From Desulfobacula sp. (GTDB lineage Bacteria; Desulfobacterota; Desulfobacteria; Desulfobacterales; Desulfobacteraceae): a DNA stretch of 45,411 nucleotides. The first letter of the stretch is position 1. Each line of letters begins with the position of its first letter. Shown piece by piece: positions 1 to 45,411 of this stretch. The translations under genes and the position numbers were made by a program. The stretch covers positions 1 to 45,411 of the forward strand of contig JAKIUJ010000005.1 of assembly GCA_021647625.1 (NCBI GenBank), read 5' to 3'. The notes beneath the pieces are model-generated. The model was not told where the DNA came from. It saw nothing but the letters and a program-made list of their open reading frames with translations, and searched no databases.

Positions 1-12
1 TGAAACAATATA

Positions 13-167
13 AGGGACGCGAATTAAATAAGTTGCCCGAAATTAGCAGAAGTTTTTGTTGTATTCAAGGCACGAGGCGGAAGCTAAACTATCTATGTGA
101 CCAACGAGAAACGCAGAAAACGGCGAAAAAAGCAATAATTATGGGTAACTTATTTAATGAGCGTTCC
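13..167. repeat. TIR element R1, copy 1 (MITE-like, ~155 bp)
   Basis: Non-coding element bounded by imperfect terminal inverted repeats: the left end reads GGGACGCGAATTAAATAAG and the right end reads, on the other strand, GGAACGCTCATTAAATAAG. Both outer edges touch TAA, a possible 3-bp target duplication. The interior (about 41-150) is repeated in inverted orientation at 35820-35936, with most bases identical over more than 100 bp. It encodes no protein. The rest of the first 300 bases holds only the leader of the gene at 302. Confidence 0.75.
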
Positions 168-301
168 TAAAGCAAATGAACCTAAATTTTACCGAGATTT
201 TTCGATTCCTATTTGTTTTACAATATCTGCAGGTTTTATGGTATGGTCACGACAGTCGATCTGCAATTTTTTTATATCTCAGATAGTTCGGAGGAGAAGC
301 A

Positions 302-568
302 ATGAAATCCATCCTGGTAGATTTTGAAGAAACGTCAAAGCAAATTACGATTAAAAAGAATGCAAAAGAGGAAAACTGGGTGTTGGTTTGTGAAAAATTC
401 AATGATGACGTCTCCCGTATTTGTGATGTCACAGACCAGAAAGATTATACAGGCCTTTTTGAGTGTCTTGATGATAATAATACCCGGTTTTTTTATCTGG
501 TGAAGGAAGACAAAAAATTATATCAGATGAAACACAAATATTTTTTTGATAATCTTGGTTTGAAGTAA
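302..568 (+). CDS. Hypothetical protein, 88 aa
   Basis: Small soluble, charged protein that I do not recognise. The ATG follows a strong Shine-Dalgarno run, GGAGGAG, five bases upstream, which is the main evidence that this is a real gene. The sequence is mixed alpha/beta in character, rich in Asp, Glu, Lys and Phe, with one Trp and three Cys (in the CEK, ICD and ECL contexts). No signal peptide or membrane segment is seen. It stands alone between repeat R1 and the PilZ-like gene, with more than 200 bp to the next start, so it is probably transcribed by itself. The function is unknown. Confidence 0.6.
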   Translation: MKSILVDFEETSKQITIKKNAKEENWVLVCEKFNDDVSRICDVTDQKDYTGLFECLDDNNTRFFYLVKEDKKLYQMKHKYFFDNLGLK

Positions 569-769
569 AAAAAAGTCACTTTTTCAGGACCTTCATAGCA
601 CTTTGGGGTAGCATTTCATATCAAGTTTGAGTCCTGTTATAGCTCGTAGCAAGTGAAATGATGCTCATTTTAACATTACTTAATAAGAAGACGGTATTTA
701 TTCATCTGCGATGAACTATAGGTGTTTCGAGAAAGCTGATTATCATTTGTATAAAAGGAGTATGTCACC

Positions 770-1051
770 ATGCCAAAAAAGAGTTTGGAAAACCAGATAG
801 TTGAAAGGCGTAAATCTCCAAGACAAAGATTAAAAACAATGGTTAAGGTGGATAACCAAGGAACCCAAACCACTGAAGAATCGGTAAACCACAGCCTTAC
901 CGGTCTTTTTATTAAATGCAGTTCACCCGAGGACTATAAAAAAAATAGTAAGGTTGGCCTCTCCTTTAAGGATGAAAATGGTGTTGATCATGATCATTCA
1001 GGATGGATTATCAGGACCACCCGAAATGGTGTTGCTATTCAATATATCTAA
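770..1051 (+). CDS. PilZ-domain-like protein (possible c-di-GMP receptor), 93 aa
   Basis: A single short PilZ-like domain. Both signature elements of cyclic-di-GMP-binding PilZ proteins are visible: RxxxR at R14-KSP-R18 and (D/N)xSxxG at N40-HSLT-G45. They are followed by a beta-rich stretch ending in GVAIQYI, the usual last strand. Stand-alone PilZ domains are commonly about 90-120 aa, so the length fits. A ribosome site (AAAGGAG) lies about ten bases before the ATG. It has no partner domain, so it would act by binding another protein. The motifs are seen directly; the ligand and target are inferred from the family. Confidence 0.72.
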   Translation: MPKKSLENQIVERRKSPRQRLKTMVKVDNQGTQTTEESVNHSLTGLFIKCSSPEDYKKNSKVGLSFKDENGVDHDHSGWIIRTTRNGVAIQYI

Positions 1052-1151
1052 AAGATAAATGATGACCTAAGAAGCTGTTTTATAGTTTTTGAGACTTTAT
1101 CCACACATCAAGCCATCGGCATTCAAAAAAATTATAGCTTAAAATTTTAGA

Positions 1152-1469
1152 TCACTCAGTCTTCATCTTCGCGGGATTCATTTTCATACCGCTGCTCAAT
1201 AAATTTCCTAAAGAAACCGCAAAATCATCGAATTTTTCAGAACAGCAATTATCCTTGACCGTCCGGGCCAGAGCATCATACTGATCGTTCCTTAAAATTC
1301 CTCTCCTGCGTTTTAGAATATCAATTTCTATGGGCAAGCCAAGGTCACGATATACCGTCAAAATCTTATCCAGCTCCGAAGAGGTCAAAACGATATCTTT
1401 CTTGTTTAAGGTATTCAGCAGTCTTCTTCCCTTTCCGCTTTCCGCAAACTCCATAACCTTTTCAAGCAA
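1152..1469 (-). CDS. Hypothetical helical protein, 105 aa
   Basis: I do not recognise the family. The likely start is a TTG with AGGAGA eight bases upstream on the minus strand. The predicted protein is mostly alpha-helical and basic, with a KRRRG patch near residue 55 and a CC pair near residue 75; it has no signal peptide or membrane span. It sits alone, convergent with the PilZ-like gene. Reality is supported by the ribosome site and by an uninterrupted, protein-like composition; no function can be assigned. Confidence 0.5.
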   Translation of the reverse strand: MLEKVMEFAESGKGRRLLNTLNKKDIVLTSSELDKILTVYRDLGLPIEIDILKRRRGILRNDQYDALARTVKDNCCSEKFDDFAVSLGNLLSSGMKMNPAKMKTE

Positions 1470-1550
1470 ATCTGTATTCTCCTAAAATCAATAGTGCAAT
1501 GTGCACCCATACCATTATCTGTTAAGCACTTTCAATATTATTTTTATTAT

Positions 1551-1674
1551 TGAGCCTCTTGCAGAAATACCGGTGGTTGGCTCTTGCTTGCTATTTACTG
1601 TACGTTGTGATTGTTACAATGCAATATACGGTGGGGCCAAATCATGATATATTTTATCTGCAAAAGCCTCTGTT
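1551..1674. repeat. TIR element R4, copy 1
   Basis: Non-coding element whose ends form an imperfect inverted repeat around the core TTGCAGA (TGAGCCTCTTGCAGAAATA on the left; CAGAGGCTTTTGCAGATAA on the complementary right end). A second copy lies in inverted orientation at 43332-43455, with clear similarity along the whole length. No coding potential was found inside it. Confidence 0.7.
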
Positions 1675-1750
1675 AAAAAAAAATCCAATATTTTAACAGG
1701 TACGCAAAAAAAAGAAGACAGATAGAGAAAATCGAAATATGAAGAATAAG

Positions 1751-1957
1751 TCAGAAATCCCTTTTATCTTTTGGGATCGGGCATTTATTAAGGTTCCCCC
1801 TACCGCACTTAAGGCCACCAGAAACAAGTTCATTTGTTTGATATTCAGTTGCGTGATAATATGTGCATTCGCCTTTAATGACACGTTTTTTCCGTCTATG
1901 AGGACCGGAATTATGATCTATCCACCGATCAGGTTCGTAATAATCACATTGGGGCAT
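1751..1957 (-). CDS. Small four-cysteine protein, 68 aa, possible metal-binding
   Basis: A short minus-strand gene with an excellent ribosome site (AGGAGG five bases before ATG). The protein is polar and strongly basic in the middle (RRKKR at 21-25), with four cysteines at 4, 31, 51 and 59 and the C-terminal element KCPIPKDKRDF. Four cysteines in so short a chain suggest one zinc or iron site; this is inference. It reads like a genuine compact protein, whereas the overlapping plus-strand frame lacks a ribosome site and looks like an artefact. It may be part of a small conserved family, but I cannot name it. Confidence 0.55.
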   Translation of the reverse strand: MPQCDYYEPDRWIDHNSGPHRRKKRVIKGECTYYHATEYQTNELVSGGLKCGRGNLNKCPIPKDKRDF

Positions 1958-2033
1958 ATTATCCTCCTATATTGAATTTTCAAACAGATCATGAATATAA
2001 CAAAAATAACATAGATAAAAAGCAACTTCAAGA

Positions 2034-2156
2034 TTAATCATACTAATATACTATGATTAAGGGGGCGGTATGACTGATTCATGAATTATATCTTATGATG
2101 TATTGAACTAAACCGCTACGCGGTGATCCCCAACCCGACACCATAATTAGTATGAT
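2034..2156. repeat. Dyad-rich intergenic segment, possible IS end
   Basis: The segment opens with a perfect 9-bp inverted repeat (TTAATCATA at 2034-2042, TATGATTAA at 2052-2060). ATCATACTAAT at 2037-2047 recurs inverted as ATTAGTATGAT at 2146-2156. A small ACCGC-TAC-GCGGT hairpin lies near 2112. It sits just downstream of the transposase stop, so it may be an IS terminus or a short TIR element. No gene is present. Confidence 0.35.
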
Positions 2157-2204
2157 AATTGATATTCAATAGCGTGTAATAGTGCAATTACTTTTCAAAA
2201 AAAA

Positions 2205-3728
2205 TCAAGAAAAATGGGTAACACTTTTTCCAGTTGATTTCATGTTTAAAAATCCTGTTAAATATTTCCAAATTTGATTTTTCTGCTCCACGCTCAATTG
2301 AGTCATTTCAATCAGACTTGTTTCAAATTTTTTTCTTAATACCCCTATATATTTCGTAGACTTTATCAGTTCAGTTGTCCATTCTTTTGCCCGCCGAAGT
2401 GCGACATTCTTAAGATATTTTGCCGGTGCATTAACTGCATTTACTAATATGTTCAATACATTTTTGACAGTTGAAGGTTTTTGTTTCATTAGTTCCTGCC
2501 CCTTTATTTGTTTTTTCATCTGATCATAATTGTATCGTTCCTGGCATTGCCGTTTGTATGCTTGCTCATCTTGATTCTGCTGAACTCGTTTAAGGATACC
2601 AAAAAAATAAGGCAAGCTTAATCGTTCCTTTTTCCTGTTAACAGCCTTTACAAAGGCTTTTTCTGATTCAAGGATGACTTTCATATTATAAAAAGTTATA
2701 GTTCTTATAGCTCTGGTGATGGCAGCTGCATCAGCATGAATTCCCATGTTTTTAATCAAACAGTGCAAAAGATCAAGCTTGGCCTGGTCATCATTCACGG
2801 CATTTTTTATATGTATTTGGTTTTGTAATTTATGTTTTACTTGATCACGGCATTTGTCAGGTACAGGGTCAGTCATGCATTCTGCAGGAGTTTTAACCTG
2901 CCTTTGAAGAGACAGCTTGTTTCTCATTTTTATATAAACAGAAACCAGCATTTGCAAAACACTCTTTGCCAAGGCGCTGGGAGATGATGTGTCTATATGA
3001 ATAGACCCCACGATATTTTTAAACTGACTGAACGCACCTTCAATTGACCCGTTTCCTTTTGGGTTTGCAGGTCCTGCCGGAACAGGTTTAATATTATAGG
3101 AATCAAGAAAATTCAAGCTGGCATAGCTCAAGTTGGCTGATCCGCTATCACAAACCAGACCAATGGGAGTACCCCATTGCCGGCAGTGAGCTTTCAGTAC
3201 TTTGATAAATTCTTCTGAAGTCTCATGGGCAGAAATACTGAAAGCAGTATGTGTAAAACTGTATGTATCCACAGCCATTTCCAAATTTAATTTTATGACC
3301 TTACCATTTATATGTATTTTGATTTCACTGCCATCAACGCTTATAAGACCATTGGGTATTTTTTGGCGCAGTTGCTGATAAAACACTGGTTGTTTTTTAC
3401 GTGTACAGGGTGACCTCAGATCATTAGCGGTAAGAATATCTCCCACTGTTTTAGAACTGAAGCAAATATCCTTTTTCTCCGCCAACATCCGGGTAAAACA
3501 TTTCAAACGTATTCGTTTGCCTTGTGTTTTATAATGATTTGCAATTTTAACTATTTTTCTGACCATATCCAGTGTCACTTTGCCTGTCTTGCCCCTTTTG
3601 TCCGGAGTAATGATGAGGTGCATATTATCATCAAAGGCCTTATTCCAGCTGTTCAGCGTACTCGTTGGTATCATCATGGCAAATGATGATTCACGAAGAC
3701 CGCTGGAATTGTTTCGATGAAAAATCAC
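2205..3728 (-). CDS. DDE transposase (second ORF of a two-ORF insertion sequence)
   Basis: Transposase of 507 aa with an rve-type integrase fold. A DD(35)E triad is readable: D132 in VDGSE, D194 in VCDSGS and E230 in NGSIEG, with exactly 35 residues between the second Asp and the Glu. Residues 1-110 look DNA-binding and the region after 300 is basic and helical. The start is GTG, overlapping the stop of the upstream helix-turn-helix ORF by four bases (GTGA), so translation is probably coupled. It catalyses strand transfer of its own element. Family placement (IS3/IS481-like supergroup) is tentative. Confidence 0.8.
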   Translation of the reverse strand: MIFHRNNSSGLRESSFAMMIPTSTLNSWNKAFDDNMHLIITPDKRGKTGKVTLDMVRKIVKIANHYKTQGKRIRLKCFTRMLAEKKDICFSSKTVGDILTANDLRSPCTRKKQPVFYQQLRQKIPNGLISVDGSEIKIHINGKVIKLNLEMAVDTYSFTHTAFSISAHETSEEFIKVLKAHCRQWGTPIGLVCDSGSANLSYASLNFLDSYNIKPVPAGPANPKGNGSIEGAFSQFKNIVGSIHIDTSSPSALAKSVLQMLVSVYIKMRNKLSLQRQVKTPAECMTDPVPDKCRDQVKHKLQNQIHIKNAVNDDQAKLDLLHCLIKNMGIHADAAAITRAIRTITFYNMKVILESEKAFVKAVNRKKERLSLPYFFGILKRVQQNQDEQAYKRQCQERYNYDQMKKQIKGQELMKQKPSTVKNVLNILVNAVNAPAKYLKNVALRRAKEWTTELIKSTKYIGVLRKKFETSLIEMTQLSVEQKNQIWKYLTGFLNMKSTGKSVTHFS

Positions 3729-4078
3729 AGCTTTCTTTTTTTCTTCTGGTTCATAGCGAGTTTTTTTTTAATGGCTTCATCCACACCATGAATTTCCATG
3801 GCAATGTGCATACCTTCATTCTCAAAGCGAAGTCTGGCATTCTTTTGTAAAAGCTTTTGATGATCAACTTGCAGGTGAATAAATTTTTGGAACTCCTCGT
3901 CTTTTTTCTTTATTGATGCTTCCTCGTCTTTGAGCCACTGATAACCGGTTTTTCTGGATATACCTGCAATTTTACAAATTTCTTTTACGCTGGTCCCCTG
4001 TTTGATGCCTTTTTCCCTGGCAAGCCGGGAGGCTTTGATCAATATCTTTATTTCTTCAGATGTCAACTCTTCCATCAT
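3725..4078 (-). CDS. Helix-turn-helix protein, first ORF of the same insertion sequence
   Basis: A protein of 117 aa with an N-terminal helix-turn-helix (about residues 25-50, including VKEICKIAGISRKTGYQWL) and a coiled-coil-like C-terminal half, the layout of OrfA proteins that bind IS ends. The ATG is preceded by GGAGG. It overlaps the transposase ORF by four bases. Upstream it overlaps a fragment of another transposase by 23 bases, which places the start of this element inside older IS debris. Confidence 0.72.
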   Translation of the reverse strand: MMEELTSEEIKILIKASRLAREKGIKQGTSVKEICKIAGISRKTGYQWLKDEEASIKKKDEEFQKFIHLQVDHQKLLQKNARLRFENEGMHIAMEIHGVDEAIKKKLAMNQKKKRKL

Positions 4079-4420
4079 TTCCTCCTGTCAGGCGTATCGC
4101 TTTGCCCATAAGATAAAAGGTCAGATCCCCATGGGAGTTAAGCACGAGGTTAAAAATACTTCTTTCAATATCAAAGTTACCCTTGGTAATGTCAACACCT
4201 TGACCTAAATTTGAAAGTACTTGATCCGCCTGTCCATGGAATCGCTCTGCCGGTACCAGCAGCCCTCCAATACCCTGGTGGGTACGTTGATAATTATAAT
4301 TGTTCACCCATTTTCCAACTGCGGATCTGGCCTCCTGCACTGTCAAAAAATAGTGTTGCTTTAAAAGTTCATATTTAATATTTTTATTGCAAGCTTCAAC
4401 CTTGCCAAGGGTTCTTGGAT
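4056..4420 (-). pseudogene. Transposase C-terminal fragment
   Basis: A 3' remnant of an integrase-type transposase. The readable frame gives HPRTLGKVEACNKNIKYELL and then a stretch with NYNYQRTHQGIGG, the C-terminal signature of rve transposases, including the region that normally follows the catalytic Glu. It has no proper start: the open frame is entered after a stop near 4425, so the catalytic Asp residues and N-terminus are missing. A TTG at 4346 could restart translation but would not give a functional enzyme. Confidence 0.65.
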
Positions 4421-4533
4421 GGTGTGATCAGCGTCAGTTATAATACCCACCGAACGACAATTAAAATTCCCGAAAAGTAAGACCCTAAAAAAAATGGTAA
4501 AAACATCCAAATCGAATGAAAATGGAGGTTTGG

Positions 4534-4611
4534 ATGGTTACGGACCAGCAAGTGAGGAGGTTATTTAATAGCTTCATCAAGAATAATGGACGTGATGGGA
4601 ATCTGACTTAG
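4534..4611 (+). pseudogene. Transposase N-terminal fragment (25 codons)
   Basis: A ribosome site (TGGAGG) and ATG begin a peptide starting MVTDQQVRRLF, which resembles the first residues of IS21-type and related transposases. After 25 codons it reaches a stop, so only the 5' tip remains. It lies immediately downstream of the hsdR stop codon, on the opposite strand, and marks the left edge of the defence island. Confidence 0.5.
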
Positions 4612-4649
4612 CTCTTGTTTCATGATTTGCCTTTACACCAATTGAATTC

Positions 4650-7600
4650 TTATTGAACCTGCCCGCCCACACCTTTAAACTTTTCAACAAAAGCAGCAAT
4701 TTTTTGGAAAACATTTTGTTTTTTAGGCAGATATTGCGGGTTTAACGGGCTCATTTTAGGTAAAATGGCATTAAGTTCTGTACCATTATCGCTGGCAAAT
4801 TCCCGCTTTAATGATGTTGTGATATACCGCCTGGCCGCAGCACTATCCAGCTTTTCACCACGAATTAATGCTTCTGCCTCACGCTGCTGTTGTGCTTGTG
4901 CAAAGGTAAAAAAAGCATCAATAATGCTGGCCTTATCATCCATCTTGTCAAGATCCGTTTGATTAATAAAATCAACGATCAGACTTTCTTTGGCGCGGTT
5001 GCCCAGGCTGGCACGGATCATCCGACGTACCTCCTCAATGAGTGTTGCTTTATCTTTCACATTCTTATTATGTTCAAAAATCAATTCCAGAATGTAATCG
5101 AGATTAATCTCCTGGGATTTAAGCAAATCCACCTCAAACACCACATCGTCCCAATCAATGTTTGCCTTGTCTTTTTCATTAGTCATTTTTTCACGGCGCA
5201 ACCAATCGCGGATGTCATTGTAGGTCGAACGATAATCCTGAATCGTACGCTCGGCAGGCATCTTGATCGCTTGCAGTGCTTCCAGATCGGCATCACTTAA
5301 ATAGTGTTCAGTCTTAAATGCCTCTATTGCCTCAGCATCGCTCATATCCACGCTTTGCAAGGCCTTCAGGCTGGCAAATTCATCGTAGTTCTGCAGCACA
5401 TGTTCAACGCGTAAATATTCACCAAATAATTTTGCAAACTCTTTTTTTTCTTGCTCTTTTTCGATTTCATCAGGTTTAGGGAAACGCTGCTGTAACTCCG
5501 TGACCACTTCCACAAACCCTCGCTTTGCTTCACCGGTGAGCACATCGGTAAAACCTTCCATGTATTCCTTATAGCTTTTCTCCAGCACCACATTTTTTGT
5601 ATTTTTATCACCAAATAAGGTAATGGCATCCACTGTGGCTTGCTCCAAATCACGGAAGGTAACAATATTGCCAAATGTTTTGGTGGCATCAAAAATTCGG
5701 TTGGTACGTGAGAAGGCTTGCAGCAAACCGTGATAGCGCAAATTTTTATCCACAAAGAGCGTATTCAGCGTAGGGGCATCAAAGCCTGTTAAAAACATAC
5801 CAACGACAATCAGCAAGTCTATTTCCTTAGCTTTTACACGCTTTGCAAGGTCACGATAGTAGTTTTGAAAGCCATTGCTATCCACACCGAAATTAGTTTT
5901 AAACAGCCAGTTATAGTCGTCAATGGCCGCGTTTAAAAATTCTTTGGCACTGCTGTTCATGGCGTTAACTTCAAAGCTCTCATCCAGAATATCGCCAATT
6001 GCGTCCTGTTCTTCATTGGCAGCAAAAGAAAAGATGGTAGCAATATTGAGCCGCTTATTTTCGTCAGCCTCATTTTGCAGGTTCTTAAATGCCTCATAAT
6101 ACAATTTAGCAGCATCCACACTGCTCACCGCAAACATCGCATTAAAACCCTTGGCACCTGTTTTCAGACGGTGGGTTTTCTGCCTGAAATTGTTCAGAAT
6201 ATACTGGGAAATTTCACTAATCCGGTCAGGGTGCAACAATGCCTGTTTGTTTTCTGCTGCGCAAAGCTTTTTTTCATCCTGCTCGGTTTCAACTTCCTTA
6301 AACCTGGGGCGTACATCGTTGTAGTCCACCTTGAATTTAAGCACCTTTTCATCACGAATGGCATCGGTGATGACATAAGAGTGCAGCTCACGGCCAAACA
6401 CGCTGGCGGTGGTGTCAGCACCCAGAGCATTTTGCGGGAATATGGGCGTACCCGTAAAGCCAAATTGATAAAACTTTTTGAATTTCTTATTCAGATTTTT
6501 TTGTGCCTCGCCAAACTGGCTCCGGTGCGCCTCATCAAAAATAAAGACTACTTGCTGGTTGTACACCGGCAAGTGGCCTTCTGTTTTCATCAAATTGTTG
6601 AGTTTTTGAATGGTGGTAACAATAATTTTATTGTCATCTTTACTTAAGTTGCGCTTAAGCCCTTTGGTGCTGTCAGAGCCATTGACACTATCGGGGGAAA
6701 AACGCTGGTACTCTTTCATTGTCTGATAATCCAGATCTTTACGGTCCACCACAAAAAAAACTTTATCAATAAACGTAAGCCCGGTTGCCAACCGCGCCGC
6801 TTTAAAACTGGTTAAAGTCTTGCCGGAGCCTGTGGTGTGCCAGATATAGCCACCACTTTCGGGTTTACTCCAGTTCTTTGCTTCAAAAGCACTTTTTATC
6901 TTCCACAAAATCCGCTCGGTGGCAGCAATCTGATAGGGACGCATGACCAGCAGGGCATTATTCACATCAAACACCGAATAATGAAGCAGTACATTCAACA
7001 AGGTGTTTTTTTGAAAAAAAGTGGTGGTAAAGTCTTTTAAGTCTTTAATCAGACTGTTATCCGACTTCGCCCAGTGCATGGTAAAGTCAAAGCTGTTTTT
7101 ATTGCGCTGGGTGGTATTGGCAAAATAACGGCTGTCGGTGCCGTTGGTAATCACAAACAGTTGCAAATATTTATAGAGTGAGTTGTCACTGTTAAAACTC
7201 TCTTTACTGTAACGGTGTACCTGGTTAAAGGCTTCACGAATGGCGACACCCCGTTTTTTCAGTTCGATCTGCACCAGCGGCAAGCCATTCACCAGCACCG
7301 TCACATCATAACGGTTCGCCTGCGTACCTGTTTGCTCAAACTGCTTAATTGCCTGCACCTTATTGCGGGCAATATTTTTTTTATCCAACAGGTAAATATT
7401 TTGAATATGCCCATCATCAAACACAAAATCAAAAACATAGTCATCATGAATTTTGCGGGTTTTATCGACCAGGCTATCGCTGGGCTTATCTAAATAGGTC
7501 TCCACAAAACGCAGCCACTCACCTTCTGAAAACTGCACCTTATTTAAGGCTTGCAACTGTACCCGCACATTCGCCAGCATTTTTTCAGGCGTGGTTAACT

Positions 7601-7760
7601 CACGCAGATATTCATAGCCCTGATTTTTTAAATCATCGATAAACTCACTCTCTAAAGCGTATTCGCTCTGGTAGGATTCGCAGACCTGCCACTCTTTGGT
7701 GTATTTATCGAGTACGATGAAGTTATTGGATTCGGCGATGGGTGTAGTGTAATCAATCAT
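4650..7760 (-). CDS. hsdR: Type I restriction endonuclease subunit R (HsdR, type IC)
   Basis: Motor and nuclease subunit of a type I restriction enzyme: it translocates DNA using ATP and cuts at a distance from the site bound by M2S1. It has 1036 aa, close to EcoR124I HsdR. The N-terminal nuclease carries D152 and E166-x-K168 (QIELKK), matching the EcoR124I catalytic set within one residue. The helicase motifs are Walker A GSGKT at 311-315, DEAH at 409-412, then FTGTP, LTGFDAP and the motif VI-like QAFSRTNR. The C-terminal part is helical. It is last in the hsdM-rhuM-hsdS-GxxExxY-hsdR row. All key residues are present, so it should be active. Confidence 0.95.
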
Positions 7761-7772
7761 TGTTTTTATTCC

Positions 7773-7801
7773 TTTTTAACCACGGAATACACAGAAAACA
7801 C
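7773..7801 (+). repeat. Direct repeat flanking the GxxExxY gene (downstream side)
   Basis: A 29-bp unit containing AACCACGGAATACACAGAAA, identical to 8232-8260. The two copies bracket the GxxExxY gene between hsdS and hsdR. Such TTCTGTGTATTCCGTGG-type repeats often accompany GxxExxY genes (recalled). Confidence 0.75.
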
Positions 7802-7838
7802 AAAAGGATAAATTCTCTATACTGTATGGTCTTTGGTT

Positions 7839-8219
7839 TCATTTAATAACCCTTTCAATCGTTGCTTTTGGGTAATGCCCAAAGTTGATTAAAAACCCAA
7901 GTTTAAGACCTGTTGCTTTTAAATAGTTGTGTAATTGAGCACGATGTTCATTACAAATTTCTTTGACGGCTTTGAGTTCTACAATAATTTTTCCGTAGCA
8001 GATCAAGTCCGGCTTGTAGCTTTGTTTCAATTTTTCTTGTTTATAAAACAATTCGAGTTCTGGTTGTGAAACGAAAGGAATATTTTGCTTGTGTAGCTCT
8101 TTTTCTAAGCATTCCTGATAAACGGCCTCAAGAAATCCGCAGCCCATCTCACGATAGACCTCAAATACCGCACCACGGATTAGGTAGCTTTCTTCTTTGT
8201 ATAAAAAGTTATTGTTCAT
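7839..8219 (-). CDS. GxxExxY family protein (PD-(D/E)XK-like)
   Basis: A 126-aa protein with the family-defining G28-FL-E31-AV-Y34 and a restriction-endonuclease-like core: D71 in YKPDLI and E81-L-K83 in VELKAVK, then INFG at 111-114. The family is small, widespread in bacteria and not biochemically settled; a nuclease-like fold is accepted, an activity is not. It lies between hsdS and hsdR, flanked on both sides by the same 29-bp repeat, so it looks like a passenger inserted into the restriction operon. There is no clear ribosome site beyond the AT-rich leader. Confidence 0.88.
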   Translation of the reverse strand: MNNNFLYKEESYLIRGAVFEVYREMGCGFLEAVYQECLEKELHKQNIPFVSQPELELFYKQEKLKQSYKPDLICYGKIIVELKAVKEICNEHRAQLHNYLKATGLKLGFLINFGHYPKATIERVIK

Positions 8220-8231
8220 GCTAAACCTTAT

Positions 8232-8309
8232 TTTTTAACCACGGAATACACAGAAAACACAGAAAGGGCTTTTTTCTTTTTTTCCGTGTATTCTGTGTAT
8301 TCTGTGGTT
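8232..8309. repeat. Direct plus inverted copy of the GxxExxY-flanking repeat
   Basis: Bases 8232-8260 repeat 7773-7801 exactly. They are followed by an inverted, slightly different copy at 8282-8309 (TTCCGTGTATTCTGTG and onward). Together they can fold into a hairpin between hsdS and the GxxExxY gene. The inverted copy runs into the hsdS stop codon (8309-8311). Confidence 0.75.
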
Positions 8310-9502
8310 CATGCTTTTATCTCTGTCTTTGGGAAGCTCAACAGCAAATCACGGTAATACTCATATTGCTGTTGCCGCAACTCTATTTCTCGGGGTAAGC
8401 CCTCGCTGATGGAGTTGGTCAAGGCATCGAATTTATCGAGGATAGCAACAATTTCTTGCTGTTTTTCAAGGGGTGGGATGGGGATGTCAAAAGACTCAAA
8501 TTCCTTTACGCGAACATGAGGAACACCAGCTCCTTTCTTCATTGCATGAATATGATCCTGTTTGTTTTGAAGAAAGTAGTAAGCAAACTTAGGTTTAAGA
8601 ACTGTGGAGTCGGGATGAACGCTAAAAGCATCAGTTAGAAAAATTGGTTGACTCCAAAAGCTTACATACCCGGCATACGCTCCTGATCTAGCAATAACGA
8701 TTGTTTCACCTTCTCTATTTTTTGTCCCGTGAAAATAAGTTGGAAGCGGACCATTTGCAACGACAGGAATCTCTCCGTTTGTTGTTTGTTTTTTCGTGAT
8801 TGCAGTGCCTCGACGTAATATTGCCACCTCCCCCAACGCCTTCCACTCAACTTCCCCGTCTTCAAAGGTTAACAACTGGTCGCGATAGTAGTTGTATTGT
8901 TTTTTGCGGGCGGTAAGCTCGGCGGTAAGCTCGGCGGTAAGCTCGGCGGTAAGCTCGGTAAATGTATCCAGAATGCGGACTATTTCTGTTTGGATGTTTA
9001 GGGGTGGGATGGGGATTGTAATTTTTGTCATATCCGTTGCAGAAACATCAATTACTTTTGTCCCTTTTGCATATTTTCTTTTTGCTTTGGCAAATATGTC
9101 TGTCTGGGTAAAATAAACAAAATACTTCCCTAAAATAATTTTGCTTGGTTTAAAGATTGTTGCATGTCCACCTGTAACCGCCTGCTGTTCTCCTAAATAA
9201 ACTACGGCTTTTCCAACATCTTCAAGATTTTCGCTTGTGTTGGTGATTACAACATCGCCTGTATTGACTTTTTTTAATTTTTTAGCCGTCTCAGTCGAAA
9301 CAAAAGATTTAGTTTCTGTGGCTGATACACCGTAATAAGTATAAATCTGCCCATAGTGGATGGCAGGCACACCAGTTTCAGTAAAATCTATTTTTGGTAA
9401 ACCATTCCCACGAACCAAATCCCCCACCTCCCCCAGAGCCTTCCACTCAACCGGGGCGCCCTCAAGCAGTTTTTCCATATAGTTTGTATTACTCATCACC
9501 AC
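8309..9502 (-). CDS. hsdS: Type I restriction specificity subunit (HsdS, type IC)
   Basis: The DNA-recognition subunit, which decides the site for both methylation and cleavage. It has 397 aa with two target-recognition domains (about residues 15-165 and 215-365), each followed by a conserved helix (IPPLNIQTEIVRILD and IPPLEKQQEIVAILD). The central spacer helix contains four tandem ELTA units just before RKKQYNYYRDQ, the arrangement known from EcoR124I/EcoDXXI, where repeat number sets the gap between the two half-sites. The start is best at the ATG at 9496 rather than the upstream GTG at 9502; it overlaps the rhuM stop, which suggests coupled translation. Confidence 0.93.
   Translation of the reverse strand: MVMSNTNYMEKLLEGAPVEWKALGEVGDLVRGNGLPKIDFTETGVPAIHYGQIYTYYGVSATETKSFVSTETAKKLKKVNTGDVVITNTSENLEDVGKAVVYLGEQQAVTGGHATIFKPSKIILGKYFVYFTQTDIFAKAKRKYAKGTKVIDVSATDMTKITIPIPPLNIQTEIVRILDTFTELTAELTAELTAELTARKKQYNYYRDQLLTFEDGEVEWKALGEVAILRRGTAITKKQTTNGEIPVVANGPLPTYFHGTKNREGETIVIARSGAYAGYVSFWSQPIFLTDAFSVHPDSTVLKPKFAYYFLQNKQDHIHAMKKGAGVPHVRVKEFESFDIPIPPLEKQQEIVAILDKFDALTNSISEGLPREIELRQQQYEYYRDLLLSFPKTEIKA
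8910..8957 (-). repeat. Four 12-bp tandem repeats in hsdS (ELTA/TAEL spacer)
   Basis: Four identical consecutive units, GAGCTTACCGCC on the coding strand, encode ELTA four times in the inter-domain helix of HsdS. As the unit is 12 bp, gain or loss keeps the frame. In EcoR124I/II, two versus three TAEL copies lengthen the non-specific spacer of the recognition site (established). Read in that phase, this gene has three full TAEL copies preceded by TEL. Confidence 0.95.
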
Positions 9503-10568
9503 CTCTGCGGTTTATGAGTTTTTGTTCGAGGTTTTCCAGTGCCTTTATCTGTTTATCAAAATCGGATTCGTACAGGCGATCTTGCACAATGCGGTATTTT
9601 TCAAATTCACTTATCGCATGGGCTTTGGAGATTTCGGCACTGACTTTACCGGCGTCTTGCAACACTGCCCGATCGGTTGCGGCAATAAAACGATTCAGAC
9701 GCTCTTCCCAATCGGCCATGGTCATTGGCATCTGCCTCAGTGCCATATCTTCGGCGATATCCAGATAGGCACTGACCAGCCTTTGTAATTGGGCGATTTC
9801 GTTACTGGACAGATAATTTTTTGCAATGCCGACATCAAATTTTTGAATCTTGCCTTCTGGTGCATCTTTCCATGAGGTTAAGCCCATTTGTTTTTTTTCG
9901 GCATCAGCGCGGGTGTAGACGACTTCGGCGGCAGTTTGCCCGTGAATCGCCCAGTGCAATTTGTTCTGAACGGTCGCAAAGAAACGCTGGGTGACGCTGG
10001 CGGTGACATCGTAATCAATGGTGGTGGCGTAGATATCGGTGATCTTTTGATAAAATTTGCGCTCGCTGAGACGTATGTCACGAATACGCTCAAGTTGTTC
10101 TTCAAAATATTTCTTCCCAAGAATAGTGCCATCATTTTTAATACGCTCATCGTCCATGGCATAGGCTTTGATGGTGTATTCTTTGATAATGCCCGTTGCC
10201 CACTTGCGAAACTGCACCGCTCGCTCGGAGTTGACCTTGTACCCAACCGCAATAATGGCCGAAAGGTTATAGTGTTTGGTGTTATAGCTCTTGCGGTCTT
10301 TAGCAGTTATTCGAAAATTTCGAATAACTGCATCCTCCTCAAGTTCACTGTCTGAGAATATCTTTTTCAGATGGTAGTTGATGGTGTGGGTTTCAACGTC
10401 ATACAGTCCACCCATCATCTTTTGGCTGAGCCAGATGTCTTCATCTGCATAGACGGCCTCAACATCGCCTTTGCCACTGGCTGCTATAAAAGTAAGGTAT
10501 TCTGCTGCGGACGAACGAATAGTGGGCACTATTTTTTTCTGTCTGTTCTGCATATTCTGTGGTTTCAT
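9489..10568 (-). CDS. RhuM family protein
   Basis: A 359-aa protein of the RhuM (virulence_RhuM) family, often found inside type I restriction operons but without an established role there. Recognisable blocks are DIWLSQKMMGGLYDVE, HYNLSAIIAVGYKVNSERAVQFRKW and the later TAAEVVYTRADAEKKQMGL region; the C-terminal 60 residues form a coiled coil. It starts two bases after the hsdM stop and overlaps hsdS, so it is co-transcribed with both. The first codons (encoding MKPQNMQNRQKK) lie in a degenerate copy of the repeat that flanks the GxxExxY gene, which hints that this gene was inserted too. Confidence 0.88.
   Translation of the reverse strand: MKPQNMQNRQKKIVPTIRSSAAEYLTFIAASGKGDVEAVYADEDIWLSQKMMGGLYDVETHTINYHLKKIFSDSELEEDAVIRNFRITAKDRKSYNTKHYNLSAIIAVGYKVNSERAVQFRKWATGIIKEYTIKAYAMDDERIKNDGTILGKKYFEEQLERIRDIRLSERKFYQKITDIYATTIDYDVTASVTQRFFATVQNKLHWAIHGQTAAEVVYTRADAEKKQMGLTSWKDAPEGKIQKFDVGIAKNYLSSNEIAQLQRLVSAYLDIAEDMALRQMPMTMADWEERLNRFIAATDRAVLQDAGKVSAEISKAHAISEFEKYRIVQDRLYESDFDKQIKALENLEQKLINRRGGDE
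10538..10565. repeat. Degenerate third copy of the GxxExxY-flanking repeat
   Basis: TTCTGTCTGTTCTGCATATT and the following TCTGTGGTT align with the inverted copy at 8282-8309 with about five differences. It overlaps the start of rhuM at the hsdM/rhuM junction. Confidence 0.5.
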
Positions 10569-10570
10569 CT

Positions 10571-12112
10571 TTAACCTTCTATCTCAGCCACAATGATATC
10601 AATATCACTGCGCAACTGGTCGATTTTGGCAACGGTGGTTTTTAACTCGGCATTGAGCACTGTTATGTCAATTTTTTCGCGGGTATCTTCGGCTTCCACA
10701 TAGGCACTGACAGACAGGTTGTAATCGTTATCGGCAATAACATCGTGTTCGACGCGTTGGGCGAGATACGCTACATCATCTTTGCCATCGAACATCTCCA
10801 TAATCTGTTTGATATGTTTATCTTCGAGCAGGTTGTTATTGGTAACTTTTTTAAACAGACTGCTGGCGTCGATAAACTGAGTTTTGGTATCGGTTTTATG
10901 TTTAGACAACACCAGAATATTCACGGCGATAGAAGTGCCGTAAAACAGATTAGGTGCAAGTGAGATGACGGTTTCGACAAAGTTATTATCTATCAGATAT
11001 TTTCTGATTTTCTTTTCCGCCCCACCACGGTAAAAAATGCCGGGGAAGCAGACTATCGCCGCCCGACCTTTACTGGATAAATAACTCAATGAATGCAGCA
11101 CAAAGGCAAAGTCGGCTTTAGATTTGGGTGCTAACACACCTGCGGGGGCAAAGCGATCATCGTTTATCAGTGTGGGGTCATCTAATCCTATCCATTTCAC
11201 CGAATAAGGCGGGTTAGATACAATGGCATCAAAGGGTTTGTCATCGCCAAAATGGGGATCGATCAGGGTGTTGCCCAACATCATATTAAATTTATCGTAA
11301 TTGATATTGTGCAAAAACATGTTCATCCGTGCCAGGTTGTAGGTGGTGTGGTTGATTTCCTGACCAAAAAAACCGTCTTCAATAATGTGAGCATCAAAGT
11401 GCTTTTTGGCTTGCAGGAGTAGAGAGCCTGAACCACAAGCGGGATCGTATATTTTATTGACCTTATCCTGCTTGTGCATGGCAAGCTGGGCAATCAGCTT
11501 GGAGACATGTTGCGGGGTAAAAAACTCGCCACCGGATTTACCAGCATTGGCGGCGTAGTTAGAGATTAAAAACTCGTAGGCATCACCAAACAGGTCGATT
11601 TGGTTGCTTTCAAACTCGCCAAAGCTTAAGCCCGCCACGCCTTTAAGTACCGCAGCCAAACGGCTGTTTTTATCTTTAACGGTATTGCCTAAGCGGTTAC
11701 TGGTGGTGTCAAAGTCGGCAAACAGGCCTTTGATATCAACTTCTGACGGGTAGCCATTGGCGGATGCTTCAATGTCAGCAAAGATGTTGGCCAGATCGGT
11801 GTTTAAGCTGTCATTGCTGTTGGCACCGGCGGCGATGTTGGCAAATAGTTGGTTGGGATAGATGAAATACCCTTTGGTTTTAATGGCATCATCTTTGATT
11901 TCCGGGGAGATGACATCATCGGAGAGTTCGGCGTAGTTTATGCTGTCATCTCCGCCTTCGATATACTTGGCAAAGTTTTCGCTGATAAAGCGATAAAATA
12001 AGGTGCCTAAGACATATTGCTTGAAATCCCAGCCATCGACTGAACCCCGCACATCGTTGGCAATTTGCCAGATCTGGCGTTGCAGTTCGGCGCGTTGTTG
12101 GGTGCTTGTCAT
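10571..12112 (-). CDS. hsdM: Type I DNA methyltransferase subunit M (HsdM, type IC)
   Basis: N6-adenine methyltransferase subunit that modifies host sites as M2S1 and is needed for restriction by the full complex. It has 513 aa, near the usual size for type IC. The N-terminal helical domain opens with [21 protein letters not shown]. The AdoMet motif is DPACGSGS at 223-230 and the catalytic motif NPPY at 300-303. The C-terminal helices end in a coiled coil that would pack on HsdS. It is first in the hsdM-rhuM-hsdS-GxxExxY-hsdR row and follows higA after about 130 bp. Confidence 0.95.
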
Positions 12113-12184
12113 AATATTTTTCCTGTTTGTAAATGTTTTTTAATCATCAATTTAATTTTAATTTCATAATAACCTGCCAAAGCG

Positions 12185-12225
12185 GCACAGACCCTGGCTG
12201 TCACCTGAACTGACAGGCTCTGTGC
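12185..12225. terminator. Hairpin between higA and hsdM
   Basis: GCACAGA at 12185-12191 pairs with TCTGTGC at 12219-12225, with further pairing inside (CCTG...GTCA against TGACAGG). Only a short T run follows on the plus side and none on the minus side, so a factor-independent terminator is possible but not convincing. It may attenuate read-through from higBA into hsdM. Confidence 0.4.
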
Positions 12226-12242
12226 AGTTTTAGATTGAAAGT

Positions 12243-12533
12243 CTATGCTGGTATTGCCAGAGGCTCTATGCCTGAGAGATCAACGTTTTGTTTAGCTTGC
12301 CATAAATCATAACTATCCTGCATAAGAAGCCAGCTTTCTGGGCTACGCCCCAAACATTTGGATAGACGTAAAGCCATACCAGGGCTAATTGCGCTCTGCC
12401 CTTTGATAAGTCTGGAAAAAGTCGAAGGTGAAACTTTAAGCCGTAAGGCAACACTTCTTGGTGTCACTCCTAACTGTTCTATATATACATCTTTGATGAA
12501 TTCCCCTGGATGGGGAGGGTTATACATAGCCAT
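12243..12533 (-). CDS. higA: HigA antitoxin (XRE-type helix-turn-helix)
   Basis: A 96-aa antitoxin and autorepressor of the HigA family. It opens with the hallmark NPPHPGEFIKD, followed by a helix-turn-helix at about residues 25-60 (SVALRLKVSPSTFSRLIKGQSAIS) and SPESWLLMQDSYDLW. It would bind and neutralise HigB and repress the shared promoter. Its ATG overlaps the higB stop by one base (TAATG), so the pair is translationally coupled with the toxin first, the usual hig order. Confidence 0.95.
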   Translation of the reverse strand: MAMYNPPHPGEFIKDVYIEQLGVTPRSVALRLKVSPSTFSRLIKGQSAISPGMALRLSKCLGRSPESWLLMQDSYDLWQAKQNVDLSGIEPLAIPA

Positions 12534-12811
12534 TAGTGATAATCCTCATAATCTACTATATAGGCATTACCATCTTTAAACTCAAAAACGATACGCCAGT
12601 TTTTGTTCACATCAATCGCCCATAATCCTTGACGATCATCTTTTAAACTATGGAGTCGCCAACCGGGAGTATTCATATCTTCTATACATGTCGCTGTTTC
12701 AAGTGCAATTAGTCGAATTCTGAGTTTTTGTTTGTGACTGGGTTGAATACCTGACAACTTACCAGTTTCAAAGAACTTATGCAGCCCTTTGTGTTTAAAT
12801 GTTTTTATCAT
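12533..12811 (-). CDS. higB: HigB toxin (RelE/ParE superfamily)
   Basis: A 92-aa toxin of the HigB family: the ribosome-dependent mRNA interferase fold. Family landmarks are IKTFKHKGLHKFFETG at the N-terminus, GWRLHSLKDDRQGLWAIDVN in the middle and WRIVFEFKDGNAYIVDYEDYH at the end. The chosen ATG gives exactly the usual HigB N-terminus. A good sigma-70 promoter lies so close that the transcript would start at or next to this ATG, and no Shine-Dalgarno is present, so translation may be leaderless. Confidence 0.94.
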   Translation of the reverse strand: MIKTFKHKGLHKFFETGKLSGIQPSHKQKLRIRLIALETATCIEDMNTPGWRLHSLKDDRQGLWAIDVNKNWRIVFEFKDGNAYIVDYEDYH

Positions 12812-12817
12812 GAGTTA

Positions 12818-12845
12818 ATTATACAGCATAGTGCGCAATACGCAA
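12818..12845 (-). promoter_or_regulatory. Sigma-70 promoter of higBA
   Basis: On the minus strand, TTGCGT (12845-12840), a 16-bp spacer and TATAAT (12823-12818). The -10 box ends six bases before the higB ATG. Two tandem TATTGCG units overlap the -35 region and could be the HigA operator. Confidence 0.7.
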
Positions 12846-12897
12846 TACAAGTTTTGATATTCTGAGATTTTTAGCTTTGGCACTAAACACAGACACC

Positions 12898-12975
12898 AAC
12901 ATCACCGGTGAAATCCGGTGCATGTTGATTGTTGAATTTTTCAGCAAGGGTCAAATAAAGACCTGCCCCCTTTTT
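12898..12975. repeat. Hairpin and REP-like sequence
   Basis: CAACATCACCGG and its near complement CCGGTGCATGTTG form a 12-bp stem with one bulge at 12898-12927. This is followed by AGGGTCAAATAAAGACCTGC (12946-12965), a wording often seen in REP elements linked to REP-associated transposases (recalled). No gene lies here. Confidence 0.4.
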
Positions 12976-13022
12976 TCTTTGGAATTTTGTCAACCGGTTT
13001 CATCCATATCCCCTTCTTCATC

Positions 13023-14165
13023 CTATAGGATAGCTGAATCAATACGATTTATAAAGCTTGATTTTCGGCTATGGTTTTCGCGAATGGCCATCAGCTTTGA
13101 TTTAAACAAATAGGTTGTAATATTCTTTTTGGCAAGATCCTTCAAATCAATCAGAAGTCTTACCGCTTCATCATAGTCCTTGGGCTTTTTGGTCAAAATA
13201 AGAGCATCCACTTTCTCCCAGATTTCATTTTCCCTTCCGGCCAGTCCGTTCAAATATTTTTCCCTCGCTATGGCCGCTTCCTTTTCTTTGCGTGCTTTTT
13301 CCTTTGCTTTCTGTTCAGCGATCTGCCGATCTTTTTCTTTAGTATATGCCTCCGCTTTTTGAAGCAGTTTCATTACAGTGCGTGATGCCTTTTCGTTATT
13401 TTTGGTATCTTTTATTGATTTTGTTTTTCGAAACCGCTGCAACAGTTCGTTTCCTATATGAGGATCGTTGTCATTGATTAGCCGAAAAATAATTGTATCT
13501 TTTTCACTATTGGGCAGCCCACTTATCCAGATCTTTAGCTTTTGACCGTTTTGAACCCATTTTTGTTCTGCAATACTGTTTTCAGCGGCTACCTGGATAA
13601 GATTTTTATCGAGCCGCATGAAATCTGCAAAACTTTCAAGGGAGACGTTTAAATTTCCAAGATTTGCAGGAACAGGCGGTTCTTTTTCATCATCTTCGAT
13701 CTCATCAATCTGCGCACAAAAGAGCCAGGCAAGATATAAGCATCGATAATCCCCCCGTATAAGATCGGAACGTAATGAAATCAATGGTAACAGATAGCCT
13801 TCTCCTTCTTCCCAATCATAATCTTCGGTTTCAGATGTAAAATCAAAGATCAGGTAATCTCCCTTTTCATAGATAGTCCAACTGTCCCCAATGCAATATT
13901 GACTTGCAAGATCCAAATCTATTAATTTTCGCGGAATCCTCAGCATAAGCTGATGGGTTCCCCAATTGGTGACATATAAAAAGGCATCAAAATATTTTTC
14001 CACCAGCTTCAATGGGTCACCTTTGAAGTTGCCATAGTTGTATTCATTGACAAAGCTTGTGGAGGTGATCTGCGCTCTGGAGGATATATCCCGAAGCACT
14101 TCTCGATCTTTTTCAGATAAAGGTTTGTCTATGGCCTGAAATTCATAATACTGGTATTCACTCAT
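13023..14165 (-). CDS. Conserved hypothetical protein with coiled coil, 380 aa
   Basis: Residues 1-180 form a mixed alpha/beta domain opening with SEYQYYEFQAIDKPLSEKD. Residues 180-265 are an acidic linker and second domain. Residues 270-315 are a charged coiled coil (KEKARKEKEAAIAREKY), followed by a helical tail with NEIWEKVDALILTKKPKDYD. I recall this layout from a conserved but uncharacterised family commonly encoded next to SWIM zinc-finger/DUF6880 proteins, and a DUF6880-like gene is indeed next door. No enzymatic motif, signal peptide or membrane segment is seen. A role in the defence island is inference from location only. Confidence 0.75.
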   Translation of the reverse strand: MSEYQYYEFQAIDKPLSEKDREVLRDISSRAQITSTSFVNEYNYGNFKGDPLKLVEKYFDAFLYVTNWGTHQLMLRIPRKLIDLDLASQYCIGDSWTIYEKGDYLIFDFTSETEDYDWEEGEGYLLPLISLRSDLIRGDYRCLYLAWLFCAQIDEIEDDEKEPPVPANLGNLNVSLESFADFMRLDKNLIQVAAENSIAEQKWVQNGQKLKIWISGLPNSEKDTIIFRLINDNDPHIGNELLQRFRKTKSIKDTKNNEKASRTVMKLLQKAEAYTKEKDRQIAEQKAKEKARKEKEAAIAREKYLNGLAGRENEIWEKVDALILTKKPKDYDEAVRLLIDLKDLAKKNITTYLFKSKLMAIRENHSRKSSFINRIDSAIL

Positions 14166-14266
14166 ATTTGTTCCTTATGGTTGCCGCACTTTAGCCGTTT
14201 CCTGTTGCTACCTTGCGGAGTATTTGCTTTTCTTGCTCTGGCCGCATTAACCCCATTAAAACAATC

Positions 14267-15480
14267 CTATTTTCTCCAACGCATTTTTGCCCGTTCAATA
14301 ATGGACGGTTCTGTACTTGGGCCTTTACCGGCAACCACCCGCTTAAAACCCGGTATAAAACTATATTTTCTGACGTGGTTATTCATCACTTTTTCAATAG
14401 TTTCCATCCAGAGTGGTTTAAGATCTGCTTTTTCATAGCATTGTTTTGCCTGTTCAAAATTGGATAGAGCTGCACCATAATACCTGCTCTTTCCTGCATT
14501 TACTATCCGTAATCCCATGGCCTGGTAAAGTTTGGCTGCTACATCCGGATAGTCCCCGGCAAGTTTTTCAGCAGCAGTGTGATTGTTGAGCCTAATGGTG
14601 CCGTATTGATAACTTCAAGAATACGAGGATGCCATTCTATACGTTGTTGTTTCGGAATATGCCTCATAAGCTCTTTGTGGGAAAATTCATCAGGGTGTTT
14701 TAAAAAATTTTGCCATGCATCCTCCAGTGCTTCCTCTGTCCGTCCAAGTTTGGTGAGGATATCACGCTTCATAGTCTCCAGATTATAGCTTGAACCCCGG
14801 TACAACCGCCCATCTTTCTGAATTTTCAGCCCTTTTTCCACCCACTCCAAAGCCTTTGCCGGTTTTCGGCGGGATAGAAGCAGACCAGCAATAATCTCGC
14901 AATCTTTCGGTAATAGTTCGGTTTCCTCGCAGATAAAAACATATGATTTTAGATCACGTCCAGCAGCATAAATGGTTTTTAGAGCTTCCCCCAATTGTCG
15001 ATGGTGATAATCTTTTTTCCCATCCGCGTCAAACCGTATGAGGATGGCCGCAGCGAATTCATTTAGCCCTTGCGGGGAAAGTACCCTGGATACACTTTTT
15101 TCCAGTTGATAGGTAAATCCATAGTCGTCGTCATCCATCCAGAAAAGAAGCCGGGTAACCGTTTCTCTGGGGTCACACTTTCCCTTCTGCCTGGCGTTAA
15201 CCCAGGAACAGAACAACTCTTCCACAAACATGCCAAACGATCCACTTGAGTCGTCGATCTCTTCAGCCTTCTCGTAACAGACAGCAATAAAGGTTTCTAT
15301 TAGATCAACGGCTTGAAGAGGTTTTTTGTTTGCAACACCGTCAATTTGTTCTTTTACCTTTTCAAGGCCTGAAATAAAAGACCAACCCTCATTGTAACCA
15401 ATGAAGTCACCCGGTTTTATTGCATCTTCTATAGCATATTCAATAATTTCGGTTTTAATCATATTGGTTTGATTGACCAT
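14267..15480 (-). pseudogene. Broken SWIM/DUF6880-type gene
   Basis: Two adjacent frames make up one protein. The first, 313 aa (14539-15480), is helical and repeat-like (EALEWVEKGLK-type TPR-like helices). The second, 83 aa (14267-14518), carries MGLRIVNAGKSRYYGAALSN, the conserved C-terminus I associate with DUF6880 proteins. Reading through the second frame gives HTAAEKLAGDYPDVAAKLYQ, so the frameshift falls at about 14590-14620. The usual N-terminal SWIM zinc finger (CxC...CxH) is absent as well: the frame begins abruptly after a large palindrome and has no ribosome site. The gene is therefore probably inactive. Family naming is from memory and moderate. Confidence 0.7.
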
Positions 15481-15492
15481 TAAAGGATCGGC

Positions 15493-15575
15493 TTCAAAAT
15501 TACTTACCCTTTTTTTTTCAAAATCCCCTGTCTTTTAAGGGGTTTTGAAAAAAAATTTAGGGTATGTTATTTTGT
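15493..15575. repeat. Long imperfect palindrome (~80 bp)
   Basis: Nested arms: CAAAATTACTTACCC faces GGGTATGTTATTTTG, and inside them TTTTCAAAATCCCCT faces AAGGGGTTTTGAAAA around a short loop near 15531-15537. The poly-T and poly-A tracts make it a plausible bidirectional terminator. Alternatively it is a tiny mobile hairpin element that removed the 5' end of the DUF6880-type gene. Confidence 0.6.
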
Positions 15576-15583
15576 AACGATTC

Positions 15584-16111
15584 CTAAGACCAATTCGGAC
15601 AAGCATCACCGAGAAAGGCTCTCATCTCTTTTTTGTCTTTGACGTCAATCCCTCTTTTTTCCCATTCATTTAAAATGTCATTGTAACTTTCTACTGGAAC
15701 ATCTGCAGCCCAGTCTTTAAATTCTGAGGTTGAGTCTTCCTCATATTGATATATTCCCTTTGCAATCCCCATGCAGTAAAGTTTAGCCTCCTGGTACATT
15801 TCTAAATCCAATAGTCTGTACATCTCCTGGAGAAAAAGTGCCAATGCCTCTTCAAACATTTCAACCGCCATCTCTTCCGGAGAAGTATAACCATTTGTAC
15901 TTGAACCTGCCCGATCCCACAATTCATGGACATCAATTACATCCAGTTCAAAAAAAACTTCTCCACAAACCTCGTCTACATTGACAGCTCTAAATAAACT
16001 TTCAGCCAATTCTATAATTTTCTTTTTCAATTTTTTATCTGTTTTTGTGATTTGCCTGAGAATTTCTAACGCTTCATCAGGAGAAATCTTTTCAAAAATA
16101 TCATTTTTCAT
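15584..16111 (-). CDS. Conserved hypothetical protein, 175 aa
   Basis: A helical, acidic protein with the conserved-looking stretch ELWDRAGSSTNGYTSPEEMA at residues 64-83 and later YCMGIAKGIYQYEEDSTSEF. Similar sequences, as I recall, occur beside SWIM/DUF6880 genes, so it may belong with the neighbouring cluster; no biochemical role is known to me. Its ATG overlaps the stop of the upstream 95-aa gene by four bases, giving a two-gene unit probably transcribed behind hsdS. No nuclease, ATPase or membrane features are present. Confidence 0.7.
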   Translation of the reverse strand: MKNDIFEKISPDEALEILRQITKTDKKLKKKIIELAESLFRAVNVDEVCGEVFFELDVIDVHELWDRAGSSTNGYTSPEEMAVEMFEEALALFLQEMYRLLDLEMYQEAKLYCMGIAKGIYQYEEDSTSEFKDWAADVPVESYNDILNEWEKRGIDVKDKKEMRAFLGDACPNWS

Positions 16112-16395
16112 AATTCTTCCGTGCGGCTTGAAATAGAGTTGATTTGGCTTTCATTAAAAATTTGAATGAATCCTGCATTGGGGTTCGACCCTTTTAATCG
16201 TTCATGGTTGTTATAAAACAGAGAATGTAAAAACAGCTTATATTTATTGAATGAGCTGTGAAAAAGATACCAGTCAACCAGATCTTCCTGTTCACGCAGA
16301 TCTTTTTTTAAGATTTGCATTATCGGATCATTTTCTGACTCAGTCCTTTTCTTTTCTAATCTGAATTCTTCAAAAGAAATAATATTATCTGTCAT
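16108..16395 (-). CDS. Hypothetical protein, 95 aa
   Basis: A small charged helical protein, starting with TDNIISFEEFRLEKKR and containing an aromatic middle part (VDWYLFHSSFNKYKLFLHSLFYNNHERL). I do not recognise it. It begins 22 bases after the hsdS stop and overlaps the 175-aa gene by four bases, so it links the second restriction operon with that gene. The overlap and shared strand are the main reasons to believe it is expressed. Confidence 0.6.
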   Translation of the reverse strand: MTDNIISFEEFRLEKKRTESENDPIMQILKKDLREQEDLVDWYLFHSSFNKYKLFLHSLFYNNHERLKGSNPNAGFIQIFNESQINSISSRTEEL

Positions 16396-16417
16396 ATGTA
16401 CAGATCCTTTTATTGGG

Positions 16418-17764
16418 TTATTTTGGCTGCTTCGTTGTTTGAGAAAACGCTTCCTGCAAAACTGCCTGCATTAATTGTTCGGCGTGGGTCTGGTTGCTGG
16501 TGACCTGGGTTTCCAATTGGTCACAGATGGCGAGCAGTTTTTCGACTTTTTGAACAATGGCTTTTTGTTCTTGGAATGGGGGGAGTGGGAAAATACTGCC
16601 ATTAAGTATTTTCTGATTCAAATTAGCCATAGTTTGACCAACAGAAGTAACTGTTAATTGGTGTTGAAAAAATAACGATCTATAAACCTTTATAAAAAAT
16701 TGTTTTGATATGAAATTAGATGGTTGAATAAAAAATGAGCCTGTACCACAAAGCCAGCCTTCTTCGTGCTTTGTGACAATGGCACATTTTGACAAATTAC
16801 CTCTTCGGGCAATGACAAATTCTCCAATGTGTAAAACATATTTTGAAAGCCTTTTTCGCGTTTCCTTATCTATCATCATTTTCGGGCTGGGCATAATGGT
16901 TTCATCAATAATATTAGCAGGATTAACAAGTGGAATACCATTTGAAACATAATCTGATTTATGAAGCATGCTACCAAATGGCCCTGTGGAAAATTTATTC
17001 AACAAAACCCCAACTCGGCACCAAACCCACCCATCCGGCAACTCAAAGGGTTTTTCTTCTTCGCTAATCGAAGGCAGAGGCTTCTGCTTCTTGATTTTTT
17101 TCTCTTTAATCAGTTGATCTTTTTCCACCTTTATCTTCGCCAGCAACTTGCCTGCGGGCTCAACACCGGGATTTTGTTCCCGCCAGTCTGCGGTGAGTTT
17201 GCCTTCAATGGCTTCCTGTAAAATCTGCTGGCGAAGTTTTTTTAGCAGGGTTTGCTGGTGGGTGAGTTCTTTTTTTAGCTCTCTATCTTCTGTTTCTACA
17301 CTTTTAAAATGAGAAAGAAGCTTTGTTTGTTTTTCAATACCAGGAAGATCAATCTCAAGTGGTAGGATGTGTTTTGGTTTTATTTCTGTCTTTATTCCAC
17401 CCTTGACCTGCTCTTGAAGTAGTTTGATAAATTCAGGGCTTTTCAAAAAACGCTTAAAATAATCAGCATTAATTTTTTCTGTATCAAAAGTATATGAGGA
17501 ATAATGGATTGTTGCTGTTATATTCTCTTTGCCCGAATAAATACCAATAGCACCTTTCGAAACATTAATGCCTGATATCACAAGGTCACCAGGGCAAACC
17601 AGAATCATATTGGTCCTGCTGGGTTTGCTCGCAATATGAAAGTTTCCGGAAAAATCAATTTTGTTTATTCGCTTCAATCCGGCAATTGCTTCATCATCAG
17701 GTTTATACTTACCTTTTCGTTCAAAAAGGAATTGTCCTATTTTTGTTTTTTGCCAATTTCCCAC
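16418..17764 (-). CDS. hsdS: Type I restriction specificity subunit, second system (HsdS)
   Basis: A 448-aa DNA-recognition subunit with two target-recognition domains (about 1-165 and 240-405) and two conserved helical regions: a central one with LKKLRQQILQEAIEGKLTADWREQ and a distal one with QEQKAIVQKVEKLLAICDQLE. This is the EcoKI-like/type IB-like layout, different from the type IC HsdS at 8309-9502. A Pro/Lys-rich linker lies between the halves (EKKIKKQKPLPS). Its start overlaps the stop of the DUF1016 remnant by one base. Both recognition domains look complete, so the methyltransferase of this system may still work. Confidence 0.92.
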   Translation of the reverse strand: MGNWQKTKIGQFLFERKGKYKPDDEAIAGLKRINKIDFSGNFHIASKPSRTNMILVCPGDLVISGINVSKGAIGIYSGKENITATIHYSSYTFDTEKINADYFKRFLKSPEFIKLLQEQVKGGIKTEIKPKHILPLEIDLPGIEKQTKLLSHFKSVETEDRELKKELTHQQTLLKKLRQQILQEAIEGKLTADWREQNPGVEPAGKLLAKIKVEKDQLIKEKKIKKQKPLPSISEEEKPFELPDGWVWCRVGVLLNKFSTGPFGSMLHKSDYVSNGIPLVNPANIIDETIMPSPKMMIDKETRKRLSKYVLHIGEFVIARRGNLSKCAIVTKHEEGWLCGTGSFFIQPSNFISKQFFIKVYRSLFFQHQLTVTSVGQTMANLNQKILNGSIFPLPPFQEQKAIVQKVEKLLAICDQLETQVTSNQTHAEQLMQAVLQEAFSQTTKQPK

Positions 17765-18177
17765 TACCCAACCTCCCCATCCTCAAGCAATTGTCTTTCC
17801 CGTTCAATTTCCGCAATCAGTTCTGCTTCTGTGGGCAGGACCAGCCTGTATTTGGAAGCAAAAAGCTGGTTGCTCTCTTTGAGCACGGAAAACTTAACAA
17901 TCGTCTCATCCCTGGATGTGCAGAGGATCAGGCCCACTGTGGGATTATCATCATCGCCCCGCTTAAACTCATCAAACATCCGTACATAGATGTCCATCTG
18001 CTCGATATCCTGGTGGGTCAGCTGATCGGTTTTAAGGTCATTGTCTATCCGCATTATCAGCCGGTTATGGCTCCAGCTCAATTTGCTACACACTGTGTCG
18101 CAAATCTTTTTATCCGGATAGGTCCGGTAGAACTGCCGGAAATTGCGCAAATTGGCATAGGAAATATCCTTTGGCAT
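17764..18177 (-). CDS. DUF1016/YhcG-type nuclease with internal deletion, 137 aa
   Basis: The N-terminal residues (SYANLRNFRQFYRTYPDKKI, then SKLSWSHNRLIMRI) match the DUF1016 N-domain. They join directly to DLKTDQLTHQDIEQMDIYVRMF and LILCTSRDETIVKF, the C-terminal PD-(D/E)XK domain. Full-length family members are about 330-380 aa, so roughly 200 residues between the two parts are missing, with the frame kept. The DLK of the nuclease core remains but the upstream catalytic acidic residue should lie in the lost part. It overlaps hsdM and hsdS by one base each, so it sits in a tightly coupled operon. Activity is doubtful. Confidence 0.8.
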   Translation of the reverse strand: MPKDISYANLRNFRQFYRTYPDKKICDTVCSKLSWSHNRLIMRIDNDLKTDQLTHQDIEQMDIYVRMFDEFKRGDDDNPTVGLILCTSRDETIVKFSVLKESNQLFASKYRLVLPTEAELIAEIERERQLLEDGEVG

Positions 18178-19616
18178 CAGCCTAACTCCTTTTTCAACTG
18201 TGCCAGCAATGCATCCCCTTTTGCAAAAGAGTGATGCAGCAGATCCAGCAGTTCAGCACTGCTGTATTGTTTTTCAAGTTCTGGCTGATGCGGGTTTTTA
18301 ATATCAAGATTATAACCATTCATCCTGATAGTCTCAAAATCCACCTGCCAGGCCTGTTCGTTTTCTACCCGACTGTTCCACCATTTTTTTACATTGTCAA
18401 ATTCTAAAAGCCGTATGGGTTTGGTTTTGGAATAGGCTTTGTAATTTTCAGGCAGTTTATGTTCCCAGTACCAGATGTTTTCAGTGGGTTCGCCTTTGGT
18501 AAAAAACAAAAGATTGGTTGCAACAGAGGCATAGGGTTGAAACACTGAGTTGGGCAGACGGATAATCGTATGCAGGTTGCAGTCCTCCAGCAATTTTTGT
18601 CTGATGCGCTGCTTTACACCCTCGCCTGTGAGGGAACCGTCCGGCAAAACAATGGCTGCTCTTCCGCCATCCTTGAGCAGATGAATCATCAGGATCAAAA
18701 ACAGGTCTGCGGACTCTTTGGTACGGAAAGTCCGGGGGAAATTGTTTTCATTATTATTGGAAACCACTCCGCCAAACGGTGGATTGGCCAGAATGATATC
18801 CACCCGGTCTTTTTGACGATATTCTGTTAACGGCTTTGCAAGGGAATCATCATATTGAATATTGGGAAGGTTGATATCATGCAAAATCAAATTGGTATTG
18901 CCAAGCAGATAGGGCAATGGTTTATATTCCCAGCCTGTGACATTTTTCCCAATGGCTTCCCGTTCGGCAACATTGGCAGCTTTTGCCTTGAGATGTTCCA
19001 GTGCGCAGGTGAGAAAACCGCCTGTGCCACAGGCAGGATCGAGTACTTTTTCACCTGGTTTGGGGTTGATCAGTTCCGTCAATAATTCAGTGATGGCGCG
19101 GGGAGTGTAGAACTCACCCAAAGTGCCTGCGCTTTGCAGCTCACTTAAAAAAGTTTCATAGATTTGACCGAATACATGTTTGTCTTTGCTGTTGTTGAAA
19201 TCAATCTCATTGAGCTTGTTGATCACCTGCCGTAAATGAATACCTGATTTCATATAATTGTAATTGTTGGCAAAAACTTCATGCACCAATAAAGCTCTTT
19301 TGTTGATTGTTCCGTTTTTCCCTGGAGCAAGATTAATATTGGATAATACAGGAAAAAGTTTTTGATCGACAAAGGTTAATAATTTATCACCGGTTATGCC
19401 TTCGTCATCTCCTGCCCATTCTCCCCAGTGCAGTTCCTCGGGGATGGGAGATATATATCCTTCTTGTATCAGTTCAAGTTCCTTGTCCTTGTCACTGAAA
19501 ATCTTCAGGAACAACATCCATCCCAGTTGCAGGATACGAAGTTCATCACTGCCGGTACCGGTGTCCTGGCGCATTATTTTTCTTGCTGATTTTACAATTC
19601 CACTGATATTTGCCAT
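18177..19616 (-). CDS. hsdM: Type I DNA methyltransferase subunit M, second system (HsdM)
   Basis: A 479-aa N6-adenine methyltransferase subunit. It has the N-terminal HsdM helical domain (VKSARKIMRQDTGTGSDELR), AdoMet motif DPACGTGG at 193-200 and catalytic NPPF at 278-281, followed by ESADLFLILMIHLLKDGGRAAIVLPDG. It starts six bases after the truncated hsdR and is followed without a gap by the DUF1016 remnant and hsdS. With HsdS it would form the modification enzyme; all motifs needed for methylation are present. Confidence 0.94.
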   Translation of the reverse strand: MANISGIVKSARKIMRQDTGTGSDELRILQLGWMLFLKIFSDKDKELELIQEGYISPIPEELHWGEWAGDDEGITGDKLLTFVDQKLFPVLSNINLAPGKNGTINKRALLVHEVFANNYNYMKSGIHLRQVINKLNEIDFNNSKDKHVFGQIYETFLSELQSAGTLGEFYTPRAITELLTELINPKPGEKVLDPACGTGGFLTCALEHLKAKAANVAEREAIGKNVTGWEYKPLPYLLGNTNLILHDINLPNIQYDDSLAKPLTEYRQKDRVDIILANPPFGGVVSNNNENNFPRTFRTKESADLFLILMIHLLKDGGRAAIVLPDGSLTGEGVKQRIRQKLLEDCNLHTIIRLPNSVFQPYASVATNLLFFTKGEPTENIWYWEHKLPENYKAYSKTKPIRLLEFDNVKKWWNSRVENEQAWQVDFETIRMNGYNLDIKNPHQPELEKQYSSAELLDLLHHSFAKGDALLAQLKKELG

Positions 19617-19622
19617 ATTTTT

Positions 19623-21749
19623 CTATGCCACCTTATATATTTCTCGTTCCAGTTCAGTGACTGCATGCAGATATTGTTTTTTCCCGCCGAAAATTTTAAC
19701 AATTTCAAGTGGTGAGCCAAATCGATTCAATGGACTGACCTGCAGTATTTTCATATCTTCTATATTTTCCACACCCTCATCAGAATATTTGTCCAGCAGG
19801 GCTTTGAGCACCTTGCGTGCCTGCTCTCCGTATTTAGTAAAATAATCACTTTTTTTAACATTGTTCGCCCGTTCTGCGCGGCTCAAAGGGGGTTGATCAA
19901 AAGCCGTATGGCAAATGAGGTCAAAAATATCCATCTCTCTGTTAATGACCTCCTTGAAATTTTCAAAGACAATACCCTGCTCGGTAAGTTCTTCAATAAT
20001 AACCTTTTTTTTATCAGCCTGATTCCATTTATTTATAAAATCGTCCAAAGATCGATATTGTTCACAGACTTTTTTTCGTGTGTAATCCTTTAGACTGCCG
20101 GTAATCAATCCACCATTGCCGTCCATGTATTGAATACGTTCATTCAGGACCGCTACATTGACACCATTAACATAATATTTAGCCAGGTGTTCATCAATGA
20201 TGCCTCCACCGTCGATAATATCATCAGGATACTCTACCGGCGGTATATCAAAAACAATTTCTTCACCTTCTTCATCAAGTACGGGCTCTTTAGTTTTCAA
20301 TTCATCTTCAGGAGATTCAAACTCATCATCTTCGTTAAGCTCTTTAACTCTTACCGGATCACCATCAAAGCCCGGATCGGCAAACAAATCCGTGACATTT
20401 CTAAAATCCATAATGGTAAAAAAAGTTTTGCCGAATTCTTCATTGATACGGGTTCCGCGCCCAATGATCTGTTTAAACTCGGTCATGGAACAGATATTAC
20501 TGTCAAGCACTATGAGTTTGCAGGTTTGAGCATCAACACCAGTGGTCATCAATTTGGATGTAGTGGCAATAACCGGATATCTTTCTTCAGGGTTTATGAA
20601 ATTATCCAGTTCCATTTTACCTTCGTCATTGTCACCGGTGATCTGCATGACAAATTTGCTGTTTTTTGCCATTAGATCACTATTTTCATTGGCAATAGCG
20701 GCTCTCATTCGTTGTGCATGATCAATATCCACGCAAAAGATAATGGTTTTATCAAAACGATTGGTTTTAATTAAGAATTGGGTAACTTTTTTTGATACTG
20801 TCTGGGTGCGCTCATCAATAACAAGGTTTTTGTCAAAGTCCTTACGGTTATATATGCGGTCATCAATCAGCAAACCGTGCTTGTCCGTTTTGCCTTTTTC
20901 AGGGCGCCATCCTTCAAGGTCAACGTTCAGGCCTACCCGCAATACCTTGTAGGGTGCAAGGAAACCATCCTGTATTCCCTGCCTGAGTGAATAGGTATAG
21001 ATGGGATCACCAAAATATTCGGTGCTGGAGACCGCTTCCGTCTCTTTCGGGGTGGCGGTCAGGCCGATATGTGCGGCACCTGAAAAATAGTTAAGAATTT
21101 CCCGCCAGGCACTGTCCTCTGCTGCACTGCCACGGTGACACTCATCAATCACTATCAAATCGAAAAAATTGGGGCTGAATTTTCGATAAGCGTCTTTATC
21201 TTCATCATAGTTGGTTAATCCCTGGTAAAGGGCGAGATAAATTTCATAGGATTTATCAATTTTCTTTTTTCTGATCACCGTCATTTTGTCTTTAAAGTGA
21301 CGGAAATCTCCCCGTTTTGTCTGATCGATCAAAGCGTTTCTGTCAGCCAGGAAAAGGATACGTCTTTTTGTGCTGCTTTTCCATAAACGGTGAATAATCT
21401 GAAATGCGACATACGTCTTGCCGGTTCCTGTTGCCATGGTTAAAAGGATACGATCTTGCCCTTTGGCAATGGCCTCACAAGTGCGGTTGACTGCAATTTG
21501 CTGATAGTAGCGTGGTGTTCTTCCTGAACCGTCAAAAAAATAGTCCTGTGCAGTAATCGATTCCTGTTCTTTTGTAACAATACCTTTATACTTTTTATAG
21601 CGCTGCCAGAGAATTTCAGGAGATGGAAACTGGTTTAAAGAAAGCTCTGTTTCAATCTTGCCTTTGGAACAAGTGCGGTCGTGCTCATAAAATCCATCAC
21701 CATTACTGCTGTAGACCGAGGGTATATCCAATATTTGGGCATAATTCAA
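19623..21749 (-). CDS. hsdR: N-terminally truncated type I restriction subunit R (HsdR), nuclease domain missing
   Basis: A 708-aa SF2 translocase half of an HsdR. Walker A MATGTGKT is at 105-112, DECH at 202-205, TATP at 231-234 and GRGTR in motif VI, then the HsdR C-terminal domain. Relatives carry about 100-150 further N-terminal residues with the PD-(D/E)XK nuclease. Here the frame starts at a TTG inside conserved sequence. Just upstream the same frame still reads HSVKAGIQQGL before a stop at 21789-21791, so the native gene extended further and was cut by a deletion. No nuclease motif remains, so restriction by this system is probably lost although translocation could persist. Confidence 0.85.
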   Translation of the reverse strand: MNYAQILDIPSVYSSNGDGFYEHDRTCSKGKIETELSLNQFPSPEILWQRYKKYKGIVTKEQESITAQDYFFDGSGRTPRYYQQIAVNRTCEAIAKGQDRILLTMATGTGKTYVAFQIIHRLWKSSTKRRILFLADRNALIDQTKRGDFRHFKDKMTVIRKKKIDKSYEIYLALYQGLTNYDEDKDAYRKFSPNFFDLIVIDECHRGSAAEDSAWREILNYFSGAAHIGLTATPKETEAVSSTEYFGDPIYTYSLRQGIQDGFLAPYKVLRVGLNVDLEGWRPEKGKTDKHGLLIDDRIYNRKDFDKNLVIDERTQTVSKKVTQFLIKTNRFDKTIIFCVDIDHAQRMRAAIANENSDLMAKNSKFVMQITGDNDEGKMELDNFINPEERYPVIATTSKLMTTGVDAQTCKLIVLDSNICSMTEFKQIIGRGTRINEEFGKTFFTIMDFRNVTDLFADPGFDGDPVRVKELNEDDEFESPEDELKTKEPVLDEEGEEIVFDIPPVEYPDDIIDGGGIIDEHLAKYYVNGVNVAVLNERIQYMDGNGGLITGSLKDYTRKKVCEQYRSLDDFINKWNQADKKKVIIEELTEQGIVFENFKEVINREMDIFDLICHTAFDQPPLSRAERANNVKKSDYFTKYGEQARKVLKALLDKYSDEGVENIEDMKILQVSPLNRFGSPLEIVKIFGGKKQYLHAVTELEREIYKVA

Positions 21750-22126
21750 ACCCTGTTGAATTCCTGCTTTAACTGAATGATAAAAGTATCAAGAAGGTTG
21801 GAAATCAGTTCTTCTTCGAACTCAGGCTTACTTAGAATCTCAGGCTTTTTTGCAATATCACTGTAAAACAGTTCGGTCGGAAAACTGCTTTCAAGCATAA
21901 AAATTAAATCCATTAACTTTTGTTGTTGTTTTTCGGACAAACCACCTTGAAGCTGTGTTATTAAAGGATGATCTCTATTTATCTCATACATTATTTTTCC
22001 TTTTGTCGCAGTTCTTGTCCACCCCGGGACTTTTACGGTTGCCGAAAGTTTTTTTCCTTTCTGTCGATAAACTTTTTTTCCTGATGCGGCTATTCTGTCA
22101 ATAACCAGTTTTAATTGTTTCTGTAA
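21746..22126 (-). pseudogene. C-terminal relic of an unrelated protein, possibly a GHKL-type ATPase
   Basis: An open frame without a native start gives KLVIDRIAASGKKVYRQKG..., then WTRTATKGKIMYEINRDHPL and a helical tail, ending with a TGA that overlaps the hsdR start. The YEINRDHPL motif near the C-terminus reminds me of GHKL ATP-binding proteins of Z1/MutL-Hsp90-type defence clusters; this is recall, not proof. The ATG at 21991 would make an 81-aa protein, but similarity-like sequence continues upstream to about 22126, where a GC-rich hairpin begins. It is therefore read as the last quarter of a lost gene. Confidence 0.5.
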
Positions 22127-22131
22127 AAGGT

Positions 22132-22290
22132 TTAAACCCCCGCCTTCGAGGCGGGTAGCATTTTGCTAGCAGAAAGATCATGTCCATGTTTTAGACCTAT
22201 TCTGGGTGCAATTTCATCTAGATCAACATCTTTGAGTTTATTTAGGTAGTTTAAATAACTTTTTTTAAACATTGGGTTATTTTCAGCCAT
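22132..22290 (-). pseudogene. N-terminal relic of a DUF3786-like gene
   Basis: ATG with an AGGAGA ribosome site starts MAENNPMFKKSYLNYLNKLK, then DVDLDEIAPRIGLKH, which resembles the first 35 residues of DUF3786 proteins common in anaerobic deltaproteobacteria. The similarity then ends and the frame runs into a hairpin that supplies the last residues (MLPASKAGV) and the stop. At 52 aa against about 200 for the family, it is a truncated relic. Confidence 0.5.
22136..22171. repeat. GC-rich double hairpin, possible IS200/IS605-type end
   Basis: CCCGCCTTCGAGGCGGG at 22139-22155 is a perfect 7-bp stem with a 3-base loop. A second small stem (TAGCA...TGCTA) is beside it, and TTTAAAC flanks it. This looks like a subterminal hairpin of an IS200/IS605 element lying exactly at the junction of two gene relics. 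No transposase of that type is present. Confidence 0.4.
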
Positions 22291-22347
22291 GGTCAGATTT
22301 CTCCTGTATTCAATTTCCGATATTAAGTATTTAAAATTATATATTAT

Positions 22348-22518
22348 TCAGGCTTCAGCTATGCATTCTTCCGGACAAACATCCGCGCACACGCCACAAT
22401 CTGCGCAGACACTCAGATTTACGACTCGTTTGTCTCCCTTTTCACTTATTGCTTCAAGAGGGCATTCCGGCTCACAAGTGCCGCAGTTTGTACACTCATT
22501 ATTTATAATATAGGGCAT
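22348..22518 (-). CDS. 2[4Fe-4S] ferredoxin, 56 aa
   Basis: A clear clostridial-type ferredoxin: C9-TN-C12-GT-C15-EPE-C19-P and C38-AD-C41-GV-C44-ADV-C48-P, each the classic CxxCxxCxxxCP motif binding one cubane cluster. The length of 56 aa is typical. The ATG follows a perfect AAAGGAGG ribosome site. It would carry electrons for cytoplasmic oxidoreductases. It lies between the flavoprotein relic and the DUF3786 relic on the same strand, a likely former operon, and is the only intact gene in this scar zone. Confidence 0.92.
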   Translation of the reverse strand: MPYIINNECTNCGTCEPECPLEAISEKGDKRVVNLSVCADCGVCADVCPEECIAEA

Positions 22519-22566
22519 CTTTGCCTCCTTTATTGTTTATGGCTACCTTTAACAGAGGCAGTCTTA

Positions 22567-23311
22567 TCAAACATTTTTGAATTGATCGGCAATCTTTGAT
22601 ATTATTCTTTTTCGAACAAATGGATTCTCCATCATTCCTGACATCTGGTCGTTTAAGTTTATGCTTTCCAGATCATTTTGAGGAAAATCAAATGTGCCGT
22701 TTTCTTCGTAGTATTTATAATCACCCTGGAACACAAATCTCAACCGGCCCCATACGTCGTCTCTAAAAATTTTCCTTCCGCCTATGGCAGGAAATGTACT
22801 GGGGCGCATATAATTATTTTCTGAATACCAGTTCAATCTTTCGGCAAGATTTTGTATTTGAGAGTCTATAATTGCTGAATCAGCAATCTCATCTGTTACA
22901 ATGTCTACAAGATGACCCATTTCAAAATCAATCATACCTTCAATAACTTGCCTGATATTGTAATTTTGACTCAAGGAACCTGATACAAGAAAACCGATCT
23001 GTTTTTCCACCAGCGTCGGCTGATGGGTATTAAAAAATCGACGGTCAAAAAACCTTTTCCAGCTATATGAAAGAAACCGGTCAACGATCTCTCCACAGTA
23101 AATTATAATATCGGATTTTTTTATTTTCGTATTATAAAAGTCAATAAACTCGTCCTTGCCTGTATAAACGCAATTGTTATCATATCCACACATAACGCAT
23201 CCAAGGCAGGCACCCTTTATTTTAATATCATCTATAACCGTTGTGTCTATTTCATTATTAAAAGATTTTTTTTACGGTCTCGATCATCTTGTTCATGTTT
23301 GAGTTCTGCCC
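22567..23311 (-). pseudogene. Flavodoxin-fold (NADPH-dependent FMN reductase-like) gene, frameshifted and 5'-truncated
   Basis: The largest frame (208 aa from 23193) has GKDEFIDFYNTKIKKSDIII followed by YCGEIVDRFLSYSWKRFFDR, the middle of flavodoxin-like reductases. Upstream, the flavoprotein frame reads through KGACLGCVMCGYDNNC to an A8 run (T8 at 23266-23273), where it shifts into GQNSNMNKMIETVKKI, the phosphate-loop helix region of such proteins. One base less in the A8 run would restore a continuous frame. The first strand (normally ending SGSPR) is replaced by transposase sequence, so the gene is also truncated. Confidence 0.7.
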
Positions 23312-23320
23312 ATAACGGTG

Positions 23321-23590
23321 ATCATAATTCCAGTTGCATCCTAACCGGGTCATTCCCAGAACAAGTATTCTCCACAGATGCATTCCTTCTCGACCATTTT
23401 TCGGGTTTGTTTTGAACGGAATTAATTTTTCAAGCAAGTCAAAAATTTTTGTTCGAGATTTATGATCACAAAAAAGAGCTTGCAGGCCAATAAGAATTTT
23501 TGGAAGTTCGTCCCGAGACTTAAGATTTATTTTTATTTCTGAGATGGGGGTTTGGCCAAGTTCCAACTGCGGTTCTATTATTTTCCGCAT
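23321..23590 (-). pseudogene. ISNCY-like transposase, N-terminal fragment
   Basis: About 90 residues starting MRKIIEPQLELGQTPISEIK and including KSRDELPKILIGLQ and GREGMHLWRILVLG, followed by NWNYD. These blocks match my recollection of the N-terminal domain of ISNCY family transposases (GRPGMxLWKILVLG...NWD). The frame then passes directly into flavoprotein sequence, so the remaining three quarters of the transposase, including the catalytic part, is missing. Confidence 0.6.
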
Positions 23591-23816
23591 ATTTTTTACA
23601 ACGAAGATTTTTACTCCGTTTGTCCTTTGCTCTAAATGTTACGATGTAGTCAATACAGGCAAAAATACTTGTTAATAAAGGCTTTGCGATTGATTATAGT
23701 AACATTTTTGACCGCAAAATAGAAGCAAAAAATTAGTGAAGCTTCATTTTTTCAACATTGCTAAATCATGTCAAATCCTTGCCACTATAGGACTTCAGGT
23801 GTTCCGGTCAGGCACC
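23591..23816. other. Intergenic segment with a trace of repeat R2
   Basis: No gene is seen. At about 23797-23814, TGTTCCGGTCAGGCAC resembles the right end of TIR element R2 (TTTTCGGTCAGGCA at 36090-36103), so a decayed R2 end may be present. The rest is AT-rich without further structure that I can support. Confidence 0.35.
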
Positions 23817-23825
23817 AGATAGTTT

Positions 23826-23846
23826 AAAAAGTGCCGGCGGAGCACT
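23826..23846 (-). terminator. Factor-independent terminator after the kinase/regulator operon
   Basis: On the minus strand, AGTGC, a seven-base GC-rich loop and GCACT are followed by TTTTTAAA. It lies about 35 bases after the response-regulator stop codon. The stem is short, so strength is uncertain. Confidence 0.55.
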
Positions 23847-23879
23847 CCAGCATCATATATCAAGTATAAAATACTGTCT

Positions 23880-25250
23880 TTATTCGTCTGTTTTTTCAAG
23901 CCTGTACCTGAGTGTAGCCCGGGACAGGCCCAATAATCTGGAGGCTTTGGATACATTGTTGTTTGTTGTTTTCATTGCATATTGAATACAATAGCTTTCC
24001 AGCTCTTCTAAACTTAATCCCTGATCATTGATCATCATTGGGATCAGTGTGTCCATATTCATTGGTTCAAATGATTTTTCCTGGGATTCATTGAGGATGA
24101 GGTGGTTACTTGTGATTTGAGATCCTTTGCAGAGAATCATAGCCCGTTCAAGAACATTTTTTAATTCTCTGATATTTCCTTTCCACGGGTAGTGGCGAAG
24201 TTTTTTTATCGCTTTTTCTGAGAGTTCAGGTGGTTTTCTGCCAAATGCTTTTGAAAATTCCTGAATAAAATGATTTGATAGCTTCGGGATATCTTCTTTT
24301 CTCTGTCTTAATGGCGGGATAAGGATGGGGAATACATTAATCCGGTAAAACAGATCTTCCCGGAATCGTTTTTCTTCCACCATTTGTTCAAGATCCTGGT
24401 TGGTTGCTGCAATGATTCTGACATCCGCTTTCATCGTTGTTCCTCCGCCAAGCCGTTCAAATTCGCGGGTTTCAAGAATACGCAACAGTTTGGCCTGGAC
24501 ATCGAGCTCCATATCTCCTATTTCATCCAGAAAAAGCGTTCCTCCGGAAGCAATTTCAAATTTTCCTTTTGTTCTTTTGTGGGCACCGGTAAATGCGCCT
24601 TTTTCATATCCGAACAATTCTGCTTCAAGGAGGGTGGCAGGGATGGCCGCACAATTGACGGTTAAAAAGGGGCCGCTTGATCGTGGACTGTTGATATGGG
24701 TGGCACGGCTTAGAAGTTCTTTTCCTGTACCGCTTTCTCCTGTGATAAGGACCGTTGTGTCCGTGTTGGAAACGCTGCCGGCAAGTTTTAGGACCTCGCA
24801 AATTTTGGGGGAATCACCCACAATCTTTTTAAAGGTATACCGGTCTTCAATTTCCTGACGCAGATGCCTTACTTCATATGTCAGTCGGCTGATTTTTAAC
24901 GCTTTTTTTACGCTGGAGCGCAATCTTTCCTCTTTAAACGGTTTGGTCACATAATCAAACGCACCTTGTTGAATCGCTTTAACTGCATTTTCAATGGACC
25001 CGAAGGCGGTGATGACAATCACTGGGATTTCAGGATCTTTTTGTTTAACGGCAGAAAGGACTTGCATGCCATTTACCTTAGGTAGTTTTAAATCGGTTAC
25101 GACAAGGTGAATGGTCTCGTTTTCAAATATCTCTATTGCCTGCTCACCGTCAATAGCTTCATGGATGTTAAGATCAAGGTCTGAAAGCTGCATCACGATT
25201 ATCTGCCGCATTCTTTCTTCATCTTCGATTAACAATACATTAGCCGCCAT
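23880..25250 (-). CDS. NtrC-family sigma-54-dependent response regulator
   Basis: A 456-aa cytoplasmic transcription activator. The receiver domain has D10/E11, phospho-acceptor D53 (VTDLKLP), T81 and K103. The AAA+ domain has Walker A GESGTGKE at 171-178, the sigma-54-contacting GAFTGA loop at 218-223 and Walker B TLFLDEIGD at 238-246. A Fis-type helix-turn-helix ends the protein (NNVSKASRLLGLSRATLRYRL). All residues needed for sigma-54 activation are present. It overlaps the kinase gene by 11 bases, with its own AGGAG site. Three sigma-54 promoter matches nearby (28056-28071, 28121-28136, 31384-31399) are its likely targets. Confidence 0.96.
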   Translation of the reverse strand: MAANVLLIEDEERMRQIIVMQLSDLDLNIHEAIDGEQAIEIFENETIHLVVTDLKLPKVNGMQVLSAVKQKDPEIPVIVITAFGSIENAVKAIQQGAFDYVTKPFKEERLRSSVKKALKISRLTYEVRHLRQEIEDRYTFKKIVGDSPKICEVLKLAGSVSNTDTTVLITGESGTGKELLSRATHINSPRSSGPFLTVNCAAIPATLLEAELFGYEKGAFTGAHKRTKGKFEIASGGTLFLDEIGDMELDVQAKLLRILETREFERLGGGTTMKADVRIIAATNQDLEQMVEEKRFREDLFYRINVFPILIPPLRQRKEDIPKLSNHFIQEFSKAFGRKPPELSEKAIKKLRHYPWKGNIRELKNVLERAMILCKGSQITSNHLILNESQEKSFEPMNMDTLIPMMINDQGLSLEELESYCIQYAMKTTNNNVSKASRLLGLSRATLRYRLEKTDE

Positions 25251-27120
25251 GTTTTTTCTCCTGTAGCACTAGAGGGAATAATAGTTTAAAGCGGGTCCCT
25301 TTTTTGGGAGTGCTCGTGATTTTGATTTGCCCTTTATGCGATTTGACAATTTGAGAGACAATGGATAGGCCAAGGCCGATACCGTTATCCCTGAAGCTTA
25401 TGAAAGGGTCTAAAATTTTTTCCAGTTGATCTTTATCTATGCCGCAACCTTGATCTATTATGGATACCGTTAGAAAATCAGGATGTTGCTGGATTAAGCC
25501 CTTGATGGGAATGATGGTTTCATCAATGATTTCTTTACCTTTCTCAATTCCGATTCTGACGCTGACGGTTCCTCCTTTGGGCATGGATTGTATGGCATTT
25601 AAAAAAATGTTCCAGAAGACTTCTTTTATCTGATCCGGGTCAGCCAGAATGACAGGTGCCATGGCAGGAAAATCCCTGTCTATTTTATACCCGTTTTCTT
25701 TAAACCGTTCTTCGGTGGAAATAAGAATCTCGTCCAATAGATCTGTTATATCAATGTACTTAAAACTGGGGGACGCAGGCTTTGCAAAATCAAGGAAGGC
25801 TGTCAGTGTGTTGTTTAACCGTTCGACTTCATCCATGATAAAATCGGCAGCTTTTTCCCGCATTTCCATGGGGCGTTCCTTGTTTGTGACAACCTGTGCG
25901 GAGCCAAGGATAATTCCGAGAGGGTTTTTAATTTCATGGGCAATACTGGCCGTCATCTGTCCGACAGCAGCCAACTTTTCCTGTTGGGCAAGTTCGGCAT
26001 ATGTTTTTTTCAACTCCCGGGTACTCATTTCAAGGGAAGATGCCATTTGATTAAAGGAGCCGGCCAGTGCCACGGCAATATCAGGGTCTTTGATATTTAC
26101 CTTATATTCAAGATCGCCGCTGGAGATTCTTTCAATACCTTTTTTAAGTACATTCAAAGGGCTGACAATGGTCATGGCAAGAAGATAACTCAACAGGCTT
26201 GAAAGAAGAATACCCGCAATGACAAGAGAGATAATGGCCTGTCTTATCGCGATAACATTTTCTAAAAAATCCGAAACCGGCAATGTCACCCCAACAGTCC
26301 AGTCATTTCCGGGATAATCCGTATAGGCGGTAAAAAACTGATTACCCTGGAATGAAGACATGCCAAAGGTCTTGTTTTTTTTATTCAGATCCGTAAGACA
26401 GGTCCTTAAAAGATCAATATGATAGGAATTCCAGGGAAGCTGCACAAGAGACGGGTGGGCAATCACACGTTTTTGTTTGTTTTCAAAGATATAAGCAAAG
26501 CCGTGTTTTCCGATTTTAATTCCTCTCAAGAATTTTGAAATTGAAGAAATATCAATATCAATTCCACAAACCGATTGAAGGATGCCATTTGCATCGTATA
26601 TTGGTACAGATACAGTCATACCGGGTTTCTGGGTGGATGCAAATAAATAAACATCCGTCCAGAAGACATCCTTTTTATTGATGGCACCTCGATACCAGGG
26701 CCTGACACGTGGATCAAATACCTTATGAACTTCAGGAATCTGGGCCGGAGCCATTAAAAAACGACCGGTTTCATCTCCAAAATTAATATTAACAAATTCC
26801 GGGTGATCCTGTTGAAACAGATGAAAATATTGAAGGATTTGTTTGTCATCAAAATGGTTGATTAAATTATTTTCGAAAAATGATTTAATCAGTTTTACGT
26901 TATACGTGTGTTGAGATAAAAAAGATTCTACCCGTTTCGAAATTTGGGCGGCAGTGCCAAGGGCGTATTGCTGCATCTGCTGTTCTGCTACCTTTCTGGC
27001 TTGTAAATAACCAAAGTAGCCGGTTCCGGGAATGACAATTACAATGATCAAAGTCAATGCTAAAAATATCCGGACTTGAAAAGAGTGACAGAAAATATTT
27101 AAGTTTTCTTTTAACCTCAT
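25240..27120 (-). CDS. Cache-domain sensor histidine kinase
   Basis: A 626-aa membrane kinase, partner of the NtrC-type regulator. The first transmembrane segment is at about 17-36; a large periplasmic double-Cache-like sensor at 40-290 includes FDPRVRPWY at 135-143, typical of dCache ligand pockets, and GIDIDI. The second transmembrane segment is at about 294-318, HAMP at 315-367, and the dimerisation helix has phospho-acceptor H395 (SIAHEIKNP). The ATPase domain has N-box NIFLNAIQS, then DQGCGID and GIGLGLSIV. dCache domains usually bind small carboxylates or amino acids, in line with the nearby uptake and CoA-ligation genes. It starts six bases after the lipoprotein gene. Confidence 0.95.
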   Translation of the reverse strand: MRLKENLNIFCHSFQVRIFLALTLIIVIVIPGTGYFGYLQARKVAEQQMQQYALGTAAQISKRVESFLSQHTYNVKLIKSFFENNLINHFDDKQILQYFHLFQQDHPEFVNINFGDETGRFLMAPAQIPEVHKVFDPRVRPWYRGAINKKDVFWTDVYLFASTQKPGMTVSVPIYDANGILQSVCGIDIDISSISKFLRGIKIGKHGFAYIFENKQKRVIAHPSLVQLPWNSYHIDLLRTCLTDLNKKNKTFGMSSFQGNQFFTAYTDYPGNDWTVGVTLPVSDFLENVIAIRQAIISLVIAGILLSSLLSYLLAMTIVSPLNVLKKGIERISSGDLEYKVNIKDPDIAVALAGSFNQMASSLEMSTRELKKTYAELAQQEKLAAVGQMTASIAHEIKNPLGIILGSAQVVTNKERPMEMREKAADFIMDEVERLNNTLTAFLDFAKPASPSFKYIDITDLLDEILISTEERFKENGYKIDRDFPAMAPVILADPDQIKEVFWNIFLNAIQSMPKGGTVSVRIGIEKGKEIIDETIIPIKGLIQQHPDFLTVSIIDQGCGIDKDQLEKILDPFISFRDNGIGLGLSIVSQIVKSHKGQIKITSTPKKGTRFKLLFPLVLQEKKHGG

Positions 27121-27126
27121 ATCGGG

Positions 27127-27972
27127 TTAATACTCCCTTGCACTGTCTTGGATTTCTTTAGCAAGATAGGTGTTGGCTACATTAAGATCTACATATTTTT
27201 TAATATAGGGCAATACTTTTTGCAGGTGATTTTCGTTTTTCAGCAATAGTTTAATGGCAAGTCCTGTTGAAACACTGTATTGATAGTTTTCCCAAAGCAG
27301 ATCAAAAGCACGATATACCTCTATTTTATCCGTGGCGTGCCGTACGATTTCAAGGAGTGAAACACTGGCCCATTGCGTCTTGGTTTTTTTCTTTGCAGGT
27401 TGTGCGCCTTTAGGGGTTATAGGATACACCAGGCTGACCCATGGAACAGGTGATGATATTCCCATTTCAATATTGGGATAGGTTTTTACAATCTGCCAAT
27501 AGTATGGAATACCTGCTTTTTTTTCTTTGAGCAGATCACAATATATCCATCCAAGATACCAATTGGCTTTTACAAGAATTTGGGGATACCCTTTATATGT
27601 TTTAATCACATCCCGGTAAGCCAAAATTGCATTGGTAAAGTCTTTTTTTGTTGCAAATCGATAATCAAGGCCAAGATTCATATAGGCAAGATAAAGGGCC
27701 GCCTCCCCGCATTCTTCCCTTTCTTTTGGAAAAATATGAAAAATGAATTCAAAAGCCGTTCTTTTTTGATTCGCATCCGGAAATCCTGATTTGGCATAAT
27801 TCAGTTGCCCCTGTGCGGTTGGAAACTGGGGAATGTTGAATCCTTGAAACAAGACAACAGGCAGTTCGGGTTTAGGGAATAAAAGAGAAGTTGATTCATT
27901 ATTACAACCATTCAACACAATAAAAGCGGTGAACAATATTAAGATAACGATGATGGCAAAGAATTTTTTCAT
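27127..27972 (-). CDS. Lipoprotein with TPR-like repeats, putative accessory sensor
   Basis: A 281-aa exported protein. A type II signal peptide of 22 residues ends in the lipobox VLNGC, making C23 the acylated residue. The mature part is helical with TPR-like character (FTNAILAYRDVIKTYKGYPQ, followed by LVKANWYLGWIYCDLL). It is first in an operon with the histidine kinase and regulator and probably feeds information to the kinase's periplasmic domain; that role is inferred from operon position only. A sigma-54 promoter match lies about 85 bases upstream on the same strand, so the operon may be autoregulated. Confidence 0.8.
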   Translation of the reverse strand: MKKFFAIIVILILFTAFIVLNGCNNESTSLLFPKPELPVVLFQGFNIPQFPTAQGQLNYAKSGFPDANQKRTAFEFIFHIFPKEREECGEAALYLAYMNLGLDYRFATKKDFTNAILAYRDVIKTYKGYPQILVKANWYLGWIYCDLLKEKKAGIPYYWQIVKTYPNIEMGISSPVPWVSLVYPITPKGAQPAKKKTKTQWASVSLLEIVRHATDKIEVYRAFDLLWENYQYSVSTGLAIKLLLKNENHLQKVLPYIKKYVDLNVANTYLAKEIQDSAREY

Positions 27973-28055
27973 TTATGTTAATCTAAATTTTTTTGAAAAT
28001 GTTATCATGCCAGACAAATATCACAGAGTCCAACACATATACAAGTTTTTGTGCA

Positions 28056-28071
28056 TGCAAGAATATTGCCA
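28056..28071 (-). promoter_or_regulatory. Sigma-54 promoter of the lipoprotein-kinase-regulator operon
   Basis: Minus strand TGGCAATATTCTTGCA: GG and GC separated by exactly ten bases, as in the TGGCAC-N5-TTGC consensus. The predicted start lies near 28045, about 70 bases before the lipoprotein ATG. Confidence 0.7.
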
Positions 28072-28120
28072 AATATTATTGGGGAGCAAATAGGCCTTTT
28101 TCTTCAAATTTAATCAATAA

Positions 28121-28136
28121 TGGCATAAAGATTGCT
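28121..28136 (+). promoter_or_regulatory. Sigma-54 promoter of the enoyl-CoA hydratase/acyl-CoA synthetase operon
   Basis: TGGCATAAAGATTGCT, with GG-N10-GC spacing and only one departure from TGGCAC. The start is predicted near 28147, about 75 bases before the ATG at 28223. Fifteen of sixteen bases are shared with the match at 31384. It is divergent from the promoter at 28056-28071. Confidence 0.8.
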
Positions 28137-28213
28137 AACATTTTGAAGTTTAAAGCGACTTTAGGTTTAAAATCTAAAGCATTTATAATTTTAATCGGCT
28201 CCTTTCACAATAG

Positions 28214-28987
28214 GTGAATCACATGGACTATGAATGTATTATTTATGAAAAAAAAGACAAGATTGGTTTGATCAAGCTGAACCGGCCCAAAGTACTCAAT
28301 GCGATGAATCGGCAACTCTGGATTGAGATGCAGGATGCATTGGAGACTATCAAGCAGGACAAGGATATTAAGGCATTGATTATAACAGGCCAGGGCCGCG
28401 CTTTTTCAACCGGAGCAGATCTTAAGGACTCAAAGGATAGAAGTATTGAGGATTATAGAATTTATCTTGAATCTCTGCAGGAGGCATCAAGAAAAATTGT
28501 TAGATTTGAAAAACCAACGATTGCAGCTATTAACGGATATGCTCTGGGATCCGGATACGAGCTTGCTTTGGCCTGTGATATAAGAATCGCAGCCAATGAA
28601 GCCCTTATTGGTTCACCTGAAGCACGAGTCACTTCATCTGTCACCGGAGGTGCATTTCGTCTGGTTCAGGATCTGGTCGGACCCGGCAAGGCAAGAGAAC
28701 TTCTTTTTACTGCGGAAAATATTACAGGCGAGGAAGCCCAGCGTATTGGCCTGGTGAACAAATCAGTACCTTTGGGAGACTTGATGGATGAAGCTTTCAT
28801 TATGGCTCAAAAGATTGTTGCCAATTCGTCTTTTTCCTTAAAAGTCATTAAAAAAGGCTTTCTCATGGCCCAGGGAGAATGCAGTCTTGAAGCACTTATG
28901 GATTACGAGATTGAGGGTTGTCTGGCCTGTGTTTCAACAAAAGAAAGAGAGCAATCTTTAGACGTTTTTGAGCAGAGAAAAAAATAA
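28214..28987 (+). CDS. Enoyl-CoA hydratase/isomerase (crotonase) family protein
   Basis: A 257-aa crotonase-fold enzyme acting on an acyl-CoA, most simply hydration of a 2-enoyl-CoA. The oxyanion-hole and catalytic stretches are AFSTGADLKD and INGYALGSGYELALACDIR with E116, then GSPEARV with E136. The 20-residue spacing of these Glu residues equals that of Glu144/Glu164 in rat mitochondrial hydratase, so both catalytic acids are in place. The ATG at 28223 with AGGTG upstream is a better start than the GTG at 28214. It is followed after 15 bases by the acyl-CoA synthetase. The exact substrate is unknown. Confidence 0.92.
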   Translation: MNHMDYECIIYEKKDKIGLIKLNRPKVLNAMNRQLWIEMQDALETIKQDKDIKALIITGQGRAFSTGADLKDSKDRSIEDYRIYLESLQEASRKIVRFEKPTIAAINGYALGSGYELALACDIRIAANEALIGSPEARVTSSVTGGAFRLVQDLVGPGKARELLFTAENITGEEAQRIGLVNKSVPLGDLMDEAFIMAQKIVANSSFSLKVIKKGFLMAQGECSLEALMDYEIEGCLACVSTKEREQSLDVFEQRKK

Positions 28988-29002
28988 TAAAAGGAAAAAA
29001 AC

Positions 29003-31144
29003 ATGTTAGATAAAGTACTCAATGCTAAATCCGTTGCCATTATAGGTGCATCAAAAAGTAAAACAAAACGGGGGTATCAGGCCATTAAAACTCTCTTGAC
29101 AGACGGCTTTGAAGGAGAAATTTATCCGGTTAACCCGAAGGAAGACAAGATATTAGGGCTTAATTGTTATAAAGATATCACTGACGTTGAAGGCGAAGTT
29201 GATCTTGCCTTGATAACTACACCTGCCCGAACGATTCCAGGGATTTTAAGAAAATGCGGTGAAAAGAATGTTGCCGGCGCTGTGATTATTGCAGGTGGTT
29301 TTCGTGAGTTGGGTGCAAAAGGACAAGAGCTTGAAAAGGAAGTTATTGCTGCTGCAAAAGAGACCGGGGTCAGGTTAATCGGGCCAAATACATCAGGAAT
29401 GATTAATCTTAAAACTAGTATGAATCTTGTGGGAATTCAAAACGTACCAAGAGGAAATATTGCGCTTTTATGTCAAAGCGGGAATATGGCACTCACGCTC
29501 ATTACAGAAGCAATGATTCTTAAACACGAGGGTTTCACCTATTATGTCGGCGTTGGAAATGAAGCGGATATTAAGTTTCATGAGTATCTTGAATTTTTTA
29601 GAAATGATCCGGATACCAAAGCCGTTTTGATGTATGTCGAAGGTATGAGCCAAGGACGAAAATTCTTGCAGGAAGCCTATAATACAAGTATTGAAAAACC
29701 GATTATTCTTTTAAAAAGCGGACGATCTGCGACGGGTAAAAAATCTGCCGGCTCTCATACCGGGTCTCTTGCGGGAATCAGTGAAGTCGCAAACAGAGCA
29801 TACGAGCGGGCCGGTATCGTCGTGATTGAGAATTCAGATGAATTGTTTCCCGTGGCCGAAACCCTTTCAAGCCAGCCGGTAATTAAAAATAATTGCATTG
29901 CAATCTTAGCGGATGGCGGAGGGCATGCCACCATTGCCGCAGATCTTTTGTCCGATTATGGAATAAACATGCCTGAGTTATCTGAAAAGACCCGCAGTAA
30001 GTTAAGGAAGATTCTTCCTGAAGCTGCGTCAGTTGTAAACCCGGTTGATGTGGCAGGCGGAACGGATTCTGATCCCAGCCTGTTTGCAGATTGTGCCAGG
30101 ATTATATTAAAAGATCCCCATGTAGGCGGTTTGCTGGTGGTCGGTTTGTTTGGCGGTTACGGCATCCGATTTGAGGAGAGCCTTGCCATCGGAGAAGAGG
30201 CCGCAGCCCATCGCTTTGGAGCCATGGTGAAAAAGAGAAGCAAACCGATTTTTGTTCATTCTCTTTATGGTTCATATGAATCCCATGCGCTGGATTTGTT
30301 GCGACATTATGATATACCGGTCCACGACTCGCTGGATATTTCGTGCAAATGTGTGGCATCTCTATGCAAATATGGCAATTATCTTAAATCATATCACGGG
30401 AAAACTAATTTTGTTTTTGACTGGCGAGCCAAGGCCAGAGAACAAGGTAAGCAAATTATACAAAATGTGAAAAAAGAGGGTCGGCATGTGCTTTTGGAGC
30501 ATGAAGCAAAGCAGTTGATTCAGTTGCATGGGGCACAAACTTCGGTGGGGCAGGTTGCAACAACTGAAGATGAGGCGTGGGAAATCGCAAAAAAAATTAA
30601 GGGAAACAATGAACGCGTTGTTTTGAAGATTGTTTCTCCGGATATTTTGCATAAAAGTGACGCCGGCGGAGTAAAATTGAATCTGGGCTCTGAAAAAGAG
30701 GTTAGAGGAGGTTTTAAAAAGATTATTAAAGGTGCAAAGGTCTATAATCCTGAAGCGGATATACGGGGTGTCCTTGTCGCACCAATGGCTAAACAGGGAC
30801 TTGAAGTCATCATTGGAACCAAGATTGATGAACAATTCGGTCCGGTGATCATGTATGGGTTAGGCGGTATCATGGTTGAAATTATGAAAGATGTCACTTT
30901 CTGGGTATTGCCTCTATCCCCAACCTCTTGTAAAAAAATATTGGAAGACACACGCTCCTCAGTTCTTTTGGATGGTGTACGAGGCCAAAAAGGGTATGAT
31001 AAAAAATCAATGAGAAAACTTTTATCCATGTGTTCTGAGCTGATTGAATCCTATCCGGAAATTGATGAAATGGATCTTAATCCGGTGATGCTTTATGAAC
31101 AGGGTCTGGATGTGGTTGATGCAAGGATTATTTTAAAAAAATAA
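29003..31144 (+). CDS. ADP-forming acyl-CoA synthetase (acetate-CoA ligase type), fused alpha-beta
   Basis: A 713-aa fused NDP-forming acyl-CoA synthetase: carboxylate + CoA + ATP to acyl-CoA + ADP + Pi, reversible, so it can also harvest ATP from an acyl-CoA. The N-terminal CoA-binding domain has VAIIGASKS; the ligase domains follow, with YVEG at 211-214 and the phospho-histidine loop SAGSHTGSLAG with H252. The C-terminal ATP-grasp beta domain (about 480-713) has VLKIVSPDILHKSDAGGVKL. A ribosome site (AAAAGGAAA) precedes the ATG. It shares an operon with the crotonase and a predicted sigma-54 promoter. The substrate, perhaps an aromatic or branched carboxylate, is inferred from context. Confidence 0.93.
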   Translation: MLDKVLNAKSVAIIGASKSKTKRGYQAIKTLLTDGFEGEIYPVNPKEDKILGLNCYKDITDVEGEVDLALITTPARTIPGILRKCGEKNVAGAVIIAGGFRELGAKGQELEKEVIAAAKETGVRLIGPNTSGMINLKTSMNLVGIQNVPRGNIALLCQSGNMALTLITEAMILKHEGFTYYVGVGNEADIKFHEYLEFFRNDPDTKAVLMYVEGMSQGRKFLQEAYNTSIEKPIILLKSGRSATGKKSAGSHTGSLAGISEVANRAYERAGIVVIENSDELFPVAETLSSQPVIKNNCIAILADGGGHATIAADLLSDYGINMPELSEKTRSKLRKILPEAASVVNPVDVAGGTDSDPSLFADCARIILKDPHVGGLLVVGLFGGYGIRFEESLAIGEEAAAHRFGAMVKKRSKPIFVHSLYGSYESHALDLLRHYDIPVHDSLDISCKCVASLCKYGNYLKSYHGKTNFVFDWRAKAREQGKQIIQNVKKEGRHVLLEHEAKQLIQLHGAQTSVGQVATTEDEAWEIAKKIKGNNERVVLKIVSPDILHKSDAGGVKLNLGSEKEVRGGFKKIIKGAKVYNPEADIRGVLVAPMAKQGLEVIIGTKIDEQFGPVIMYGLGGIMVEIMKDVTFWVLPLSPTSCKKILEDTRSSVLLDGVRGQKGYDKKSMRKLLSMCSELIESYPEIDEMDLNPVMLYEQGLDVVDARIILKK

Positions 31145-31229
31145 ACTTATAAATGGATGAGATCACGATAGATCATGAGTAATATTTTTGACAACAATAT
31201 GCCAATATTTGTAATTGATGAAATACTCA

Positions 31230-31251
31230 AAATTGATTAAATACTCAATTT
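31230..31251. promoter_or_regulatory. Dyad upstream of the TRAP sigma-54 promoter, possible activator site
   Basis: AAATTGA and TCAATTT form a perfect 7-bp inverted repeat with an 8-bp centre, about 150 bp upstream of the -24 box. This is a usual distance for an NtrC-type enhancer site. Weak evidence. Confidence 0.3.
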
Positions 31252-31383
31252 CTGCTGTAACCTTTATCTTTGTAGCGCTTTGGATGATTTCATATTTGTT
31301 AAAACAAAATAATTGTTCATACCATCAAATATTCATAATCGAAGAAGGCCCGGAATTCGAGAGTCCGTCAAGTATATGTTTGA

Positions 31384-31399
31384 TGGCACAAAGATTGCT
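31384..31399 (+). promoter_or_regulatory. Sigma-54 promoter upstream of the TAXI-TRAP genes
   Basis: TGGCACAAAGATTGCT is a perfect TGGCAC-N5-TTGC match with GG-N10-GC spacing. It shares AAAGATTGCT with the promoter at 28121. The start is predicted near 31410, giving a leader of about 300 bases into which TIR element R3 is inserted. Confidence 0.75.
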
Positions 31400-31498
31400 C
31401 TTAATAGCATAATGCGTAAAAAATAATTGTAAAAAAAATCAGGAAAGGAGGAAAGCCAAAGGCAGTAAAAAAAAGCATAGTATTAAGGGTGTTTCTTT

Positions 31499-31660
31499 AG
31501 GGCCCACTAAAAAATAACTTTAGATTTTGAGAGCCTGTTCATCCTGTCCGGCTGCGTTGTGAAAACACGACATATCTTGATATGCCTTAGTTTTCACGCC
31601 TTACCAGCCAGGCGATTCAACTCTCAAAATTGGTAATTAATTTTTGAGTGAGCCCTTAGC
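31499..31660. repeat. TIR element R3 (MITE-like, ~160 bp)
   Basis: The left end GGGCCCACTAAAAAATAAC and the complementary right end GGGCTCACTCAAAAATTAA are inverted repeats, both flanked by TTA. Inner arms TTTTGAGAG and CTCTCAAAA continue the palindrome, and GTGAAAAC...GTTTTCAC forms a further central hairpin. It is non-coding and lies in the leader between the sigma-54 promoter and the TAXI gene. Confidence 0.7.
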
Positions 31661-31707
31661 AGAACAGCAAAGATAATAAATCTAATAATTAAAATTGGGA
31701 GACAAAG

Positions 31708-32691
31708 ATGAAAAAAACATTGATTTTGACCACGGCATTATTATTTGGAATGGTTCTTTTTTTAGGTGCAGGCGTAACCGAAACCCAGGCTAAAACAACG
31801 TTTGTTACAATTGGAACAGGTGGGATTACAGGAGTATATTACCCAACAGGCGGTGCCATCGCAAAGATCGTCAACAAAAAGAAAAAAGAATACGGCATCC
31901 GCTGCACAGTTGAATCTACAGGTGGTTCTGTTTTTAACATCAATGCCATTATGGCCGGTGACCTTGACTTTGGTGTGGCACAATCTGATCGTCAATACCA
32001 GGCGACCAAAGGTCTTGCAGACTGGAAAGATAAAGGCCCTCAAACTGACCTTCGCGCTGTTTTTTCCATACATGCTGAAACCATTGATCTTATCGCGGCG
32101 GTTGATGCGAATATTAACAGCCTTGCCGATCTTAAAGGCAAAAGAGTTAATATTGGAAACATTGGTTCCGGCCAGCGTCAGAATGCCATTGATGCTCTGG
32201 AAGCCAATGGGATTAACTGGAAAACAGATTTTCATGCAGAAAGCTTAAAAGCCGCCGAAGCTCCCGGACTTATCCAGGATGGCAGAATTGATGCGGCTTT
32301 TTACACTGTCGGGCATCCTTCAGGATATTACAAAGAAGCCACTTCAGGTGTTCGTAAAGTTAAATTTATTCCAATTGTAGGCATTGACGGCCTTTTGGCA
32401 AAATATCCTTATTATGCAAAAGCTGCAACCTTGATGAAAAATTATCCAGGTGCTGCAAATACCGAAAGCGCGGTTCCAACCTTTGGCGTGAAAGCCACAT
32501 TTGTTACATCTGCAAAAGTATCTGATAGTGTTGTTTATGCCATTACAAAAGAGGTATTTGACAATTTTGAAGCATTTACCAAGCTGCATCCTGCCTATGC
32601 CGGTCTTACTAAAAAGGCGATGCTCACTGGTCTTTCAGCGCCTATTCATCCAGGTGCTATGAAGTATTACAAAGAAGCAGGCTTGAAATAG
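31708..32691 (+). CDS. TAXI-family TRAP transporter substrate-binding protein
   Basis: A 327-aa periplasmic binding protein that delivers its ligand to the TRAP permease. The signal peptide covers residues 1-28, with a TQA cleavage site. The mature protein shows TAXI blocks: TFVTIGTGGITGVYYPTGGA at the start, FNINAIMAGDLDFGVAQSD, LADLKGKRVNIGNIGSGQR and DGRIDAAFYTVGHPS. TAXI proteins often bind glutamate-like or other carboxylates; the ligand here is not predictable. A GGGAG ribosome site precedes the ATG. The stop codon lies within the 6-bp target duplication of repeat R2 copy A. Confidence 0.94.
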   Translation: MKKTLILTTALLFGMVLFLGAGVTETQAKTTFVTIGTGGITGVYYPTGGAIAKIVNKKKKEYGIRCTVESTGGSVFNINAIMAGDLDFGVAQSDRQYQATKGLADWKDKGPQTDLRAVFSIHAETIDLIAAVDANINSLADLKGKRVNIGNIGSGQRQNAIDALEANGINWKTDFHAESLKAAEAPGLIQDGRIDAAFYTVGHPSGYYKEATSGVRKVKFIPIVGIDGLLAKYPYYAKAATLMKNYPGAANTESAVPTFGVKATFVTSAKVSDSVVYAITKEVFDNFEAFTKLHPAYAGLTKKAMLTGLSAPIHPGAMKYYKEAGLK

Positions 32692-32693
32692 TT

Positions 32694-32853
32694 AGTGTTT
32701 GAACCAAAACTCACCCATCTGCTTGGTTGCTGCAAAAGTCTGCCAAATTATAAATCGGGCCTCATGTACTATAGTACACTCCGGTTTCAGCATTTTTTTG
32801 CGCCTTGCATATGGGCAACTTTATAGTCCAAACACCGGGTTTTTGTTCTGACA
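32694..32853. repeat. TIR element R2, copy A, with 6-bp target duplication
   Basis: It begins AGTGTTTGAACCAAAACTC and ends with the imperfect inverted complement (...GTTCTGACA). ATAGTT directly flanks both sides (32688-32693 and 32854-32859). The interior carries CTCATGTAC...GTACACTCCGG and the shared CTTGCGCCTTGCATATGGGC-type segment. It lies between the TAXI gene and its permease gene. Confidence 0.85.
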
Positions 32854-32944
32854 ATAGTTAATTTTTAAGCAAGCGACTTTCAACTTATCAGCAGTGGAAA
32901 AAGAGGTCTCTTTTCCACTGCTGTTTTGAATCGGGTGAAAAAAT

Positions 32945-35035
32945 ATGAGCGATACTGAAGTTCAGGAAATTGATGATGGCTTGGAACTTGCCAGAAAAAT
33001 GGCAGAAGAAGAAGAAGGAATAGGACGAAAACCCTTAGGGCTTGAGAAGTGGGTCATCCCGACTATTGCTGTTGCTTGGAGTTTGTTTCAGCTATCCATA
33101 GCAAGTTGGCTGATACTTGATTCAACCTATATCCGGTCAATCCATCTTGGGTTTGCATTATTGATTGTTTATTTAAATTACCCTACGTTTAAGAAAAAAA
33201 AATGGGGATTGAAATTTTTGTCTGCCACGGACAGGATCCCTGTTTTTGACTATATTATTGCCATTGCAGCATGTCTCTCCGCTCTTTATCTTGTGCTTGA
33301 TTTTGTAGGGATAACCACACGGTATGGTGCACCCATTCAAAGGGATATCGTCATTGGTATCTTGATGACTGTTTTGCTCTTAGAAGCGGCCAGAAGGGTT
33401 ATTGGACCGGCACTTCCCATTATTGCCATCTTTTTTTGTGTGTATGCTTTTTTTGGTTCTTATATGCCGGATCTCATCGCTTTTAAAGGGGTATCTTTAA
33501 ATCGTTTTGTAGGGCAAATGACCATGTCCACAGAAGGGATTTATGGTATTCCTCTAGATGTATCGGCGACCATTGTATTTCTTTTTGTGCTTTTTGGCGC
33601 CATGCTGGATAAGGCAGGGGCAGGTCGTTATTTTATTCAGCTTGCCTTAAGTCTTCTGGGCGGTTTCAAGGGTGGGCCTGCAAAGGCCGCTGTTCTTGGG
33701 AGCGGGCTTACAGGGATGGTATCGGGTTCCAGTATTGCAAATATTGTCACCACAGGAACATTTACCATACCCATGATGAAAAAAGTGGGTTATCCTGCCA
33801 CCAAGGCTGCCGCAGTTGAAGTGGCAGCAAGTACGGATGGACAACTGGCTCCCCCGATTATGGGTGCTGCTGCATTTATTATCGCTGAATATGTCAATGT
33901 CCCCTATGTCCAGGTGATTAAGGCCGCTGCAATCCCGGCCTTTGCTTCTTATGCCGCACTATTTTATATTACTCATATTGAAGCATCAAAGCTGGGCTTA
34001 AAGGGGATACCTAAAAAAGAGCTTCCTGTATTTTTTAAAACGCTTATCAGCGGGCTTCATTTTTTAATCCCGATCTCATTGCTGCTTTATGAGCTTGTTG
34101 TGGTACGACACTCTCCTGAACTTGCAGCTTTTAATGCCATATGGCTGATGGCCCTGGTCATGCTGTTCCAGGGGCCGGTCAAGGCGTATATTGCAAAACA
34201 ACCCATTGTTCCTGCAATAAAAAAGGCCGTGATTGATATTTTTTCAGCCTTTGCCTCGGGTGCCCGGAATATGGTTTCAGTGGCCCTGGCAACGGCTGCC
34301 GCAGGTATCATTGTCGGTGTTGTGGCGCTGGGACTTGGCGGACTTATCACGGAAATTATTGATGTTATTTCCATGGGCAATGTATATCTCATGCTGGTCA
34401 TTACAGCCATTGCAAGTTTGATTATTGGGATGGGGCTTCCCACGACAGCCACATATATTGTTATGGCATCTTTAACCGCCCCTGCAATTGTATCCATTGC
34501 CGGTGCTCAGGAATGGTTTGTACCGTTAATGTCTGCCCATTTATTCTGTTTTTATTTTGGAATTCTGGCAGATGACACACCACCTGTCGGACTTGCTGCC
34601 TATGCGGCGGCGGCCATTGCAAAGTCTCCGCCTATTGCCACGGGCATTCAGGGGTTTATGTATGATATTCGAACGGCGATCCTGCCATTCATGTTTATTT
34701 TCAATTCTGATTTGATTCTGTATAATATTACATCCTGGCCCCAGGGAATACTGATTTTCCTCATGGCATGCATCGGTAATTTTGCCTTTGCTTCGGCAAC
34801 CCAGGGGTGGTTTGTTGCAAAAAATAAGATATGGGAAGTGCCCTTGTTCCTAAGCGTAACCGTTTTGGCCATGAGACCTGATGCCATTGCATCTCTGATT
34901 GGTCTCCCCCATGACCAGCGGTATTATATTTATCCTGTTGCGCTTATACTTTTCGGTATCATTTATTTATTGCAGAAACCGAGAATTATTCAAAGCAAAG
35001 GCAAGACAGCCAAAGAAGCGTTTGGTGATTATTAA
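32945..35035 (+). CDS. TRAP transporter fused permease subunit (DctQM type)
   Basis: A 696-aa polytopic membrane protein in which the small (DctQ-like, about residues 40-200) and large (DctM-like, 200-640) subunits are fused, as is normal for TAXI systems. Many hydrophobic helices are visible; conserved loops include GSGLTGMVSGSSIANIVTTG, AAVEVAASTDGQLAPPIMGA and IGMGLPTTATYIVMA, then ADDTPPVGLAAYAAAAIA. It imports the TAXI ligand with sodium or proton symport. The gene follows the binding protein after a spacer filled by R2 copy A. Confidence 0.95.
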   Translation: MSDTEVQEIDDGLELARKMAEEEEGIGRKPLGLEKWVIPTIAVAWSLFQLSIASWLILDSTYIRSIHLGFALLIVYLNYPTFKKKKWGLKFLSATDRIPVFDYIIAIAACLSALYLVLDFVGITTRYGAPIQRDIVIGILMTVLLLEAARRVIGPALPIIAIFFCVYAFFGSYMPDLIAFKGVSLNRFVGQMTMSTEGIYGIPLDVSATIVFLFVLFGAMLDKAGAGRYFIQLALSLLGGFKGGPAKAAVLGSGLTGMVSGSSIANIVTTGTFTIPMMKKVGYPATKAAAVEVAASTDGQLAPPIMGAAAFIIAEYVNVPYVQVIKAAAIPAFASYAALFYITHIEASKLGLKGIPKKELPVFFKTLISGLHFLIPISLLLYELVVVRHSPELAAFNAIWLMALVMLFQGPVKAYIAKQPIVPAIKKAVIDIFSAFASGARNMVSVALATAAAGIIVGVVALGLGGLITEIIDVISMGNVYLMLVITAIASLIIGMGLPTTATYIVMASLTAPAIVSIAGAQEWFVPLMSAHLFCFYFGILADDTPPVGLAAYAAAAIAKSPPIATGIQGFMYDIRTAILPFMFIFNSDLILYNITSWPQGILIFLMACIGNFAFASATQGWFVAKNKIWEVPLFLSVTVLAMRPDAIASLIGLPHDQRYYIYPVALILFGIIYLLQKPRIIQSKGKTAKEAFGDY

Positions 35036-35037
35036 TA

Positions 35038-35184
35038 ATTGTTTGAACGAAAACTCACCCATCTGCGGCGTTGCTGCAAAGTCCTGAAATCCTCATGTAC
35101 AGTAGTACACTCCGGTTTCAGGACTTCTTGCGCCTTGCATATAGGCAACTTTTCGCCCAAACACGGGGTTTCCGGTCACCCATT
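35038..35184. repeat. TIR element R2, copy B
   Basis: It opens GTTTGAACGAAAACTCACCC at 35041 and closes near GGGGTTTCCGGTCACCC. The central hairpin GTCCTGAAA...TTTCAGGAC is well conserved. It fills the spacer between the TRAP permease and universal stress protein genes. The target duplication is not clear. Confidence 0.75.
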
Positions 35185-35215
35185 ATTTAACTTTTGATTT
35201 TAAAGGAGAAAATAA

Positions 35216-35707
35216 TTGGATAATATTAAAAAAATTCTTATTCCCCTTGCATTTACGGATTATTCACAAGGCGTTTTTAATTGTGCGTCGCAAATTGCCC
35301 GGACAAATGATGCTGAACTTATCGTTTTGAGTATCATCAATTCAAGGGATCTTGCCTCGGTGGAAAGTATTGTTTCCATGGGTTACGATGTTGATTCGGA
35401 ACACTATATTGAACAGATCCGAAAAGACAGGAAACAAAAGCTAAATAAAATGGTAGATGAGGCCAATATTGCTAAAGAAAACGTTAAAGTATTGTTTAAG
35501 ATTGGAAAGCCTGTCGATGAGATTTTAAAAGTGATCCATAATGAAGTACCTGATCTTGTTGTCATGGGAACAAGAGGACGTTCCAATTTGAAGAACAGTA
35601 TCATGGGGGCGGTTGCTGAAAAAGTTTTTAAACGATCGCCCGTGAATATATTGTCCTTCAGGGATGAAGACGTTAAAAAAAGCCTGGGAAAAAAGCTTCA
35701 TTTTTAA
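35216..35707 (+). CDS. Universal stress protein (UspA family)
   Basis: A 163-aa single-domain UspA protein, cytoplasmic. It starts at a TTG with a strong AAAGGAG site. KKILIPLAFTDYSQGVFNCA forms the first strand and helix; the nucleotide-binding loop reads GTRGRSNLKNSIMGAVAEKV, matching the GxxG-x9-G pattern of ATP-binding members, although Ala replaces the usual Ser/Thr after the last Gly. Usp genes often follow TRAP transporter genes, where TRAP-associated UspA proteins such as TeaD regulate uptake, so a regulatory role on the permease is a reasonable inference. Confidence 0.92.
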   Translation: MDNIKKILIPLAFTDYSQGVFNCASQIARTNDAELIVLSIINSRDLASVESIVSMGYDVDSEHYIEQIRKDRKQKLNKMVDEANIAKENVKVLFKIGKPVDEILKVIHNEVPDLVVMGTRGRSNLKNSIMGAVAEKVFKRSPVNILSFRDEDVKKSLGKKLHF

Positions 35708-35810
35708 GGAGATTTGAGCATCAATACGATACTATCGCAGCTTTTTCGGTGATGACACAAAGGCTCTGGTGGGCATATTCTTTTACGGTTTCCATGACAA
35801 AGGGCCCTAA

Positions 35811-36136
35811 TGAACGGGAATTAAATAACCTACCCATAATTATTGCTTTTTTCGCCGTCTTCTGCGTTTCTCGTTGGGCACATAGCTAGTTTAGCTTCCT
35901 CCTTGCGCCTTGAATACGATAAAAACTTCTGCTAATTAGTGTTTGAACGAAAACTCACCCATCTGCTTCGTTGCTGCAAAATCCTGAAATCCTCATGTAC
36001 AGTAGTACACTCCGGTTTCAGGATTTCTTGCGCCTTGCATATGGGCAACTTTGTGAGCTTTGCTCCTCTACGAGCCGCCCAAACACGGGTTTTCGGTCAG
36101 GCACTAATTATGGGCACTTAATTTAATTCCCGTTCC
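35811..36136. repeat. TIR element R1, copy 2, interrupted by R2 copy C
   Basis: The outer ends GAACGGGAATTAAAT and, on the other strand, GGAACGGGAATTAAATT are inverted repeats flanked by TAA on both sides. The left part (35820-35936) is the inverted counterpart of 41-150. At 35938 the element is interrupted by R2 and resumes at 36104. The following 36137-36295 holds nothing I can identify. Confidence 0.8.
35938..36103. repeat. TIR element R2, copy C, nested in R1
   Basis: It starts AGTGTTTGAACGAAAACTC and ends TTTTCGGTCAGGCA. The six bases CTAATT are duplicated at 35932-35937 and 36104-36109. Compared with copy B it has an additional segment near 36052-36075. The central hairpin AATCCTGAAA...TTTCAGGATT is intact. 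Confidence 0.85.
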
Positions 36137-36295
36137 TAATCCGCTGATAAAACTGGGGTGCAAAACTGCTTTTTTGCACCTATCCGGGCAGCTGTTCCAA
36201 GAGAATGGATCAATTTTTCCTAAATTCAAAGCAACAAAGTATTTCTATAAGTACATTCCAAGTTATATTAAAAAGGACAAATCGGTTGATCGCAT

Positions 36296-37108
36296 TTAGA
36301 TGGCTCCGGGTGGAGACAATCCTCCCGGGTGGACTTCCAGGGAGTTGATGCCTTTAATCTTCTCTTTAAGACTTTTTGACATCTCCTGTAGTTTGCGTAC
36401 ACGCTGTAGATCAGGTTTGATGTAAATCAGGACATTGCCATAATCAGTTTTGACGGTAATACCGGGATACGCATCTATGAGAGTTGCTTTGACCTGGGTG
36501 GAAAGGGTCAGATCGTCCATCTTTTGCTGGGAGCCGGGGGTGGTTTGAAATTGGTTAAGGCTCGCAGCACGGCAGATGAAGTCCACAGCATCGCTGACCG
36601 TAAACTGGCGGATATGGAGCACGAGGTCATAAAGGAAACTGTCCAAGGGGTCCACATTATAAAGACTCTGGGTCCACTTCCGCCGTTCCTGATCATCTCT
36701 GACAATCAAGGCTCTGGCCTCGTTCATGGGGATTCCATCACGTTCCATCTCAATGGCCACGCGATCATCAAGATCGGCAGTAATCCGAATCTTGAGCACA
36801 TGGGGCACCTCCGGAAGCAAAAGATGCCCGGCAAGACCGTGGTAGACAATCTTGTCTTTCTGCACACTGCGGCTGAGGGCACTCTGGTAATAGGCGATAA
36901 AAGATAGCTTGCTGTGACCAAGGCGTTCCAGAATGGATGGTGCATCGTGGATTGCATTGACCAGCTTGATTTCAGGGATATGGTAATACTCGCTGGCATC
37001 CAGGATGACTTCCCGGCTCAAACACTGATATCCCAATTGTACGGCTACCTTTTCAGCCACTTCCTTGCCCTTACTATATGATCCCCGTGATATTGTAATA
37101 ATTGTCAT
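36296..37108 (-). CDS. Cytidylate kinase-like protein with C-terminal BON-like domain
   Basis: A 270-aa protein. Residues 1-190 match the cytidylate-kinase-like family (ITISRGSYSKGKEVAEKVAV, then LSREVILDASEYY and a DDQERRKW segment typical of that family). The nucleotide loop is SRGSYSKGK rather than a textbook P-loop, as usual for the group, whose substrate is not established. Residues 205-265 resemble a BON domain (QVKATLIDAYPGITVKTDYG). A GGGAG ribosome site precedes the ATG. It is transcribed behind the SLC13 permease gene, about 190 bp away, and the pairing suggests a shared regulatory role. Confidence 0.82.
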   Translation of the reverse strand: MTIITISRGSYSKGKEVAEKVAVQLGYQCLSREVILDASEYYHIPEIKLVNAIHDAPSILERLGHSKLSFIAYYQSALSRSVQKDKIVYHGLAGHLLLPEVPHVLKIRITADLDDRVAIEMERDGIPMNEARALIVRDDQERRKWTQSLYNVDPLDSFLYDLVLHIRQFTVSDAVDFICRAASLNQFQTTPGSQQKMDDLTLSTQVKATLIDAYPGITVKTDYGNVLIYIKPDLQRVRKLQEMSKSLKEKIKGINSLEVHPGGLSPPGAI

Positions 37109-37302
37109 TTTTTTTCTCCCATAAACTTGGATTTAAGGCATTCTCTGAAAAGCGACGGGCCACTGTTCTTTTATATGAAATAATATTCAAAATCAGTATA
37201 ATATTTCATGTTTTGTCAAAACCTCCGGTTCTTTGCGCAATTGCTTGCAGGTCAAGCTGCGCATGGCCGTTATTAAAAAGAAGATACGCACAAATTACGT
37301 CC

Positions 37303-39735
37303 TTAAAGATAGAATATGTATACTATCGTTACCAGAATAGCGATGTAGATAACACTCAAAAAACCTCCGATTTTGATATAGTCTTTAGTTCGGTATTCCC
37401 CGGGACCCATATAGAGCGCATTTACCTGATGTGTCGGAAGGATAAAGGAGTTTGATACGCCGATGCCGACTACAATGGCGGCCACACGCGGATCAATTCC
37501 GATCTGGCTGGCCAGTGAAATAGCAAGTGGAACCAGCAGCGCACAGGCACCTACATTGGAGATCACCATGGTAAATCCACAACTTAGGACGGCCAAAACA
37601 ATCAAAAGTACCAGTGGTGACATCAGACTGCCCAGGGCCAGGACAACTCCTTTTGCGATCCATTGGGCAGTGCCGGTCTGATCCACGGCGATTCCCAGGG
37701 GAATGAGCCCGCCCAGCAAAAACACGGTGCGCCAATCCACCGTACGGTATGCTTCACTGATTGTAATGACCTTGGTGACAATCATGCCCAGGGCACCCAC
37801 CATGAGACAGACTGATAAAGGAATCGGGTTATAGGCGCGGGATTGAAAATAAAAACTCGAAAGGATCATCAAAAAAAGAGACGTCAGAAAACAGGTTAAC
37901 GCCCAATTGGCTTTTTCCGGTTTGTGAAATTCCTCCTCAAAGGGCGAGATGATGATAAAGTTCTGGTGAAGATCCTGGAGTGCATGAAATTGTTTCCATG
38001 TGCCTTGAATCAGAACGGTATCACCTGATTGCAGGGGACGATCAGCCAACTCCCTGTAATAGGTAGTGCCGGCCTGATGGATAGCCAGTGCGGTTATGCC
38101 GAAAGTCTCGCGGAATCGGATTTCTTTTATGGTTTGACCGATCATGCTGGAGCGTGGAGAAACCACGGCCTCAACGATTCCGGCCACAGCCGGGTTGAAC
38201 ATCGTATCTTTAAAACGCTGGGCATCTTTTCTGAAAACCAGACCGTAATCACGAATGAAATTCCGGATTTCTTTTTCAGGACCATAGGCACATAATGCAA
38301 AACCGGGCTGTATCCTTTTGCCCGGTAGCGGGACTATATTGCGGACAGCGTCGCCTTTGGCTGATGCCACGATATTTACCAGAAACCGCTGCCGGATATC
38401 GACCACCTTCTGGGGACCTTCACCCGGATGATAATCCCTGGGTATAAAAATTTCATACGGCCCGGTAATCCCTGGGTATGACCTGAGAATACTGTCTCCG
38501 GCAGCGGCTCGACCAGTTTTGGTTAAATTGGCAGGATCTGCTGATTTTTTCTCAAGCATGCCTAAACCAAAGGTGGCAAGATAGGCAATCCCGCCAATGA
38601 CAAGGCTCAGGCCGATGGGCGTCAACTCAAGGAAACCGAACTTGGCCATTCCCGGTGGTAAGATATCGTTGAGCAGAATCAGGGGACTTGTGCCGATCAT
38701 GGTTAGGGTGCCGCCGAGAATGGCTGCCATTCCGATGGGCATGAGTACACGCGAAACATGGATCTTGAGTCTATGGGAAGCCACAAGGCGGATGGCGGGC
38801 AGAAAAAGCACCGCAGCACCGGTATTCTGCATGACGCTGGATATGAGAGCAATCAAACTGCAAAAGGACACAACCAGCCGCGAACTGCTATTGCCAACGA
38901 ATGATAACAGAGGTTGAATAAGTCGATTTACCAGGCCTGCACGGTTCAGACCATAACTGATGATCATGACCCCTATGATGGAGATCACCGCATTACTGCT
39001 GATACCGCGAAACGTATCCTCGGCCCGGATTAATCCCAGTTCGGGAAGCATTACCATCATCAGGATGCCAACCACATCCACCCGTACCCACTCAAAAATA
39101 AAAAGAACAATCGCAAATGCGACGACGAATAACATCAACAGTTTTGTGAATAGGTGGGTATCGACTTCAAAGGGTACACGGGCAACCCCGGCATCATAAA
39201 TTTTGTCTCCGGTCACTGTGGTCAGTTCAGAGAAAATATCCAACCAGAGGGTGTGCTGCCCGGCCTTGGTTTTGGAATCAACAATGTATTCAACCCAGGT
39301 AGTCAGCGGATCGGACGTATTCCCGTCGGGGACTGAAAATTTCACCATCATATGATAAAGGGGTTTATCCGGGCGGGTCTTGTCAAAGAATGCAATGCCG
39401 CTGTTTTTGGGAGAGGCAATCCATACAATCACGCCATTGCCTGAATCCGTATTCCAAACCAGCGGCCCGCCCTGGGTATTTTCTATCGTATTCAGGCGTG
39501 CCTCAAGTTCAAAACTTCCGGTTTCCCCGGCAACCAGGGTTCGAAAGTCTGATTTCATGTACACTGAAACGTATTGCGGCTGTCTTGAACGGGCAACAAG
39601 GTTTTGGGCTTTCGATTTAATTACAGGGGATTTTTTTGCTGTCGGGATCATTTGTAGCCTGCCAGTGAAATTAAGAGCTCCAAACACCGCAGCGGCCAGG
39701 CAGACCGTTATGGTTATCCACTTTTTCTTTGTCAT
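37303..39735 (-). CDS. SLC13/DASS-type permease with TrkA-C domain and large N-terminal extracytoplasmic domain
   Basis: An 810-aa ion-coupled anion transporter (sulfate, dicarboxylate or similar). A signal-anchor at about 8-25 is followed by a beta-rich extracytoplasmic domain (about 50-195), unusual for the family. Transmembrane helices run from about 200 to 400, with ISSNAVISIIGVMIISYGLN and GTLTMIGTSPLILLNDILPP. Next is a cytoplasmic region with TrkA-C (RCK-C) features (VVSPRSSMIGQTIKEIRFRE), and then a second set of helices with TMVISNVGACALLVPLAISL. A GGAGGAG ribosome site lies before the ATG. The substrate is not deducible; sulfate is plausible in this kind of organism. Confidence 0.88.
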   Translation of the reverse strand: MTKKKWITITVCLAAAVFGALNFTGRLQMIPTAKKSPVIKSKAQNLVARSRQPQYVSVYMKSDFRTLVAGETGSFELEARLNTIENTQGGPLVWNTDSGNGVIVWIASPKNSGIAFFDKTRPDKPLYHMMVKFSVPDGNTSDPLTTWVEYIVDSKTKAGQHTLWLDIFSELTTVTGDKIYDAGVARVPFEVDTHLFTKLLMLFVVAFAIVLFIFEWVRVDVVGILMMVMLPELGLIRAEDTFRGISSNAVISIIGVMIISYGLNRAGLVNRLIQPLLSFVGNSSSRLVVSFCSLIALISSVMQNTGAAVLFLPAIRLVASHRLKIHVSRVLMPIGMAAILGGTLTMIGTSPLILLNDILPPGMAKFGFLELTPIGLSLVIGGIAYLATFGLGMLEKKSADPANLTKTGRAAAGDSILRSYPGITGPYEIFIPRDYHPGEGPQKVVDIRQRFLVNIVASAKGDAVRNIVPLPGKRIQPGFALCAYGPEKEIRNFIRDYGLVFRKDAQRFKDTMFNPAVAGIVEAVVSPRSSMIGQTIKEIRFRETFGITALAIHQAGTTYYRELADRPLQSGDTVLIQGTWKQFHALQDLHQNFIIISPFEEEFHKPEKANWALTCFLTSLFLMILSSFYFQSRAYNPIPLSVCLMVGALGMIVTKVITISEAYRTVDWRTVFLLGGLIPLGIAVDQTGTAQWIAKGVVLALGSLMSPLVLLIVLAVLSCGFTMVISNVGACALLVPLAISLASQIGIDPRVAAIVVGIGVSNSFILPTHQVNALYMGPGEYRTKDYIKIGGFLSVIYIAILVTIVYIFYL

Positions 39736-39856
39736 GGGAACAAGGCTCCTCCTGATAGAAAATTAAAAAAAAATTGGGAGAAAACAACGCTGCAAAAAAC
39801 TAACAAGATGAACGGTTATAAATTTTTAATAATATTCCGGCCCTCAGAGCCAGGAT

Positions 39857-40234
39857 ATTTACGGTGGATGAAAACGAGTCAGTCAAATTTTTGATAGGGA
39901 TATTGCCCTATCTATATTATAAGTGCTAGTTAATCAACTAGCCCGCCGCAGCAAGTCTTGTGGGTATTTATTTCATCAATGCACCTCGGCCAAAGGACTG
40001 CTGAGAATCAAATCCAATCATGATTGAAAAAAAATTATTCATTGAATATTAGCTTTTTCCTTTGTAATGGAAATGTCAAGATTTTTATTTTCGAATGATT
40101 GCTCATAAACCATTGACAGGCGAGACCGGAAGGTTTCTTTTTTGCGACGGCATCAATTTTTACGGTACCATCAATGGAGGTATTATTTTTGCCATAAGCG
40201 ATATGGCATTTGCTGCGGCATGCAATTTTTACGG
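39857..40234. promoter_or_regulatory. Dyad-rich control region between SLC13 and moaD-like/AOR genes
   Basis: Three perfect inverted repeats: GATAGGG/CCCTATC (39893-39912), GCTAGTT/AACTAGC (39925-39942) and TGCCATA/TATGGCA (40190-40208). GGCAT(G)CAATTTTTACGG occurs twice in direct orientation (40149-40165 and 40217-40234), and a further TTTACGG lies near 39859. These are plausible binding sites for a regulator of the divergent genes. No sigma-54 match has correct spacing here. The remaining bases of 39736-40340 contain no gene. Confidence 0.5.
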
Positions 40235-40340
40235 AAAAAATCTAATTAATTGATTAATTTCGTATACAAAAATTTGAATTTGTGTCATATAATAAATCTC
40301 ATTTAGTCGGTCGCGGGTGTAGAAAAAGGTACATAAAATA

Positions 40341-40571
40341 ATGATAAAAATTGATCTGAATCTGTTTGTTACTTTGTCTGAATATCTTCCTGAGAATAGC
40401 GATTGTTTTGAAATTCCAGAAGACACAACCGTGGAAAAACTTATGAATGATCTTGGTGTTCCAAAGGATATTGTGAAATTAATTTTTATTAATGGGCAAC
40501 GTAAAGAGATTTCGTATCAATTGAAAAATGAAGATCGAGTCGGGATTTTTCCGCCGGTTGGTGGTGGGTAA
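40341..40571 (+). CDS. MoaD/ThiS-like sulfur-carrier protein, 76 aa
   Basis: A beta-grasp sulfur carrier. MIKIDLNLFVTLSEYLPENS begins the fold, LIFINGQRKEISYQLKNEDR is the central part, and the chain ends VGIFPPVGGG; the terminal Gly-Gly is the residue pair that is adenylated and thiocarboxylated for molybdopterin dithiolene synthesis. MoaD-like genes commonly precede tungsten or molybdenum aldehyde oxidoreductase genes, as here. Its ribosome site is modest (AAGG). It is probably dedicated to maturation of the pterin cofactor used by the AOR 110 bp downstream. Confidence 0.9.
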   Translation: MIKIDLNLFVTLSEYLPENSDCFEIPEDTTVEKLMNDLGVPKDIVKLIFINGQRKEISYQLKNEDRVGIFPPVGGG

Positions 40572-40682
40572 GAAAAATTGCTTCACAAAAATCTGAGGGT
40601 TAAAGCAAATAACAGTCAAAAAACTGTTTGTTTATCGAAAAGGCTGTTGTTTTCATTTTAATAGATTAAGGAGACTTGTCAA

Positions 40683-42419
40683 ATGGATAAAATCTTAAGA
40701 ATTGATGTGGGCTCACAAGGCGGCCCTAAAGCTGTCGAAACTGGATTAGGAGATTATGAGGGACTTGGCGGCAGAGCCATGACATCCGGGATTATTTCCA
40801 AAGAAGTCCCACCGCTTTGCCATCCTCTGGGAGCGGATAATAAACTGGTGATAGCACCCGGCATGCTTAGCGGAAGTGCCGCAGCCATGTCAGGAAGGCT
40901 GTCTGTTGGCTGTAAAAGTCCTCTGACAGGAGGCATAAAAGAATCCAATTCCGGCGGGCAGGGTGCACAGGTTCTGGCACGACTCGGATATGCTGCAATT
41001 GTATTGGAAGGAAAACCCTCAAACGACACGCTTTATAAGGTTGTGATCAATCATGACGGAGTGAAGATAGAAGCTGACAATAGCTTAAAGATGCTTGGAA
41101 ATTATGATCTTGTCGATAAAATAAAAGATACCTATGGTGAAAAATTTTGCAGTATTTCAATCGGTCCTGCCGGTGAAATGAAGTTAAGTGCTGCCACTAT
41201 CGCCATTACGGATATGGAACAGCGGCCCACCAGGCATGCAGGCCGTGGTGGCGTTGGTGCTGTTATGGGTTCAAAAGGGATAAAAGCAATTATCCTTGAC
41301 GATACAGGGTGCAAAATGCGTAAACCCAAAGATCCTGAAGCATTTAAGGCAGCCAATAAAGAGTTTGTAGCTGGAATCAAAAAACATCCTGTATCAGGTG
41401 AAGGCCTTCCTGCATTTGGAACAAATGTCCTAACCAATGTGCTTAACGAAGCCGGCGGATATCCCACACGAAATTTTAGTTCCGGTCAATTTGAAGGTGC
41501 CGGCAAAATCAGTGGTGAAACTCTGGCGGAACTTGAAACATCAAGGGGTGGCAAAGCCACACACGGATGTCACACAGGCTGTATTATCAAATGCTCCGGT
41601 ACATTTCATGATAAAGATGGAAATTATCTTACCAAACAACCGGAATACGAAACCATCTGGGCACATGGCGGTAACTGCTGTATTGACGACCTCGATGCAA
41701 TCGCCATGCTTGACAGGCTGGACGATGATTTTGGAATAGATACAATAGAAATGGGGGCCACCATTGGTGTGGCCATGGAAGCCGGGCTTGCTGAATTCGG
41801 TGATGCCGAAGCTGCAATCAACTTTGTCAAACAAGTTGGAGAAGGGACTCCCCTTGGCCGAATTCTTGGTAATGGTGCCGAGGTTACAGGAAAAGTATTT
41901 GGCGTCGAAAGAATCCCTGTTGTTAAAGGTCAGGCAATGCCTGCTTATGATCCCAGAGCTGTGCAGGGAATCGGTGTAACCTATGCGACCACAACACAGG
42001 GCGCAGACCATACCGCAGGATATGCCGTTGCTACCAATATTCTTGGTGTGGGCGGAAATGTTGATGCACTTAAACCCGAAGGGCAAATTGAACTTTCCAG
42101 AAATCTCCAGATTGCCACGGCAGCTATAGACGCCACGGGAATGTGCCTTTTTATAGCATTCCCAATTCTTGATCAGCCGGAAACATTCCAGGCGCTTGTT
42201 GATCTTCTCAACGGTTTCCATGGTTTAAGCCTGACAGCTGATGATGTGAGCGCACTTGGAAAATCAATTCTCACAAAAGAAAGAGAATTTAATGCCGGAG
42301 CAGGTTTTACCTCCAAACACGATAGGTTGCCGGAGTATTTTAAAAATGAAAAACTGGCTCCCCATGGTGTTACATTTACCGTTAGCGATGAGGAATTGGA
42401 TCAGGTGTTTAACTGGTAA
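40683..42419 (+). CDS. Aldehyde:ferredoxin oxidoreductase (tungsten/molybdenum bis-pterin)
   Basis: A 578-aa AOR-family enzyme, cytoplasmic, oxidising an aldehyde to the carboxylate with ferredoxin as acceptor, or the reverse. The N-terminal domain includes GLGGRAMTS and the pterin-contacting RHAGRGGVGAVMGSKGIKAI. The cluster ligands are C296, C300, C304 (CHTGCIIKC) and probably C488 (ATGMCLF). The first two are three residues apart, not two as in Pyrococcus AOR; I recall this spacing from other AOR subfamilies. AAGGAG precedes the ATG. A strong terminator follows. The substrate is unknown. Confidence 0.93.
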   Translation: MDKILRIDVGSQGGPKAVETGLGDYEGLGGRAMTSGIISKEVPPLCHPLGADNKLVIAPGMLSGSAAAMSGRLSVGCKSPLTGGIKESNSGGQGAQVLARLGYAAIVLEGKPSNDTLYKVVINHDGVKIEADNSLKMLGNYDLVDKIKDTYGEKFCSISIGPAGEMKLSAATIAITDMEQRPTRHAGRGGVGAVMGSKGIKAIILDDTGCKMRKPKDPEAFKAANKEFVAGIKKHPVSGEGLPAFGTNVLTNVLNEAGGYPTRNFSSGQFEGAGKISGETLAELETSRGGKATHGCHTGCIIKCSGTFHDKDGNYLTKQPEYETIWAHGGNCCIDDLDAIAMLDRLDDDFGIDTIEMGATIGVAMEAGLAEFGDAEAAINFVKQVGEGTPLGRILGNGAEVTGKVFGVERIPVVKGQAMPAYDPRAVQGIGVTYATTTQGADHTAGYAVATNILGVGGNVDALKPEGQIELSRNLQIATAAIDATGMCLFIAFPILDQPETFQALVDLLNGFHGLSLTADDVSALGKSILTKEREFNAGAGFTSKHDRLPEYFKNEKLAPHGVTFTVSDEELDQVFNW

Positions 42420-42433
42420 TTTGAACCCTAATT

Positions 42434-42475
42434 AACCCCAGGGAGTTTCTTTTGTGAACTCCCTGGGGTTTTATT
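42434..42475 (+). terminator. Strong factor-independent terminator after the AOR gene
   Basis: AACCCCAGGGAGTT and AACTCCCTGGGGTT form a perfect 14-bp stem around a nine-base loop, followed by TTATT. It starts 14 bases after the AOR stop. As the next gene starts only about 20 bases beyond it, partial read-through is possible. Confidence 0.9.
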
Positions 42476-42493
42476 AATTAAAGAGGGTATCCT

Positions 42494-43108
42494 TTGGATA
42501 AACAAGACCTGCCGACAATTTCTTTTTCAATCGATAAGGATAATATCTTTCTTTTTTTTTCTATTCTGCAACAAGGATTCATGGTCTCGGCCACAGTTGG
42601 GTGCAGCCTTAAGAGTTTGATCTGTGATCAATGGGGTGTAACACCCGACTATCTTTCAGGTCGAATTTCAACCATATTTCTTAATAATCAACCTGTGGAT
42701 GATGTCGAATCCGCTATTGTCAACGATGGTGCTATTCTCGCTTTGTCGGGTGCCATGCCCGGACTTGTGGGCGCAACTTTCAGGAAAGGCGGCGTGCTGT
42801 CCATATTTCGAAGTTCCATCACTCATGAAAATATAAAAGTCGATATAGACCTGCCCGCAAAAGGAACGATTACTTTAAAATTATTTAATTTGCTTGTATC
42901 GGAAATGGGGCCTGCCTTTCTTGAAAGAGGATTTTGGATAACAGCAGGCGTTCTTTATGATTTTGTCGACACCAAGAAAACAAATCTTTTATCGGTTCTA
43001 AAATCTGTGAGTGTTAATGGAAATGAAATCGAATTTGGAGAGTTGAGCAGTTTGGAAAAATATAACGATGAAGCACTTATTAATGTTATTGTTCTGATCG
43101 AAAAATAA
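42494..43108 (+). CDS. Conserved hypothetical protein near AOR, 204 aa
   Basis: It starts at TTG with GAGGG upstream. No enzymatic motif is seen. Residues 50-95 (ISTIFLNNQPVDDVESAIVN followed by DGAILALSGAMPGLVGAT) recall the last strands of a beta-grasp sulfur carrier (vNg...DGd.v.l.pp..GG), but the chain continues with a further 110-residue domain, so a MoaD-like role is only a suggestion. I recall similar proteins from deltaproteobacteria without assigned function. It follows the AOR gene after a strong terminator and may have its own weak promoter or depend on read-through. Confidence 0.7.
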   Translation: MDKQDLPTISFSIDKDNIFLFFSILQQGFMVSATVGCSLKSLICDQWGVTPDYLSGRISTIFLNNQPVDDVESAIVNDGAILALSGAMPGLVGATFRKGGVLSIFRSSITHENIKVDIDLPAKGTITLKLFNLLVSEMGPAFLERGFWITAGVLYDFVDTKKTNLLSVLKSVSVNGNEIEFGELSSLEKYNDEALINVIVLIEK

Positions 43109-43331
43109 AAATCAACAGGATAAGCCTTTTTCAAAGAAAAAGTTGATGCAAATATTTGACTCATAAGTCATAGCTTTATAATCCTATAAGATTCATAGTG
43201 TATCAGTGTTTTCTATTCAATTTTCAATTTTGATTAAAACTTGCTATTTGACCGAAAGCGGGATCAATGCCATGTTCTCTGTCATACTGATTTGTGTCAT
43301 AGGGTGATGCAAATTGTTTATTTTTATGCAA

Positions 43332-43455
43332 CAAAGGCTCTTGCAGATAAAATATATTATGGCTTGATCCCACTATATATCGTATTGTAACAATCATGAC
43401 CTACAGTATATAGTGAGCAGGAGCCATTCACCGGTATTTCTGCAAGAGGCTCAAC
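43332..43455. repeat. TIR element R4, copy 2 (inverted relative to copy 1)
   Basis: It starts CAAAGGCTCTTGCAGATAA and ends TTTCTGCAAGAGGCTCAA. Its reverse complement aligns along its whole length with 1551-1674. It lies directly before the leader of the ABC transporter genes. The bases 43109-43331 show no gene and no structure I can name. Confidence 0.7.
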
Positions 43456-43484
43456 ATTAAGGTTGATTTAAGATTGAGGAGAAC

Positions 43485-44363
43485 ATGAAAGATAAAAGCA
43501 GGGCATTAAAATTAATACTGATTTACTTTTTATTCATAGCCGTTTTGTACCCAGCGTCTGCAGGTGCCGTTCAATTAAAATTCACTGCGATTCCGGATCA
43601 GGATACGGCTCGTCTACAGCAGCGATTTGGTAAAATAGCTGATTATTTAACACAGAAACTTGGAGTTACGGTTACCTATGTGCCGGTGAAATCCTATGCC
43701 GCTTCCGTGCAGGCATTCAAAAATAATGAAGTGCAGATGGCATGGTTTGGCGGGCTTTCCGGTGTCCAGGCAAGGTTGGGTGTCCCGGGCTCAAAGGCGA
43801 TTGCCCAGGGGGTGGAAGATGAACATTTTATCACTTACATCATCGCCCATTATTCAACTAACCTTAAACCTGGTGCTTCTCTGGATAAAGGCATAGCAGG
43901 TAAAACATTCACGTTTGGTTCCAAGGGGTCAACATCCGGCCGGTTAATGCCCGAATATTTTATTCGAAAATATTTTAAACAATCCCCGGATGAGCTTTTT
44001 TCAAAAGTGGGTTTTAGCGGGGATCATTCTAAAACCATTGCTCTGGTGCAGGCAGGAAGTTACCAGGTGGGTGCTGTGAATTTTAAAGTCTGGGAAAAGG
44101 AAATGAAAGCAGGGAAAATTGATCCTTCAAAAATTTCCATTATCTGGAAAACACCGGAATATCCGGACTACAACTGGACGGTTCGAGGGGATGTGGATCA
44201 GGTTTTTGGTAATGGTACAACAAATAAAATTCAACAGGCCCTGATAAGTATTACAGATCCTGAGTTGCTCAATGCTTTTCCCCGCAAAAGGTTCATGAAA
44301 GCGGATAATTCCATGTATCAGCCTATTTTGGATACAGGCAAGGCCATTGGCGTTTTCAGATAA
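43485..44363 (+). CDS. PhnD-like ABC transporter substrate-binding protein
   Basis: A 292-aa periplasmic binding protein of the phosphonate/oxyanion (PhnD) type. The signal peptide is about residues 1-27 (ends SAGA). The mature protein opens with FTAIPDQDTARLQQRFGKIA and contains VPVKSYAASVQAFKNNEVQM followed by AWFGGLSGVQARLGVPG, and later FTFGSKGSTSGRLMPEYF, the ligand-contacting loop with Ser/Thr residues. This wording strongly recalls proteins annotated as putative selenate ABC transporter binding proteins; phosphonate or phosphite remain alternatives. A GGAG ribosome site precedes the ATG. Its stop overlaps the ATPase start by one base. Confidence 0.9.
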   Translation: MKDKSRALKLILIYFLFIAVLYPASAGAVQLKFTAIPDQDTARLQQRFGKIADYLTQKLGVTVTYVPVKSYAASVQAFKNNEVQMAWFGGLSGVQARLGVPGSKAIAQGVEDEHFITYIIAHYSTNLKPGASLDKGIAGKTFTFGSKGSTSGRLMPEYFIRKYFKQSPDELFSKVGFSGDHSKTIALVQAGSYQVGAVNFKVWEKEMKAGKIDPSKISIIWKTPEYPDYNWTVRGDVDQVFGNGTTNKIQQALISITDPELLNAFPRKRFMKADNSMYQPILDTGKAIGVFR

Positions 44364-45037
44364 TGGAACAATTGCAGGATAAAAGGTCAGTACTCGTACT
44401 TGAAAATGAGGATATTGCTTACCAGGGCGTTGTTGTCCTCAAAAATGTCAATGTGTCCATTTATCAGGGTGAAAAAGTAGCATTGATCGGGAAAAGCGGT
44501 GCCGGAAAAACAACCTTGCTCAGGCGGTTGTATCAGATTTCACCCAGGCAATGTGCTTTTATCCATCAGCACTATTCATTGGTATCACAGCTTACCACTT
44601 TTCATAATATTTATATGGGGCGGCTGGATACCCATACGATTTTTCACAATATCAGAAATCTTGTTCTGCCTTCAAAAATCCGAATTAATGAGATACGCCC
44701 AATTGCTGAAAAACTTGGGCTTACCGAAAAACTATTTACTCGAATAGGTGAGCTTTCAGGCGGTCAGCAACAGCGTGTAGGTATTGGCAGGGCCCTTTAT
44801 CGGGGTGTCAGCATCCTGATGGCGGATGAACCGGTTTCATCTCTGGATGCTGTGCAGCAGGCACAGATTATGGATTTTATCACCAATACCTGTAAAACCG
44901 TTGTTACATCTCTGCATTCAATTGATTTGTCGCAGCAGTTTTTCAACCGGGTTATCGGGTTGAAAGACAGCAAGGTTTTTTTCGATCTTCCGGTTGATCA
45001 GGTGTCTGACAGTCAACTGAAAGCGTTGTACGGATAA
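44363..45037 (+). CDS. PhnC-like ABC transporter ATP-binding protein
   Basis: A 224-aa ABC ATPase. Walker A is GKSGAGKTT at 43-51, the Q-loop HQH at 68-70, signature LSGGQ at 131-135, and Walker B ILMADEP at 151-157 with its Glu; the switch His is H176 region (TSLHSID). It is shorter than PhnC of enteric bacteria (about 260 aa), mainly because the stretch between Walker A and the Q-loop is brief. Its start overlaps the stop of the binding-protein gene (TAATG) and the permease follows four bases later, giving a compact three-gene importer operon. Confidence 0.93.
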   Translation: MEQLQDKRSVLVLENEDIAYQGVVVLKNVNVSIYQGEKVALIGKSGAGKTTLLRRLYQISPRQCAFIHQHYSLVSQLTTFHNIYMGRLDTHTIFHNIRNLVLPSKIRINEIRPIAEKLGLTEKLFTRIGELSGGQQQRVGIGRALYRGVSILMADEPVSSLDAVQQAQIMDFITNTCKTVVTSLHSIDLSQQFFNRVIGLKDSKVFFDLPVDQVSDSQLKALYG

Positions 45038-45040
45038 TTC

Positions 45041-45406
45041 ATGCTGAAAATCAGTCTGTTTTTTGTTTTGATTGCCATAGCAGCATTGGTTGGAGCAGAT
45101 ATCGGTGTATTAACATTTGATCCCTGGCTTGAGCTCCAGCGTATGGCAACAGGGCTTTCAACACCTGATTTTTTCAGCCTGCCGGGATTTGTATCGGCAT
45201 TGTTGAACACCGTCTCTTTTGCTTTGATTGGTATTTTTATTGCCATTATCCTGGGATCGGTATTGTCATTGTTTTTTGAGTATACATGGGTCCGCTTGTT
45301 CTGCGCATTTATCCGGGCAATCCATGAGTTGGTCTGGGCATTTATTTTCATGCCGATAATCGGTTTGAACAGCCTTTGCGGAATATTGGCCATTGCCATT
45401 CCCTAG
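45041..45406 (+). CDS. PhnE-like ABC transporter permease, 5' part; early TAG at window edge
   Basis: The N-terminal 121 residues of an inner-membrane permease: a signal-anchor helix (FFVLIAIAALVGADIGVLTF), LLNTVSFALIGIFIAIILGS as the second span, and the EAA-like loop beginning AIHELVWAFIFMPIIGLNSL. Family members are about 250 aa or more, so the chain should continue beyond the window. The frame instead meets TAG at 45404-45406, five bases before the end. In related permeases an aromatic residue before AG would fit here (TAG for TAT/TAC), so this is either a nonsense mutation or an edge sequence error. Confidence 0.75.
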   Translation: MLKISLFFVLIAIAALVGADIGVLTFDPWLELQRMATGLSTPDFFSLPGFVSALLNTVSFALIGIFIAIILGSVLSLFFEYTWVRLFCAFIRAIHELVWAFIFMPIIGLNSLCGILAIAIP

Positions 45407-45411
45407 GCCGG

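Follow-up and report, generated by a model that had tools for sequence, protein, structure and literature searches.

A probable two-component, sigma-54-dependent nutrient circuit linking a Cache sensor kinase to a TAXI-TRAP transporter in Desulfobacula and its relatives

Do a membrane sensor kinase, an NtrC-type regulator, a pair of acyl-CoA enzymes and a TAXI-TRAP transporter that lie side by side in a Desulfobacula genome belong to one regulatory circuit, and to which compound would that circuit respond? The genes lie in a window, the whole stretch of DNA analysed here, of 45,411 nucleotides (Desulfobacula sp., GCA_021647625.1, contig JAKIUJ010000005.1, positions 1-45,411; genome size 4.27 Mb). 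The original prediction had placed -24/-12 (sigma-54) elements before a lipoprotein/kinase/regulator operon, a crotonase/ADP-forming synthetase operon and the TAXI-TRAP genes, and had read them as a single autoregulated circuit that senses a carboxylate outside the cell, imports it and activates it to a CoA ester. Pfam and NCBIfam searches find the genes facing the three sites to be as described there, and all three sites are present letter for letter, each with GG-N10-GC, the two plus-strand sites differing at one base of 16 (Table 1).

Table 1. Features of the proposed circuit in the window.
Feature	Position	Strand	Remarks
RR, NtrC-type response regulator, candidate enhancer-binding protein of the circuit	23880..25250	-	Pfam Response_reg, Sigma54_activat, HTH_8
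HK, membrane sensor kinase	25240..27120	-	Periplasmic dCache_1, HAMP, HisKA, HATPase_c (Pfam)
LP, predicted lipoprotein, TPR-like helical repeat	27127..27972	-	First gene of the LP-HK-RR operon
-24/-12 element facing LP-HK-RR, TGGCAATATTCTTGCA	28056..28071	-	GG-N10-GC
-24/-12 element facing ECH-ACD, TGGCATAAAGATTGCT	28121..28136	+	GG-N10-GC
ECH, enoyl-CoA hydratase/isomerase family	28223..28987	+	Pfam ECH_1; alternative GTG start at 28214
ACD, single-chain ADP(NDP)-forming acyl-CoA synthetase	29003..31144	+	Pfam CoA_binding_2, Succ_CoA_lig, ATP-grasp_5
UAS1, enhancer-like, TTGATGAAATACTCAA	31215..31230	+	0 mismatches; rank 1 of window placements (matrix)
UAS2, enhancer-like, TTGATTAAATACTCAA	31233..31248	+	18 bp after UAS1; matrix rank 3
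UAS3, degenerate inverted copy	31313..31328	-	3 mismatches; matrix rank 4; exactly 80 bp after UAS2
-24/-12 element facing TAXI-TRAP, TGGCACAAAGATTGCT	31384..31399	+	GG-N10-GC; 71 bp past UAS3 start
MITE-like inverted-repeat element, 156 bp	31500..31655		Terminal repeats and TTA flanks, by eye
TAXI solute-binding protein	31708..32691	+	TIGR02122, 310 bits, above cut-off
Fused TRAP permease (DctM) with truncated DUF3394	32945..35035	+	TIGR02123, 639 bits
Universal stress protein	35216..35707	+	Same position in L130, 79% identity

The regulator combines a receiver, a sigma-54 AAA+ domain and a Fis-type helix-turn-helix, the architecture of an NtrC-type protein, and the GAFTGA motif attributed to it earlier is seen in its translation; orthologues are 75-88% identical in loci of the same family (f1) and 60-66% identical in L031 and L218-L221. 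The lipoprotein reaches no family model above cut-off, and a structural identity for it was rejected, its predicted model being TPR-like but finding no PDB match at E <=0.001 and only poor superpositions. On the transporter side, a TIGR02122 solute-binding protein above cut-off adjoins a fused TIGR02123 permease, which identifies the pair as a TAXI-TRAP system, and only positions 1-52 of the 181 of the DUF3394 model are matched in the permease. The universal stress protein gene is possibly the last of the transporter operon.

Gene order was compared in loci fetched in three rounds (11 first, then 10 around enhancer matches, then four from other families). Searched with the lipoprotein, 14 of the 86 family genomes give a match, weak in two cases, and the gene adjoins HK-RR in relatives too. 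LP-HK-RR is divergent from ECH-ACD (from ECH alone at contig ends) in the window, L125-L130 and L221, with an extra TAXI gene between the two sets in L126 and L129; in L218 and L220, and at a contig end in L131, the operon diverges from TAXI-TRAP instead. In all nine loci that show both genes, window included, ECH lies next to ACD. The ECH orthologues of nine relatives' loci are 71-93% identical and the ACD orthologues 67-87%, the two taken together spanning 82-93% within the family. Identity to the TAXI protein of the window is 89% in L130, drops to 51-57% across 12 further loci and is 31% in L218; the transporter varies between loci, unlike ECH and ACD of the family.

The first matter to settle is whether the three sites are promoters. 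Chance or relic look-alikes of -24/-12 elements would find some comfort in the bare pattern TGGCAYN5TTGCW, which at up to one mismatch has six matches in the window against 4.99 expected, a count that chance predicts and that shows no enrichment; its exact matches are just the two plus-strand sites. A weighted-consensus scan, with a threshold of 23.0 chosen afterwards as the score of the weakest of the three sites, retains 3 of 90,790 window placements, precisely these sites, in gaps of 250 and 563 bp, and the next-best placement scores 22.8. Markov redraws of the two gaps gave one such site in 17 of 1000 cases and two in none of 1000. Genome-wide, the exact pattern occurs 39 times and the reversed pattern twice; 30 of the 39 were fetched, of which 22 lie upstream of a same-strand open reading frame and outside large ones, five lie within an open reading frame of at least 150 aa and three belong to neither class. 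The genome has one match to a sigma-54 gene.

Conservation argues against look-alikes more strongly still. In all 10 ECH upstream regions (every fetched ECH orthologue plus the window), the TGGCA and TTGC columns are invariant against a mean column identity of 44%, the only other invariant columns being three further bases and the start ATG. The element facing LP is kept in five of six alignable upstream regions and is also present in L218 and L220; it is lost in L130, and none is seen in L127. Elements facing TAXI score at least 22.8 in 12 of 15 loci with a TAXI start (L131 uncounted), the exceptions being L130, L203 and L204. Orthologous loci without the sites were named in the original prediction as what would speak against it, and most loci retain them. 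With this conservation, the genomic excess and the fixed enhancer spacing at the TAXI promoter described below, chance resemblance becomes scarcely credible. Standing in consensus context and kept in evolution, the window sites are, as judged from sequence comparison, very probably sigma-54-dependent promoter elements.

Reading the intergenic gaps side by side brought out a repeated 16-mer, TTGATGAAATGNTCAA, three copies of which lie upstream of TAXI in the window (UAS1-UAS3). A matrix was built from relatives' sequences alone, using 52 copies chosen by hand that all score at least 14.9; UAS3 scores 13.3, slightly below the lowest member, and the second-ranked window placement, at 25511 within the kinase gene, is probably a chance match. 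The UAS1-UAS2 tandem is unique in the genome. Typically, in 11 of 12 tabulated clusters, two copies stand in tandem 18 bp apart, a third follows 79-81 bp on, and the promoter lies 60 or 69-71 bp further; the exception is L220, with 19 and 66 bp for the first two distances. From the third site to the -24 element, the 12 clusters show 69-71 bp in eight, 60 bp in three and 147 bp in L220, and the 60- and 70-bp spacings differ by about one helical turn. Outside this tabulation stand the clusters or copies of L128, L130, L135, L201, L203, L204, L218, L221 and L031, as well as the L133 cluster on the ACD side and the second cluster of L127. Among the three window promoters, candidate activator sites at fixed spacing were found upstream of the TAXI promoter only. 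Downstream of that promoter, the leader to the TAXI start measures 324 bp in the window versus 148-158 bp in L125, L127 and L129, a difference that the MITE-like insertion (Table 1) would explain; this element occurs at no fewer than 41 distinct places in the genome, the window copy included (40 of 104 candidates scored).

Whether the motif belongs to this regulator can be asked through its distribution. With up to three mismatches, the tandem is found at 19 places, spread over 15 of the 86 family genomes, and the reversed control in none of the 86. Eleven places lie before a TAXI gene and one more, L131, before a TAXI start at a contig end; three lie in the LP-ECH gap, one after ACD at a contig end and one before sucCD, and the last two, with three mismatches each, are unrelated. 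Kinase orthologues are found in 13 of the 86 genomes (search at 1e-180), to which G084 was added through its regulator, and the tandem occurs in 11 of these 14 genomes versus four of the 72 others (Fisher 1.7e-8, kinship ignored), an association that is partly circular, since these same loci are where the motif was originally spotted by eye. Three orthologue-bearing genomes have no tandem: in G020 the TAXI promoter has two single copies, in G033 the contig begins inside the kinase, and in G074 (L132) it begins inside a peptidase gene. Of the four other genomes with a tandem, G079 has its match within a long open reading frame, at three mismatches. The remaining three, G043, G081 and G083, carry the enhancer and TAXI, and no regulator orthologue was found among the candidates scored there (all 78, 150 of 249 and 150 of 233, respectively), so that another regulator could use the site there. 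Promoter decay in these three genomes was considered as support and discounted as mixed: G043 retains an intact-looking TAXI promoter, and the -12 GC is missing from the best remnants in G083 and G081, the former in register (59 bp past the third site), the latter out of register.

Evidence from outside the family was gathered by a kinase search in which the motif was not used. It led to four loci, three of which (L218, L220 and L221) have exact or near copies of the motif between the regulator operon and its neighbour; no cluster is seen in L219, nor in the truncated L132 within the family. L031, a Desulfobacterales contig found by its regulator, has a pair of copies 19 bp apart, one on each strand. 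The motif adjoins orthologous regulators in other families too. These comparisons give good support to a link, through the shared motif, between the sensor-regulator locus and the TAXI-TRAP genes, extended in four relatives to ECH-ACD, and the sensor and the transporter very probably share one circuit. This part of the original prediction, the link from sensor to transporter, is strengthened by the kept promoters and the shared enhancer-like motif.

The place of the other two promoters is less plain. The window's cluster stands upstream of TAXI only, about 3 kb from the divergent ECH/LP pair, which leaves two readings: long-range action of this enhancer, or control of the pair through a site that is different or was not recognised. 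There might accordingly be two circuits, this regulator driving TAXI-TRAP and the ECH and LP promoters of the window being served by another enhancer-binding protein or working without a fixed enhancer. The LP-ECH gap shows no enhancer match in the window (best matrix score -4.1, against members at 14.9 or more) or in L125 (-8.7), and there is no strong one before ECH or LP in L126 and L129, whose best, 5.5, lies inside the extra TAXI gene. Two window candidates, at 27993-28008 and 28102-28117 with up to four mismatches, were rejected on matrix scores far under those of members, the best of L125 being worse still. Yet the same motif stands before ECH in L127, L128, L130 and L221; in L130, moreover, the TAXI and ECH-ACD sets look like one operon, since no TAXI promoter is seen and TAXI begins ~108 bp after ACD. 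The cluster lies between ACD and TAXI in the window, L125, L129 and L126 (in the last on L198, a separate contig of its genome), before ECH in the reverse arrangement of L130, and in both gaps in L127, so that at least one cluster is present in each of the five loci whose two gaps were both read on a single contig (the window, L125, L127, L129 and L130). Two circuits are quite unlikely on this evidence, and ECH-ACD is likely to be part of the same circuit in the window's genome. Autoregulation, as claimed in the original prediction, has fared less well, given the LP-facing site lost in L130 and unseen in L127 and the want of a recognisable enhancer at the LP and ECH promoters of the window.

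What the circuit senses is suggested first by the kinase. The amino-acid-binding dCache_1AA motif reads [YFWL]x4[RK]xW[YFW]x13-17[YFW]x27-34D in the form given in the methods of its description, where the results section prints x3 (PMC11237719). It is present in all 16 kinase orthologues tested; as a control, it is present in three of 18 dCache_1 matches in the window's own genome (three of 11 above cut-off), HK being one of the three. A predicted structure of the Cache domain, from a three-sequence alignment and with mean pLDDT 80, matches many amino-acid receptors, a ranking biased by the richness of PDB Cache structures in such receptors.

The TAXI protein points the same way. Its best solved match is 8s4j, the VcGluP protein, which is specific for glutamate and has Y45 and Q93 as key determinants (PMC11574862). 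Equivalents of Y45, S75, Q93 and E125 are present in all 12 aligned TAXI proteins, that of the window among them (the alignment leaves out that of L204 and the second ones of L126, L129 and L220), as well as in that of L220 and the 31%-identical one of L218. The window protein thus carries both key determinants of a glutamate-type TAXI, as far as its sequence can tell. Y200 is kept in the window protein as well; in VcGluP, E125A and Y200A have little effect for the ligands named (PMC11574862), so these two positions say little about the ligand. Differences from VcGluP are M201 to T in 12 of 12, D157 to Q in 11 of 12, and S40 to G. The contact set is not kept in the genome's two other TAXI matches (one below cut-off) or in the second TAXI proteins of L126, L129 and L220.

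Gene context in relatives supplies a third line. Immediately upstream of LP, and in the same orientation, L133, L134 and L135 carry an M20 peptidase gene and L132 the cut end of one, and no M20 match was found in the window or L125-L130; the proteins of L133-L135 are 66-69% identical to that of L200, and their best model is an unnamed 'hydrolase' and their second glutamate carboxypeptidase, all below cut-off. In L202, a cluster lies upstream of sucCD, both genes above cut-off. In L031, the motif pair lies between the lipoprotein and opposite-strand genes for an amino-acid-type solute-binding protein (92 of 256 bits) and a GltP-like symporter (272 of 638), both below cut-off, and after a gap of ~780 bp follow the alpha (above cut-off), beta and gamma subunits of a 2-oxoacid:acceptor oxidoreductase, the beta subunit reaching 303 of 364 bits against a model for 2-oxoglutarate.

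Against these stands the ligand of the original prediction, a non-amino carboxylate that would be imported, activated to its CoA ester by ACD and hydrated by ECH. The closest solved chains to ACD are indeed a 4-hydroxybutyrate-CoA ligase (8wzu, 426 bits), with whose SHTG segment that of ACD aligns, and 3-hydroxypropionate-CoA ligases; the DMSP lyase DddX (7cm9) is also among the matches, at a weaker 240 bits that reflect overall homology only. The constant adjacency and high identity of ECH and ACD across the relatives speak for this reading too. However, ACD falls under every NCBIfam ligase equivalog cut-off, and an assignment as ADP-forming 4-hydroxybutyrate-CoA ligase was rejected at 504.9 bits against a cut-off of 1300 (NF045493). 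An amino acid is likewise favoured by the kinase motif, by the glutamate contacts of TAXI and by the M20, sucCD, GltP-like and 2-oxoacid oxidoreductase neighbours in relatives, and the carboxylate, no longer the best reading of the ligand, appears doubtful. ADP-forming CoA ligases can run either way, activating an acid or gaining ATP from an acyl-CoA. A crotonase paired with an ADP-forming ligase matches no textbook pathway for glutamate. Judged by kinase motif, TAXI contacts and neighbouring genes together, an amino acid is a moderately probable ligand; L-glutamate or a close analogue in particular is put forward tentatively, with confidence a little short of even. A glutamate-family amino acid is the most economical signal and substrate.

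Put together, the locus is likely to encode a two-component, sigma-54-dependent nutrient circuit. The periplasmic dCache domain of the kinase would detect an amino acid outside the cell, L-glutamate or a near analogue being the likeliest, and the kinase would phosphorylate the NtrC-type regulator. The regulator would in turn bind the TTGATGAAATGNTCAA sites, whose spacing is conserved, upstream of the TAXI-TRAP promoter and drive sigma-54 polymerase there. The ECH-ACD operon, and in some lineages the sensor operon, would probably fall in the same regulon, both having promoters and, in relatives only, an enhancer. The imported compound could then enter 2-oxoacid and acyl-CoA catabolism, with the ligase working in either direction. 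A bolder version, in which this would be an undescribed glutamate-type regulon, probably of sulfate-reducer-like bacteria, with a three-site phased enhancer, one cluster beyond ECH-ACD serving all three promoters in the window's lineage, the divergent pair ~3 kb off included, and the lipoprotein acting as an extra periplasmic sensor component, is unlikely to hold in full.

The transporter under DctBD control is of the DctP type and carries C4-dicarboxylates, which separates it from the window's TAXI-TRAP system. The likeness of DctBD-DctA/DctPQM (mentioned in PMC7962211) lies in the two-component sigma-54 control of a TRAP transporter. Closer in kind is AauSR-AatJQMP of Pseudomonas, which also joins a membrane kinase to an NtrC-type activator, an RpoN-dependent promoter and palindromic activator sites in acidic amino-acid uptake, with putative AauR sites before gltP (PMC7962211); a GltP-like gene is likewise present at L031. 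AauSR differs in that it controls an ABC transporter through an activator site TTCGG-N4-CCGAA, where the present system has TAXI-TRAP and its own 16-mer, and the lipoprotein and the crotonase/ADP-forming ligase of the window are not mentioned for AauSR in the parts of that source considered here (PMC7962211). By analogy, the circuit appears to work like AauSR-AatJQMP but is not a member, activator site and transporter class being different. The glutamate TAXI-TRAP system VcGluP-VcGluQM similarly has a permease with DUF3394 (PMC11574862), which is truncated in the window protein. AtoC and AtoS are the top-scoring models for the regulator and the kinase, but identity with AtoSC was rejected at 469 of 714 and 205 of 646 bits, below the equivalog cut-offs, the kinase match covering the catalytic part only.

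Among sulfate reducers, the sigma-54 regulons of Desulfovibrio vulgaris resemble the present case in their many activators and in bringing carboxylic- and amino-acid catabolism under sigma-54, and one activator there has a predicted AT-rich palindromic site (PMC4641369). In the portions of that study consulted, the words TRAP and Cache are absent and the window's regulator and motif are not seen (PMC4641369). No description of the circuit was recognised in the open-access literature searched, which leaves out most subscription journals. The circuit would be a further case of the known two-component, sigma-54-controlled uptake regulons, with a candidate enhancer. TAXI-TRAP transporters have so far been characterised only poorly (PMC11574862), and many enhancer-binding proteins still lack assigned signals and targets (PMC4641369). 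Here, a sensor, an activator, a candidate activator site, a promoter and a transporter are linked by comparative evidence, with a ligand class that can be tested, and the motif offers a means of finding the regulon in other genomes.

In three of the stretches fetched from relatives' genomes around orthologous loci (L133, L134, and L135), the sensor operon of lipoprotein, dCache_1 kinase, and NtrC-type regulator genes begins with a peptidase, since an M20 peptidase gene directly precedes the lipoprotein gene. A further M20 peptidase gene is found in the relative's stretch L203 (1196-5372), together with ATP-grasp and radical SAM genes; all are divergent from the TAXI solute-binding protein gene, with the candidate tandem enhancer-like 16-mer pair in between.

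M20 peptidase genes adjoining the sensor operon in relatives
Stretch	Position	Placement
L133	6029-7180	same strand as lipoprotein gene, immediately upstream
L134	4027-5166	same strand as lipoprotein gene, immediately upstream
L135	8654-9796	same strand as lipoprotein gene, immediately upstream

The window's TAXI leader is interrupted by a MITE-like inverted-repeat element with TTA flanks (31500-31655), for which a genome search gave 52 match rows corresponding to at least 41 distinct places. The TRAP permease of the window (32945-35035) is 696 aa long with a truncated DUF3394, versus open reading frames of 858-867 aa in L198, L200, L203, and L204. Elsewhere, window 2205-21749 resembles a defence island, in which two type I restriction-modification gene sets are accompanied by one gene of the RhuM family, a YhcG/DUF1016 fragment, DUF6880, and a gene for an rve integrase.

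The window's lipoprotein (27127-27972), TPR-like by its predicted model, returned nothing above cut-off in a family search; it accompanies the same kinase and regulator in several families and may serve as a sensor accessory. The kinase gene of L125 (4522-6396) carries, as assembled, one in-frame TAA. Between the lipoprotein and enoyl-CoA hydratase/isomerase family genes, L126 (1041-1964) and L129 (about 8914-9879) each carry an additional TAXI gene that has no permease. These second TAXI proteins lack the glutamate contacts of glutamate-specific VcGluP; they could be helpers of the sensor.
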